Shown one piece after another: positions 1-46,888 of a stretch of 46,888 nucleotides of DNA. Location: contig NZ_CBTK010000077.1 of assembly GCF_000531125.1 (NCBI RefSeq), positions 1 through 46,888 of the forward strand, written 5' to 3'. This DNA is from Candidatus Contendobacter odensis Run_B_J11 (GTDB taxonomy: Bacteria; Pseudomonadota; Gammaproteobacteria; Competibacterales; Competibacteraceae). The notes under the pieces are model-generated. The model was not told where the DNA came from, searched no databases, and saw only the letters and a list, made by a program, of their open reading frames with translations. The first letter of the stretch is position 1, and every line of letters starts with the position of its first letter. The position numbers were made by a program, and so were the translations under genes.

Positions 1-6
1 TTAATT

Positions 7-273
7 TTAGAAAAATAGAATGGTATCTAAAAATTCCACAACCTGCATAGGAGAGCTATAGCGATCCCCAAGCTTATAGAGTGCGGCTTGCGGCTGGCTT
101 AACAAATTGGACAACAGCGATTGCAAATCATCCATAGAACTGATCGGCCATTGGTCTTGATAGCGTCGCTTCACTCTCTGAAGAAAATCAGCCACTTCAG
201 GGATAGTTGCGGAAGTCGCCAGCGAGTCTAGCGTTGCACGGGTCATCCGGTCATTGCGCGCCAAATTCAGCAC
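7..273 (-). CDS. Hypothetical protein, possibly a truncated C-terminal remnant
   Basis: An 88-codon frame that would start at a GTG (273-271). I do not recognise the family. The product is mostly polar and looks helical, with no signal peptide, membrane segment or metal motif. The frame is closed upstream by a stop only a few codons before the GTG, and that stop lies in the edge of the dispersed repeat at 284-339. The repeat may therefore have replaced the 5' part of a longer gene. No convincing Shine-Dalgarno precedes the GTG. It may be a small real gene or a remnant. Confidence 0.35.
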   Translation of the reverse strand: MLNLARNDRMTRATLDSLATSATIPEVADFLQRVKRRYQDQWPISSMDDLQSLLSNLLSQPQAALYKLGDRYSSPMQVVEFLDTILFF

Positions 274-283
274 GGGCCAATCT

Positions 284-339
284 TTTCAGCGGCTTACTGG
301 ATTCCAGCCTACGCGGGAATGACGGAAAGCGAAAGTCCT
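284..339. repeat. Dispersed inverted-repeat element, copy 1 (half element)
   Basis: This stretch contains cttactggattcc, cgcgggaatgacgg and the tail gaaagcgaaagtcct. All three recur almost identically at about 24446-24498. Copy 1 lacks the mirror-image left half seen in the second copy. It lies between the slt stop and the small ORF at the window edge. Confidence 0.75.
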
Positions 340-359
340 ACTAATGAAAGGGTAGGGTT

Positions 360-2381
360 TTAACCATTGGGGCGGGTTGCTTCCGGCGGCAATACCGGTT
401 TCATCCGAGCGCCGAGAGTCGTTTCGGGGCTTTGCGCACCCAGTCGGCGCTGATAAATAGCGGCGTATTCCATAACCCGCTGTACATAGGATCGAGTTTC
501 GCGATAGGGGATGGTTTCCGCCCACACATCGGCGGGCACGGTGTCACGGGCCGGCAACCATTGCGCCACTTTGTTCGGGCCGGCGTTATAGGCTGCGGTG
601 GCCAGCATCGGATTGTCCTGCAACCGCTCCAGAATCTGCCGCAGGTAGTGGACGCCATAACGAATGTTAATGTCAGGGCGCAATAGAGGAGGATTGTCGG
701 CGGAGACATCCCGCAATTCCTGGGCAATCTGCCGACCCGTCGCGGGCATGATCTGCATCAACCCCAATGCCCCAACCGGCGAACGGGCATCAGGCCGGAA
801 ACTGCTTTCCTGCCGGATCACCGCATATACCCAAGCGGGATCGACCGTATCGGTGCGAGCGTTATTGATGACCCCCTCGCGATAGGCCAGCGGAAACCGC
901 AACTCCAGATCGTCCCAATGCTCGGCGCGGGAGATAGTAGCAATGGCTTGCGGATGCCAGTCCCAGCGGTGTGCCAGCACTGCGGCTTGTTGCAACGCCG
1001 GACGGTCGAAACCCTGGGTGGCCTGCCGCCATTCCGCGTCGGCTTCCAGCTCCCGTCCGAGAATGTACAGCTCCCGCGCCCGCTGCAAACCCGGCGAACC
1101 GGTGAGCAACGCATCCAGTTCGGTCGCGGGAATCGTCAGCGGAGTGCTGGGAATGGCATAGGGCGTACTGAGCCGGTCGGCGGCCAGAAAACCGTGATAA
1201 TCGCGCTGCTGGGCGATGCTCTGATAAATCGGTTTAGCCTCTTCCACGCGACCCAGTGCCTCCAGCGTCCGGCCCCGCCAGTATTGCCAGCGCGGACTGT
1301 CGCGTTCTTCCGCCGGCAGTTGATCCAGCCAGTACAACGCCGCCGGCCAGTCGCCCTGCCGCAAACAGATTCGTACCCGCCATTCCCGCACATCACGATC
1401 CACCATCGTATCCGGTACCGCCGCCAGCCGCGCTAATGCCGTCGGGTGATAGTCGCTGGCAATCCACAAGGCCAGCCATCGTTCCACCTCTACCAGTCGG
1501 GGGGCCAGTTGTGGGTCACGCTGCTTGAGGGTATCAAGCGCCGCTGCCGCTGCCAGCCCATCGCGCTTACCCCAGCGTTCCAAACCATCGCTGACAATCA
1601 ACCCGGTGCGCGGATCGCTGAAATCAAAGCGCCCGTTTTCCAGCAATCGTGGCGGATCGTCGGCAATAACCAGCCAATGGTCGGCCAGCTTCCGGTCGGC
1701 AGCAGGCATCGCTTCACGCAAGGTTTTCGCCAGCCCCAAACTGTTGCGATCCATCGCCAGCGCGAACCGCTGCCAGAGCAATTCCGGTGTGATCCCCCCT
1801 TGACTGCGCCAAACGGTGATCACCGGATCGCAGGCGACCGGAAGCGCCGTACCGCGCAGCCAAAGAGTGGAGAAACCCAGCAGCGCCGATTCTTTCTGCC
1901 CGCTATTCAATAAGGCTTGCCGCCGCCAGCAGTCCAGTTCGGGATCGCGGCTGGGAACTGCGTCACGCCCATAATCGTCCCAGCGCCGGGCGGTGGCGAG
2001 CTGGCGCAGCCAAATGCCGCGCAAGCGTTCGGCCAAGGGTGAATCGGCGTAAGTTTGCAGAAACTCGCGGACTTCGGCAGCGGGTAATTCTGGCAAACGG
2101 CGGCTGAGTTCCTGATAGCGCAGGTAAGGATAAAGCGGATAGGTACGGAGTGAGGCGTAGTCTACCGAGACCCCGTTGCGCAGCGCTTGATCTGCATTCT
2201 GAAACGCCTCCCGCCACGCAGATAAGGATTCCGTCGCGCTTGCATCGCCGCCTATGCCAATGGTCAGCATGGCAACCAGTAACGGTATCCATCCACGACG
2301 CGGCAAGCGCCACCCGGAACCGCTGGGAGTTCCGGCTGGATTCAGATAAGAAGCGCCACGCCGGCTACGGCGCTGGTTCAT
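360..2381 (-). CDS. slt: Soluble lytic murein transglycosylase (Slt70-like)
   Basis: Periplasmic GH23 enzyme that cleaves the MurNAc-GlcNAc bond of peptidoglycan with formation of 1,6-anhydroMurNAc. The N-terminus is basic and followed by a hydrophobic stretch (signal peptide). A long alpha-helical superhelix region typical of Slt70 follows. The C-terminal catalytic domain carries ESSFRPDA with the catalytic Glu, GALGLMQIMP and AAYNAGPNKV. At about 673 residues it matches full-length Slt70. A longer frame opens at a TTG (2408) that would overlap the upstream gene; the ATG at 2381 gives a 7-nt gap and is preferred. It follows a second transglycosylase gene on the same strand, so the two are probably co-transcribed. 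Confidence 0.93.
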   Translation of the reverse strand: MNQRRSRRGASYLNPAGTPSGSGWRLPRRGWIPLLVAMLTIGIGGDASATESLSAWREAFQNADQALRNGVSVDYASLRTYPLYPYLRYQELSRRLPELPAAEVREFLQTYADSPLAERLRGIWLRQLATARRWDDYGRDAVPSRDPELDCWRRQALLNSGQKESALLGFSTLWLRGTALPVACDPVITVWRSQGGITPELLWQRFALAMDRNSLGLAKTLREAMPAADRKLADHWLVIADDPPRLLENGRFDFSDPRTGLIVSDGLERWGKRDGLAAAAALDTLKQRDPQLAPRLVEVERWLALWIASDYHPTALARLAAVPDTMVDRDVREWRVRICLRQGDWPAALYWLDQLPAEERDSPRWQYWRGRTLEALGRVEEAKPIYQSIAQQRDYHGFLAADRLSTPYAIPSTPLTIPATELDALLTGSPGLQRARELYILGRELEADAEWRQATQGFDRPALQQAAVLAHRWDWHPQAIATISRAEHWDDLELRFPLAYREGVINNARTDTVDPAWVYAVIRQESSFRPDARSPVGALGLMQIMPATGRQIAQELRDVSADNPPLLRPDINIRYGVHYLRQILERLQDNPMLATAAYNAGPNKVAQWLPARDTVPADVWAETIPYRETRSYVQRVMEYAAIYQRRLGAQSPETTLGARMKPVLPPEATRPNG

Positions 2382-2388
2382 GCCTTGA

Positions 2389-3423
2389 TTACTTGTCGTT
2401 GCCCGCAAACAGAGGGCTAGCAGCGGCAGGCGTGACCGATCGGGCGGGCGGGTTAACCGTGACGGCAGGCCGGCTCATACCCGCGCTGCTGCTGCCGCTG
2501 ATGACCCGATTGCCGTTGGGTGGTAGATAGGTGCGCGGTTGGGTGGTTGAAGCGGATTGAGCGGAAAGATTGGTCAGGCTGGCGGGGCGGTTGCCGGTGC
2601 GTGGAGTGATCACGACGACACCGGGACCGCGTGAGTAGAAATTACCCGCGTAATTTCCGCCCGCATCGCTGCTGCGATTCAGCGCCAGGGGACTACTGCC
2701 CGCGCTGGTGTTATACGCAGTGTTATACAGGCCACCCTGTCGGTATTGCTGGTAGTAGTTCAGCACCTTGACCACATAAGTCTGGGTTTCCTGATAGGGC
2801 GGAACCTGATTGCCGTACTTTTGCACTGCGCCCTCACCCGCGTTGTAGCCGGCTGCCGCCAGCCGGGGATCGTTGAACCGGTCCAGCAGCCAGCGTAGAT
2901 AGCGGGCGCCGCCATGCATATTGGCAATCGGATCGTAGGGGTTGCCGACACCGAAGCGTTCGGCGGTGCCGGGCATCAGTTGCATCAGCCCCATGGCGCC
3001 TTTGGGAGACACCGCCCACGGGTTATAAGCTGATTCAGCGCTGATCACGGCGTGCATGAACGCCGGTTCCAGGCGGTACTGCGCCGCAATGCGGTTAATA
3101 TCGGCAGTGAACCGCTGACGATTGCCTTCGTTGATCCGCGACAAGCGGGTGCGTCCAGTCGGCTGGGTATAATAATTGCGCGGCGTCATCGAAGCGCCGC
3201 CCGGCGCGTACAGATTGCTGGGGGCGAAGCTGGAGGCGGATTGGGCGGATTCCTTGCGGTAGGCCGGGGTGCGCATCACCAGTTTGTAGCGGGGATCATT
3301 AGGGACGTTGCTCAGATGCCGGACTCCGTTACCATCCACGAAAGCGTAGATGTCGGCCTGAACCGGCCCGGATAGCAGGGCCAGCGCTGCTGGAATCAGA
3401 CCGGCTAATAATCGCCGCTTCAT
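2389..3423 (-). CDS. Secreted lytic transglycosylase with N-terminal DUF4124-like region
   Basis: A 344-residue exported protein. A signal peptide (MKRRLLAG to about residue 23, cleavage near VQA-D) is followed by DIYAFVDGNGVRHLSN, which resembles the short DUF4124 module. The SLT/GH23 catalytic domain spans about residues 115-225, with ISAESAYNP (catalytic Glu), GAMGLMQLMP and AAGYNAGEGAV. The C-terminal third is rich in Ser, Asn and Pro, low in complexity and probably disordered. The ATG at 3423 is preceded by AAGGAG at good spacing. It lies directly upstream of slt on the same strand. Likely role is peptidoglycan remodelling; MltC/MltE-like naming is not warranted. Confidence 0.9.
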   Translation of the reverse strand: MKRRLLAGLIPAALALLSGPVQADIYAFVDGNGVRHLSNVPNDPRYKLVMRTPAYRKESAQSASSFAPSNLYAPGGASMTPRNYYTQPTGRTRLSRINEGNRQRFTADINRIAAQYRLEPAFMHAVISAESAYNPWAVSPKGAMGLMQLMPGTAERFGVGNPYDPIANMHGGARYLRWLLDRFNDPRLAAAGYNAGEGAVQKYGNQVPPYQETQTYVVKVLNYYQQYRQGGLYNTAYNTSAGSSPLALNRSSDAGGNYAGNFYSRGPGVVVITPRTGNRPASLTNLSAQSASTTQPRTYLPPNGNRVISGSSSAGMSRPAVTVNPPARSVTPAAASPLFAGNDK

Positions 3424-3607
3424 CAGCTTCTCCTTGATTTTATTGAAGGCTTATTCAGATTGATGAGGGTCGGCGACCGTCTGGTTTTCGCCGGAGAGTC
3501 AAGCGTCTGTCGGTCAACCTCGTTAAGATTAGCATAAACCGCCCAATCGCAACCGCCTCAGCGGCCTGATTGCCCCCCCTTCCGAATCCATGTGAATGAG
3601 GACACTG

Positions 3608-5131
3608 ATGTTTAGAACCGCTGAATTGCAACGCAAGCTGCCCAAAGAGGATTACCACCAGCAGGTTCCGCAGTTGCGGCAGGAATTGTTGATGATGCAG
3701 ATGGAACTGCGGGATGCTGGGTTTCCGGTCATCGTGGTGTTCGCCGGGGTCGACGGTGCCGGCAAGAGTGAAACAGTCAACAAACTGCACGAATGGATGG
3801 ATTCGCGCTGGCTGATCACCCGGGCCTTTGGCGATCCCTCCGACGAGGAGCGCGACCGCCCGGAATACTGGCGATTCTGGCGGGAATTGCCGCCCAATGG
3901 TCGCATTGGGCTGTTTCTGAGTTCCTGGTATTCGCTGCCGATCCTCGATCAAGTGTACGGGCATACCAGCCTGGCCGAGTTTGACGAGCGGCTGGAGCGG
4001 ATTAAGACCTTCGAGCAGACTTTAGCCAACGACGGTGCGTTGATCCTGAAGTTCTGGATGCACCTGTCGAAGGATGCGCAAAAAGAGCGGCTGCGCAAGC
4101 TGGAAAAGAGTCCACTGCTGCACTGGCAGATTTCCAAGCGCGACTGGCGGCACTGGGAAATGTACGACCAGTTCATTGCCGCCGCCGAACGCACCCTGAT
4201 GAAGACCGGCACCGGGCTGGCGCCGTGGAAAATCGTCGAGGGCTACGACGAGCGTTATCGCAGCGTCACCGTAGCGACCACCCTCCGCGACGCGATTCGG
4301 TTTCGGCTGGATGAGGTCAAGGCGGGGCGGGGCGACGGTAATAGTGAAGCTACTGCCCACTCGTCAGTTCCGGCGGTAGACCCCAACGGATCAGCGCGGG
4401 TGACGGTGTTGTCGCATCTGGATATGAGCAAAACCCTGGCCAAGGACGACTATGACGCCAGTTTGAAACGGTATCAGGCTAAGCTGAATCAGTTGCAGCG
4501 CAGCGCCCGCGACCGCAAGGTTTCAACACTGCTGATGTTTGAGGGTTGGGACGCCGCCGGCAAAGGCGGCAGCATTCGGCGCATCACCAGTGCGCTGGAT
4601 GCCCGCGACTATCAGGTAATCCAGATCGCCGCCCCCACTGACGAGGAAGCCGCCCACAATTATCTGTGGCGGTTCTGGCGACATTTGCCACGGGCCGGTC
4701 ATGTCACCATCTATGATCGGAGTTGGTACGGGCGGGTGCTGGTGGAGCGAATTGAGGGCTTCGCCCGCACCCGCGAATGGCAGCGCGCCTATGCCGAGAT
4801 CAACGATTTCGAGGCGCAGTTGGTCGAGAGCGGGATCGTGTTGCTGAAATTCTGGCTGCATATCACCCCGGAGGAGCAGTTGCGGCGGTTCCAGGAACGC
4901 GAGCAGATCGCGTACAAGGCGTGGAAGCTGACTGACGAAGATTGGCGCAACCGCGAGCGTTGGGCGAGCTACGAGCTGGCGGTGAACGATATGGTCGAAC
5001 ACACCAGCACCCGCCAGGCGCCGTGGACCCTGATTGAGGCGAACGATAAGCGCCATACCCGAATTGAAGTGCTGCGAACGCTGTGCGAGCGGATGGAAGC
5101 AGCGCTGGCTGGCGGGTCGAAATCCTCTTGA
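3608..5131 (+). CDS. pap: Polyphosphate:AMP phosphotransferase (two-domain PPK2, class II)
   Basis: Transfers a phosphate from polyphosphate to AMP, making ADP. It has two tandem PPK2 P-loop domains. The first carries the Walker A motif GVDGAGKSE (about residues 46-54) and SSWYSLPI. The second carries FEGWDAAGKGGS (about 310-321) and DRSWYGRVLVER. The length of 507 residues fits two-domain PAPs, in which the C-terminal domain is the usual catalytic one. I chose the ATG at 3608 over the in-frame ATG at 3596 because GAGGA sits 6-7 nt before it and family members begin MF. The domain-1 SSWY replaces the DRSWYGR of domain 2, consistent with a degenerate first domain. It is followed by ppk1 after about 33 nt, so synthesis and use of polyphosphate are encoded together. 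Confidence 0.94.
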   Translation: MFRTAELQRKLPKEDYHQQVPQLRQELLMMQMELRDAGFPVIVVFAGVDGAGKSETVNKLHEWMDSRWLITRAFGDPSDEERDRPEYWRFWRELPPNGRIGLFLSSWYSLPILDQVYGHTSLAEFDERLERIKTFEQTLANDGALILKFWMHLSKDAQKERLRKLEKSPLLHWQISKRDWRHWEMYDQFIAAAERTLMKTGTGLAPWKIVEGYDERYRSVTVATTLRDAIRFRLDEVKAGRGDGNSEATAHSSVPAVDPNGSARVTVLSHLDMSKTLAKDDYDASLKRYQAKLNQLQRSARDRKVSTLLMFEGWDAAGKGGSIRRITSALDARDYQVIQIAAPTDEEAAHNYLWRFWRHLPRAGHVTIYDRSWYGRVLVERIEGFARTREWQRAYAEINDFEAQLVESGIVLLKFWLHITPEEQLRRFQEREQIAYKAWKLTDEDWRNRERWASYELAVNDMVEHTSTRQAPWTLIEANDKRHTRIEVLRTLCERMEAALAGGSKSS

Positions 5132-5164
5132 ATTCACTAAAAACCATCCAAAGGTGCGGGGACC

Positions 5165-7507
5165 ATGATCGAACAAGCTGAGAGTTCATTCCAAGGCGTT
5201 GCAGTGACCGAAGTAGCCGAAGTAGCCGAAGTAGCCGAAGTAGCCGAAGTGGCTGAAATGGCTGAAATGGCTGAAGTGACCGAAGTGGTTGAAGTGGCTA
5301 AAACGCGATCACGCCCTGGCCGCCACAAACACGATGATCAGCCGCTCGTGGCAGCGCCGGGCACGCCGGACGAACCGCCGCCAATCCTCAATCCCGATGC
5401 ACCAGAATGGTATCTGAACCGCGAGTTGACCTGGCTGGCGTTCAATCAGCGGGTGCTGCATGAGGCGCAGGACGAGCGCACTCCGCTGTTGGAGCGGGTC
5501 AAGTTTTTGGCTATTGTCAGCTCCAATCTGGACGAGTTTTTCATGAAGCGCATTGGTGGCCTCAAGCAGCAAATCGGGGCACGGGTGCGGGAACTGACGG
5601 TAGACGGGCGCAGCCCCGAACAGCAGTTGAGCGAATGCCTGGTGGTGGTGCGCGACATTGTGGAGCAGCAGCGGCTGTTATCCTCCCATCTGCACCGGCT
5701 GTTGAAGGCGCAGGGCATCGTGCTGCGCAGCTACCAGCGGCTGGCGGAGCCGCAGCGTAAGCAAATGCGCGATTACTACCTGCGCAATATCTTCCCGCTG
5801 GTCACGCCGCAGACCATGGACCCGGCGCACCCGTTCCCGTTCCTGTCCAACCTGTCGCTCAATTTGTTGGTGACGGTGCGCTATGCCAACGATGAATCCA
5901 GCGGGCTGACACGAATCAAGGTGCCGGTAGGTTCGGGCATTCCGCGCTTTCTCAAGGTCGGCGACGAGGAGTTATACGTCCCGCTGGAGGAGGTGATCGC
6001 CCACAATCTCGATCTGCTGTTTCCGGGCATGGTGATCGAAGCCTGTGAATTGTTCCGCGTCACCCGCAACGCGATTGCCGAGCGCGACGAGGACCAGGCC
6101 GACGATATGCTGGTGATGATCGAGTCGGAACTGCGCGAACGTCGGTTCGCGCCCATTGTCCGGCTGGAAGTGGAAAAAAACATGGATCCGTACCACCGAG
6201 GGATGCTGGCCGCTGAACTGGGGTTGGAAGAGGCTACTGAGGTCTTCGAAGTCGACGGGATGATGGCGCTGCGCGATCTGTTTCAGGTTGTCGGCATCAA
6301 CCGACCCGAACTGCACGATCCGTCACAACATCCGCTCGATCATCCCAAGCTGGGCGACAAAAAGCGCAACATCTTTCATATCATCCGCGATACTGGACCG
6401 ATCCTGTTGCAGCATCCTTATGAGTCGTTTGCGACTTCGGTGGAGCGGTTTGTGCTGGAAGCCAGCGACGATCCGAAAGTGTTGGCGATCAAGATGACCT
6501 TGTATCGCACCTCGTCGGATTCCAAGATCATCGAGTATCTGATCGACGCCGCGCAGGACGGCAAGCAGGTGACGGTAGTGGTGGAATTGAAAGCGCGCTT
6601 CGACGAGGCGGCCAATATCCGCTGGGCCAACCGGCTGGAGGAAGCCGGCATCCATGTCACTTATGGCGTGGTGGGACTGAAAACTCACAGCAAGGTGATT
6701 CTGGTAGTGCGGCGCGATTTCAACGGCCTGCGCCGTTATGCCCATATCGGCACCGGCAACTATCACGCCGGCACTGCCCGCCTCTATTGCGATCTGGGTC
6801 TGCTGACCTGCGATCCGGCGATTGGCGAGGATTTGACCGAGCTGTTCAATTATCTGACCACCGGTTATGTCCCCAAGCGTAACTACCGGAAGTTGCTGCC
6901 GGCGCCCAAGGTGCTGAAACCGGCGCTGCTGGATAAGATCGAGCGCGAGATTAACCATGCCAAGGCAGCTAAGCCCGCACTGATTCAGTTCAAAATGAAC
7001 GCGCTGGAAGACAAGGACATTACCGCAGCGCTGTATCGAGCTTCACAGGCTGGGGTCAAGGTGGATTTAATCGTGCGCGATACCTGCCGGCTGCGTCCGG
7101 GTATCGCGGGGCTGTCAGAGAGGGTGCGGGTGATCAGCATCGTCGGGCGGTTTTTGGAGCATACCCGGATTTATTATTTCCTCAATGGTGAGACCGAAGA
7201 GTATTTCATCGGCTCGGCGGATTGCATGAAGCGCAATCTGGAAAGCCGGGTTGAAGTGGTAACGCCGGTGGATCATCCAGAATTGAAGCAGGAGTTACGG
7301 CAGATTCTGGAAGTGCAGCTTAATGACCGACGCACTGCTTGGGACATGCAATCCGATGGCAGCTATGTGCAGCGAATGCCGGGCGAAAACGATGACCTGC
7401 GTGGCTCCCAGCAGATTCTGATCGAACTGGCGGAAAAGCGGCAAAAGGAAGCGCTACGCCTCAAGAAGCGTAAACCCAAGGGTATCGCCCGGCGGGCGGT
7501 GAATTGA
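5165..7507 (+). CDS. ppk1: Polyphosphate kinase 1
   Basis: Membrane-associated enzyme that polymerises the gamma phosphate of ATP into polyphosphate, reversibly. It has the typical PPK1 layout: N-domain (PEWYLNRELTWLAFNQRV from about residue 79), head domain, and two PLD-like C-domains. The two catalytic histidines are visible as LKTHSK (His508, equivalent to E. coli His435) and FLEHTR (His666, equivalent to His592). At 780 residues it is longer than usual (about 690) because of a roughly 75-residue N-terminal extension containing an EVA tripeptide repeat and a basic Pro/Arg/His segment. The gene directly follows pap on the same strand and probably shares its transcript. Confidence 0.97.
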   Translation: MIEQAESSFQGVAVTEVAEVAEVAEVAEVAEMAEMAEVTEVVEVAKTRSRPGRHKHDDQPLVAAPGTPDEPPPILNPDAPEWYLNRELTWLAFNQRVLHEAQDERTPLLERVKFLAIVSSNLDEFFMKRIGGLKQQIGARVRELTVDGRSPEQQLSECLVVVRDIVEQQRLLSSHLHRLLKAQGIVLRSYQRLAEPQRKQMRDYYLRNIFPLVTPQTMDPAHPFPFLSNLSLNLLVTVRYANDESSGLTRIKVPVGSGIPRFLKVGDEELYVPLEEVIAHNLDLLFPGMVIEACELFRVTRNAIAERDEDQADDMLVMIESELRERRFAPIVRLEVEKNMDPYHRGMLAAELGLEEATEVFEVDGMMALRDLFQVVGINRPELHDPSQHPLDHPKLGDKKRNIFHIIRDTGPILLQHPYESFATSVERFVLEASDDPKVLAIKMTLYRTSSDSKIIEYLIDAAQDGKQVTVVVELKARFDEAANIRWANRLEEAGIHVTYGVVGLKTHSKVILVVRRDFNGLRRYAHIGTGNYHAGTARLYCDLGLLTCDPAIGEDLTELFNYLTTGYVPKRNYRKLLPAPKVLKPALLDKIEREINHAKAAKPALIQFKMNALEDKDITAALYRASQAGVKVDLIVRDTCRLRPGIAGLSERVRVISIVGRFLEHTRIYYFLNGETEEYFIGSADCMKRNLESRVEVVTPVDHPELKQELRQILEVQLNDRRTAWDMQSDGSYVQRMPGENDDLRGSQQILIELAEKRQKEALRLKKRKPKGIARRAVN
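5201..5299 (+). repeat. Eleven 9-bp tandem repeats inside ppk1
   Basis: Eleven consecutive 9-bp units, four of them identical (gaagtagcc, 5210-5245), the rest variants such as gaagtggct and gaaatggct. All are in frame and encode Glu-Val-Ala-like tripeptides near the N-terminus of PPK1. Copy-number change would alter protein length in steps of three residues without breaking the frame. Confidence 0.95.
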
Positions 7508-7548
7508 GGAGCCGTTGTATATAAATCTTGGAAAACAGCGGATCGCAG

Positions 7549-7565
7549 CGCGGGCTATGCCCGCG
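7549..7565. other. GC-rich hairpin between ppk1 and the convergent HNH gene
   Basis: cgcgggc-tat-gcccgcg forms a perfect 7-bp stem with a 3-nt loop between the convergent ppk1 and the HNH gene. No T tract follows, so it is at best a weak terminator or stabilising hairpin. Just downstream (about 7597-7612) lies gaagcgaaagtcctgaa, which matches the tail of the dispersed repeat at 284-339 and 24381-24504. Confidence 0.4.
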
Positions 7566-7618
7566 TTCGCACCACATCTTCAGGTCGATCCGTATGAAGC
7601 GAAAGTCCTGAATACGAA

Positions 7619-8374
7619 TCACGGATTTACTAGCATTTCGAGAGCGGCGATAGACTCGGCCCAAGCTTGAGGATGGTTGGCGCGCAACGTGCCAAAAGGC
7701 GGCATAGTCTGCCCGCTGCCGAAGAAACACCAATTCAGCAGGCCATGATCATCACCCTCCCATAACTCGGTTATTAGATCAGTGGCGGTCGGCGTGCCGG
7801 TGGCAAGGTATTGCTCAACCAGAGCAGAGAGGCGCATAAAAGTTTTTCGGTAACCAGACGCCAAGGCTTCCCGGCGATCCAGTTGAAGCACTTCAACGGT
7901 CTTTAGCCCTTTCGGCGACCAGTCGTTCACCTGCACATCAAACCGCGCCACCATGTTTCCAGTGATGGGATCAAAATCCAGATGCTGCCAAGGGTTTTCC
8001 ACAGTCGGATTGACTAACAAGGGCTGGTCATCGTCGGAAAGAGGAAACCGACTTCCCTTGAAACGCCCGCATTCGGCACAGCACAGCAGCAGATTCGGCC
8101 ATACAAACATCTTTTCGGGGTATGGCATCTTGGGCCAGAAATGTTCTATGTCCGTGCCATGCGAGTCCAAGCAGTACATGCAACGTTCACGCACCCCCAT
8201 CATGCCTTTGAGAGTAGCAAGCACAACCTGTAACGGGTGAGTCTTGCGGGCGTTCCTCCATTCCCGTTCAATGTCCAGAGAACCACCAGTGCGCTTGCGA
8301 TTGACCTCATTCTGCCTTTTCTTCAGCTTATTTTCGACATCTGCCTTCAGATGCGCCCGAATCACATGGCGCAT
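7619..8374 (-). CDS. HNH endonuclease of Septu/retron type (PtuB-like)
   Basis: A 251-residue probable nuclease effector. A zinc-bound HNH core is visible: CMYC (Cys65, Cys68), DIEHFWPK (His78), then WPNLLLCCAECGRFKG (Asn94, Cys99, Cys102). This spacing resembles the HNH proteins called PtuB and the TIGR02646-like proteins found with retrons. The C-terminal half (about 130-251) is helical and unassigned. The ATG at 8374 lies 3 nt beyond the stop of the ATPase gene, so the two are translationally linked. Such pairs are known anti-phage systems in which the ATPase restrains or directs the nuclease. The family name is by motif only. Confidence 0.8.
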   Translation of the reverse strand: MRHVIRAHLKADVENKLKKRQNEVNRKRTGGSLDIEREWRNARKTHPLQVVLATLKGMMGVRERCMYCLDSHGTDIEHFWPKMPYPEKMFVWPNLLLCCAECGRFKGSRFPLSDDDQPLLVNPTVENPWQHLDFDPITGNMVARFDVQVNDWSPKGLKTVEVLQLDRREALASGYRKTFMRLSALVEQYLATGTPTATDLITELWEGDDHGLLNWCFFGSGQTMPPFGTLRANHPQAWAESIAALEMLVNP

Positions 8375-8377
8375 CGA

Positions 8378-9679
8378 CTACAACTCCTCTTCATCCGCAA
8401 CGAAGATCTCCAACTGCTTATCCTTGTTAGCCTCTTCAGCAGTTAGTTTTCCTCCTGCCCTTTGTTTAGCTCGCAGCTTCGCCAGTTCCGCCCGTCCTTC
8501 CACCGCTCGGGGTGAGCGAGTGTTTTGCAGGCCGAAGGCGGAAGTTAGCAAGATGGTGTCGGGGCGCGAAGCGATAACCTTCCGGTATTCCTCGTCATTC
8601 AATTGCTGGGGAGGAATATCGCTGCCGGGTTCAGGTAGCACAAAAAGCCCTTTCTCGTCGGCGGCTTGGCAAATGATCGGGCTATGCGTGGTGACCAAAA
8701 ACTGGATGTTGGGAAAATGCCGCTTGAGCCAAAAACCAATTTCCCGTTGCCATTCAGGATGCAGATGAGCATCGATTTCGTCGACCAGCACCACGCCGCT
8801 GCGCTTGATAAAAAACTTGCCGTCTGGACCCTGCTCAGTCAAGCCGTCCATACCATAGGCATTGATGAGGTGGCGCAGAATATCAGCTAGAAGAGCCAGC
8901 GCCGCACGGTAACCATCGCTCATCTCCCTCCAGGAAAGCTGCACACCATTCCGATCTTTTAGCCATAGCCCATCCGAATCGACACGATCCAGCGTGATCT
9001 GGTTGGGCATAAGTTCGTCCCTGAGGATGTTCAGGAGCAACGTCAATTGTTCACGCTCGGCAGCTTTGTTTTCCAACTCCTTGTGTTTCAGGTTTCGCAA
9101 CCATTGATCCACTTCGGCCAACGATGCGGCCTCCTGAAACATGGTGACAAAACGCTCGGTGGAAGGCGCGACCATTTGCCGGGCCGCCTCCGGTGATGCT
9201 CCAAACACCCGGCGAAACGGGCCGTAGCCACAAGAAAACCATCCCTTTGCGTCGGTGGACCAGATGGTGCGGTCCGGGGTGGAATAGTTTTTCGGCTTCT
9301 TGACCGGTATTGCAGATTGGAGGGTAGTTTCCTTGCCACCGCTCTTCAGCGTGATCTTTGCCGGGAATGCTTTCCCTGGTTTTTTCCCAGAATCGGTAAG
9401 AGTATCGTCTTCTCCCTGACGAACAATCTCTAACTGGATCGACGCCTCGTCGTCCTCTGCTCCTTGGCGTATCCAACGGTGAAAGCTCGGCTGCAACGCC
9501 CGTGCGGTGTCCTTTCCGGTCAGCCCGACTGCAATAGCCTTGAGTAAAGTGCTCTTGCCAGAACCGTTGTCGCCTGTGAATACCGTCCAGCCGGCGTAAC
9601 CGCCGTCAGGTCGCACAAAATCGAATTGCAGATCTGAAAAACCACGGATGTTTTTCAGTATTACTTTACCAATGTACAT
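8378..9679 (-). CDS. AAA/ABC-type ATPase of Septu type (PtuA-like)
   Basis: A 433-residue OLD/SMC-like ATPase. Visible motifs are Walker A GDNGSGKST (residues 36-44), the signature-like EMSDGYRAA (252-260), Walker B VVLVDEID (296-303) and the switch histidine in TTHSP (His332). The insert between Walker A and the signature is helical. No TOPRIM domain is present, which argues against an OLD nuclease and for a PtuA-like partner of the HNH protein encoded 3 nt downstream. It is the third gene of a minus-strand run of four (12049 to 7619). Likely role is ATP-dependent sensing or control of the nuclease during phage infection; this is inferred from the gene pair. Confidence 0.82.
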   Translation of the reverse strand: MYIGKVILKNIRGFSDLQFDFVRPDGGYAGWTVFTGDNGSGKSTLLKAIAVGLTGKDTARALQPSFHRWIRQGAEDDEASIQLEIVRQGEDDTLTDSGKKPGKAFPAKITLKSGGKETTLQSAIPVKKPKNYSTPDRTIWSTDAKGWFSCGYGPFRRVFGASPEAARQMVAPSTERFVTMFQEAASLAEVDQWLRNLKHKELENKAAEREQLTLLLNILRDELMPNQITLDRVDSDGLWLKDRNGVQLSWREMSDGYRAALALLADILRHLINAYGMDGLTEQGPDGKFFIKRSGVVLVDEIDAHLHPEWQREIGFWLKRHFPNIQFLVTTHSPIICQAADEKGLFVLPEPGSDIPPQQLNDEEYRKVIASRPDTILLTSAFGLQNTRSPRAVEGRAELAKLRAKQRAGGKLTAEEANKDKQLEIFVADEEEL

Positions 9680-9755
9680 ATGGCACTCCCTTTAATGTGC
9701 CTTATCATAGTTGCCACCTACCCCAATTTTTGTTGCCTCGTAAACCGTCACCGAT

Positions 9756-10307
9756 TCACGCCACGCCGTTCTCTACCGCTTCAAGGGCAAACATGAAGCG
9801 GACCATTTCTTCCAGTTTGAGGCGGGAAGGCCCACTCAAGCTGTTGCCGTAGTGCAAGTCGTGATGCTGGCAGTAGTCTGCGGCCAGTTTATAGCCATGG
9901 GACGGTGAAGCATGATGCCGCAAGTAAAGGGCCAGCCCCTCCTCCACCAGCAGCAGATCCCAATGACGAATAATACGAACCGTTGCCCAGTTCCGGTTCT
10001 GGTATTCGCTCTGAAACCTTTGGAGCCGCTTGTATAAATCTTCTGCCGCAAATCGGCTGGGACCGGGCGCGCCTATTTCATACGCTGCTAACAAAGCGTG
10101 GGCTTCGTCGAACAATTTCCCGGCAGTTTCGGTCGCCTCCCTTTTGCGCGAGGCAGCGCAGGCTGCCATCCACAGGCCAAAGGCAGGCAACCGCCCCGGC
10201 GGCTCCAACCATTTTTTCAACACGGTCAGCCGCGTCAGCTTGGCGTTTCCTTTGGCGTCGATTTCATTGATGATCTTGATGATCTTTTCTGGAACTGAGG
10301 TGCGCAT
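9756..10307 (-). CDS. Unknown protein encoded within the defence cassette
   Basis: I do not recognise this 183-residue protein. It looks all-helical, with a Lys/Arg-rich first third, no membrane segment or signal peptide, and a His/Tyr-rich stretch near the C-terminus (YCQHHDLHYG). The frame opens at a TTG (10331) that overlaps the stop of the DUF262 gene; the ATG at 10307 is more likely and still leaves only about 20 nt between the genes. It sits between the DUF262 gene and the ATPase gene, about 76 nt from the latter. That tight packing makes a functional link to one or both neighbours likely: accessory, adaptor or inhibitor. Confidence 0.7.
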   Translation of the reverse strand: MRTSVPEKIIKIINEIDAKGNAKLTRLTVLKKWLEPPGRLPAFGLWMAACAASRKREATETAGKLFDEAHALLAAYEIGAPGPSRFAAEDLYKRLQRFQSEYQNRNWATVRIIRHWDLLLVEEGLALYLRHHASPSHGYKLAADYCQHHDLHYGNSLSGPSRLKLEEMVRFMFALEAVENGVA

Positions 10308-10327
10308 ACCGGCTACAGCTCCACCAT

Positions 10328-12049
10328 TCAAGCCAGTTGGGCCACGCGCCAGACGCAGGTAGCGATATTGGCCAGCGCCCGCTGCCTGGCCTCGATGCGC
10401 GAGGGTGTCCAGTCTTCATTTTCTTCGGCCACCTTGTGGGTCAGCGAGAACGTGCTGACTGCGTAGGCGGCTTTCTTGGCAGTGTAATCGGCGTTGCCGA
10501 CCTCACGATTACGTCCGGTTTCCATCAGCGCCATATTGCCGAGTCGGTACACGAAAGCATCCAGTTCCTCATCGGTGAACGTTTCCCACCCGGCCACGGG
10601 GTTTTGCGGCAGGATGTGCTCCAGATTGTAGCTGGCGCTCTCAAACTCAAAATCCTGGCCAGAGGCTTGTTTCTCCAGCGCACAGAGAATGTAGCGCACG
10701 ATTTTCTTGTTGCGGCTGGCGGTGGTCTTGATAAATTTGTCGGCAAAAGCAGCACGGAAGGCTTCATCCGCCGGGTAAATGCTTTTCAGCGCATCCAGCA
10801 CGCTGGCCGATGTCGTGAGCGTGCCGTTGGCGATACGCTGCGCCACGCTGTGATAAACCCGCTCTTGGTCGCCGGTATGCAGACCGCCGATCACGTTGTA
10901 GCGGAAGGAAATCATCACGCAGGCGCGCAGCAGGATTTCAAATTCGGGGTCCGTCAGACGGCGCTTGGCAGCCATCAGCAAAGGAAAGGGCTGCCGCACG
11001 CTGAACATCCGCAATTTGCTGGCATGGTCGCGCCACGCCGGGGGCCACTGCGAACCCTCCGGGCTGGTCAGGGCAAGGTACAGGTCCACATCCTCATCCA
11101 TGCCGCGCAACAACTCAAACACCTGCTCGCGCGTGTCCACCTGGCCGCGAATGACCTTGAACAACTCGGACTGGCGCACGAAAGCATTGCGGCTATTCCA
11201 GTGCATCCGCAGGAAATCCGGGAGGCTTTCGCTGCCCAGTCGCCCCACCATGTTTTCCCAACGATCTTCCAGGTTCTTGAGTTCATGCTCGTGTTCCCGC
11301 TGCCGGTGCAGCACCGAAAACAGGTAGTTCTTCAGCAAATCGGTGGCGGAAAGACGGACGCCACGGGCGTTAAGGGTCTCGAACACCTTGTAGGCATTCA
11401 GTTCGTCGGTCACGGTAATGACGGTAAAGAAAAGCCGGTCGCTCATACTCTCGATGAGTTGGGCGATGATCCTGCCGACATCCTCTGATGGGTTGGCTTT
11501 GACGTAGTCGCGAACGTGCCGGTCGAACCATTCGAAGGCTTTGCGCAGACTATGTTCCGAGGCGCGGATTCTGCGCTGTGGCAGGTGCTCGGCCAAAGGG
11601 ACGAGATAGGTCTGGTAGTAGTTGTCGTTATTCCGATTCAGAGTGAGCTTAGACCGAGGCACCAAAGTGACGGGATCGAGGTAGCCGATATAGGTTTGGC
11701 GAAGCTGGTTAAAACGCTGTTGGGTGCGATCAGGATCTTTATCTTCATCGATCAAGCGTTGCAGGTTCTTGAGCGCCGCCAGCACGATGATACTGAGGGT
11801 GGTTAACCGCTGCTGGCCGTCGATAACGTCGAAAACCCGGTCATCCGCCGATTGCAGAACCAGGTAGCCCATGTAGTGCGCCGGTTCTCCGCCTACCGCG
11901 ATAGTGCCGAGAATGTCCTGCCAGAGATCGTCCCATTCGTCTTCTCCCCAACTGTAATCGCGCTGGAAGCGGGGAATACGATAGGTCAGGCCGTTGCCCA
12001 GTAATTTTCTGAGGGTGTCATTCTTGGTGTTGAAGTTGGTCGCGGACAT
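10328..12049 (-). CDS. DUF262/DUF1524 protein (GmrSD-like)
   Basis: A 573-residue protein. The N-terminal DUF262 (GmrS-like, ParB/Srx fold) has IPRFQRDYSW (residues 25-34) and the nucleotide-binding signature DGQQRLTTL (77-85). The C-terminal DUF1524 (GmrD-like His-Asn nuclease) has YNLEHILPQNP (His478) followed by RLGNMAL (Asn505). GmrSD enzymes are type IV systems that cut modified DNA; single-chain fusions of this kind also occur in BrxU and other defence loci. A strong GGAGG precedes the ATG at 12049. It is the first gene of the minus-strand cassette. The target modification cannot be read from sequence. Confidence 0.85.
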   Translation of the reverse strand: MSATNFNTKNDTLRKLLGNGLTYRIPRFQRDYSWGEDEWDDLWQDILGTIAVGGEPAHYMGYLVLQSADDRVFDVIDGQQRLTTLSIIVLAALKNLQRLIDEDKDPDRTQQRFNQLRQTYIGYLDPVTLVPRSKLTLNRNNDNYYQTYLVPLAEHLPQRRIRASEHSLRKAFEWFDRHVRDYVKANPSEDVGRIIAQLIESMSDRLFFTVITVTDELNAYKVFETLNARGVRLSATDLLKNYLFSVLHRQREHEHELKNLEDRWENMVGRLGSESLPDFLRMHWNSRNAFVRQSELFKVIRGQVDTREQVFELLRGMDEDVDLYLALTSPEGSQWPPAWRDHASKLRMFSVRQPFPLLMAAKRRLTDPEFEILLRACVMISFRYNVIGGLHTGDQERVYHSVAQRIANGTLTTSASVLDALKSIYPADEAFRAAFADKFIKTTASRNKKIVRYILCALEKQASGQDFEFESASYNLEHILPQNPVAGWETFTDEELDAFVYRLGNMALMETGRNREVGNADYTAKKAAYAVSTFSLTHKVAEENEDWTPSRIEARQRALANIATCVWRVAQLA

Positions 12050-12130
12050 AAAGTTTTTCCTCCAGCGCAGGGGTCATTGTGATAGTCGGTGAGGCCCAGG
12101 GAACAGCCATGATCCGTCGCGCCACTTTGC

Positions 12131-14851
12131 TCAATGCGCCTCATCCCAATTAGCGCCCACGCCAATATCCACCTCCAGCGGCGTCCGCAATTCCGCCGCC
12201 GCAATCATCGCCGCCCGAATCCGCTCACCGGCTTCAGCGACCGACTCGCCAGCGACCTCAAACACCAGTTCATCATGCACCTGCATGATCATTCGCGCCG
12301 GGAAGGTGGATTGTTGCAGCCAGCGATCCACCGCCAGCATTGCCCGCTTGATGATGTCAGCGGCGGTGCCCTGCATCGGCGCGTTGATGGCGGCGCGTTC
12401 GGCGGCTTGCCGAAGCTGCGGGTTGCGAACGCGGATGTCGGGTAAATACAGCCGACGGCCAAACACCGTCTCGACGTAGCCCACCGCAGCAGCCTGACGC
12501 CGAGTGTCGTCCATATACGCCTTGACCCCCGGATAACGGGCAAAATAGCGGTTCACATAATCCTGGGCCGCGCCGCGTTCGATGCCGAGTTGCCGGGCCA
12601 GCCCAAACGCGGACATGCCATAAATCAGCCCAAAGTTAATCGCCTTGGCGCTGCGCCGCTGATCGGAACTCACCGCCTCCAGCGCCACGCCGAACACCTC
12701 GGCGGCGGTGGCGCGATGCACGTCGACGCCAGCGGCGAAAGCCCGCAACAAACCTTCATCGCCGGACAAATGGGCCATGATTCGCAGCTCAATCTGTGAA
12801 TAATCCGCTGCCAGCATCATCCAACCGGGTTCCGGCACGAAGGCTTGGCGGATGCGCCGGCCTTCCAGGGTGCGGATCGGGATGTTTTGCAAATTGGGAT
12901 CGGAGGACGACAGCCGCCCGGTGCTGGCGACGGCCTGATGGTAGGAGGTGTGAACCCGGCCGGTGTGGGGATGAATCTGGCCGGGCAGTCGGTCGGTGTA
13001 AGTGGACTTCAGCTTGCTCAATGTGCGGTGTTCCAGAATCAGCCGTGGCAGCGGATAGTCCAGCGCCAGTTCCTGCAACACCTCTTCGGCGGTGGAGATT
13101 TGGCCGGTTGCGGTCTTTTTACCGGTCGGCAGTCCCATCCGCTCGAACAGGATCATCTGCAATTGCTTGGGTGAACCAAGATTGAAGCTCTCGCCAGCCA
13201 GCGCATACGCCTGTTGTTCCAACGCCCACAACCGTTGCGCCAATTCACCGCTTTGCTGGCGCAACGCCGCCGCGTTGACGCGCACTCCGATCCGCTCCAT
13301 CCGCAGCAACACCGGAATCAGCGGGATTTCCAGCGCTTCATACAGATGTCGCAAGCCGGGTTCCTGTTCCAGTCGCGGCCACAGACAACGATGCAGGCGC
13401 AAGGTCACGTCGGCATCTTCGGCAGCGTAGGGGCCGGCCTGTTCCAGCGCGACCTGATTGAAGCTCAATTGCTTCGCGCCCTTGCCGGCCACATCCTCGA
13501 AGTGAATAGTGCGCAACCCCAGATGCCGTTCCGCCAGCGAGTCCAGATCATGCCAGGCGGTGGAATCCAGCACATAAGATTCCAGCAGGGTGTCGTGGCG
13601 GATACCGCGCAGCGCGATACCGTGATTGGCGAGCACGTGCGCATCGTATTTGAGATGCTGGCCCAGCTTTGGTCGCTCCGCATCTTCCAGCAACGGGCGC
13701 AACTGCTCTAACACCCACTCCCGATTCAACTGATCCGGCGCGCCGGGATAATCATGCGCCAATGGCACGTAAGCGGCTTCACCCGGATGCACCGCGAACG
13801 ACACGCCGACGATGCGGGCGTTGAGATAACTCAGGCTGGTGGTTTCGGTATCGAACGCGAACAGCTCCGCTGTTTGCAACCGCTCCAGCCAAGCGTCGAA
13901 TGCAGCCTGATCCAGCACCAGTTGGTAATTCGCTGGATCGGCGGTTTCCGGTTCAACGAGATCAACGTGCGGTGCAGGCACGGTATTCGCCACGGTCTCC
14001 GTCGCCAGTTCGCGCCGCCAGGAGCGGAATTCATAGCGTTCATACAGTGCCCGCAGCGCGGCGACATCCGGCGGCGCGGGCTGCAACTCCTCAAATGCCA
14101 GCGGCAGCGCGACGTTGCAATCCAAAGTCGCCAGTTGCCGGGACAGCGGCAATTGTTCCAATCCCGCCCGCAATTTGTCGCCGATCTTGCCGGAAATGGC
14201 GGCAGCGTTGGCGATCAGCGCGTCCAGCGAGCCGTATTTGCATAGCCACTTGGCGGCGGTCACTGGCCCGACCCCGTTCACACCAGGGATGTTGTCGGAA
14301 CTGTCGCCGACCAGCGCTAGGTAATCCACGATCAGCGCCGGCGGCACTCCGAACTTCTGCTTTACTCCGGCTACATCGGTGACCACATTCTTCATGGTGT
14401 CCAGCATTCGCACCTGCTCATCGACCAGTTGCGCTAAATCCTTATCGCCGCTGACGATCAATACGGGCAGACCCCGCGCTGTCGCCTGGTGGGTCAGGGT
14501 GCCGATCACGTCATCGGCTTCGACTCCTGAGATTTGCAACAGCGGCAATCCCAAGGCACGGATGCAGGCGTATAGCGGTTCGATCTGCGCGATCAGCAGC
14601 GGGTCCAGCGGTGGGCGATGCGCCTTGTAATCGGCGAATTGCTCATGGCGAAAGGTTTTGCCGGGCGCGTCGAAGATCACTGCCAAGTAGTTGGGTTGAT
14701 AATCAGCCAACAGCCGACGCAGCATGTTCAACACGCCGTAAAGTGCGCCGGTGGGTTCACCGGATTTTGTACTCAATGCTGGCAACGCATTAAATGCCCG
14801 GTGCAGCCAGGAAGAACCGTCAATCAGCAGTATGGATTTGGGTAGTGTCAT
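12131..14851 (-). CDS. polA: DNA polymerase I
   Basis: Repair and Okazaki-fragment polymerase, 906 residues, all three domains present. The 5' nuclease (about 1-290) has DGSSWLHRAFNALP, GVEADDVIGTL and VSGDKDLAQLV. The 3'-5' exonuclease (about 310-500) keeps the DEDDy residues: FDTETTS, HLKYDAHVL and YAAEDADV, so proofreading should work. The polymerase has motif A (AADYSQIELR), motif B (RRSAKAINFGLIYG) and motif C (MQVHDELVF). The ATG at 14851 is the family's usual start (MTLPKSILLIDG). It stands alone on the minus strand between the defence cassette and an insertion-sequence remnant. Confidence 0.98.
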   Translation of the reverse strand: MTLPKSILLIDGSSWLHRAFNALPALSTKSGEPTGALYGVLNMLRRLLADYQPNYLAVIFDAPGKTFRHEQFADYKAHRPPLDPLLIAQIEPLYACIRALGLPLLQISGVEADDVIGTLTHQATARGLPVLIVSGDKDLAQLVDEQVRMLDTMKNVVTDVAGVKQKFGVPPALIVDYLALVGDSSDNIPGVNGVGPVTAAKWLCKYGSLDALIANAAAISGKIGDKLRAGLEQLPLSRQLATLDCNVALPLAFEELQPAPPDVAALRALYERYEFRSWRRELATETVANTVPAPHVDLVEPETADPANYQLVLDQAAFDAWLERLQTAELFAFDTETTSLSYLNARIVGVSFAVHPGEAAYVPLAHDYPGAPDQLNREWVLEQLRPLLEDAERPKLGQHLKYDAHVLANHGIALRGIRHDTLLESYVLDSTAWHDLDSLAERHLGLRTIHFEDVAGKGAKQLSFNQVALEQAGPYAAEDADVTLRLHRCLWPRLEQEPGLRHLYEALEIPLIPVLLRMERIGVRVNAAALRQQSGELAQRLWALEQQAYALAGESFNLGSPKQLQMILFERMGLPTGKKTATGQISTAEEVLQELALDYPLPRLILEHRTLSKLKSTYTDRLPGQIHPHTGRVHTSYHQAVASTGRLSSSDPNLQNIPIRTLEGRRIRQAFVPEPGWMMLAADYSQIELRIMAHLSGDEGLLRAFAAGVDVHRATAAEVFGVALEAVSSDQRRSAKAINFGLIYGMSAFGLARQLGIERGAAQDYVNRYFARYPGVKAYMDDTRRQAAAVGYVETVFGRRLYLPDIRVRNPQLRQAAERAAINAPMQGTAADIIKRAMLAVDRWLQQSTFPARMIMQVHDELVFEVAGESVAEAGERIRAAMIAAAELRTPLEVDIGVGANWDEAH

Positions 14852-14881
14852 TAAATTGGTCCTTCGAGTATTATTGTGAAA

Positions 14882-15229
14882 CTAGGCAAAAACGATCGGT
14901 ATTTGTTGCTTAAAGTTGACAAAATTGCGAGAATAGCAATCCATGCGTTTCACTGTTTTGATGGAGTTACTAATACCTTTAATAATACTGCTCGTGAATC
15001 GATGCGTGAAATAGTTTAATACATACTCTTCCCAGTTATTGATCATATATAGGAATTGATTAAGATGCTTATTTTCTATTATTTTGTTCTTCGAGAATTC
15101 TTGTAGAGTCGAATGTGGATACCTGAGTAAGCTACCAATGGAAAATGATATAGAAAGGGCAAAGTTATCTCCTGTATCGCTATGAGAAAGTTGATTCATA
15201 TCGCCTTTGCTTTCTTGAAACCCAGTCAA
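14882..15229 (-). pseudogene. C-terminal remnant of an ISL3-like transposase
   Basis: A 115-codon AT-rich frame. Its C-terminal half has the layout of the end of ISL3/IS204-type DDE transposases: NNWEEYVLNYF, then an ASN-like block (IIKGISNSIKTVKR), then YSRNFVNFK, where family members read roughly EGxNNxIKxIKRxxxGYRNFxNF. Positions usually conserved as Glu-Gly and Gly-Tyr are changed, and nothing of the DDE core is present, so it is a fragment. The apparent start is not meaningful. It lies just upstream of polA; a fragment of the same family lies at the far end of the window (46679-46888). Confidence 0.65.
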
Positions 15230-15333
15230 CCGTTCGACCCCAACTTCGCTGTTGTACAGTGAGCCGTCAAGACGGTATCTTCTTCAAACAGTGAAGGTTA
15301 TGCTGCGGAGTGAACAACGGAGGTAATAGCATC

Positions 15334-15531
15334 ATGCGGATTCTATACCTGCTGATTCCGATGGCCTTGGGAGTTGTGGGCATGGCGTTATGGGCGTTTC
15401 TGTGGGCCGTTCGGAACGGACAATTCGATGATCTGGAAGGTCCGGCCCATCGAATCCTGATGGATGACGACGATCCGTGCATTCCGCGCTACCGTGCGGG
15501 GCGCAAAGATGATAAATCCTTGGATGAATGA
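15334..15531 (+). CDS. ccoS: cbb3-type cytochrome oxidase assembly protein CcoS
   Basis: A 65-residue membrane protein. One N-terminal transmembrane helix (LLIPMALGVVGMALWAFLW) is followed by the CcoS signature AVRNGQFDDLEGPAHRIL and an acidic tail. CcoS is needed for haem/copper cofactor insertion into cbb3 oxidase at the inner membrane. The ATG at 15334 is preceded by GGAGGT at 9 nt; an upstream GTG (15310) is less likely. ccoNOPQ and ccoGHI are not in the window, so the gene is separated from its usual cluster or at its end. Confidence 0.88.
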   Translation: MRILYLLIPMALGVVGMALWAFLWAVRNGQFDDLEGPAHRILMDDDDPCIPRYRAGRKDDKSLDE

Positions 15532-15556
15532 GAGAAAGCGTTTAGTATTTCCATGA

Positions 15557-15664
15557 GTAGTTCCCGGTCTCTTTTTTTAGCAAGATGGTTCTAAAGGTAT
15601 TTTTTCGATATGTAACATGGATTACACGAAAAAATCCTTATAAATCAAGATACCGGGAACTGCC
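15557..15664. repeat. MITE-like element with inverted ends
   Basis: About 108 bp bounded by tagttcccggtctct on the left and agataccgggaactgc on the right; the ends are imperfect inverted complements. The interior is AT-rich and non-coding. The left end, with its upstream atgagtag context, recurs at 46163-46185 beside an IS5-like transposase fragment. A miniature, non-autonomous element mobilised by a related transposase is the simplest reading. Confidence 0.5.
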
Positions 15665-15698
15665 GCATTCCCACTATAAGTCACTAAGGATAATTTCC

Positions 15699-15800
15699 AT
15701 GTTTACCTTCCAGAACTTCCCGCTGATCATCATCTTCATCCTGATTGCCGCCGCGTGGCTGAGCTTCCTCTCGGTCGTGCCTTGGGGCAATCTGTTCTAA
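15699..15800 (+). CDS. 33-residue single-pass membrane peptide
   Basis: A small frame with a good Shine-Dalgarno (AAGGA, 8 nt before the ATG). It encodes MFTFQNFP followed by one strongly hydrophobic helix and the tail VVPWGNLF. A rho-independent terminator (15825-15857) closes it. SD, helix and terminator together support a real gene. Function is unknown. It lies downstream of ccoS, but the inverted-repeat element comes between them. An assembly or stability peptide of a respiratory complex is possible but only a guess. Confidence 0.6.
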   Translation: MFTFQNFPLIIIFILIAAAWLSFLSVVPWGNLF

Positions 15801-15824
15801 ATCCAGCTTCAATATCTACGACAG

Positions 15825-15857
15825 CCGTCTTTCTCCGTGAGGGGGAAGGCGGTTTTT
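15825..15857 (+). terminator. Rho-independent terminator after the 33-residue peptide gene
   Basis: ccgtctttctcc-gtga-gggggaaggcgg forms a 12-bp stem (with some G-U pairs) and a 4-nt loop, followed at once by ttttt. It ends the transcript of the preceding small gene. Confidence 0.8.
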
Positions 15858-15974
15858 GTTGCGACTCAATTCTAATGGAGTGAATCAGGTTTCTGAAAGG
15901 ATACTCGTGTATCCATGGTTACCCTATTGCGAAAAAGGTCGTCCTGAAATCCAAATGAAATAAGGAAGTGTAAA

Positions 15975-16748
15975 GTGAGCGCCATGCACATCGATCCTGA
16001 TTTTCTGATCAAATTGATCGGGTTGTCGAACGTATTAGAGCAGCAGATTAACCTCGATCACGGCTTACGGGAATTGGCGACCATGACAGCGCATCTGCTT
16101 CAGGTCAACAACTGCTCTATTATGTTGATCCAGGAGGACGAGGAAGTAGCCGCGCCGGTATTACGGGTTTACGCCTATTACGGTGATCTCCCGGCGGTCG
16201 CGCAACAGGAGTCGGTGCGACTTCATCAGGGCATTGCCGGGCGTGTCGCCTCCAGCGGTCAGCCACTGCTGGTTGAAGATGTGACTCACTCCGAATTCGC
16301 GGCGGTGGCCCGTCGTAGCGACACGGCCAACCCCAGCCTGATCGCGGTGCCCATCTGGCTCAGCAACCGGGTTATCGGCGTGATAAACGTGAATAATCCC
16401 AGCGACAACCGCTGTTTCCGCCAAACCGACCTCAACCTGTTGCAGGTATTTGCCCGGTTCGTGGGTAAATCCATTCATGTGGTGCAGTTGCAAAACCTGC
16501 TCAATTCCCGTTTCCTGCAACACGCCATAGCCGTGGATTCCCGATCCAGCGGGGCTGCTTCTCCTCCCGCGATCAACCCCGATCCGGCCAAGCTGGCCAA
16601 GATCGTAGCCAAGACCGTCTACCGTGAACTCACTGACGCCGGTTTTAGTCCACCGGATATTCTGCGCACCGCCACCGAAGTCATTCATCTGTTTAACCAG
16701 AGCCTCGAAAAACACAAACGCCGGGCGGAGCGGGAGGAATCGCGCTGA
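15975..16748 (+). CDS. GAF domain protein
   Basis: A 257-residue cytoplasmic protein with one GAF domain at about residues 20-175. The motifs LHQGIAGRVASSGQPLLVEDV and ALIAVPIWLSNRVIGVINV-like strands are typical of GAF small-molecule sensors. The C-terminal 60 residues are helical and charged. No output domain (GGDEF, kinase or HTH) is fused, so it probably acts by protein contact. The start is a GTG at 15975, 8 nt after AAGGAAG; an ATG follows three codons later. It converges with the fumarase gene. The ligand cannot be predicted. Confidence 0.85.
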   Translation: MSAMHIDPDFLIKLIGLSNVLEQQINLDHGLRELATMTAHLLQVNNCSIMLIQEDEEVAAPVLRVYAYYGDLPAVAQQESVRLHQGIAGRVASSGQPLLVEDVTHSEFAAVARRSDTANPSLIAVPIWLSNRVIGVINVNNPSDNRCFRQTDLNLLQVFARFVGKSIHVVQLQNLLNSRFLQHAIAVDSRSSGAASPPAINPDPAKLAKIVAKTVYRELTDAGFSPPDILRTATEVIHLFNQSLEKHKRRAEREESR

Positions 16749-16806
16749 AAACACGATCACGACCCGATTTTTCTCCCCCGCCGTGTGCTTGGTCAGCCGC
16801 TTAAAC

Positions 16807-18360
16807 TTAGGCTTCTACCACCGGAATCTTGCCGATCCTGATCTGCCATTCTTTCGGCCCGGTCTTATGCACACTGGATCCCTGCGAGTCCACCGCAACA
16901 GTGACCGGCATATCCTTCACCTCGAACTCGTAAATCGCCTCCATGCCGAGATCGGCGAAGGCCAGAACCTTGGAGGCTTTAATCGCCTTGGAGACCAGAT
17001 ACGCCGCGCCGCCCACCGCCATCAGGTAAACCGCCTGGTTGTCCTTGATCGCGTCAATCGCGATCTGACCGCGTTCGGATTTGCCCACCATGCCCAACAG
17101 GCCGGTCTGTTCCAGCATTTGCCGGGTGAATTTATCCATGCGGGTGGCAGTGGTGGGACCGGCAGGGCCGACCACTTCGTCACGCACCGGATCGACCGGG
17201 CCGACGTAGTAAATGAAGCGGTCGGTGAAATCCACCGGCAATTTCTGTCCCTGATTCAGCATGTCGGTCATCCGCTTGTGAGCGGCGTCGCGACCGGTGA
17301 GCAGCTTGCCATTCAGCAACAGCACTTCGCCCGGCTTCCAGCTTGCTACCTCCGCGCGGGTCACGGTGGACAGATCGACCCGGCGTGCGTTGGTTGGCGC
17401 ATAGGTCAACTTCGGCCAATCGGCCAGACTCGGTGGTTCCAGCTTCACCGGGCCAGTACCGTCAAGGTGGAAATGCACATGACGGGTCGCAGCGCAGTTG
17501 GGCACCATCGCGATAGGTAAATTGGCGGCGTGGGTCGGATAGTCCAGCACCTTGACATCCACCACCGTGGTCAGGCCACCCAAACCCTGAGCGCCAATGC
17601 CGAGCGCGTTGACCTTCTCGTACAGCTCGATACGCAATTCCTCGGCGCGGTTGGAGGGGCCGCGTGCAATCAATTCCTGAATGTCCACCGGCGCCATCAG
17701 CGATTCTTTCGCCAGCAGCAGCGCTTTTTCCGGGGTGCCACCGATGCCGATGCCGAGGATGCCTGGCGGACACCAGCCGGCACCCATGGTTGGCACGGTC
17801 TTTAGCACCCATTCGACCAGATTATCGGACGGATTCAGCATCGCGAACTTGGATTTCGCCTCCGAACCGCCACCCTTGGCTGCACAGATCACTTCCAGAT
17901 GGTGACCGGGGACGATTTCGTAATGCACGACCGCTGGGGTGTTGTCCTTGCTGTTGACGCGCTTGCCGGCCGGATCGAGCAGCACCGAGGCGCGCAGTTT
18001 GTTATCCGGGTCGAGATAGGCGCGGCGCACTCCTTCGTTCACCATCTCCTGCACACTCAGCGTTGCATCCCAGCGCACATCCATCCCGACTTTGAGGAAA
18101 ACCAGCGCGATACCCGTGTCCTGGCAGATGGGGCGATGGCCTTCGGCGCACATCCGCGAGTTGATCAGAATTTGAGCGATAGCGTCCTTGGCCGCTGCGC
18201 TTTCTTCGCGCTCGTAGGCTTGCGCCAGCGCCTTGATATAGTCAACCGGGTGGTAGTAGCTGATGTACTGAAAGGCGTCGGCGATGCTCTGAATGAAATC
18301 GTCTTGGCGAATGGTGGTGGTGATGCTCTGGACGAGATCTTCCTGGCGAATGGTGGTCAT
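16807..18360 (-). CDS. Fumarate hydratase, class I (4Fe-4S)
   Basis: Iron-sulfur fumarase interconverting fumarate and malate in the TCA cycle; 517 residues, as usual for one-chain class I enzymes. The N-terminal catalytic part carries cluster cysteines in MCAEGHRPICQDTG and CPPGILGIGIGG, and NCAATRHVHFHL. The C-terminal beta part has LLLNGKLLTGRDAAHKR and GPTTATRMD. The first 27 residues contain a tandem duplication: TTIRQEDLVQSI is followed directly by TTIRQDDFIQSI, encoded by two nearly identical 39-nt units. The upstream Shine-Dalgarno is weak. Because of its O2-labile cluster, the class I type suits low-oxygen life. Confidence 0.95.
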   Translation of the reverse strand: MTTIRQEDLVQSITTTIRQDDFIQSIADAFQYISYYHPVDYIKALAQAYEREESAAAKDAIAQILINSRMCAEGHRPICQDTGIALVFLKVGMDVRWDATLSVQEMVNEGVRRAYLDPDNKLRASVLLDPAGKRVNSKDNTPAVVHYEIVPGHHLEVICAAKGGGSEAKSKFAMLNPSDNLVEWVLKTVPTMGAGWCPPGILGIGIGGTPEKALLLAKESLMAPVDIQELIARGPSNRAEELRIELYEKVNALGIGAQGLGGLTTVVDVKVLDYPTHAANLPIAMVPNCAATRHVHFHLDGTGPVKLEPPSLADWPKLTYAPTNARRVDLSTVTRAEVASWKPGEVLLLNGKLLTGRDAAHKRMTDMLNQGQKLPVDFTDRFIYYVGPVDPVRDEVVGPAGPTTATRMDKFTRQMLEQTGLLGMVGKSERGQIAIDAIKDNQAVYLMAVGGAAYLVSKAIKASKVLAFADLGMEAIYEFEVKDMPVTVAVDSQGSSVHKTGPKEWQIRIGKIPVVEA

Positions 18361-18523
18361 GATGTGCTCTCACAGGCGGGGAATGGGGGCGCGGGGCTGC
18401 GCCCGGAACGGGTTGTGCGTCGCTATTTTAACAGCATTGCGCCGGGCGGCAGTGAGGAAGGAACAGGCCGGATGCTTGCTGGCCGTTCCATCACTCGGAG
18501 ATCGTTTCAACCCTTTGTTCCAC

Positions 18524-19390
18524 TTAAAATCCACGCGCTTCGCGGATGTAATCGTAAGCTGCGGTGATCTGGCGGGTTTTTTCGGTAGCGCGAGCTAGAA
18601 CTGCCGACGAAACCCCGCTGGCCGCCAGCTTGTCGGGGTGGTGCTGCTTGATCAGGCGGCGATAGGCCAGTTTGATTTCGTCAGGGCTGGCGTCACGCTT
18701 CAATCCCAATACACTATAGGCCTGAGCTGTGGAGTTGACGGCGGTGGTCGGGCGTCGGTCGTGGGGCCGCTGCCGGTGTGCGTGATCATCGCTGCCGTGC
18801 CCGCCCGAAGTATGTTGCTGGGTCCAGCGCTGGGCGCGAAACAGGGTGTGCAAGGCTTCAAATTGCAGGCGGGCAATACCCAGTTGTTCGGTGATGTAAA
18901 GCAGTCGGGTATGCGTCTGCGGATGAAGACTGCCGTCGGCATAGGCGACATTCAGCAACGCATCCAACCACGGTTGCACCAGCGCGGGACGGCTACGATA
19001 AGCGCGCTGGAAGGCTTCGAGCGCGGCGTCCAGGGCAAAATCCGGTTGTTTGCCTTCGGTAAAACAGTCAATCGCGGTACGCCGCTGTCCAGCGCTCAAT
19101 TGCATGTGATCCATGAGGGCGCGGGCGGTAGCAATTTCCTGCTCCGACACCCGGCCATCCGCCTTGGCGAGGTGCCCCATGACCTGGAATGCGGTGATGA
19201 TAAAAGTAATCTGGGTATGATCGCCGCCCTCGGCAGCGGTCGGCGCTGCCACTTTTTTCTGATCGCCCTGATCGAAATTATGGCCGACCGCTGCCCCGAT
19301 CAGCGCCCCCAAGGGTCCGCCCACCATAAACCCGAACGCTCCACCAAACAGTTTTCCAAACACGATGATCTTGATGCCTCGCTGGATCAA
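18524..19390 (-). CDS. djlA: DjlA-like co-chaperone (TerB + J domain)
   Basis: Inner-membrane J-domain protein, 288 residues. The N-terminus is a Gly-rich membrane segment (FGGAFGFMVGGPLGALIGAAVGH). A TerB-like helical domain follows (about 60-180; VMGHLAKADGRVSEQEI and NVAYADGSLHP). A His/Arg-rich linker leads to a C-terminal J domain with the essential HPD in IKQHHPDKL. DjlA stimulates DnaK and affects envelope stress signalling. It is 37 nt downstream of the CbiM-like gene on the same strand. Confidence 0.9.
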   Translation of the reverse strand: MIQRGIKIIVFGKLFGGAFGFMVGGPLGALIGAAVGHNFDQGDQKKVAAPTAAEGGDHTQITFIITAFQVMGHLAKADGRVSEQEIATARALMDHMQLSAGQRRTAIDCFTEGKQPDFALDAALEAFQRAYRSRPALVQPWLDALLNVAYADGSLHPQTHTRLLYITEQLGIARLQFEALHTLFRAQRWTQQHTSGGHGSDDHAHRQRPHDRRPTTAVNSTAQAYSVLGLKRDASPDEIKLAYRRLIKQHHPDKLAASGVSSAVLARATEKTRQITAAYDYIREARGF

Positions 19391-19427
19391 ATGAAATGCC
19401 TGGCTCCAGAGATCGGAACCGTGCGGA

Positions 19428-20090
19428 TTAACCTTTTAGATAGATCGCGTCGTCGTAGGTTTTCAGCCAGTCGGGCCGCACTCCGATGAGGGCGGTGATC
19501 GTCATCCCATTGAGCAACCCTTCCGGAAACAGGTACAGCGGCACAAAGGGCAGATAGTCGCTGCTGATGCGGTGGAAGCTATAGGTTTCGGTAGCGACGA
19601 GCAGAACCACCAGCGCCAGCACCGTCGCAGCGGCGGCCAGCATGGCATTGAAGAAGGCGCACAGGAAAATATAAATGAACAAGTGGTGCGGCAGATAGCG
19701 GTAAACCAGGGCATAAATGCCGTAACTGACCGAAACCGGTAGTACCCCGATCAATAAGGCGTTCAACGCCAGCGCCGACCAGTCGCCGGTGGTGAACGTC
19801 ACGGCCACCATCACCAGGCCGACCCCGATGACGCCCAGCGACCAGCCGAACATCAGGGTGTACACAGTGACGCCCAGAAAGTGGAAACCCAGCGCTGGAC
19901 GGACGCCGACGGCGAAGCTCCAGATCAGAAACAGTCCGAGCGAAGCGCCCGCGAACACATGCTGGCGGGTGGAATGGGCCAGAAAAGCGCGCCACGGGGC
20001 GGATCGCACCGCCTGCACCAGTACCAGCAGCCAGATGAAGTCGGCGAACAACAGCAGATCGCTGGAAAGTAAAAGGTCGTTGATATGCAT
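19428..20090 (-). CDS. CbiM/NikM-like ECF transporter permease
   Basis: Polytopic inner-membrane protein of 220 residues with about six hydrophobic helices, resembling the S component of cobalt/nickel ECF transporters. Family hallmarks are the N-terminal MHIND start and the C-terminal LFPEGLLNGMTITALIGVRPDWL. The frame runs open upstream to 20525, but the ATG at 20090 begins the conserved N-terminus. In genuine NikM/CbiM the residues after the initial Met (His2, and a second His) bind the metal, and MH is present here. No CbiN/Q/O partners are adjacent. Nickel import would suit the hydrogenase in the same window, but substrate is unproven. Confidence 0.75.
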   Translation of the reverse strand: MHINDLLLSSDLLLFADFIWLLVLVQAVRSAPWRAFLAHSTRQHVFAGASLGLFLIWSFAVGVRPALGFHFLGVTVYTLMFGWSLGVIGVGLVMVAVTFTTGDWSALALNALLIGVLPVSVSYGIYALVYRYLPHHLFIYIFLCAFFNAMLAAAATVLALVVLLVATETYSFHRISSDYLPFVPLYLFPEGLLNGMTITALIGVRPDWLKTYDDAIYLKG

Positions 20091-20183
20091 GGTGCAAGCA
20101 TACCGGATCGGCGAAAGTGCAACAGTGCGGAAAATCAGCGCGAACAGCCAGTGCGCCCCCTGTCGGCCCTTGGGGTTACAGCA

Positions 20184-20218
20184 ACTTTCCTTCTTTCCCC
20201 AGAATGACGAAGGAAAGT
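20184..20218. other. 10-bp perfect inverted repeat upstream of purC
   Basis: actttccttc and gaaggaaagt are exact complements 15 nt apart, in the divergent region between the CbiM-like gene and purC. It could be a hairpin or an operator; it also resembles part of the dispersed aatgacgg-aaag repeat. Function not determinable. Confidence 0.4.
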
Positions 20219-20288
20219 AGCCGGGCGAGATTCTTGGGTTAAAATCCTCAACTTCAAGCGTTTTATTTAACCAAGGAGTTGTCCATTC

Positions 20289-21188
20289 ATGGCCGTGTCC
20301 ACTATCGCCCCGCCCGATATTCAGAGTCTGCCGCTGGTTTATCGCGGCAAGGTCCGCGATCTGTACGCGTTGGATGACCGGCACCTGCTGATGGTGGCGA
20401 GCGACCGGCTGTCGGCTTTTGACGTGATCCTGCCGACGGCAATTCCCGGCAAGGGCGCGGTGCTGACCGCGGTTTCCAATTTCTGGTTTGCCCGTACCCG
20501 CCACATCATCCCAAATCATCTGCAACTCGCTGGGAGGACATTGGCGCAGGTGTTGCCTGATCCCGGCGAACGCGCCCGCATCGCCGATCGGGCGGTGGTG
20601 GCGCGACTGCTCAAAGGCTTGCCGGTAGAGGCTATCGTGCGGGGTTATCTGATCGGTTCAGGTTGGAAGGATTACCAGCGCAGTGGGGAGGTATGCGGCA
20701 TCGCCTTACCGGCAGGATTGCGACTGGCCGACCGCTTGCCCGAACCGATTTTCACGCCCTCCACTAAGGCGGCGCTGGGTGCGCATGATCAGAATGTGAG
20801 CTTTGCGACCATCGCCGGGCAGATCGGAGTCGAGTTGGCAGAGCGGGTGCGGGCGGTGAGTCTGCAACTGTATCGGGAAGCGGCGGACTACGCCTTGGCG
20901 CGGGGCATCATTATTGCCGACACCAAGTTCGAGTTCGGGCTGGACGAGCACGATCAACTGGTGTTGATGGATGAGGCGCTGACCCCGGACTCTTCACGGT
21001 TCTGGCCGGCGGATGAGTACCAGCCCGGCGTCAATCCACCCAGTTTCGATAAGCAGTTCGTGCGCGATTATCTGGAAACGCTGGATTGGGATAAACAGCC
21101 GCCGGGACCGGAGCTGCCGCCGGAGATTGTCGCCCGAACCGTCGCCAAGTATCGCGAGGCGCTGGAGCGGCTGACAGGGGCGGTTTGA
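20289..21188 (+). CDS. purC: Phosphoribosylaminoimidazole-succinocarboxamide synthase (SAICAR synthetase)
   Basis: ATP-dependent ligase joining CAIR and aspartate in purine synthesis. It has the SAICAR synthetase hallmarks: [49 protein letters not shown] and [13 protein letters not shown]. At 299 residues it belongs to the longer form, closer to the yeast type than to the roughly 237-residue E. coli enzyme. AAGGAG precedes the ATG at about 10 nt. It stands alone on the plus strand. Confidence 0.97.
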
Positions 21189-21220
21189 GCGTAGCCATTA
21201 GCAATCATGGGTGCTGATGA

Positions 21221-21721
21221 CTAGCCGATCCAGCCGGTCATGGTCCAGGATATGAAGGTATAACTAATGGCGTAGATAGTGCCGACCCAGAGCGGAATGT
21301 TGAGGGCGTGACGCAGGATGTGAGCCATGATCGCGATGCTCCAGCCCATCAATCCCAGCAGCAGCATCGAGGGTAAAACCGAATCCCCTTCGGGGCCTTG
21401 CTGAACGATCCAGACCATCAATGGCAATGCCAACACCGCCATCAGCACCCCGACCCCCGTCAGAGCGCTCAGGGTCTGCCCGAAGCGTTGGGGATATCGG
21501 CGCAGCGACAACGCCAGATAGAGCAACCCGGCCAGCAGCGCCAGGTCCAGCAGAATTTGCGGGATCGCTATCGAGGACGGCGTACTCAATCGCAGCACCA
21601 CAAAACCGGAGAGTGCGTAAGCCAGCGCGCATACTTTTAATAGCATCGCCGAGGCCGGCACATCCTGTGGCCCCTTGCGGAACAGGCAAATATCGAGGAA
21701 TAAATCGAAGAGGGCGCGCAT
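21221..21721 (-). CDS. Conserved membrane protein of unknown function
   Basis: A 166-residue protein with four or five hydrophobic helices (about 25-45, 52-70, 84-105, 118-135, 142-160). It starts MRALFDLFLDICLFRKGPQD, a cytosolic amphipathic N-terminus seen in Yip1-like small membrane proteins. No catalytic motif is visible. It converges with purC about 30 nt away. Confidence 0.7.
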   Translation of the reverse strand: MRALFDLFLDICLFRKGPQDVPASAMLLKVCALAYALSGFVVLRLSTPSSIAIPQILLDLALLAGLLYLALSLRRYPQRFGQTLSALTGVGVLMAVLALPLMVWIVQQGPEGDSVLPSMLLLGLMGWSIAIMAHILRHALNIPLWVGTIYAISYTFISWTMTGWIG

Positions 21722-21882
21722 GGCGTCACTGTCGCGTCACGGAAGCATTCGCCGAAGCGGCAGCGTTGAACAGGTCGGCAAAGGAATTACAGTTGGACAT
21801 GGTGGAATCAAGTCGGTGGGGTCGGCAGGGCGATGCAAGCTCGAATTGTACCGCACTGTAAAACGGCAAGCGAAACTATGAC

Positions 21883-22389
21883 CTACGGCATCGCTGCTTC
21901 CAGCAGGGTTTGCAGCAACTCGCGGGTTTCCTGGCGGGTGGGATCATTCGGCGGTAACCGCTTTTGCGCCTCGCGCAAGGCTCCGACCCCCAGCCGCACC
22001 TGCACCAGACCGAGATTATGCAAGGTGCGGGCATCGTCACGGCGGCGCAGGGACTCCCGGTAAGCCCGTTGCGCCGAATCCAACCGGCCTTGTTCGGCGT
22101 AAAGATTACCCAACTGGAACCACGGTGCGGCATCGTTCGGGGTCAAACGGATCAATTGCAGGTAGTAGCCCTCTGCCACATCCCAGCGACCGGTGGCATA
22201 CGCCTGTTGGGCGCGTTCGGCGATGAAGGCCGGATCGGAGGATAACGCGGTAGCAGTGGACGGCGGCGGGGTTGAAGCCACAGACTCAACCGACGAACGG
22301 GTGGCAGGCGCAGGGAGAGTCAGACCTGCCGGCGTGGCGCAACCCGCCAACATGGTGCATAAGGCCAACAGCGGAAGGGTCGGGTTCAT
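21883..22389 (-). CDS. TPR-repeat lipoprotein
   Basis: A 168-residue predicted outer-membrane or periplasmic lipoprotein. The N-terminus MNPTLPLLALCTMLAGC has a lipobox with Cys17. After a Ser/Thr/Pro linker come about two to three TPR units (AQQAYATGRWDVAEGYYLQL; AAPWFQLGNLYAEQGRLDSA; ARTLHNLGLVQVRLG). The ATG at 22389 lies 22 nt after the coaX stop, so it is the third gene of a birA-coaX-tpr operon. TPR lipoproteins act as scaffolds; the partner is unknown. Confidence 0.8.
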   Translation of the reverse strand: MNPTLPLLALCTMLAGCATPAGLTLPAPATRSSVESVASTPPPSTATALSSDPAFIAERAQQAYATGRWDVAEGYYLQLIRLTPNDAAPWFQLGNLYAEQGRLDSAQRAYRESLRRRDDARTLHNLGLVQVRLGVGALREAQKRLPPNDPTRQETRELLQTLLEAAMP

Positions 22390-22411
22390 GGCCCAAACGT
22401 CGCAGCTCTCG

Positions 22412-23149
22412 CTACGCCGCATCCGGCCCGGCAATGACGCGCAGCCCCTGAAAGATCAAATCCGGTTCCCACTGATACGAGGCTTGCAGGAAAGGCAACA
22501 CCGCTCCGGCATCACCGCCGGTCAGCAGCCGGGGGCCCTCGCCGGCAACGACTGCCATTCGTGCAGTAATGCCGTCAATCGCAGCAGCGACCGCATAGGC
22601 TGATCCGCCCCAGACCGCGTCGCGGGTGCTTTGACCGAACAGTCGCGTCTGCCCGTCCTCTGGGGGAATTTGCTGGGTGTCCCGATACAACGCCTCGCGC
22701 ATCAGCCGCATTCCCGGAATGATCACGCCACCTAAATGCCGTCCATCAGCGGCTAAGGCGTCAATCGTGATCGCGGTGCCGCAATCCACCACACAGCAAT
22801 TTTGCCCGGTGATCGCCCGCGCCGCGATCATCGCCACCCAGCGATCTGCGCCCAGCCGTTCCGGTTCGGCATAAGCGTTGCGGACGCCACACGCCGCCGC
22901 CGTCGAAACTACGAATTCCGCCTCAATGGCCCAGTTTTTCCAAATCCAGCTTGCTAAACCTGCACGCGCTTCGGTTCCCGCCACGTTGACGATGATCGCT
23001 CGTGCTGGACGTTTCAGCGATCCCCACAGCCGCGCCGCCAGCTCCGCCCAATGTTCCGCGCCGTGGCTGGCTTGGCCCCGCGCCTGAAATTGACCGCGTT
23101 CGTCGATCAGCCATTTGATCCGGCTATTACCCACATCCGCCAACACCAT
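22412..23149 (-). CDS. coaX: Type III pantothenate kinase
   Basis: Phosphorylates pantothenate in the first step of CoA synthesis. ASKHA-fold motifs are LADVGNSRIKW (phosphate loop), GADRWVAMIAAR (pantothenate site) and VDCGTAITIDAL with GGVIIPGMRL. Length is 245 residues, typical. The ATG at 23149 overlaps the birA TGA (TGATG), indicating coupled translation; the GTG at 23152 is less likely. Confidence 0.95.
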   Translation of the reverse strand: MVLADVGNSRIKWLIDERGQFQARGQASHGAEHWAELAARLWGSLKRPARAIIVNVAGTEARAGLASWIWKNWAIEAEFVVSTAAACGVRNAYAEPERLGADRWVAMIAARAITGQNCCVVDCGTAITIDALAADGRHLGGVIIPGMRLMREALYRDTQQIPPEDGQTRLFGQSTRDAVWGGSAYAVAAAIDGITARMAVVAGEGPRLLTGGDAGAVLPFLQASYQWEPDLIFQGLRVIAGPDAA

Positions 23150-23964
23150 CACCGTGCAATCCTCAAGCTGATTTCACCACCAATATAGGGTGTGATCCGA
23201 CCATCGGCGGTTTCCAGCAATAAAGCACCCGTCGCATCCACTCCTCGGGCAGTTCCGATCACGGGGGTATTCGGTAAATTCAAGCGCACTGGCTGTCCTG
23301 CCACCCGATCGAAGCAGGCCCATTCAGCGGCCAGATCGGTAAAGCCGCTGTGTTGAAATCGGGCAAAGGTTTCGATTAATTCGCTGATTAACAAAGCAGC
23401 CAAAGAGTTACGCGATAACCGATCCACGCCCAGGATTTCCGCCAAATCCACCCAAGGCTGATCAATCGCTATGGCCTGCGACTTCGGCAGCGCCACATTC
23501 AAACCGACCCCGGCCACCACATAAAACGCGCCGGCTTTACCGCCGGATTCCAGCAGAATACCGCCCAGCTTGCGCCCGCGCCACCACACATCATTGGGCC
23601 ATTTCAGCCCAACTTCGGTGACGCCGATCTGACGCAGAGTGCGGGCTACGGCGATGCCGGTCGCCAGACTCAGGCCGCTGAGTGCCGCCGCCGATACGGG
23701 GAATCGCCACAGCAGCGAACCAGCCAGACCCGCAGCAAACGGTGACAGCCAGGATCGTCCTTGCCGGCCCCGCCCCGCCTGCTGCTGTTCAGCCAGGCAG
23801 ACCGAACCGCTCGGCCAATCCTCATGAACCTTGGACAGCAAATAGCTGTTGGTGGAATCCAGCACCGGATACACCTCCAACTGACTTAGCCCGGCGCGGG
23901 CTGCGTCCGTCAGTCCCGCCACAATGCAATCCCGATCCAGCAGTTCCAACATAACATCCATCAC
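23149..23964 (-). CDS. birA: Biotin-protein ligase lacking the DNA-binding domain
   Basis: Attaches biotin to carboxylase carrier protein. The catalytic domain has STNSYLL, the biotinyl-AMP loop AGRGRQGRSW, LKWPNDVWWRGRKLGGILLE and VAGVGLNVALP, with the small C-terminal SH3-like domain. At about 271 residues it is shorter than E. coli BirA (321): the N-terminal winged helix is absent, and an in-frame stop lies about 15 codons upstream, so none is hidden there. It therefore should not repress biotin genes. First gene of the birA-coaX-tpr operon; the start is GTG 23964 or ATG 23961. Confidence 0.93.
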   Translation of the reverse strand: MMDVMLELLDRDCIVAGLTDAARAGLSQLEVYPVLDSTNSYLLSKVHEDWPSGSVCLAEQQQAGRGRQGRSWLSPFAAGLAGSLLWRFPVSAAALSGLSLATGIAVARTLRQIGVTEVGLKWPNDVWWRGRKLGGILLESGGKAGAFYVVAGVGLNVALPKSQAIAIDQPWVDLAEILGVDRLSRNSLAALLISELIETFARFQHSGFTDLAAEWACFDRVAGQPVRLNLPNTPVIGTARGVDATGALLLETADGRITPYIGGEISLRIAR

Positions 23965-24047
23965 TCCAACCTCACTCCAGTGGCCTTGCCACCGGTCGGT
24001 TTTCGACTATGCCGTAGAGACCGTTGATGGGGGTTGCAGAGGTCAGC

Positions 24048-24258
24048 AACGACTAATCCTGTTGACTAAGAACAGCGACCGGGAATTCATTGACGAGTGA
24101 ATGCCCATCAAAAAAACCGGCAAACGCTTGGCTATTGATCTGTTGTCGCAAATCATCCTGCATAATTTTCCCAACCATCTTCCACTGGTACAGCGCATCC
24201 TTGGTTTCCTTGTACACCGCCTCCAGCGTATCCCCTTCTTTGAGAATGCGGTGCCGTT
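24048..24258 (-). pseudogene. Partial duplicate of the phage-remnant ORF at 25074-25391
   Basis: On the minus strand this stretch reads DTLEAVYKETKDALYQWKMVG, nearly the same as DTLEAVYKEDKDALYQWKMVG in the frame at 25074-25391. After that it diverges completely (KIMQDDLRQQINSQAF and on to a stop at 24048). About 90 bp of DNA is shared between the two places. It has no start signal. Either a conserved domain shared by two broken genes or a partial duplication. Confidence 0.55.
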
Positions 24259-24380
24259 AAGCGACCTCCCATTCTATCCGGGTTTGCTGTTGCGCGGCTT
24301 CAACCCGGCAGCAGACAATCGCCGAGGTACAGTGTGGCGTTTCCGATGATGGCGGGTTGGGGTAGGGTCATGGTTGCAGT

Positions 24381-24504
24381 TGAACAGGACTTTCGCCAAG
24401 CCCCTTAAATTCGTCATACCCGCGAAAGCGGGTATCCAATTTTTTCAGTGGCTTACTGGATTCCCGCTGACGCGGGAATGACGGAAAGCGAAAGTCCTGT
24501 TGAA
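24381..24504. repeat. Dispersed REPIN/MITE-like repeat, full copy
   Basis: About 124 bp with outer inverted ends: tgaacaggactttcgcc at the left and gcgaaagtcctgttgaa at the right. Inside are two hairpins: cgtcatacccgcgaaagcgggta and attcccgctgacgcgggaat. The right half is almost identical to 284-339. Tail fragments (gaagcgaaagtcct-like) also lie at about 7597 and 25725. Non-coding. Confidence 0.8.
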
Positions 24505-24613
24505 TTTACTAGAGGATGAGTATACTGAAATGACCTAGTGGGCGGTTATCAGGCTGACTTGGCCTTTGCTCTATGCACTGATGAGCCAACGGGGGTCGCC
24601 AACCTCGCACCCA

Positions 24614-24913
24614 CTAGCGCACCTTCACCGCGCCCAAGGGCGGCTTTTTCTTCGTATTCTTGAACAGGGTCAAGAAAAAGTTTTCATCACCCGATTGAGT
24701 CCGTTTCAGCGCAGCGCGATACACGACGCTATCAATGAGCAAGTAAATCAGGCGTTCAGGCTTATTGTGTAGTTGCCAAACCTCCCCTTGATCCAGAATA
24801 TGCGGGATTTTTTGGTAGTCCTGCAACTGAATTTCTGGATGCTTTTCCAAATGTTCCTTTAAGGAACGGGCAGAAAGTTTGACCGCACTGGATTTTGTCC
24901 CTAGCGTATCCAT
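24614..24913 (-). CDS. Phage-type nuclease domain (PBECR-like), probably a gene remnant
   Basis: A 99-residue frame whose core (LKEHLEKHPEIQLQDYQKIPHIL, then ERLIYLLIDSVVYRAALK and ENFFLTLFK) has the layout of PBECR nuclease domains. These phage-Barnase/EndoU/ColicinE5/RelE-like modules sit at the C-terminus of Mu-type gpF head proteins. In keeping with that, pieces of a gpF-like gene lie just upstream on the same strand (25395-25700). Its start codon is inside an 8-bp tandem repeat. It may be a free-standing toxin-like ORF or the detached end of the phage gene. Confidence 0.5.
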   Translation of the reverse strand: MDTLGTKSSAVKLSARSLKEHLEKHPEIQLQDYQKIPHILDQGEVWQLHNKPERLIYLLIDSVVYRAALKRTQSGDENFFLTLFKNTKKKPPLGAVKVR

Positions 24914-24956
24914 GTCTTCATGTCTTCATGTCTTCATGTCTTCATGTCTTCATGTC
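24911..24956. repeat. Octamer tandem repeat (catgtctt)
   Basis: Five perfect head-to-tail copies of catgtctt plus a partial sixth. On the minus strand every unit supplies an ATG; all but the last read Met-Lys-Thr-stop, while the last opens the 99-codon PBECR-like frame. The 8-bp unit is not a multiple of three, so slippage changes frame and spacing. Confidence 0.95.
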
Positions 24957-25073
24957 GCAACACTCCGACCGGATAACTTCCTGTTATTTCTTGCTCGAAA
25001 AATTGGGTCCTGTAAATTTTCCTGTGATGGCGAGGGTTAGCAGCGCCAGGCTAAGGCGTTGACTGCATCTAAC

Positions 25074-25391
25074 CTATTGATCCAACCAAGTGATATTCAT
25101 TTTACCTGCCTGCCCCACAATTCCGATCACAGGAAAATTTACAGGAGGAAAAATTGCTTGTTGGACAATTTTTAGCGCCTGATCAAAAGGCAACGATTCT
25201 ATTTGCTTCGAGTATCGCTGGGCGGCCTCTGTGACACGTTGTTCAATCAGGGTTAGGATAGGAGTCAGTAACATAGGCTGGGAGTGTACCCCATCCCCGA
25301 CCATCTTCCACTGGTACAGCGCATCCTTGTCTTCCTTGTACACCGCTTCCAGAGTATCCCCCTCTTTGATAATGCGATTAAGTTTCTCCAC
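25074..25391 (-). pseudogene. Unrecognised frame within phage-head gene remnants
   Basis: A 105-codon frame opening at a GTG. I recognise no family. It begins KLNRIIKEGDTLEAVYKEDKDALYQWKMVG and ends with a stretch of hydrophobic residues (PVIGIVGQAGKMNI). It is in the same frame as the gpF-like segment upstream, separated by one stop. The first 30 residues are duplicated at 24048-24258. Probably the middle part of a decayed phage gene. Confidence 0.45.
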
Positions 25392-25394
25392 GCT

Positions 25395-25700
25395 TCCCGC
25401 GCAAAGTAATCGCAGGTATCCGTTTTAGGATGCTTTGCTGCTCATGCTGTACTGCAAATACTCTAATCGCTTTTCACCCATCCATTCCCGGCTTTGCTGC
25501 TCTACATAGCTTCGATGCAATTCGGTTCGGGCGATGCGATTAGCATAACAGCGGTTGCACTCGTAGAACGCGGTCTTTAAGACTTTCCCCAGCGCCTCAA
25601 TCCTGCTTCCTGCTCTCGAATCGCTTGCAGAGCGCTTGTGTCTAGCGGCGCAGGCGATGGCATGGCTTTGCCATTTTTGTCATGCGCCTTGAGCTGTTCG
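25395..25700 (-). pseudogene. Decayed phage head-morphogenesis (Mu gpF / SPP1 gp7-like) gene
   Basis: Not one open frame, but its minus-strand translations line up with the gpF core when frames are joined. LDTSALQAIREQEAGLRRW is in one frame, then KTAFYECNRCYANRIARTELHRSYVE in a second, then AAKHPKTDTCDYFARE in a third. RIARTE and HPxxDxCDxxA are the usual landmarks of this minor head protein family. At least two frameshifts break the gene (near 25595 and 25440). It is followed by the frame at 25074-25391 and the PBECR-like nuclease domain, the order expected for a gpF with a C-terminal nuclease. Prophage residue; no other phage genes remain nearby. Confidence 0.6.
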
Positions 25701-25751
25701 CAAAAGGCGCGAATCGTGGGGATGAAGCAAAAGTCCTGGGTTTAAGGCGGC

Positions 25752-27878
25752 CTACGCCAAATACACCCGTTCCAGCGCCCCGCGTGAAACATTGCCCTTA
25801 CCATCCTCCGCCTCGAGGTAATAGCGCACATCACCCACGCCGATAGGCAACTTGGCGGTGAAGTAATGCGCGGTCATCGCTGCGCCAGTCTGCGACGGAT
25901 AGGGGCCGTTATCGGTCATCGCGATGCTGGTTTCACCGGTGGCGGTGCGCAGTACCAGCGTCACCCGTTTCAGGCCGCTGATGTCGTGAACGAAGCTATG
26001 CACCGTTCCTTCACGCGGCGCGTCGAGCAAACAGCCTTGGCCCCAGCGCTTGCCACCCGGATTTTCCGGCGTCACCCACGGCGCGAAAATAGTCGGGCCG
26101 GTGCGATCCTTGCCGGCGGCCAGCAGCGCATCCACCGCGCTCTTGACCATGCCATAGCCTTTGTTAGCGGCGTTGGTGACCTGCTGATCCCAAACATGCT
26201 GCCCGGTCCAGTACCAGTAGCAACTGGTTTCGGCGGCCAGCATCAGCCAGTTAATATCGTCCAGCCACGGCTTGCCGGGATCGGCGTCCTCCAGCGAGTG
26301 AACCACGTTCTGGAACGCGGTCAGCACCGCCCAGGAATTCAAATCGGGCGAATAGGGCTGGTCGTAACGGCTGAACCACTTCATGAACTGCGGATCGCCG
26401 TTATCGGCGCCGCTCCATGAACCCGGCTCAATGTGCGCGGCCTGTGAAGGATCGGGCGGGAAACGGTCCAGATAATCATTCACTGTGGTCAGTTCAAACC
26501 GCGCGTCCTCCTGTAACCAGTGCACCAGTTGCCCGGTGTTGTGGTTGTAATAGCTGTCGGCGCCGCCGCCGTGGTTATCGCCATCGGAATGCAGCAGGAA
26601 GAATGGCGGATGTTTAGGATCAAAGTTACCCGTATCGACAATCTGGTTATAAACCTGGCCCAGCACATCGGGATATTGCAGCGCCCCGAAACCGCCCCGC
26701 GCATCTTCGTTGCCGATATAGCGTTCGGCGGGTACTGCGATGATTTTGTGCACCTTGCCGTCCGGGTCTTCGTATTGCACATATTCCGGGCGCAATAGAC
26801 TCGGCGAAATCCGCGAACCGGCCCAGATATTGCGCAATTGCAGCCAGTCATTCACCGGTGGATTGACCTGCTCAGCGGGATTGGGCGGCAACATGCCCTC
26901 GTTGATTCCGGCGTAGGGATAGTCCTGGCACGCCCGGAAGCGATGGATGGAGTCATAGATCACCGCTTTGACCCCGGCCTGATTCAGCGCAGGAATCATC
27001 CGCACATGAAACGCCGTCTCCGGCGGAAACATCACGTTGGAGGCTTCGATGCCGAACGCAGTGCGGATGATGCCGCGATGCCATTCGACCTGCTTCACGA
27101 TGTCGCGGGCCGGGATCAGTGCCATCAGCGGATGGAAAAAGCCGAAGGCGCTGAAATCCACTCGTGGATGACCCAGCGCGGTCTTTTCCTGAGCAACGGC
27201 GCGCAGATCGTTATTCCAGCCGCTGAAACGCCCGCCGCACAGTCCTTCGGCGGCGCAGCGATCCAGTTGCTCGATCAGTGAACCGCTCCAACTGGTGGAC
27301 AGTCCGGCGTGAGGCAGACCGCCGCCGATGTATTGGCGCGCGGCAGTCGGGATGAAGTAAGTGTAAGGGCCACCTCGCGCCCCGAAAATCCCATCCTTTT
27401 CACCGTCCCAGTAATAGCGGTCGGTGGTGTTGTAATAGGGCTGGTGCATGTGTTTGTGAATGCCGAAATACAGCTTGACCGCTGTATCGCCCGGCCCGCT
27501 CGCCACCCGAATCACTGGCTTGGCCTTGGCGCTTGGCGCGATTCGCAGTTGGCGGAATTCCTTGAGCCAGTCGCCGCCGCCCGATTGGCGAATATCGGCT
27601 TTGCGGCAACCTTCCGCCTGCACATTGATCTCGCCCGGCCATAGCAGCCCGGCGGCAATGTGGGCGGTGTAGTGGTATTCGCTGCCGACGATGGTTTCCT
27701 TGAGCGCCTCGCCGTTGATCAGGCGTTGCCCGTCTGGGGCATGCAGGATCAACTGGGCGAACGGAATCATCCCGTCAGCGACGAAGGTGATGGAAAAAGC
27801 CGGATTCTTGCCGGAGTCATCGCATTGCAGCGCTTCGGGTAGATCAATCCGCAGGATACGGGTGAAGATGTCAGCCAT
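25752..27878 (-). CDS. Glycoside hydrolase family 57 protein
   Basis: A 708-residue cytoplasmic protein (no signal peptide), probably an alpha-glucan-active retaining enzyme of the amylase/glucanotransferase type. The GH57 motif 1 is seen in FGIHKHMHQPYY (His-x-His-Gln-Pro) and the likely nucleophile Glu in VMFPPETAFHVRM. Aromatic- and Asp-rich loops (LHSDGDNHGGG, GSWSGADNGDPQF) follow. An N-terminal beta-rich domain of about 120 residues and a C-terminal beta domain flank the barrel. The frame is open to 27989, but the ATG at 27878 (MADIFTRILRIDLPEAL) has GAGG upstream and starts the conserved region. A role in glycogen turnover is plausible. Transcribed divergently from the methyltransferase gene. 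Confidence 0.85.
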   Translation of the reverse strand: MADIFTRILRIDLPEALQCDDSGKNPAFSITFVADGMIPFAQLILHAPDGQRLINGEALKETIVGSEYHYTAHIAAGLLWPGEINVQAEGCRKADIRQSGGGDWLKEFRQLRIAPSAKAKPVIRVASGPGDTAVKLYFGIHKHMHQPYYNTTDRYYWDGEKDGIFGARGGPYTYFIPTAARQYIGGGLPHAGLSTSWSGSLIEQLDRCAAEGLCGGRFSGWNNDLRAVAQEKTALGHPRVDFSAFGFFHPLMALIPARDIVKQVEWHRGIIRTAFGIEASNVMFPPETAFHVRMIPALNQAGVKAVIYDSIHRFRACQDYPYAGINEGMLPPNPAEQVNPPVNDWLQLRNIWAGSRISPSLLRPEYVQYEDPDGKVHKIIAVPAERYIGNEDARGGFGALQYPDVLGQVYNQIVDTGNFDPKHPPFFLLHSDGDNHGGGADSYYNHNTGQLVHWLQEDARFELTTVNDYLDRFPPDPSQAAHIEPGSWSGADNGDPQFMKWFSRYDQPYSPDLNSWAVLTAFQNVVHSLEDADPGKPWLDDINWLMLAAETSCYWYWTGQHVWDQQVTNAANKGYGMVKSAVDALLAAGKDRTGPTIFAPWVTPENPGGKRWGQGCLLDAPREGTVHSFVHDISGLKRVTLVLRTATGETSIAMTDNGPYPSQTGAAMTAHYFTAKLPIGVGDVRYYLEAEDGKGNVSRGALERVYLA

Positions 27879-28118
27879 TGAAAACCTCGTGGGATGGATT
27901 GGTGAGAACCTGAACCTTGCTGGATTCATTTTAGCCCGACTGGCGCGAATTGCTGCCCAAACGAATTTGAGCAGGGTGTTTGCGTTCACTACACTTGTTC
28001 AATCCAGAAACAAAATAACCAAACTTTTGCTACTGGTTCAAAAACCGTTCAGGGCCTGTCCCGCTGCCGGAAATTCGGGCGAGATGCCCAGGCTACAACT
28101 ACCGGATTTAACGCTCTC

Positions 28119-31100
28119 ATGCTGAATCTCAAGCCGAACCATAAAGCGATTCGCGGTTATTACCAGGAAGTTGAAAGCCTGCGTCAAGCAGGAGCCGTTC
28201 ACGAAGGGGCCACTGCTCCAGCTTTCGCCAGTTTATTACGGCATTGCGCCGGACAATTTCCCCATTTGCGATTGATTGAGCAATATCCGCTGCCGCGTCT
28301 TAATCGCCGACCGTTGCGGGTGGATGGGGTGATTGTGGATAGTTTCATGTTGCGGTTGGGCGTGTGGGAAGCCAAAGACAATCAGGATGATTTACAACGG
28401 GAGATTCCGAAGAAATTCGCTGCCGGTTATCCCAAAGACAATATCCTGTTTCAATCGCCAGAACGATTGATTTTGTGGCAGAACGGGCGAGAAACCTTCG
28501 ATGTGGATATGCGCCAGCCAGAGGCGTTGATTGAGGGTTTGCAGCAGTTTTTCGGTTATCAGCCGCCTGCTTATGCGCAATGGCAGGAAGCCGTTATTGG
28601 TTTCAAAGGCAAAGTGCAGGAGTTGGGGCAAGCGTTGCTGGCGATTATTGCCCAGGAGCGGCTTAAAAATCCGGGATTCGTGGCGGCGTTTGAGGGATTT
28701 TTTCAATTATGCCGCGATGCGGTGAATCCGAATCTATCCGTGCGAGCAGTTGAAGAAATGCTGATTCAGCATGTATTAACCGAGCGGATTTTTCGCAAAG
28801 TGTTTAACAATCCCGATTTTGTCGCCAAGAATGTGATCGCCCGCGAAATCGAGAAAGTGATTGCCGCGTTGACTGCCCGTTCGTTCAGTCGTGAACAGTT
28901 TTTACGCGGTCTGGATCATTGTTATCGGGCACTCGAAATCACCGCCGCGACGATTGAAGATTATCGGGAAAAGCAGAGTTTTCTGAATGCGGTTTACGAG
29001 CAGTTTTTTCAGGGCTTTGCTATTGATGTCGCCGATACTCACGGCATTGTTTACACCCCGCAACCGCTGGTCGATTTTATGGTGCGGTCGGTGGCGGAAC
29101 TGTTGCAGCGGGAATTTGGCCGGTCGCTGTCGGATCGCGGGGTGCATCTTCTCGATCCATTTGTTGGAACCGGCAATTTTATCACCCGGATTTTGCGGGA
29201 GATCGATCCGGTGGCGCTGAAAGAGAAGTACGCCGAGGCGCTGCATTGCAATGAATTGTTGCTGCTGCCCTATTACATCGCCAGCCTGAATATCGAACAT
29301 GCCTATTTTGAAGCCACCGGCGACTATCAGCCGTTTGAAGGCTTGTGTCTGGTGGATACCTTTGAATTGGCGGAAGATCGCCAACATGCGTTTGGGTTTC
29401 TCACAGCGGAAAATACCGAGCGGGTGAACCAGCAAAAAGCCGCACCCATTTTCGTGATTATCGGCAATCCGCCGTATAACGCCGGACAGGTTAATGAAAA
29501 CGACAATAACAAGAATCGTAAATACCCGGTGGTGGATCGCTGGGTGGCCGAACGCTATGCAGCAGGTTCCAAAGCCACTAATAAGAATGCGCTGAGCGAT
29601 CCGTATGTTAAAGCCTTTGCCTGGGCGACCGAGCGGTTGCGGAAACAGCCGCAGGGTATGATCGCTTTCGTCACTAATAATGGCTTCCTGGAAGGGATTG
29701 CTTTTGATGGAATGCGTAAACGCCTGGCTGAAGAGTTCTCCAGTATTTATTTATTGGATTTGGGCGGCAACGTGCGTAAAAATCCTAAATTGTCCGGCAC
29801 TACCCATAATGTATTTGGGATTCAAGTCGGCGTGTGCATCAGCTTTCTGGTGAAAAAGGAACTATCGAAGTCAACCCGTATTTATTACGCCCGCACTGAT
29901 GAGTTCTGGCGCAAAGAGGAGAAATATAAATTTCTGGAACAGCAGGATCACTACGCAAACGTGGAGTGGCGAGAAATTCAGCCGGATAAAAAAGAGACTT
30001 GGCTGACTGAAGGGCTACAGGCTGATTTTGAGAGCTTTGCCGCGCTGGGCAGCAAAGAACAAAAAGCCAATACGCAAGAAACCGAAGGCGTGATCTTCAG
30101 GATTTTTAGCAATGGCGTTAAAACTAATCGAGATACCTGGGTTTATAATTTCAGCGCTATTGAGCTTGCCAAAAATATTAAAAAGACGATGGAAAGCTAT
30201 AACGATCATGTTTTGAAGTGGAAAAGTCTGATTGAAAAACCCAAGATAGACGATTTTGTTTCTTATGACGATAGAAAAATTAGTTGGAGTCGCGATCTTA
30301 AACTGGATTTAGAGCGCTGTAAGTTTGCTGAATTTCATAAGGATAAAATAAGAAACTCTTTATATCGCCCATTCAGCAAAAAGAGTCTTTTCTTTGACAG
30401 GGTAATGAACGAAGAGGTCTATGTTTTTCCCTCCATTTTTCCCGATGTGTCATCAGAGCAGGAAAACAGAGTTATTTGTCTACCCAGTATTGGAGGAAGA
30501 ACCGGTTATTGGTGTATCTGTACGAATATTATTCCCAATTTATCGATCATTACCGTAGATGCTAACCAATGCTTCCCCTTCTACACCTACAGCGAAGACG
30601 GGCAAAACCGCCGGGAGAACATCAGCGATTGGGCGCTGGATGCTTTTCGCCAGCATTACCACGATTCCAGCATTGATAAATGGGCTATTTTTCACTACGT
30701 CTACGGCTTGCTGCATCATCCCGCATACCGCCAGAAATACGCCGCCAATCTCCGCCGTGAATTGCCACGCATTCCTTACGCCCCGGATTTCCGGGCCTTT
30801 TGCCACGCCGGACAGGAATTGGCGGCGCTGCATGTCGATTACGAACAGCAGCCGGAATATCCATTGAAACGCATTTATGCGCCTGGCCAGTCGCAGGATT
30901 GGCAAGTGCGGAAAATGCGCCTGAACCCGGATAAAACCGCCTTGATTTACAACGACTGGCTGATGCTGACTGGCATTCCCGCTGAAACCTTTGACTATCG
31001 GCTCGGCAATCGCTCGGCGCTGGATTGGGTGATTGAGCAATATCAGGTGAAGACTGACCCGCGCAGCGGAATTATCAACGATCCCAATCGCCCCGACGAT

Positions 31101-31190
31101 CCGCATTATATCTTGCGCTTAATCGCTCAAGTGATTCAGGTCAGCGTCGAGACGGTGCGGGTAGTGAAGACGCTGCCGGATAAGATTTAG
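28119..31190 (+). CDS. Nuclease-methyltransferase fusion, type ISP/IIG-like restriction enzyme
   Basis: A 1023-residue single-chain restriction-modification protein. The N-terminal PD-(D/E)xK-like nuclease has RVDGVIVD (Asp69) and GVWEAKDN (Glu84, Lys86). A helical linker runs from about 150 to 330. The N6-adenine methyltransferase has motif I DPFVGTGNF (from about residue 346) and motif IV NPPY (residue 450). The C-terminal half resembles the type ISP specificity domain (LPRIPYAPDFRAFCHAGQELAALH; YEQQPEYPLKRIYAPG; NRSALDWVIEQYQVKTDPRSGI). Unlike LlaGI-type ISP enzymes (about 1500 residues or more) there is no helicase domain, so it should cut without translocation, or be the ISP-like fragment of a system. 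No Shine-Dalgarno is obvious. AT-richer in its middle than neighbouring genes; likely acquired. Confidence 0.85.
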   Translation: MLNLKPNHKAIRGYYQEVESLRQAGAVHEGATAPAFASLLRHCAGQFPHLRLIEQYPLPRLNRRPLRVDGVIVDSFMLRLGVWEAKDNQDDLQREIPKKFAAGYPKDNILFQSPERLILWQNGRETFDVDMRQPEALIEGLQQFFGYQPPAYAQWQEAVIGFKGKVQELGQALLAIIAQERLKNPGFVAAFEGFFQLCRDAVNPNLSVRAVEEMLIQHVLTERIFRKVFNNPDFVAKNVIAREIEKVIAALTARSFSREQFLRGLDHCYRALEITAATIEDYREKQSFLNAVYEQFFQGFAIDVADTHGIVYTPQPLVDFMVRSVAELLQREFGRSLSDRGVHLLDPFVGTGNFITRILREIDPVALKEKYAEALHCNELLLLPYYIASLNIEHAYFEATGDYQPFEGLCLVDTFELAEDRQHAFGFLTAENTERVNQQKAAPIFVIIGNPPYNAGQVNENDNNKNRKYPVVDRWVAERYAAGSKATNKNALSDPYVKAFAWATERLRKQPQGMIAFVTNNGFLEGIAFDGMRKRLAEEFSSIYLLDLGGNVRKNPKLSGTTHNVFGIQVGVCISFLVKKELSKSTRIYYARTDEFWRKEEKYKFLEQQDHYANVEWREIQPDKKETWLTEGLQADFESFAALGSKEQKANTQETEGVIFRIFSNGVKTNRDTWVYNFSAIELAKNIKKTMESYNDHVLKWKSLIEKPKIDDFVSYDDRKISWSRDLKLDLERCKFAEFHKDKIRNSLYRPFSKKSLFFDRVMNEEVYVFPSIFPDVSSEQENRVICLPSIGGRTGYWCICTNIIPNLSIITVDANQCFPFYTYSEDGQNRRENISDWALDAFRQHYHDSSIDKWAIFHYVYGLLHHPAYRQKYAANLRRELPRIPYAPDFRAFCHAGQELAALHVDYEQQPEYPLKRIYAPGQSQDWQVRKMRLNPDKTALIYNDWLMLTGIPAETFDYRLGNRSALDWVIEQYQVKTDPRSGIINDPNRPDDPHYILRLIAQVIQVSVETVRVVKTLPDKI

Positions 31191-31533
31191 CCGGTAACGC
31201 ATCGCGCAGCACCAAACGGGCGGCGAGGAATGCCAGCGTTGCGCCAAGCGTCGAGGCGAAAAAAACGAGTACTGTGCCCCACCCCAGGCCGAAAATTGCC
31301 CCGGCGACCAGCGTCAGAAACATCGCGCCAGGCACTGACAGCCTGGTGATAACCACATACCCGGTGAAAAACAGCAGCACCGTCAGCACCGGTTGCTCCG
31401 CCTGATAGATCGCCAGCATCGCTTGTTGGGCTTTGAGGGTGTCAAGATTGAAAAAGCGGCCGAGATCGAGCGCGAAGAAAGTGGCGATCAGGCCGGCCAG
31501 CAGCAGCAGGATGGAGAATCGGTTAAGGTTCAT
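31141..31533 (-). pseudogene. Truncated TVP38/TMEM64 (DedA-like) membrane protein
   Basis: A 130-residue frame with three hydrophobic segments and the family signature SVPGAMFLTLVAGAIFGLGWGT (about residues 66-87). Whole family members are about 220-240 residues. Here similarity stops after FLAARLVLRDALPA; the remaining residues (KSYPAASS and so on) are the antisense of the end of the restriction gene. The last native codon coincides with the restriction gene's stop at 31190, so the 3' half of the gene has been replaced. Its 5' end overlaps the stop of the small ORF at 31523-31774. Confidence 0.78.
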
Positions 31534-31774
31534 GCAGGTTCTCCAGAACGGTAGCGGAATCGGGAGTCAAATAAAGCAGCATAGACTGCTTGAGTGTACG
31601 CACCCTTGCGACTCCCGGATGCAATGCCGCCGCAATGGATAAATTCGGGATGCGTTTTCCCCACGAATTGTCTTTAATAACGGTTATTACGCCGGGAGGG
31701 GTAGCGGGTTTCAGCCTAGCCGGCTCCCAACCGTCAAACCGATCATGTTCATCCTCAGCGGGAGACGCAATCAC
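31523..31774 (-). CDS. Small hypothetical protein upstream of the TVP38-like gene
   Basis: An 83-codon frame from a GTG (31774). It reads like a real soluble protein ([20 protein letters not shown], then [20 protein letters not shown]) but I do not recognise the family. Its stop overlaps the ATG of the truncated membrane gene by about 11 nt, as expected for a two-gene operon. It diverges from the ETF-QO gene, 45 nt away. It may be the end of a formerly longer gene, as a stop lies just upstream. Confidence 0.45.
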
Positions 31775-31818
31775 GTTTCCCGCCTACTTCAACCCGAAAT
31801 CGAATGAAGGAGTGCCCG

Positions 31819-33450
31819 GTGGAACGCGAAAGTATGGAATATGACGTGGTTATTGTCGGCGCCGGTCCAGCCGGCCTGACCGCAGCCATCCGCCTGAAGC
31901 AACTGGCGGCAAAACACGACCAGGACATCAATGTCTGCGTCATCGAGAAAGGTTCCGAGGTCGGCGCGCATATCCTGTCCGGCGCAGTGCTGGAACCACG
32001 CGCCCTGAACGAGCTGATCCCGGACTGGAAGGAACGGGGCGCGCCGCTCAACACTCCGGCGGCGAAAGACCATTTTCTGTTGCTGACCCGCGAAACCTCG
32101 TACCGGCTGCCCACTCCGCCGCAGATGCACAATGACGGCAACTACATCATCAGTCTGGGCAATTTTTGCCGCTGGCTGGCGACGCAGGCGGAGGAACTGG
32201 GCGTGGAAATCTACCCCGGTTTTGCTGCCGCCGAGGTGCTTTACAACGACGATGGGGTCGTGGTTGGAGTGGCGACCGGCGATATGGGCCGCGACCGGCA
32301 GGGCGAACCGACCGAGCGTTTCGCGCCGGGGATGGAACTGCGCGCCCGTTACACCCTGTTTGCCGAGGGCTGTCGCGGATCGCTGACCAAGACCCTGTTC
32401 GACCGCTTCAAACTGCGCGAGGACGCCGACCCGCAAGCCTACGGCATTGGCATCAAGGAACTGTGGGAAGTCGATCCGGCGCAACATCAGCCGGGCAAGA
32501 TCGTCCACACCGTCGGCTGGCCGGTGGACTCCAAAACCTATGGCGGTTCCTTCATCTACCATCTGGAAAATAACCAGGTTGCGGTCGGCTTCGTGATCGG
32601 GCTGGACTACGAAAATCCGTACCTCAGCCCCTTTGAGGAATTCCAGCGCTTTAAGACGCATCCTGACATCCGTCCCACCTTCGAGGGGGGTCGACGCATC
32701 GCCTACGGCGCCCGTGCGCTGAGTGAGGGTGGATTGCAGTCCATTCCCAAGTTGACCTTCCCCGGCGGCCTGTTAATCGGCGATACCGCCGGTTTCCTCA
32801 ACGTGCCCAAGATTAAGGGTACCCATACGGCGATGAAATCTGCGATGGTCGCGGCGGAAGCAGTGTTCGCGGCGGTGAGCGCCGGGCGCAGCGGCGATGA
32901 AGTTATCGCCTATCCGGCACAATTACGGCAAAGCTGGCTGTGGGAGGAACTGAAGGAGGTGCGTAACATTCGGCCTTCGTTCCGCTGGGGGCTGTGGCTC
33001 GGCATTGCCTATTCGGCGCTGGAAACTTATGTGTTTCGGGGCAAAGCGCCGTGGACGCTGCGCCAGCACGCCGATCACACCGCGCTAAAGAAGACCAGCG
33101 AGTGCCCGAAGATTGAGTATCCCAAACCGGATGGCAAGGTGAGTTTTGACCGGCTGTCGTCGGTGTTCATCGCCAACACCAATCACGAAGAAATTCAGCC
33201 CTGCCATTTAACCCTGAAAGATGCGACGGTGCCGATTCGGATTAATCTGGCGCTATACGATGCACCGGAGCAGCGCTATTGCCCGGCGGGGGTGTACGAA
33301 ATCCTGCGGGATAGCGAGAACACGCCACGGTTGCAGATCAATGCCCAGAACTGCGTCCACTGCAAAACCTGCGACATCAAGGACCCCACCCAGAACATCA
33401 ACTGGATCACGCCGGAAGGCGGCGGCGGGCCGAATTACCCGAATATGTGA
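31819..33450 (+). CDS. Electron transfer flavoprotein-ubiquinone oxidoreductase
   Basis: Membrane-associated ETF-QO passing electrons from reduced ETF (fatty-acid and amino-acid oxidation) to ubiquinone. The N-terminal FAD-binding motif is [16 protein letters not shown]. The middle part has [17 protein letters not shown]-like FAD contacts. The C-terminal 4Fe-4S module has [10 protein letters not shown] and [20 protein letters not shown], ending [10 protein letters not shown] as usual. Length is 543 residues from the GTG at 31819, which has AAGGAG 6-7 nt upstream and gives the usual [11 protein letters not shown] start; an ATG at 31804 overlaps that SD. No ETF alpha/beta genes are adjacent. 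Confidence 0.96.
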
Positions 33451-33485
33451 GAGTTTCAGCAGCGGGATTGCGTCCGCCGCGCTCA

Positions 33486-33522
33486 CAAAAAAGCCTCTTC
33501 CCAGCGCTGGGAAGGGGCTTTT
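33486..33522. terminator. Bidirectional rho-independent terminator after ETF-QO
   Basis: aaaaa precedes agcctcttcccagc and gctgggaaggggct, a 14-bp stem with one T-G pair and almost no loop, and ctttt follows. It lies about 40 nt past the ETF-QO stop. Confidence 0.8.
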
Positions 33523-34011
33523 CACTCTATCCCAAGCATCATTGTCAGGATTTTTTACACCGCCTTCAAATCCGCCCAATATCGCCACAAAAAGTTTTAA
33601 TTCATTGATATAAATAAAATAGTTTTCATAAATCCCCTCTTGGAAGTACGTTATTAATGGCTCTGATTCGAGTTTTCGGGTTGGGAACACGAATAATGCC
33701 GCCGTTTTTGTCAGAAAATTTTACGCTGCAATAAGTAGGGACTCTTAACCGCATAGCTATTGAATTAGCCCGTTACTAAAAACCAACCCAATGATTTAAT
33801 AACAATAACTTATTGTGCATTTGCAATAAACCATAAAAATTAAATAGCTTACCGAGAATTTCTCTATTAAAAGATCACTGTTATATTTTACAGTCATGAA
33901 TATCGCTTAATAATTAACTTATTGATTATTATTATTTTATTATTGCGGAATAATAATTGCTTTGTTTTCGGTGGTCATTCACAAATCACTTTGAACGATC
34001 ATTAGGAGACA
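33523..34011. other. AT-rich intergenic region upstream of the PEP-CTERM gene
   Basis: About 490 bp with no gene I can support. From about 33700 onward it is strikingly AT-rich, with runs of tta/att (33900-33960). Its composition matches the upstream regions of acquired or highly regulated genes. No clear sigma-70 or sigma-54 promoter could be fixed by eye. AGGAG at the right-hand end is the ribosome-binding site of the next gene. Confidence 0.6.
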
Positions 34012-35559
34012 GTGATGAAAAAGTATTCTCTCTTTGCGGCAGCTACGCTGGCCTCGATTTTTGCCCCATTGTCGCACTCTGTCCCATACCCATATCCATA
34101 CCCTTATAAGGGCGCATCCGCTACTGGGCCATGGCAATACTCCGCAGATGGCGGTACTGGCGCTGGTTTTGCAGTGCCCGCTGGTAATATAAAAAATGGC
34201 GAATTGATTGGCTACAGTGCAGGCGTTACCCTCCCCTATAAGGTGAGCTGGGATGTACAAGCGAGCATATCATTTGGGCAACAAGCGGGGCACGTTGACG
34301 AGACTTACAAACTTTCCGCTTTTGGACAGACCAGCCAAGTAAATAAGGTTATTTGGTGGCGGTGCGAATACTATAATTCCTGTTATGGTACCACTGGAGA
34401 TCACTACCCGCTTACTCCTAGTCCAAGTCTTGGAGTAGCTTTCAATAACGTACCTCGCTTTGATTCGTTTCGTAGCAGCGGAAATTCTAATTGGGCCAGC
34501 CAATACGAGAGTGCTATAACTCCATTGCTAGGCGGCACAACCGTTGACTTTTCAGTCGATAGTAAAAAGTTCGATGATAAGGGTAAAGTCGTCTCTTTTT
34601 CCAATGACTCCACGTATACCGGGGGAGGTGGCTATCAATTTCGCCCTTGGACAACTTATGATGTGTTGTCTGGTACTATCCAGCCGGAGGTAGGTACGGT
34701 CAGCCCACCCGGTGGCATCAAATACCCTAATGCCATTAGGGTCGATCCTACCCCTCTGTTTGGTTTTACCCCGAAAGAAGCGGCCAATCTGAATGATTAC
34801 GATCACTTCAATTGGCTCTCAAAGATTGTACAATTCGGTACCGGACAAGCACCTGGCATGGAGGGAGAATCCCTTCTTTTTTTTCCTGAAGGTGCTAATA
34901 GTGCTGACCTCGCTACCGTCGATGGTATCTTCGGACGTAACTTTGGCCCGGATCCTGGAATCGGTTGCTACATCAGTATTTTTGACAAGTGCCCAGATGG
35001 ACTCATCACCGATTTAAGCCCGCTGGTGTATGACGAAAACTTGAGCCTCCCCAAGGGACGTAAGGCCGATAACTGGAAAGGCGAAGCTGCGGACGGCTGG
35101 GGATTACGTTTTGCGGATGCCCCAAACCTCCTAACCAAAGGCCACCAAGCAGTTTTTGAGACCAGCCTGGTCGGGGTTCGCAGTAGCGGAGTAGATAATC
35201 CAGCCGATTACGATATTCTTCCCAACACTGTATTTCGTTGGACTTATACGCAGTTGGAAAATTCACCGGTGGGGTTGGGTGGAGCCGGTAAAATCATTTT
35301 GTTCAATACCGATCCGACCCAAGCTGGAATCGGCCGAATCGATTTCCTAGGTTTTGGGTCTTTCGCACACTATGGTCTCACCGTTACCGGTGATATCCCC
35401 AACAACGATCCTATTCCTTTTCCAGAATTTGGTGGCAATGGGACCGGGAATAATCCTGGAACCGGATCAGGGCAAAGTGTCAGTGAGCCGGGGGCGCTTA
35501 CGCTATTTCTGACTGGAATTGCCTCGTTAGCTTTCGCGGTCCGCCGCCGTCGCGTCTAG
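34012..35559 (+). CDS. Exported PEP-CTERM sorting-domain protein
   Basis: A 515-residue secreted protein. Signal peptide MKKYSLFAAATLASIFAPLSHS is followed by a (Pro-Tyr)4 stretch. The body is rich in Gly, Asn, Ser and aromatic residues, beta-type, with no catalytic motif I recognise. The C-terminus has a PEP-CTERM-like tripartite signal: SEPGALTLF (variant of VPEP), a hydrophobic helix, and RRRRV. Such proteins are processed by exosortase/EpsH and anchored or exported with exopolysaccharide in biofilm- or floc-forming bacteria. The linker before it (GGNGTGNNPGTGSGQ) is flexible. AGGAG precedes the ATG. No exosortase gene is in the window. Base composition is AT-richer than the neighbours. 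Confidence 0.85.
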   Translation: MMKKYSLFAAATLASIFAPLSHSVPYPYPYPYKGASATGPWQYSADGGTGAGFAVPAGNIKNGELIGYSAGVTLPYKVSWDVQASISFGQQAGHVDETYKLSAFGQTSQVNKVIWWRCEYYNSCYGTTGDHYPLTPSPSLGVAFNNVPRFDSFRSSGNSNWASQYESAITPLLGGTTVDFSVDSKKFDDKGKVVSFSNDSTYTGGGGYQFRPWTTYDVLSGTIQPEVGTVSPPGGIKYPNAIRVDPTPLFGFTPKEAANLNDYDHFNWLSKIVQFGTGQAPGMEGESLLFFPEGANSADLATVDGIFGRNFGPDPGIGCYISIFDKCPDGLITDLSPLVYDENLSLPKGRKADNWKGEAADGWGLRFADAPNLLTKGHQAVFETSLVGVRSSGVDNPADYDILPNTVFRWTYTQLENSPVGLGGAGKIILFNTDPTQAGIGRIDFLGFGSFAHYGLTVTGDIPNNDPIPFPEFGGNGTGNNPGTGSGQSVSEPGALTLFLTGIASLAFAVRRRRV

Positions 35560-35720
35560 CGCCTGCCTCAGCACCTATCAGTTTCTCATGACGGGACAGA
35601 CGCGATAGAAGGGCGGTAAGGGTTGTTGCATCTGGACCCGCCGCCGAAGCGTGCGGAGACCTCGCTTGGGTAGTCCTGTAAAAAGTAGTGATGTGTCACG
35701 TTGCGATAGACAGAGTTCTG

Positions 35721-35873
35721 TTATAGCGATGAATAATAGAGTAATTGATTCAATCGGCTAATATCAGCGGCGCTTAACCCTTGCACTTCGCCCAGATTAC
35801 TGGCCCCAATAATCAGCAAACCACCGCCGCAATTGGCAAACGCTACTAAATCGTCGGTTTCGTTCATGCTCAT
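35721..35873 (-). pseudogene. Fragment of an AlbA_2 (Schlafen-type) domain protein
   Basis: A 50-codon frame starting 4 nt after the hypE stop. The sequence NETDDLVAFANCGGGLLIIGASNLGEV matches the pattern ExDxLVAFANxxGGxLxIGVxxxGxVxG of AlbA_2/Schlafen ATP-binding modules. Whole domains need about 120 residues, and the flanking parts are missing. The close spacing to hypE makes it look like the last gene of that operon, but it more likely marks a recombination edge. Confidence 0.55.
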
Positions 35874-35876
35874 CTT

Positions 35877-36926
35877 TTAACAAATCCTTGGTAATTGCTC
35901 TCCGCTCAGCCAATCCACCAAGCGTCGCCCGCCAAATACGGTTTCCATCTCCACGAAGCCGTGCGCATCCGTTACTACCGATCCAATGATTGCCGCTTCC
36001 TGCCCCAATGAATGCGCCCGCATCACCGCTAATAACGGATCGGCGCATTCCGCCGGACAAATCGCCAATAATTTGCCCTCATTGGCGACATAAAGCGGGT
36101 CCAATCCCAGAAATTCACACAGGGCGCGCACCGGTTCATGCACCGGAATCGCGGCCTCGTGCAATCGCATTCCGACCCCGGATTGTTGGGCGATTTCATT
36201 CAGGGCGCTGCCCAAACCGCCGCGAGTGGGATCGCGCAGACAATGCAGTTCTGGCGCAACCGCCACCATTGTCGCCACCAAACCATGCAACGCGGCAGTA
36301 TCGGACACAATCGGCGCGTCGAAACTCAGATTTTCCCGTTGCGCCATCACCGCCATGCCGTGATCGCCCAGCGAACCACTAAGCAAAATGGCGTCGCCCG
36401 GTTGCGCCCGGCTGGCGGAAATATTCACTCCAGGCGGAACCACACCAACGCCGGTAGTGGTAATAAACACCCCGTCGCCCTTGCCACGCTCGACCACTTT
36501 GGTATCGCCGGTCACTATCGGCACTCCCGCTTGCCGCGCTGCCTGCGCCATTGAATCGACAATGCGCTGCAAATCCGCCAGCGGAAAGCCTTCTTCGAGA
36601 ATGAAACTGGCAGCGAGATATAGCGGTTGCGCTCCAGCCATGGCCACATCGTTAATCGTGCCGTGAACCGACAGACAGCCAATGTCACCGCCGGGAAAGA
36701 ACAGCGGCGATACCACATGGCTGTCAGTCGCCATTACCAGCCGCCCAGCGGGAACATTGAATTGGGCGCAATCATCCTGAGTCCGCAACCATTCATTATC
36801 AAAAGCCGTCAGGAACACTTCCTCAATCAATTGCGCCATGGCCCGACCCCCGCCGCCATGACTGAGTTCGACGCTGCCGTGAATAAAATCGAGTTTGCGG
36901 GTGAATAACTTGCGCGAAGGGATCAT
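35877..36926 (-). CDS. hypE: Hydrogenase maturation protein HypE
   Basis: Dehydrates the carbamoyl group placed on its C-terminal cysteine to thiocyanate, the source of the CN ligands of the NiFe site. Length is 349 residues. It has the PurM-like fold motifs HGGGGRAM, ATDSHVVSPLFFPGGDIG, VTGDTKVVERG, SGSLGDHGMAV and RDPTRGGLG. It ends in the obligatory PRIC. The ATG at 36926 overlaps the hypD stop by 4 nt (ATGA), giving translational coupling. The frame is open far upstream but only because it crosses hypD. Confidence 0.97.
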   Translation of the reverse strand: MIPSRKLFTRKLDFIHGSVELSHGGGGRAMAQLIEEVFLTAFDNEWLRTQDDCAQFNVPAGRLVMATDSHVVSPLFFPGGDIGCLSVHGTINDVAMAGAQPLYLAASFILEEGFPLADLQRIVDSMAQAARQAGVPIVTGDTKVVERGKGDGVFITTTGVGVVPPGVNISASRAQPGDAILLSGSLGDHGMAVMAQRENLSFDAPIVSDTAALHGLVATMVAVAPELHCLRDPTRGGLGSALNEIAQQSGVGMRLHEAAIPVHEPVRALCEFLGLDPLYVANEGKLLAICPAECADPLLAVMRAHSLGQEAAIIGSVVTDAHGFVEMETVFGGRRLVDWLSGEQLPRIC

Positions 36927-38068
36927 GCAGATACGCCGGGTGATGGGGTGCGGAAGCGGCCATAGTGGTAATGGGCAGCGCAGGCGCCTTCCGCCGATAC
37001 CATGCAGGACCCAAGCGGATGATCGGGGGTACAGACGGTAGCAAACACTTTGCACTGTTCCGGGCGCTTGACCCCGCGCAGCACTTCGGCGCAGGCGCAG
37101 GCTTTGTGGTCGGTGGTCGCCACCACCGGCACGATAAAGCGGCGTTCGGTATCCCATTCGGCATATTCGGGCCGGATCGTCAGCGCGCTATTCGGTAACT
37201 CGCCCAAGCCGCGCCATTCAAAACTCGGTCGCAAGGTAAACACTTCGGCGACGATGCTTTGCGCCTTGCGATTGCCTTCCGGGCTAACAGCGCGGGTGTA
37301 TTCGTTCTCGATCCGGGCCTCACCCGCATTCACCTGGCGAATCAGTAATAAAATCGCCTGCAACACGTCCAGCGGCTCGAAGCCGGCAATGACCAGCGGG
37401 CGGTGATATTCAGTGGCAACGAATTGATAGGGATCGCTGCCGATAATGGTACTGACATGAGCCGGGCCGATACAGCCATCCAGTTGAATTGGCGCAGGCG
37501 ATTCAGCCGTATGATGCGTCGCCAGAATGGCCCGTAATGCCGGTGGAGTGAGAACGTGATTGCAATAGGCGCTGAAATTGTGCAGCCCTTCAGCCTTGGC
37601 GTGCAGAATGGCAACAGCGGTTGGCGGCGTGGTGGTTTCAAAGCCAATAGCGAAAAACACTACCGGCTGATCAGGATGAGCGCGGGCAATATCCAGCGCA
37701 TCGCTGACCGAATAAACCATGCGCACATCTACCCCCCGCGCCTTGGCTTGAAGCAGAGTGTCACCTTGCGCGCCGGGCACCCGTAATAAATCGCCGTAAC
37801 TGCACAAAATCACTCGCTCCCGTTCGGCCAATTCGATTACGGCTTGCAAGCGTCCACTTGGCAACACGCACACCGGACAACCGGGGCCATGAATCAACCG
37901 CACATTCGACGGTAGCAAATCCTCGATGCCGTAGCGGCAAATAGCGTGAGTGTGACCGCCGCAAAATTCCATCAGCGCATAGCCGCGCTCTGGATTCACT
38001 TCCTGGCGAATGCGGGCGGCGAGACCTTGCGCCAAGCGACCATCACGAAATTCATCAATATATTTCAT
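36923..38068 (-). CDS. hypD: Hydrogenase maturation protein HypD
   Basis: 4Fe-4S scaffold on which, with HypC, the Fe(CN)2CO unit is built. Length is 381 residues. Conserved cysteine motifs are MEFCGGHTHAICRYG, HGPGCPVCVLP and the C-terminal CACAEVLRGVKRPEQC with TPDHPLGSCMVS. The start MKYIDEFRD is typical. Gene order hypC-D-E, with 9 nt to hypC and a 4-nt overlap with hypE. Confidence 0.98.
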   Translation of the reverse strand: MKYIDEFRDGRLAQGLAARIRQEVNPERGYALMEFCGGHTHAICRYGIEDLLPSNVRLIHGPGCPVCVLPSGRLQAVIELAERERVILCSYGDLLRVPGAQGDTLLQAKARGVDVRMVYSVSDALDIARAHPDQPVVFFAIGFETTTPPTAVAILHAKAEGLHNFSAYCNHVLTPPALRAILATHHTAESPAPIQLDGCIGPAHVSTIIGSDPYQFVATEYHRPLVIAGFEPLDVLQAILLLIRQVNAGEARIENEYTRAVSPEGNRKAQSIVAEVFTLRPSFEWRGLGELPNSALTIRPEYAEWDTERRFIVPVVATTDHKACACAEVLRGVKRPEQCKVFATVCTPDHPLGSCMVSAEGACAAHYHYGRFRTPSPGVSA

Positions 38069-38077
38069 GGCGGAGCG

Positions 38078-38308
38078 TCAGGCCGGATCCGCCACTGCGG
38101 CAAATTCCGTGAACAGGCGCAGCGTTTCAGCGGCTTCCTCCGGGTCCAAACGGTTGAGGGCATAACCGACATGGACGATGACGTATTCGCCGACGGTGAG
38201 ATCGTCCACTAACGCGGTGGAAATCAGTTTGCGTACACCACCGGTATCCACTACGGCGTGTTCAGCATCAACAACTTCAATGACTTGGGCGGGAATAGCG
38301 AGGCACAT
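38078..38308 (-). CDS. hypC: Hydrogenase maturation chaperone HypC (copy 1)
   Basis: A 76-residue HypC/HybG/HupF-family chaperone that carries the iron unit and binds the large-subunit precursor. It begins MCLAIPAQVIEV with the essential Cys2 and has VGEYVIVHVGYALNRLDPEEA. The ATG at 38308 is chosen because Cys must directly follow the initiator; the frame's upstream extension is not conserved. It opens the minus-strand hypCDE run. Confidence 0.95.
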   Translation of the reverse strand: MCLAIPAQVIEVVDAEHAVVDTGGVRKLISTALVDDLTVGEYVIVHVGYALNRLDPEEAAETLRLFTEFAAVADPA

Positions 38309-38667
38309 GAGCAATGGCTCTCCAGAAAGACGGCGTGTGATGGTGAAAGGAGGCGCGGACATGGTGCCCGCACCGCGCTCCCCTAAGCTTAGATCACTGG
38401 TGTTCTGTTCACGAGCCGGAAGCCCGTGCCATGTTTCCGCAACTCAAATAGGATTGCCATATATATGGGGTTGACACTGATTCTGTCTTTCACTCATTAA
38501 AGTGCGGTTCCATTGCAAAAGGGGGTGACCTGGCAAAATTCAGTTTGAGTTAAGGTTCACGCAGTATAAACATTCCTTAAAAGTTAAGGAATCCGAGTAT
38601 GATTATAATTAACTAATTGACTTAAAACAACTTTTAATTAAAACAAAGTTTTTTGAGGTTCCCAAAA
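38309..38667. promoter_or_regulatory. Divergent regulatory region between hypC and the hydrogenase cassette
   Basis: About 360 bp separating hypC (minus) from the protease gene (plus), with no coding frame I can support. The right half is AT-rich. It contains the 9-bp palindrome attccttaa-aag-ttaaggaat (38572-38592), a possible operator for the plus-strand cassette, 75 nt before its first gene. I found no convincing sigma-54 (GG-N10-GC) site in either direction. Confidence 0.5.
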
Positions 38668-39219
38668 ATGAATGATGTAGATCCAGCTATGGACTCTGAG
38701 GATTTATTAACCCATGTCCATCGCTGTGTGATATTGGGCATCGGCAATCCATTGATGGGAGATGATGGAGTGGGCATCCATGTGATACGCGACTTGCTGG
38801 CCAAGCCTGCTGCTCTCGCGTTCACGGGGGGAACTATCGAAATCCTGGATGGAGGAACCTTGGGCTATCTGCTCATTGATCGTCTGGCCGGAACGGATGC
38901 GTTGATCGTGGTGGATGCGGCCAACATCGGGAAAAGTGCCGGTGAGGTTCAGCTCTTTTTGAACAAGGAAATGGATGGGTTCCTCAGCCAGAATCAGACC
39001 TCGAGCGTACACGAAGTGGGCTTGGTGGATTTGGTGCAGATGATGACCTTGATGGGGCAAATGCCCCGGCACCGAGCGCTGGTAGGAATCCAGCCCTCGA
39101 TAATCGACTGGGAAACCGAATTATCGCCTTCGTTGGCTCAAAGTGTGGCTAAAGCGAGCGATAAAATTATTCATATAGTATCGAAATGGTACGGAGTGAG
39201 TACGCAATGCCCCATTTAA
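38668..39219 (+). CDS. Hydrogenase maturation protease (HyaD/HupD family)
   Basis: Endopeptidase that removes the C-terminal tail of the large subunit after nickel insertion. Length is 183 residues. GIGNPLMGDDGVGIHV (Glu/Asp nickel-sensing region) and SSVHEVGLVDL with the third ligand His are present. The ATG at 38668 is favoured (GAGG about 9 nt before); the frame opens at a TTG five codons earlier. It is the first gene of the plus-strand hydrogenase cassette and overlaps the next gene by 13 nt. Its substrate is presumably the large subunit encoded at 40860. Confidence 0.93.
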   Translation: MNDVDPAMDSEDLLTHVHRCVILGIGNPLMGDDGVGIHVIRDLLAKPAALAFTGGTIEILDGGTLGYLLIDRLAGTDALIVVDAANIGKSAGEVQLFLNKEMDGFLSQNQTSSVHEVGLVDLVQMMTLMGQMPRHRALVGIQPSIIDWETELSPSLAQSVAKASDKIIHIVSKWYGVSTQCPI

Positions 39220-39659
39220 GCGACATTCCAGTTTGTGTTGATCTTAACGACAACAAAGAGAGCAATCTTGCCATTGCTAAAACGGTTCTGAACGAGATTA
39301 GGGCATTGATCGCGCAACTGATTAATTCAGGGAAGACCGGCGCGATAGATTTGAGACAACGGCCACGGATGCGGGCGGAAACCTATCAATATCTCAAGGA
39401 TGCGTTGTCTTCGGGCGAGGTGACCGCCGTAGTTGATGCTGCGGTAAAAGTCGAGGTTAGGGAAACGCGATATCCCGGCGTGTGGTGGTTGACTCACCTT
39501 AACGAGCAGGGGGCTATCGTTACCGAAATCATCGAAATCACCGAAATCCCGGAAATTCTGAAGCCTCATATTGCCGACATGCGTGCTGGTTTGAAACGGT
39601 TTGACCAAATTTTGGCAGACTTTACATCGCATGAAGAATCGCCGACGACGTTGAACTAG
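39207..39659 (+). CDS. HupH/HyaF C-terminal-like hydrogenase expression protein
   Basis: A 150-residue protein. Its middle and C-terminal parts (LKDALSSGEVTAVV, EVRETRYPGVWWLTHLN, EIIEITEIPEILK) follow the C-terminal domain of HupH/HyaF/HoxQ, which helps process the small subunit's iron-sulfur clusters or its export. Full HupH is about 280 residues; here the N-terminal domain is absent. The ATG at 39207 has GGAGTGAG upstream and overlaps the protease stop. It lies right before the small-subunit gene, consistent with a role on that subunit. Confidence 0.75.
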   Translation: MPHLSDIPVCVDLNDNKESNLAIAKTVLNEIRALIAQLINSGKTGAIDLRQRPRMRAETYQYLKDALSSGEVTAVVDAAVKVEVRETRYPGVWWLTHLNEQGAIVTEIIEITEIPEILKPHIADMRAGLKRFDQILADFTSHEESPTTLN

Positions 39660-39732
39660 ACTCATATTGATCTAGGATTGATGTAGCTGAACCATCCTGG
39701 AGCCGAGTAAGCAACCACGAGGAGTTACGGTA

Positions 39733-40785
39733 ATGAATAAAGATCTGGATCTGCCCGAAAGATCGAAGGCCCCGGTGAATTTGGCCGAGGACACCATTCT
39801 CGACGAAGCCACCGTGAGCCGATTACTCGAACTCGGCATCAGCCGGCGGGGTTTTTTGTCGTTCTGCACCGGCATGGCGTCGCTGATGGTTTTGCCGCAA
39901 GCCATGATACCGAAGCTGGCAGCAGCGGCGACCGCTCCGACAAAACCATCGGTCGTCTACATGTCGTTTCAGGAATGCACCGGCTGTCTGGAGTCGCTGG
40001 TGAACTCGTTCGCCTTTCGGGGCGGCACCACCATTGACAATCTGATTCTCAACATGATTTCGCTGGATTATCAGGAAACCCTGATGGCAGCGGCCGGTTA
40101 TCAGGCGGAAGATTTGCTCAAGACCGTCACCAGCAAGCCAGGTTATGTGCTGGTGGTGGACGGATCGATTCCTGCCAAATGGGATAGCGGTTATTTCGTT
40201 AGCGGGGGTAGAAGCGGGGTCGCCCGATTCCGCGATGCGGCAAAAAATGCAGGCTTAATTATCGCGGTGGGGACTTGCGCGAGTTTCGGTGGGCTACCCA
40301 AAGCTGATCCTAACCCGACCGGCGCTGTTTCGATCAGCGAGTTAATGGCGAGTCTTGGCATCAGGAAGCCTTTGATTAACGTACCCGGATGCCCGCCAAT
40401 TCCAGAGGTGATTACCGGCGTCATCCTGTATTACCTGGCCAGCGGAATGCCAAGTCTGGATAGTCTCTACCGACCCACGATGTTCTATGAGAAAACGGTT
40501 CACGATGAATGTTATCGCGAAGAGTCTTTCGAGGATGGGCCTTTTGCCCTGACTTTTGACGATGCCAATGCCCGAAAAGGCGGATGCCTGTTTAAGCTGG
40601 GTTGTAAAGGTCCGGCCACTCATAACGCCTGTTCGACGATTAAGTGGAACCAGGGCACCAGTTTTCCGATGATGTCAGGACATGGCTGTATCGGTTGCGC
40701 GGAGCCGGACTTCTGGGATCGCATTAACTTGAATGGCAAAAAGGGCTTTTACGTTCAATTAGCTCATGGTGGCGACGATGATTGA
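39733..40785 (+). CDS. [NiFe] hydrogenase small subunit, group 1, Tat-exported
   Basis: Electron-transferring subunit, 350 residues. A Tat signal with SRRGFLSF (Arg38-Arg39) follows an unusually long 37-residue n-region; the hydrophobic part ends near AAAATA. Iron-sulfur ligands: ECTGCLES (Cys82, Cys85), VGTCASFGG, NVPGCPP for the proximal cluster; HDECYR, GGCLFKLGCKG, NACSTIKWN and GCIGCAEPDFWD for the others. The extra cysteines of O2-tolerant enzymes (CTCCSES, WGCV) are replaced by Gly, so the standard O2-sensitive type is expected. The protein ends about 20 residues after the last cysteine motif, without the C-terminal membrane helix of uptake hydrogenases. GAGGAG precedes the ATG. Confidence 0.95.
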   Translation: MNKDLDLPERSKAPVNLAEDTILDEATVSRLLELGISRRGFLSFCTGMASLMVLPQAMIPKLAAAATAPTKPSVVYMSFQECTGCLESLVNSFAFRGGTTIDNLILNMISLDYQETLMAAAGYQAEDLLKTVTSKPGYVLVVDGSIPAKWDSGYFVSGGRSGVARFRDAAKNAGLIIAVGTCASFGGLPKADPNPTGAVSISELMASLGIRKPLINVPGCPPIPEVITGVILYYLASGMPSLDSLYRPTMFYEKTVHDECYREESFEDGPFALTFDDANARKGGCLFKLGCKGPATHNACSTIKWNQGTSFPMMSGHGCIGCAEPDFWDRINLNGKKGFYVQLAHGGDDD

Positions 40786-40859
40786 GTGGGTTTCGGCCAA
40801 ATTGATTCCGTGATTTGTACTGCGCACACCTGCAAAAATAGAAGGCTAGGAGAACGAAA

Positions 40860-42701
40860 ATGGCTACACCGAATGTCATCATCGATCCCGTGACTCGTAT
40901 TGAGGGTCACTTGCGGATACAGGCTTACGCCATACCCGACGGCAAGGGAGGGGGCACGATTAAAGATCCCGGCCTCAGTGCAAGTACGATGGTGCGGGGA
41001 GTCGAGCAAATCCTCAAAGGCCGCGATCCGCGAGACGCCTGGGCGTTTACCCAACGGATTTGCGGGGTATGCACCGTGGTGCATGGGTTGACCTCAGTAC
41101 GCGCCGTGGAAAACGCTATCGGCATCAAAGTATCGAAAAATGCCGACTACATCCGTAACATGATGATCGGCGCTCAATATGTTCACGATCACGTTATGCA
41201 CTTCTACCATCTCCATGCCTTGGATTGGGTGGATGTGGTGAGTGCCCTGAAAGCTATTCCCGCTAACACCGCCAGTTTGTCCGCAAAAAATAATCCTAAC
41301 TACAAGCCTAATAATGGCAAGCTTCCCGATGCCATTTATTTCCAGAATGTTCTGGACCGGTTGAATGGCTTGGTAAACCGGGGGCAACTCGGTTTATTCG
41401 CCAATGGCTATTGGGGTCATTCCGCTTACAAGCTAAGCCCGGAAGAGAACCTGTTACTGGTTTCCCATTACCTGGAAGCACTCGGCTGGGCGCGGGAAGT
41501 GGTAAAGCTTCATACGATCTTTGGCGGCAAAGACCCGCACCCTAATCTGGTAGTCGGTGGCATGCCCTGTACCCTGAGCAGCAACACCGGTCCTGTCAGT
41601 GAGGATAAAGGTGGAACTTCGCTCAACACCGCAGGGTTAGCGATTATCAAGAAGTCGGTTGATACGATGAAAACCTTTGTTGACCAGGTTTATCTCCCCG
41701 ACGTGGTTTTGGTGGCGACAAAATACAAGGAGTGGGCGGATTACGGCGCAACCGAAGGAAACTTTCTGTGTTTTGGTGAGTTCCCGGATCCAGCACTCGT
41801 TAAAAAAGAGTTTGTGGATGGCGCTATTGATTATCCAGCCGGTTATGTATTTCCACCTGGGGTTATTTGGGCGAATAATCTCAATGGGTTGTTTCCCTTC
41901 GACGAGTCCAAGGTGACTGAGAATGTCGCTCATGCCTGGTATAGCGGTTCGGATGCTGGCGCACACCCTTCAGTGGGTTCGACGGTACTCAACTACACCG
42001 GGCCGGCTCCCGATAGCGCGAGCTACATGCTCGATGAATCAAAGCGGTATTCCTGGATCAAGTCGCCGCGCTACAACGGTCAACCGATGGAAGTCGGGCC
42101 TCTGGCCCATATCCTGATGATGCATGCGCGGAACACGTTGGATACCGACAAACAAGTACGCACCGGCGTCGCGCAATACTGGACTGGCGCGTTGAAACTT
42201 GGTTTCGATCAGCTCAATTCAACTCTGGGCCGAATCTTCTGCCGTATGCTGGAAACCAAGATCATCGCCGACCAAATGGCGAACTGGTATCAACGCTATG
42301 AAGCCAACAAGGCGGGCGCTTATTGGAATCCCAACACCTTTACCCGCCTGACGCAGCCCAAATCGTGGCCCAAGAGCGTCGGATTCGGTTTCACCGAGGC
42401 ACCGCGGGGCGCGCTTGGACACTGGGTAAAAATAAATCCCACCACCTACATGATCGATAACTATCAGTGTATCGTTGCCAGCCAATGGAATGCCGGTCCC
42501 CGCGATGCCAAAGGCATCGAAGGTCCCTACGAACATGCGTTAGTCGGTCATGTCCTGGCCGATGTCAAAAAACCGCTGGAAGTCCTGCGCACGATCCATA
42601 GTTTCGATCCCTGCATCGGCTGCGCCGTCCATATCGTGGATTCAGAAGGCCAGCCCCTGGTTCAAGTAGAGGTCAACCACAGCTACAGGTCATTGTCATG
42701 A
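40860..42701 (+). CDS. [NiFe] hydrogenase large subunit, group 1
   Basis: Catalytic subunit with the NiFe(CN)2CO site, 613 residues. N-terminal VIIDPVTRIEGHLR, nickel ligands in RICGVC (Cys68, Cys71) and in DPCIGC (Cys585, Cys588) are all present. After DPCIGCAVH (His591) follows a 22-residue tail, the substrate of the maturation protease. It is carried through the Tat pathway by the small subunit. The spacer to the small-subunit gene is 75 nt, without isp1/isp2. AGGAG precedes the ATG. The 3' end overlaps hupE by 4 nt. Confidence 0.97.
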   Translation: MATPNVIIDPVTRIEGHLRIQAYAIPDGKGGGTIKDPGLSASTMVRGVEQILKGRDPRDAWAFTQRICGVCTVVHGLTSVRAVENAIGIKVSKNADYIRNMMIGAQYVHDHVMHFYHLHALDWVDVVSALKAIPANTASLSAKNNPNYKPNNGKLPDAIYFQNVLDRLNGLVNRGQLGLFANGYWGHSAYKLSPEENLLLVSHYLEALGWAREVVKLHTIFGGKDPHPNLVVGGMPCTLSSNTGPVSEDKGGTSLNTAGLAIIKKSVDTMKTFVDQVYLPDVVLVATKYKEWADYGATEGNFLCFGEFPDPALVKKEFVDGAIDYPAGYVFPPGVIWANNLNGLFPFDESKVTENVAHAWYSGSDAGAHPSVGSTVLNYTGPAPDSASYMLDESKRYSWIKSPRYNGQPMEVGPLAHILMMHARNTLDTDKQVRTGVAQYWTGALKLGFDQLNSTLGRIFCRMLETKIIADQMANWYQRYEANKAGAYWNPNTFTRLTQPKSWPKSVGFGFTEAPRGALGHWVKINPTTYMIDNYQCIVASQWNAGPRDAKGIEGPYEHALVGHVLADVKKPLEVLRTIHSFDPCIGCAVHIVDSEGQPLVQVEVNHSYRSLS

Positions 42702-43282
42702 AAACGAGAACACTGCTTTTATCCGGCGTCGCCGGTATCGGATTCCTGTTTGCCAATAGCGTTTCCGCACACACTTTTGGCGCTCATGGTGCCGGATTTG
42801 GCGAGGGACTGGCGCATCCCCTCCTGGGAATTGACCATCTGTTAGCCATGATCGCGGTGGGTTTCTGGGCCGCGCAACTGGGCGGAAAAGCCTTGTGGCA
42901 GGTGCCTCTGGCGTTTGTCGCGATGATGGCCGGCGGCGCCTTAATTGCGAACATCGGGATTGACGCTTCGCTGGTCGAAGCCATGATTGCAGCCTCAGTG
43001 ATATTTCTGGGGCTGATGATTGCGGGTTCGATCAAGTTGCCCCCCTCAGTGAGCGTGATCGTGGTATCGGCATTTGCGCTGTTTCATGGTTATGCGCATG
43101 GACTGGAAATGCCGCAGGCGGGCGCTCCACTGGCTTACGGGGCCGGATTCGTGCTGGCGACCGGGTGCCTGCATCTGATTGGCGTCGGGCTGGGCATATC
43201 CGCGAGCCGGATGCGGATTCTGACGCGGGTTGGCGGGGCAGCTATCGCCGCGACCGGCCTTTATCTCCTCGTCGGCGCATAA
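42698..43282 (+). CDS. hupE: HupE/UreJ nickel permease-like protein
   Basis: A 194-residue membrane protein with a signal sequence (MKTRTLLLSGVAGIGFLFANSVSAH) and about six helices. Signature motifs are HPLLGIDHLLAMIAVGFWA and ALFHGYAHGLEMP. HupE proteins mediate nickel entry. The overlap with the large-subunit gene (ATGA) shows the same operon. Confidence 0.94.
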   Translation: MKTRTLLLSGVAGIGFLFANSVSAHTFGAHGAGFGEGLAHPLLGIDHLLAMIAVGFWAAQLGGKALWQVPLAFVAMMAGGALIANIGIDASLVEAMIAASVIFLGLMIAGSIKLPPSVSVIVVSAFALFHGYAHGLEMPQAGAPLAYGAGFVLATGCLHLIGVGLGISASRMRILTRVGGAAIAATGLYLLVGA

Positions 43283-43315
43283 ACCTTTGTCCACTGACCT
43301 TGGGATACTCCGATC

Positions 43316-43552
43316 ATGTGCCTTGCTATTCCGATGCAGATCACTCACATCAACGGTTTTGATGCCCGCTGTTCGGCCAAAGGCGCTGGGCGCGATGTCA
43401 GCCTCTTCATGTTGCAGGACGAGCCGGTCGGAGTGGGAGACTGGGTGCTGATCAACGCCGGTTACGCCCTGCAAAAAATCAGTGCTGAGGAGGCGCGGGA
43501 GTCCTGGGAGCTATTCGATCAGATACTGGCCGGGGATGCAGTGAGTGCATGA
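43316..43552 (+). CDS. hypC: HypC-family chaperone (copy 2, HupF-like)
   Basis: A 78-residue HypC paralogue with MCLAIPMQITHI (Cys2) and VGDWVLINAGYALQKISAEEA. It is clearly different in sequence from copy 1 at 38078-38308, so not a recent duplicate. It lies in the hydrogenase operon after hupE and may be the dedicated large-subunit chaperone, as HupF or HybG are. Its last codons overlap the start of hypA copy 2 (GTG 43545). Confidence 0.93.
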   Translation: MCLAIPMQITHINGFDARCSAKGAGRDVSLFMLQDEPVGVGDWVLINAGYALQKISAEEARESWELFDQILAGDAVSA

Positions 43553-43907
43553 ACTCTCGCTCTGCCAGAATTTAATCGATCAGCTCACCGACCTGACCAA
43601 CACCCATCATGCGGTCGCCGTGGCGCGGGTTGAGGTCCAGGTCGGGGTACTTTCCGGGGTTGAGGCGCAACTGCTGCAAAGCGCCTTTACCTTAGCCAGA
43701 GCCGGAACCGTCGCCGATGCGGCGGAACTGATCACCGAGGTGACGACACCCCGAGTGTCCTGCCGCTGGTGCGGTGCCGAATCCGACACCCCGCCCAATA
43801 ACCTATGTTGCCTCGCCTGCGATAGCTTCGATACCCAACTGATCCGTGGGCATGAACTGATCCTCGCGCGGGTTGAACTGGTCAAAAATGAGCCGTTAAC
43901 CCTGTAG
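43545..43907 (+). CDS. hypA: Nickel metallochaperone HypA (copy 2)
   Basis: Delivers nickel to the large subunit with HypB. Length is 120 residues. The N-terminal MHELSLC holds the nickel-binding His2. The zinc site is CRWC, then CCLAC after about 16 residues. The start is a GTG (43545) inside the end of hypC; the conserved MHEL N-terminus makes this secure. It is divergent from hypA copy 1 (45773-46114). Confidence 0.93.
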   Translation: MHELSLCQNLIDQLTDLTNTHHAVAVARVEVQVGVLSGVEAQLLQSAFTLARAGTVADAAELITEVTTPRVSCRWCGAESDTPPNNLCCLACDSFDTQLIRGHELILARVELVKNEPLTL

Positions 43908-43935
43908 TTCGTCAACCCAATAAAGACCGATTGAT

Positions 43936-44784
43936 ATGTGCAATACCTGTGGATGTAACCTTAGCGACGGTAATCGTCACCTGCTCAGTCCTCCCCTGAA
44001 TCGCGGGGCATCGGGTTCCACCCCGGAGAAGATTCTGAACGGCCTGCTGGAACACAATGACCGCCAGGCCCGGATCAATCGGGCCCGGCTTGATGCGCAG
44101 GGCGTCCTGACCATCAACCTGATGTCTTCGCCCGGTTCCGGCAAAACGTCGCTGTTGGAGGCGACCATCCGTGTCCTGGAGGGCAGGCTTCGGATCGGCG
44201 TCATCGAGGGCGATCTGGAGACTGAGAACGACGCCGACCGAATCCGCGCCCTGGGAGTTCCCGCCCACCAGATCACCACCGGTACCGCCTGTCATCTGGA
44301 CGCGCACCTGATTCATGGCGCCCTCGATCAGCTCGATCTGGCGCAGCTCGATATTCTGTTTATCGAGAATGTCGGTAATCTGGTGTGTCCTGCCAGTTTC
44401 GATCTGGGTCATCACCGCAACGTGATCCTGCTGTCGGTGACCGAGGGCGACGACAAGCCTGCCAAATACCCGGTCATGTTCCGGGCCGCCGATCTCATGC
44501 TGATCAGCAAGACCGACCTCTTGCCTTATCTGCCTGAATTCTCGCCGGATCGAGCCGAGCGGTGTTTGCGCCATCTGGCTTCGATGGTGCCCACGCTGCA
44601 TCTGTCCGCCCGATCCGGAGCCGGCGTGGCCGACTGGATCGAATGGCTGGCAGCGGAACGGGACGGTTACTGCGAGTTGTTGAACAGGCACCAGACCTTG
44701 ACGCCACGGGTCGAATCCGAGGGCCGCAAATTGCACGCTCCAAGTCCCCGCATCACCTTCAGGCCGCTTGCCTCGACGAGCTGA
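43936..44784 (+). CDS. hypB: GTPase HypB (copy 2)
   Basis: SIMIBI GTPase for nickel insertion, 282 residues. An N-terminal CNTCGC motif is followed, without any His-rich stretch, by the P-loop [33 protein letters not shown] (metal site at the dimer interface), [17 protein letters not shown] and SKTDLLPY. The C-terminus has an extra roughly 40-residue tail beyond the usual end. It is last in the plus-strand cassette and converges with hypB copy 1, 115 nt away. Confidence 0.95.
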   Translation: MCNTCGCNLSDGNRHLLSPPLNRGASGSTPEKILNGLLEHNDRQARINRARLDAQGVLTINLMSSPGSGKTSLLEATIRVLEGRLRIGVIEGDLETENDADRIRALGVPAHQITTGTACHLDAHLIHGALDQLDLAQLDILFIENVGNLVCPASFDLGHHRNVILLSVTEGDDKPAKYPVMFRAADLMLISKTDLLPYLPEFSPDRAERCLRHLASMVPTLHLSARSGAGVADWIEWLAAERDGYCELLNRHQTLTPRVESEGRKLHAPSPRITFRPLASTS

Positions 44785-44899
44785 TACCCATTCCAACTCG
44801 ATGCCGGAAAATTTACCGGAGGAAATCGTGCAGCGTAGACAGCAGGCGGGACCTTAAGAATCTCGATAGGAGTGTGGGCGTGGCTGGGAATAAGCAGCG

Positions 44900-45772
44900 T
44901 TAACTGCTACTGCGCGCCAACCGCGCTCGGGCGGCGGCTAACTCCGTTTCCAACACCTCAATCTGCTGCGCCACTGCGGTTTGTTGCCCTTGGCGCACCC
45001 AGTCCAGCCAAGCGCCCATCCCTTCGCCGGTGCGAGCCGACAGTTGCAGAATTTGGAGATCGGGATTGACCCGCCGGGCGTATTCTAGACAGCGGGCCAC
45101 ATCGAACTCCACATAAGGCAGCAAATCGATTTTATTGAGCAGCATCAACCGGGCAGCGGCGAACATGTTGGCGTATTTCAGCGGTTTGTCCTCACCCTCG
45201 GTTACCGACAAAATCACCACCTTGCAGGCTTCGCCCAAATCAAAATCAGCGGGACAGACCAAGTTACCGACATTTTCGATAAACAAGGTTCCGCCTTCGG
45301 GTAATGGCAATTGCTCCAGGGCGTGACCGATACTGTGAGCATCAAGGTGGCAACCTTTACCGGTGTTGATTTGTAGCGCGGGCGCTCCGGCGGCACGGAT
45401 GCGCTCGGCATCGTGGGCGGTTTGCTGATCGCCGCCGATCACCGCCACTGGAAATTCATCACGCAACACCTGAACTGTGCGGCTAAGCAGCGTGGTTTTG
45501 CCAGAACCGGGGCTGGAGACCAAATTCAATGCAAACACACTCCGCGCCGCAAACAGTCGCCGGTTGCCCGCCGCGTATCCATCGTTTTTCGCCAGAATAT
45601 CCTGCTCAATCGCGACCAGGCGACTCTCGGTCATGGGGCTGTGGGAAAGTACATCAGCGCCATGCCCGTGAGTGTGATCATGATCATGACTGTGATCGTG
45701 AGAGTGATCATGGGCGTGATGATCGGCGTTAATGCTAATTTCACCGTTACCGCAACCGCATACGCTGCACAT
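44900..45772 (-). CDS. hypB: GTPase HypB (copy 1), with His-rich nickel-storage region
   Basis: A 290-residue HypB. N-terminal CSVCGCG is followed by a His/Asp-rich segment (about residues 17-38, [13 protein letters not shown]), which stores nickel in other HypBs. The GTPase motifs are [51 protein letters not shown] and NKIDLLPY. The ATG directly follows the hypA stop. A typical HypB C-terminus is followed by a helical, Ala/Arg-rich tail. Confidence 0.96.
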
Positions 45773-46114
45773 TTACTCAACCTCCAGTTCTTTAATTCGC
45801 ATTTCCGTACCGCTCAGCAGTCGCCATTGATAACCGCCGCAGAGTGGACAGGGATCAAAATGCTGTTGTACCGCCACGGTTTGCGCGCAATCCAGACAAT
45901 GGGCGCGCCCCGGCAAAGTAATGATCTCCAATTCCGCTGTTGCCGCAATGGTATCGCAGCGGATCGCTGCAAAGGCGAAGCGCAAGGACTCCGGTTCGAC
46001 ATTAGCCAGTTCGCCGATTTCCAGCCACACCCGCAGCACCCGTTTGAATCCGCGCTGATGGACTTGGGTGGTAATGGTTTCGATGATGCCTTCACAGAGC
46101 GAAAGTTCATGCAT
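45773..46114 (-). CDS. hypA: Nickel metallochaperone HypA (copy 1)
   Basis: A 113-residue HypA with MHELSLCEGI (His2) and zinc motifs CLDC and CPLC 13 residues apart. It is adjacent to hypB copy 1 with no gap. Together with hypCDE at 38308-35877 on the same strand it would make a standard hypABCDE order if the plus-strand hydrogenase cassette between them were removed. Confidence 0.95.
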   Translation of the reverse strand: MHELSLCEGIIETITTQVHQRGFKRVLRVWLEIGELANVEPESLRFAFAAIRCDTIAATAELEIITLPGRAHCLDCAQTVAVQQHFDPCPLCGGYQWRLLSGTEMRIKELEVE

Positions 46115-46162
46115 GGCGGCGATTCGAGGGGTTTAGCGGGGCACTTTCCCCCACATACAACA

Positions 46163-46185
46163 TGAGCAGCAATTCCCGGTCTCTT
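46163..46185. repeat. Copy of the MITE-like end found at 15557
   Basis: atgagcagc followed by aattcccggtctctt closely matches atgagtag-ttcccggtctct at 15553-15572. It is about 100 bp from the IS5-like transposase fragment at 46286-46465 and may be that element's terminal repeat. Confidence 0.45.
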
Positions 46186-46285
46186 GAAAAGTCTTTTACA
46201 ATCAATGTATTATAAAAGCTTCCTATTGGTCTTACTTTAAGCTTTTGAAACCAAAATCATCCGGTATTGTTCTGTCATGAAGAAA

Positions 46286-46465
46286 TCACCTTCTCGTCTT
46301 GTTCAAATAAAAAATCGCATTGACAATCTCCCGCAAATCCTTTTCTCTAGGGCGTCCGGTGGTATAAGGCTCCACTTCTTCAAAAACAGGTTCTAGGAGC
46401 TGCCATTCTTCATCAGTGAGATCACTGGGATACCTTTTGGCAGGGACTTCTTTTGGCCATGGCAT
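46286..46465 (-). pseudogene. N-terminal fragment of an IS5-family transposase
   Basis: A 59-codon frame beginning MPWPKEVPAKRYPSDLTDEEWQ and containing TGRPREKDLREIVNAIFY, the N-terminal DUF4096-like segment of IS5/IS1031-type transposases (YPSDLTDxEWxLLEP, GRPRxxDLREILNAIFY). It stops after NKTRR, where family members continue GCQWRxLP. No DDE core follows, so the element is broken. Confidence 0.75.
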
Positions 46466-46678
46466 ACATCACCTCGAATAAAATGGTTACGCTTAAAATA
46501 ATTTTTTTATTTCCGCCCCACTTTCACCCCTTATTTTTGCAAAAAACATACTAAAATTCAATGTCTTAGTTTTTAGACAATCTCTTAGTGTCTCATCAAT
46601 AAGACTTTCGGCGGATTGCTCATCAATAATAGATTGATTTTCATCGCTATTAACCCCACCACGAGCCGGCGCAGCGGG

Positions 46679-46888
46679 TCACCATCCGTCTTTGAGAGAC
46701 CTTCTCCACAAGACCCCTCGAAGAACCATAATTTTAAGATGTTTAATCGCCTGCCAATCAACACCATTAGCAATAGAGCGATCAATAATTCCTCGTACCG
46801 CTTCATAGCCCATTCCCTCTTTAATACGGACATCCCAAACCGTACTATTGACACAGGCTAACAACACCTGTTTCTCAAACGCTCGGGT
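46679..46888 (-). pseudogene. Partial ISL3-like transposase, continues past the window edge
   Basis: The frame is open to the end of the window. FEKQVLLACVNSTVWDVRI, GMGYEAVRGIIDRSI and VDWQAIKHLKI correspond to the stretch just before the first catalytic Asp in ISL3-type transposases (LKxxGIDExxxKKGH). After LKI the frame leaves the family pattern and ends soon, so the catalytic core is lost or in another frame. A C-terminal fragment of the same family is at 14882-15229. Confidence 0.5.

Follow-up and report, generated by a model that had tools for sequence, protein, structure and literature searches.

Hydrogenase maturation (hyp) genes are duplicated in Ralstonia eutropha, which has repeated sets of hypA, hypB and hypF, and in which two hypAB sets serve different hydrogenases within one genome. 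The part of the published account drawn on here describes the MIC hydrogenase island of Methanococcus maripaludis as laterally mobile and unstable, with exported subunits and a protease of its own, and as dependent on host Hyp proteins (PMC6181927). In the window, the whole 46,888-nucleotide stretch of Candidatus Contendobacter odensis DNA that we analyzed (genome G000), hypA1-hypB1 (46114-44900) and hypC1-hypD-hypE (38308-35877) lie on the minus strand and flank a block of eight plus-strand genes. From the start of hypC1 to the stop of hypB1, the intervening DNA (38309-44899) measures 6591 bases (6.59 kb); the block diverges from hypCDE and converges on hypAB.

Family matches identified every gene of the locus. 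The flanking genes are hypA1, the resident nickel metallochaperone gene (45773-46114; PF01155, E 2.8e-34), hypB1, the resident nickel GTPase gene (44900-45772; PF02492, CobW/HypB domain, E 2.6e-23), resident hypC1 (38078-38308; TIGR00074, E 1.9e-22), hypD (36923-38068; TIGR00075, E 7.7e-144) and hypE (35877-36926; TIGR02124, E 5.6e-141). The block encodes, in this order, a hydrogenase maturation protease (38668-39219; TIGR00072, E 1.3e-36; start picked by reading, the longest ORF beginning at 38653), a HupH-like protein (39207-39659, alternative start 39186; PF04809, HupH_C, E 4.3e-22), the [NiFe] hydrogenase small subunit (39733-40785; TIGR00391, E 1.3e-103) and large subunit (40860-42701; PF00374, E 8.6e-192), a HupE/UreJ-type membrane protein that is a probable nickel permease (42698-43282; PF04955, E 5.5e-54), and a second set of hypC2 (43316-43552; TIGR00074, E 2.5e-21), hypA2 (43545-43907; TIGR00100, E 4.8e-21) and hypB2 (43936-44784; PF02492, CobW/HypB domain, E 1.7e-19). 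HypA2 scores 75 bits, below the NCBIfam HypA cut-off of 88.1, and 86.7 with Pfam, above the cut-off of 28.9; a genome-wide search found two HypA genes, both inside the window. The initial annotation had described hypAB and hypCDE on one strand around an opposite-strand insert of about 6.6 kb with this gene content; its genes, strands and coordinates all hold, and the family matches confirm each member. Upstream of the protease gene, a perfect 9-base inverted repeat, ATTCCTTAA-AAG-TTAAGGAAT (38572-38592), is the sole site of its kind in the genome, allowing up to 2 mismatches. The hypF gene lies outside the window, at positions 4382-6640 of contig C26 of the same genome.

The trees of the HypA, HypB and HypC copies that the initial annotation had proposed placed the two sets in separate, well supported clades. 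HypA1 is sister to G006, with G003 next, and HypB1 and HypC1 likewise group with G003 and G006; copies 1 are thus of the family's resident type. By contrast, copies 2 belong with another genus of the family and with Methylococcaceae: HypB2 and HypA2 fall with G032 and G035 and then Methylococcaceae (100/99 for HypB2), and HypC2 with G032, G035, G028 and G024. The large subunit falls within a Chromatiaceae clade (100/99 in a second tree of 25 rows chosen from 93). These analyses covered 70 of 70 ORFs for HypA, 67 of 67 for HypC, 66 of 68 for HypB (ORFs under 140 aa omitted) and 93 of 95 for the large subunit (under 450 aa omitted). A class-wide search of 369 genomes (E <= 1e-110) detected no HypB2 closer than 66%. 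A grouping of the window's large subunit with loci L114 and L115 was disfavored (p-AU 4e-4), although this grouping was named only after the tree was known. Local duplication of hypA, hypB and hypC could be suspected given that both sets lie within 10 kb, and a recent one would have overturned the initial interpretation, but the copies are only 30% (HypA), 34% (HypC) and 53% (HypB) identical, and an AU test on 24 chosen rows rejected a sister placement of the two window HypB proteins (p-AU 3.5e-05), so that we give this origin practically no weight. The separate placement of the copies, together with a large subunit among Chromatiaceae, makes the block xenologous, a hydrogenase module of foreign ancestry rather than a local duplication. 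Composition gave no signal of a recent foreigner, with GC3 values of 0.55-0.61 in the hydrogenase half of the module, 0.67-0.74 in hypC2A2B2, 0.58-0.62 in the resident hyp genes and 0.63-0.75 in six core genes; the module is not set apart from resident genes.

The gene order of the module, from protease to hypB, recurs in three Methylococcaceae loci (L115, L117 and L127), whose run of hupE-hypC-hypA-hypB-hypD was found in three of four loci, L114 being without hypC and hypA. Whereas the window module ends at hypB2, the Methylococcaceae clusters run on into hypD (all four) and hypF (L114, L115 and L127), with a divergent hypE in L115 and L117. Their large subunits are 52-68% identical to that of the window, and their small subunit, like the window's, is without a membrane tail. 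Compared with the Methylococcaceae cluster, which continues hypB-hypD-hypF, the window module is thus truncated, and a search for a hypD2 remnant after hypB2 (44740-44900) found none, the best local score (42, against G032) covering the hypB2 tail. The closest large subunits (74-79% identical) belong to six Chromatiaceae loci (L109-L113 and L124; Thiocystis, Lamprocystis, Thiobaca and Thiodictyon), in which small- and large-subunit genes are adjacent and hupH is present in four, but which, unlike the window, have no hypA, hypB, hypD, hypE or hypF match; their small-subunit tails are acidic, two with CxxCH. Within the window's own family, G032 has kept hypC-A-B-D-F and a divergent hypE without such a hydrogenase, and loss of the hydrogenase part is therefore seen, while in G011 only a protease/hupH/large-subunit remnant persists, upstream of hypCDE.

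Motifs point to a group 1 (exported, respiratory-type) enzyme: the large subunit carries RICGVC and, ahead of a C-terminal extension, DPCIGCAVH (N- and C-terminal CxxC, cleavable C-terminus), and the small subunit has an SRRGFL Tat motif and then a hydrophobic stretch, as a motif match only. No isp1-isp2 ORF is present and the small- and large-subunit genes are 75 bases apart, which argues against an Isp-type (group 1e) enzyme; the small-subunit tail, with a 19-residue hydropathy maximum of -0.46, has no C-terminal membrane helix and so does not fit a membrane-anchored type. Group 1d enzymes, which tolerate oxygen, carry an additional cysteine (ECTCC) at their proximal cluster, whereas the window's motif is ECTGCLES. 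We predict a hydrogenase that is exported by the Tat route, has no membrane anchor and no Isp proteins, and belongs to the standard oxygen-sensitive type. For both subunits the best solved-structure match was PDB 3MYR, which we take to be the Allochromatium vinosum membrane-bound hydrogenase, presumably an Isp-associated, membrane-bound type; the window, by contrast, has neither Isp genes nor a small-subunit anchor. Our literature search returned nothing direct on groups 1e/1f or on this gene order.

A genome-wide search detected a single HypD, that of the window, and therefore resident HypD, with HypE and the distant HypF, presumably finishes maturation of the hydrogenase. HypC2, HypA2 and HypB2 would deliver to the module hydrogenase, and the Fe(CN)2CO ligands would come via resident HypD, HypE and HypF, in which case either HypC2 pairs with a HypD that differs from its original partner (resident HypD is 41% identical to the G032 type) or resident HypC1 serves the module enzyme. 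The product may be a soluble, Tat-exported, group-1-type hydrogenase that passes electrons to a periplasmic carrier.

The initial annotation had held that hypCDE must have gained a new promoter. We found no support for this, given that a G003-like leader precedes hypC1 and that in G003 hypCDE lies apart from hypAB. The hypC1 leader (38309-38392, minus strand) resembles that of G003 up to about 38351: with the ribosome-binding site included the local score is 45, whereas 300 shuffles reached at most 28, and without that site it is 21, a value attained by 6 of 1000 shuffles. Its CTAAGCT element, which begins 84 bases ahead of the hypC1 start codon, occurs in 5 of 19 leaders of the hypC1 class and is absent from G006; four of the five have it at -82 to -85 and the fifth at -64. 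The -82 to -85 spacing is seen in three genomes from another genus. Against G021, G026 and G011, with the ribosome-binding site excluded, the leader did not outscore shuffles (about 0.4 of 1000), so that the link to their genus is one 7-base post hoc element. A sigma-70 scan returned no promoter in 38300-38700, and scanning the divergent region and the convergent hypB2/hypB1 junction (44785-44899, where reading and local alignment showed no hypD2 remnant) for promoters and terminators gave nothing useful. In G026 and G003, a large-subunit fossil suspected by eye ahead of hypC was dropped after a translated search gave only weak FRIDLAA-like matches (E 0.89 and above), as was a HigBA pair for the ORF upstream of hypC1 in G003, which matched no Pfam family. 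On the leader comparison, hypCDE was probably equipped with a leader of its own before arrival of the module and would have kept it, making a new promoter unnecessary. This argument is weakened if G000 received hypCDE and its leader by recombination, which could have happened: hypCDE DNA is 86% identical between G000 and G003 against 75-76% in two other segments, and G000 pairs with G003 in the HypC tree (100/81) but with G006 in the HypA tree (99/86).

For the origin of the interrupted order, the nearest relative to compare is G006, in which hypA-hypB-hypC-hypD-hypE are contiguous. Splitting of such an intact operon by the module in the G000 line, with hypCDE then gaining a promoter, predicts an empty arrangement like that of G006, which is the closest relative by most of the shared DNA (84-92%), separates hypB from hypC by 43 bases free of N, and in searches showed neither the module large subunit nor HypB2. 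Beyond the ribosome-binding site, however, the hypC1 leader is unlike the G006 spacer (14 against a shuffle mean of 14.2) and resembles the leader in G003, a genome that does not have hypCDE behind hypB; nor was a transposase, target duplication or other insertion scar identified at the module edges. The window ORF list has no integrase or transposase; outside the module, at the end of the contig, an ISL3 helix-turn-helix domain matched below threshold (E 0.005). We consider such a split rather unlikely. Since G006 lacks both the leader and the 7-base element, its 43-base junction looks derived, and the contiguous hypABCDE there is more likely derived than ancestral. Its compact operon, its leader lost, may be what remained after deletion of the same module. 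If G000 and G006 descend from an ancestor that already had the module between hypAB and hypCDE, a single deletion in the latter, reaching from the stop of hypB1 to about 40 bases short of hypC, would account at once for the absent leader and the close spacing, and group-1 hydrogenases have visibly been lost elsewhere in the family (the G011 remnant and the maturation genes alone in G032). Against it, no module remnant was found in G006 (230 contigs, 90% complete, with NN joins, one inside hypB1, which is all that the apparently broken hypB1 amounts to). We regard this history as plausible, if short of probable; that the interrupted order is older in this pair, with the G006 operon a deletion scar, and that the module is also matured by a hybrid line, HypC2 working with a HypD 41% identical to its original partner type, is as a whole somewhat doubtful.

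A wrong assembly join of hypA1-hypB1 to the module is conceivable on that side, since both genes lie within the last 2 kb of the contig, where a chimeric join is possible, and over a stretch of 174 bases the DNA of hypB1 is 74% identical to that of hypB2 (seen via G006). The joins nevertheless fall outside this stretch, hypAB adjoins hypCDE in G006 too, the contig has no N runs and estimated contamination is 0.96%, making an artefact very improbable. We favor, with some reserve, a joint explanation in which a foreign, truncated module came to lie between resident hypAB and hypCDE, hypCDE kept its older leader, and resident HypD, HypE and HypF carry out maturation. Of the initial interpretation, that a self-contained module entered an existing hyp operon, the module with its partial maturation set and separate ancestry stands, whereas the splitting of an intact hypABCDE is not supported; the suggested check of gene order in relatives did uncover an uninterrupted hypABCDE without the module, but its lack of the leader shared by G000 and G003 makes its ancestral status doubtful.

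Overall, the locus appears to be an ordinary lateral mosaic, and such gene mosaics are fairly ordinary. If our reading is correct, it cautions against taking an uninterrupted operon in a relative for the ancestor, and the locus offers a natural test of the required match among HypC, HypD and the large subunit. The electron partner is a further question, posed by the anchorless hydrogenase clade that purple sulfur bacteria share with methanotrophs. The duplicate hyp sets of Ralstonia eutropha are not known to be interleaved in the manner of the window. Although the MIC island of Methanococcus maripaludis, in the part of its account drawn on here, includes Tat genes and no hyp genes and concerns another host and another enzyme (PMC6181927), the window's block would resemble it as a laterally transferred hydrogenase module with exported subunits and its own protease that relies on host Hyp proteins.

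The initial annotation described a hydrogenase gene set lying inverted within a split hyp operon, and the gene content and strands that it named were all confirmed in the window, one entire contig (C77, 46,888 bases) of a 4.6-Mb, 319-contig assembly with a completeness of 99.5%. From the right end, the order is hypA1-hypB1 (46114-44900, minus strand), a plus-strand module of protease, HupH-like, small-subunit, large-subunit, hupE, hypC2, hypA2 and hypB2 genes, and hypC1-hypD-hypE (38308-35877, minus strand). A genome-wide search found a single HypD match, and hypF sits away from the window on contig C26. Additional large-subunit-like genes occur on contigs C47, whose cluster has its own hypC, C71 and C302; the hydrogenase-like pair on C302 (locus L061, 3691-10315) adjoins a 1182-residue protein matching histidine-kinase-like ORFs elsewhere and may be a regulatory hydrogenase. 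The window also carries a Type ISP restriction-modification enzyme (28119-31190; PF18135, E 1e-101; GC 0.49 vs. 0.56 for the window), a stretch of about 115 bases (24385-24499) that resembles a dispersed repeat, with >25 matches in the same-genus genome G003 and a few in other genomes, another repeat-like stretch (25008-25151) also present in G001, G002, and G005 of the genus, and, upstream of hypA1 at the very end of the contig (46679-46888), a sub-threshold ISL3 transposase helix-turn-helix match (E 0.005).

The locus is a real mosaic, whose ancestry is better settled than its direction of change. The resident and module copies share only 30% (HypA), 34% (HypC), and 53% (HypB) identity, and trees of 66 HypB, 70 HypA, and 67 HypC sequences, which the initial annotation had called for, placed them in separate groups. 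The resident copies group with the family's resident type, nearest to G003 and G006 of the same genus, while the module copies group with G032 and G035, from another genus of the family (support 100/99 for HypB2 with these two), adjoining Methylococcaceae. Constraining the two window HypB proteins as sisters was rejected (p-AU 3.5e-05, 24 rows). Given that HypB2 is 85% identical to that of G032, vs. 80% for DNA polymerase I, the gene may have been inherited vertically in the family or exchanged among its members.

The hydrogenase half of the module points elsewhere. Its large subunit groups with Thiocystis, Lamprocystis, Thiobaca, and Thiodictyon (74-79% identity, support 100/99), and the best other match within the family, among 39 genomes of which 34 had any, was 54% (G021). 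The two halves point apart: Chromatiaceae for the hydrogenase genes, and for the hyp genes Methylococcaceae together with the family to which the window belongs. A single coherent source is still possible, because hypA, hypB, hypD, hypE, and hypF had no match on any of the six Chromatiaceae loci. Three Methylococcaceae loci (L115, L117, and L127) share the order protease, hupH, small, large, hupE, hypC, hypA, hypB, hypD; hypF comes next in L115, L127, and L114, the last lacking hypC and hypA, and L115 and L117 have hypE in divergent orientation. L127 (Methylobacter psychrophilus) has two module-type hypC copies in one cluster. G032 retains hypC-A-B-D-F with hypE divergent, but no such hydrogenase, whereas the window retains the complementary part. 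A decaying hydrogenase was seen in G011, another family member (L071, about 5167-6556), with hupH present, the protease split over two frames, no small subunit called, and the large subunit reduced to an 87-residue remnant upstream of intact hypCDE.

An uninterrupted hypABCDE, predicted for a relative, was found in G006, where the five resident-type genes are consecutive (79-95% protein identity) with a hypB-hypC gap of 43 bases. In G003, hypCDE (91-94%) and hypAB (81-83%) lie on separate contigs; hypAB is flanked by Bax1-I and SdhB-like genes, and the ORF preceding hypCDE had no family in a Pfam search. Elsewhere in the genus, G004, G005, and G007 carry a different hypD type (61-62%), G001 only a hypD fragment, and G002 no detected hypD. 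Homology upstream of hypC1 reaches 38351 with G003 but only 38327 with G006. Local alignment of the window leader with that of G003 scored 45 (shuffle maximum 28), and 21 without the ribosome-binding site (reached by 6 of 1000 shuffles), whereas comparison with G006 was at chance level (14 vs. a shuffle mean of 14.2). CTAAGCT occurs in five of 19 hypC1-class leaders (window, -84; G011, -83; G021, -82; G026, -85; G003, -64) but not in that of G006; outside this element, the window leader resembles those of G011, G021, and G026 at chance level. What precedes the leader in G021 and G011 is a hydrogenase large-subunit gene or what is left of one. The divergent region of the window also contains, at 38572-38592, a perfect inverted repeat of 9 bases that is unique in the genome at ≤2 mismatches and is possibly an operator.

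From these leader comparisons, we infer that hypCDE possessed a separate leader by the time the module arrived, that G006 lost this leader, and that the hypB-hypC junction of G006 is derived. Alternatively, the window genome possibly acquired hypCDE together with the leader through recombination, since the HypC tree pairs it with G003 but the HypA tree with G006, and since hypCDE is 86% identical to that of G003 vs. 75-76% for two other segments. The strong form of the insertion proposal, in which an intact operon was split and hypCDE had to gain a new promoter, is not supported; what stands is a weaker form, with the module located between two resident units that adjoin each other in the closest relative, G006.

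The small subunit has SRRGFL and ECTGCLES motifs and no hydrophobic tail, and no Isp genes lie between the small- and large-subunit genes, so that the enzyme is predicted to be exported and soluble, its proximal cluster being of the standard type. Tail hydropathy was <0.2 in all nine members of the window's large-subunit clade (the window, L109-L115, and L124) and <1.0 in 20 of 81 small subunits, one of which (L173) was cut at the wrong place. In L112 (Thiobaca trueperi), a di-haem cytochrome c gene (7364-8035; PF09626, E 3.3e-31) directly precedes hupH, and the small-subunit tails of L111 (Lamprocystis purpurea) and L112, two of 74 in the class, contain acidic residues along with the haem-binding motif CxxCH. 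These features hint at a c-type haem as the acceptor, with the L112 cytochrome a candidate.

For maturation, the module protease would process the large-subunit C-terminus, and HypA2 and HypB2 would supply nickel, presumably taken up by HupE. Ligands would have to pass through HypD, a role that the resident protein, 41% identical to the G032 type, would serve as the sole HypD found in the genome. Such sharing fits the situation in E. coli, where one Hyp set is shared by three hydrogenases, each requiring its own protease (PMC6181927).
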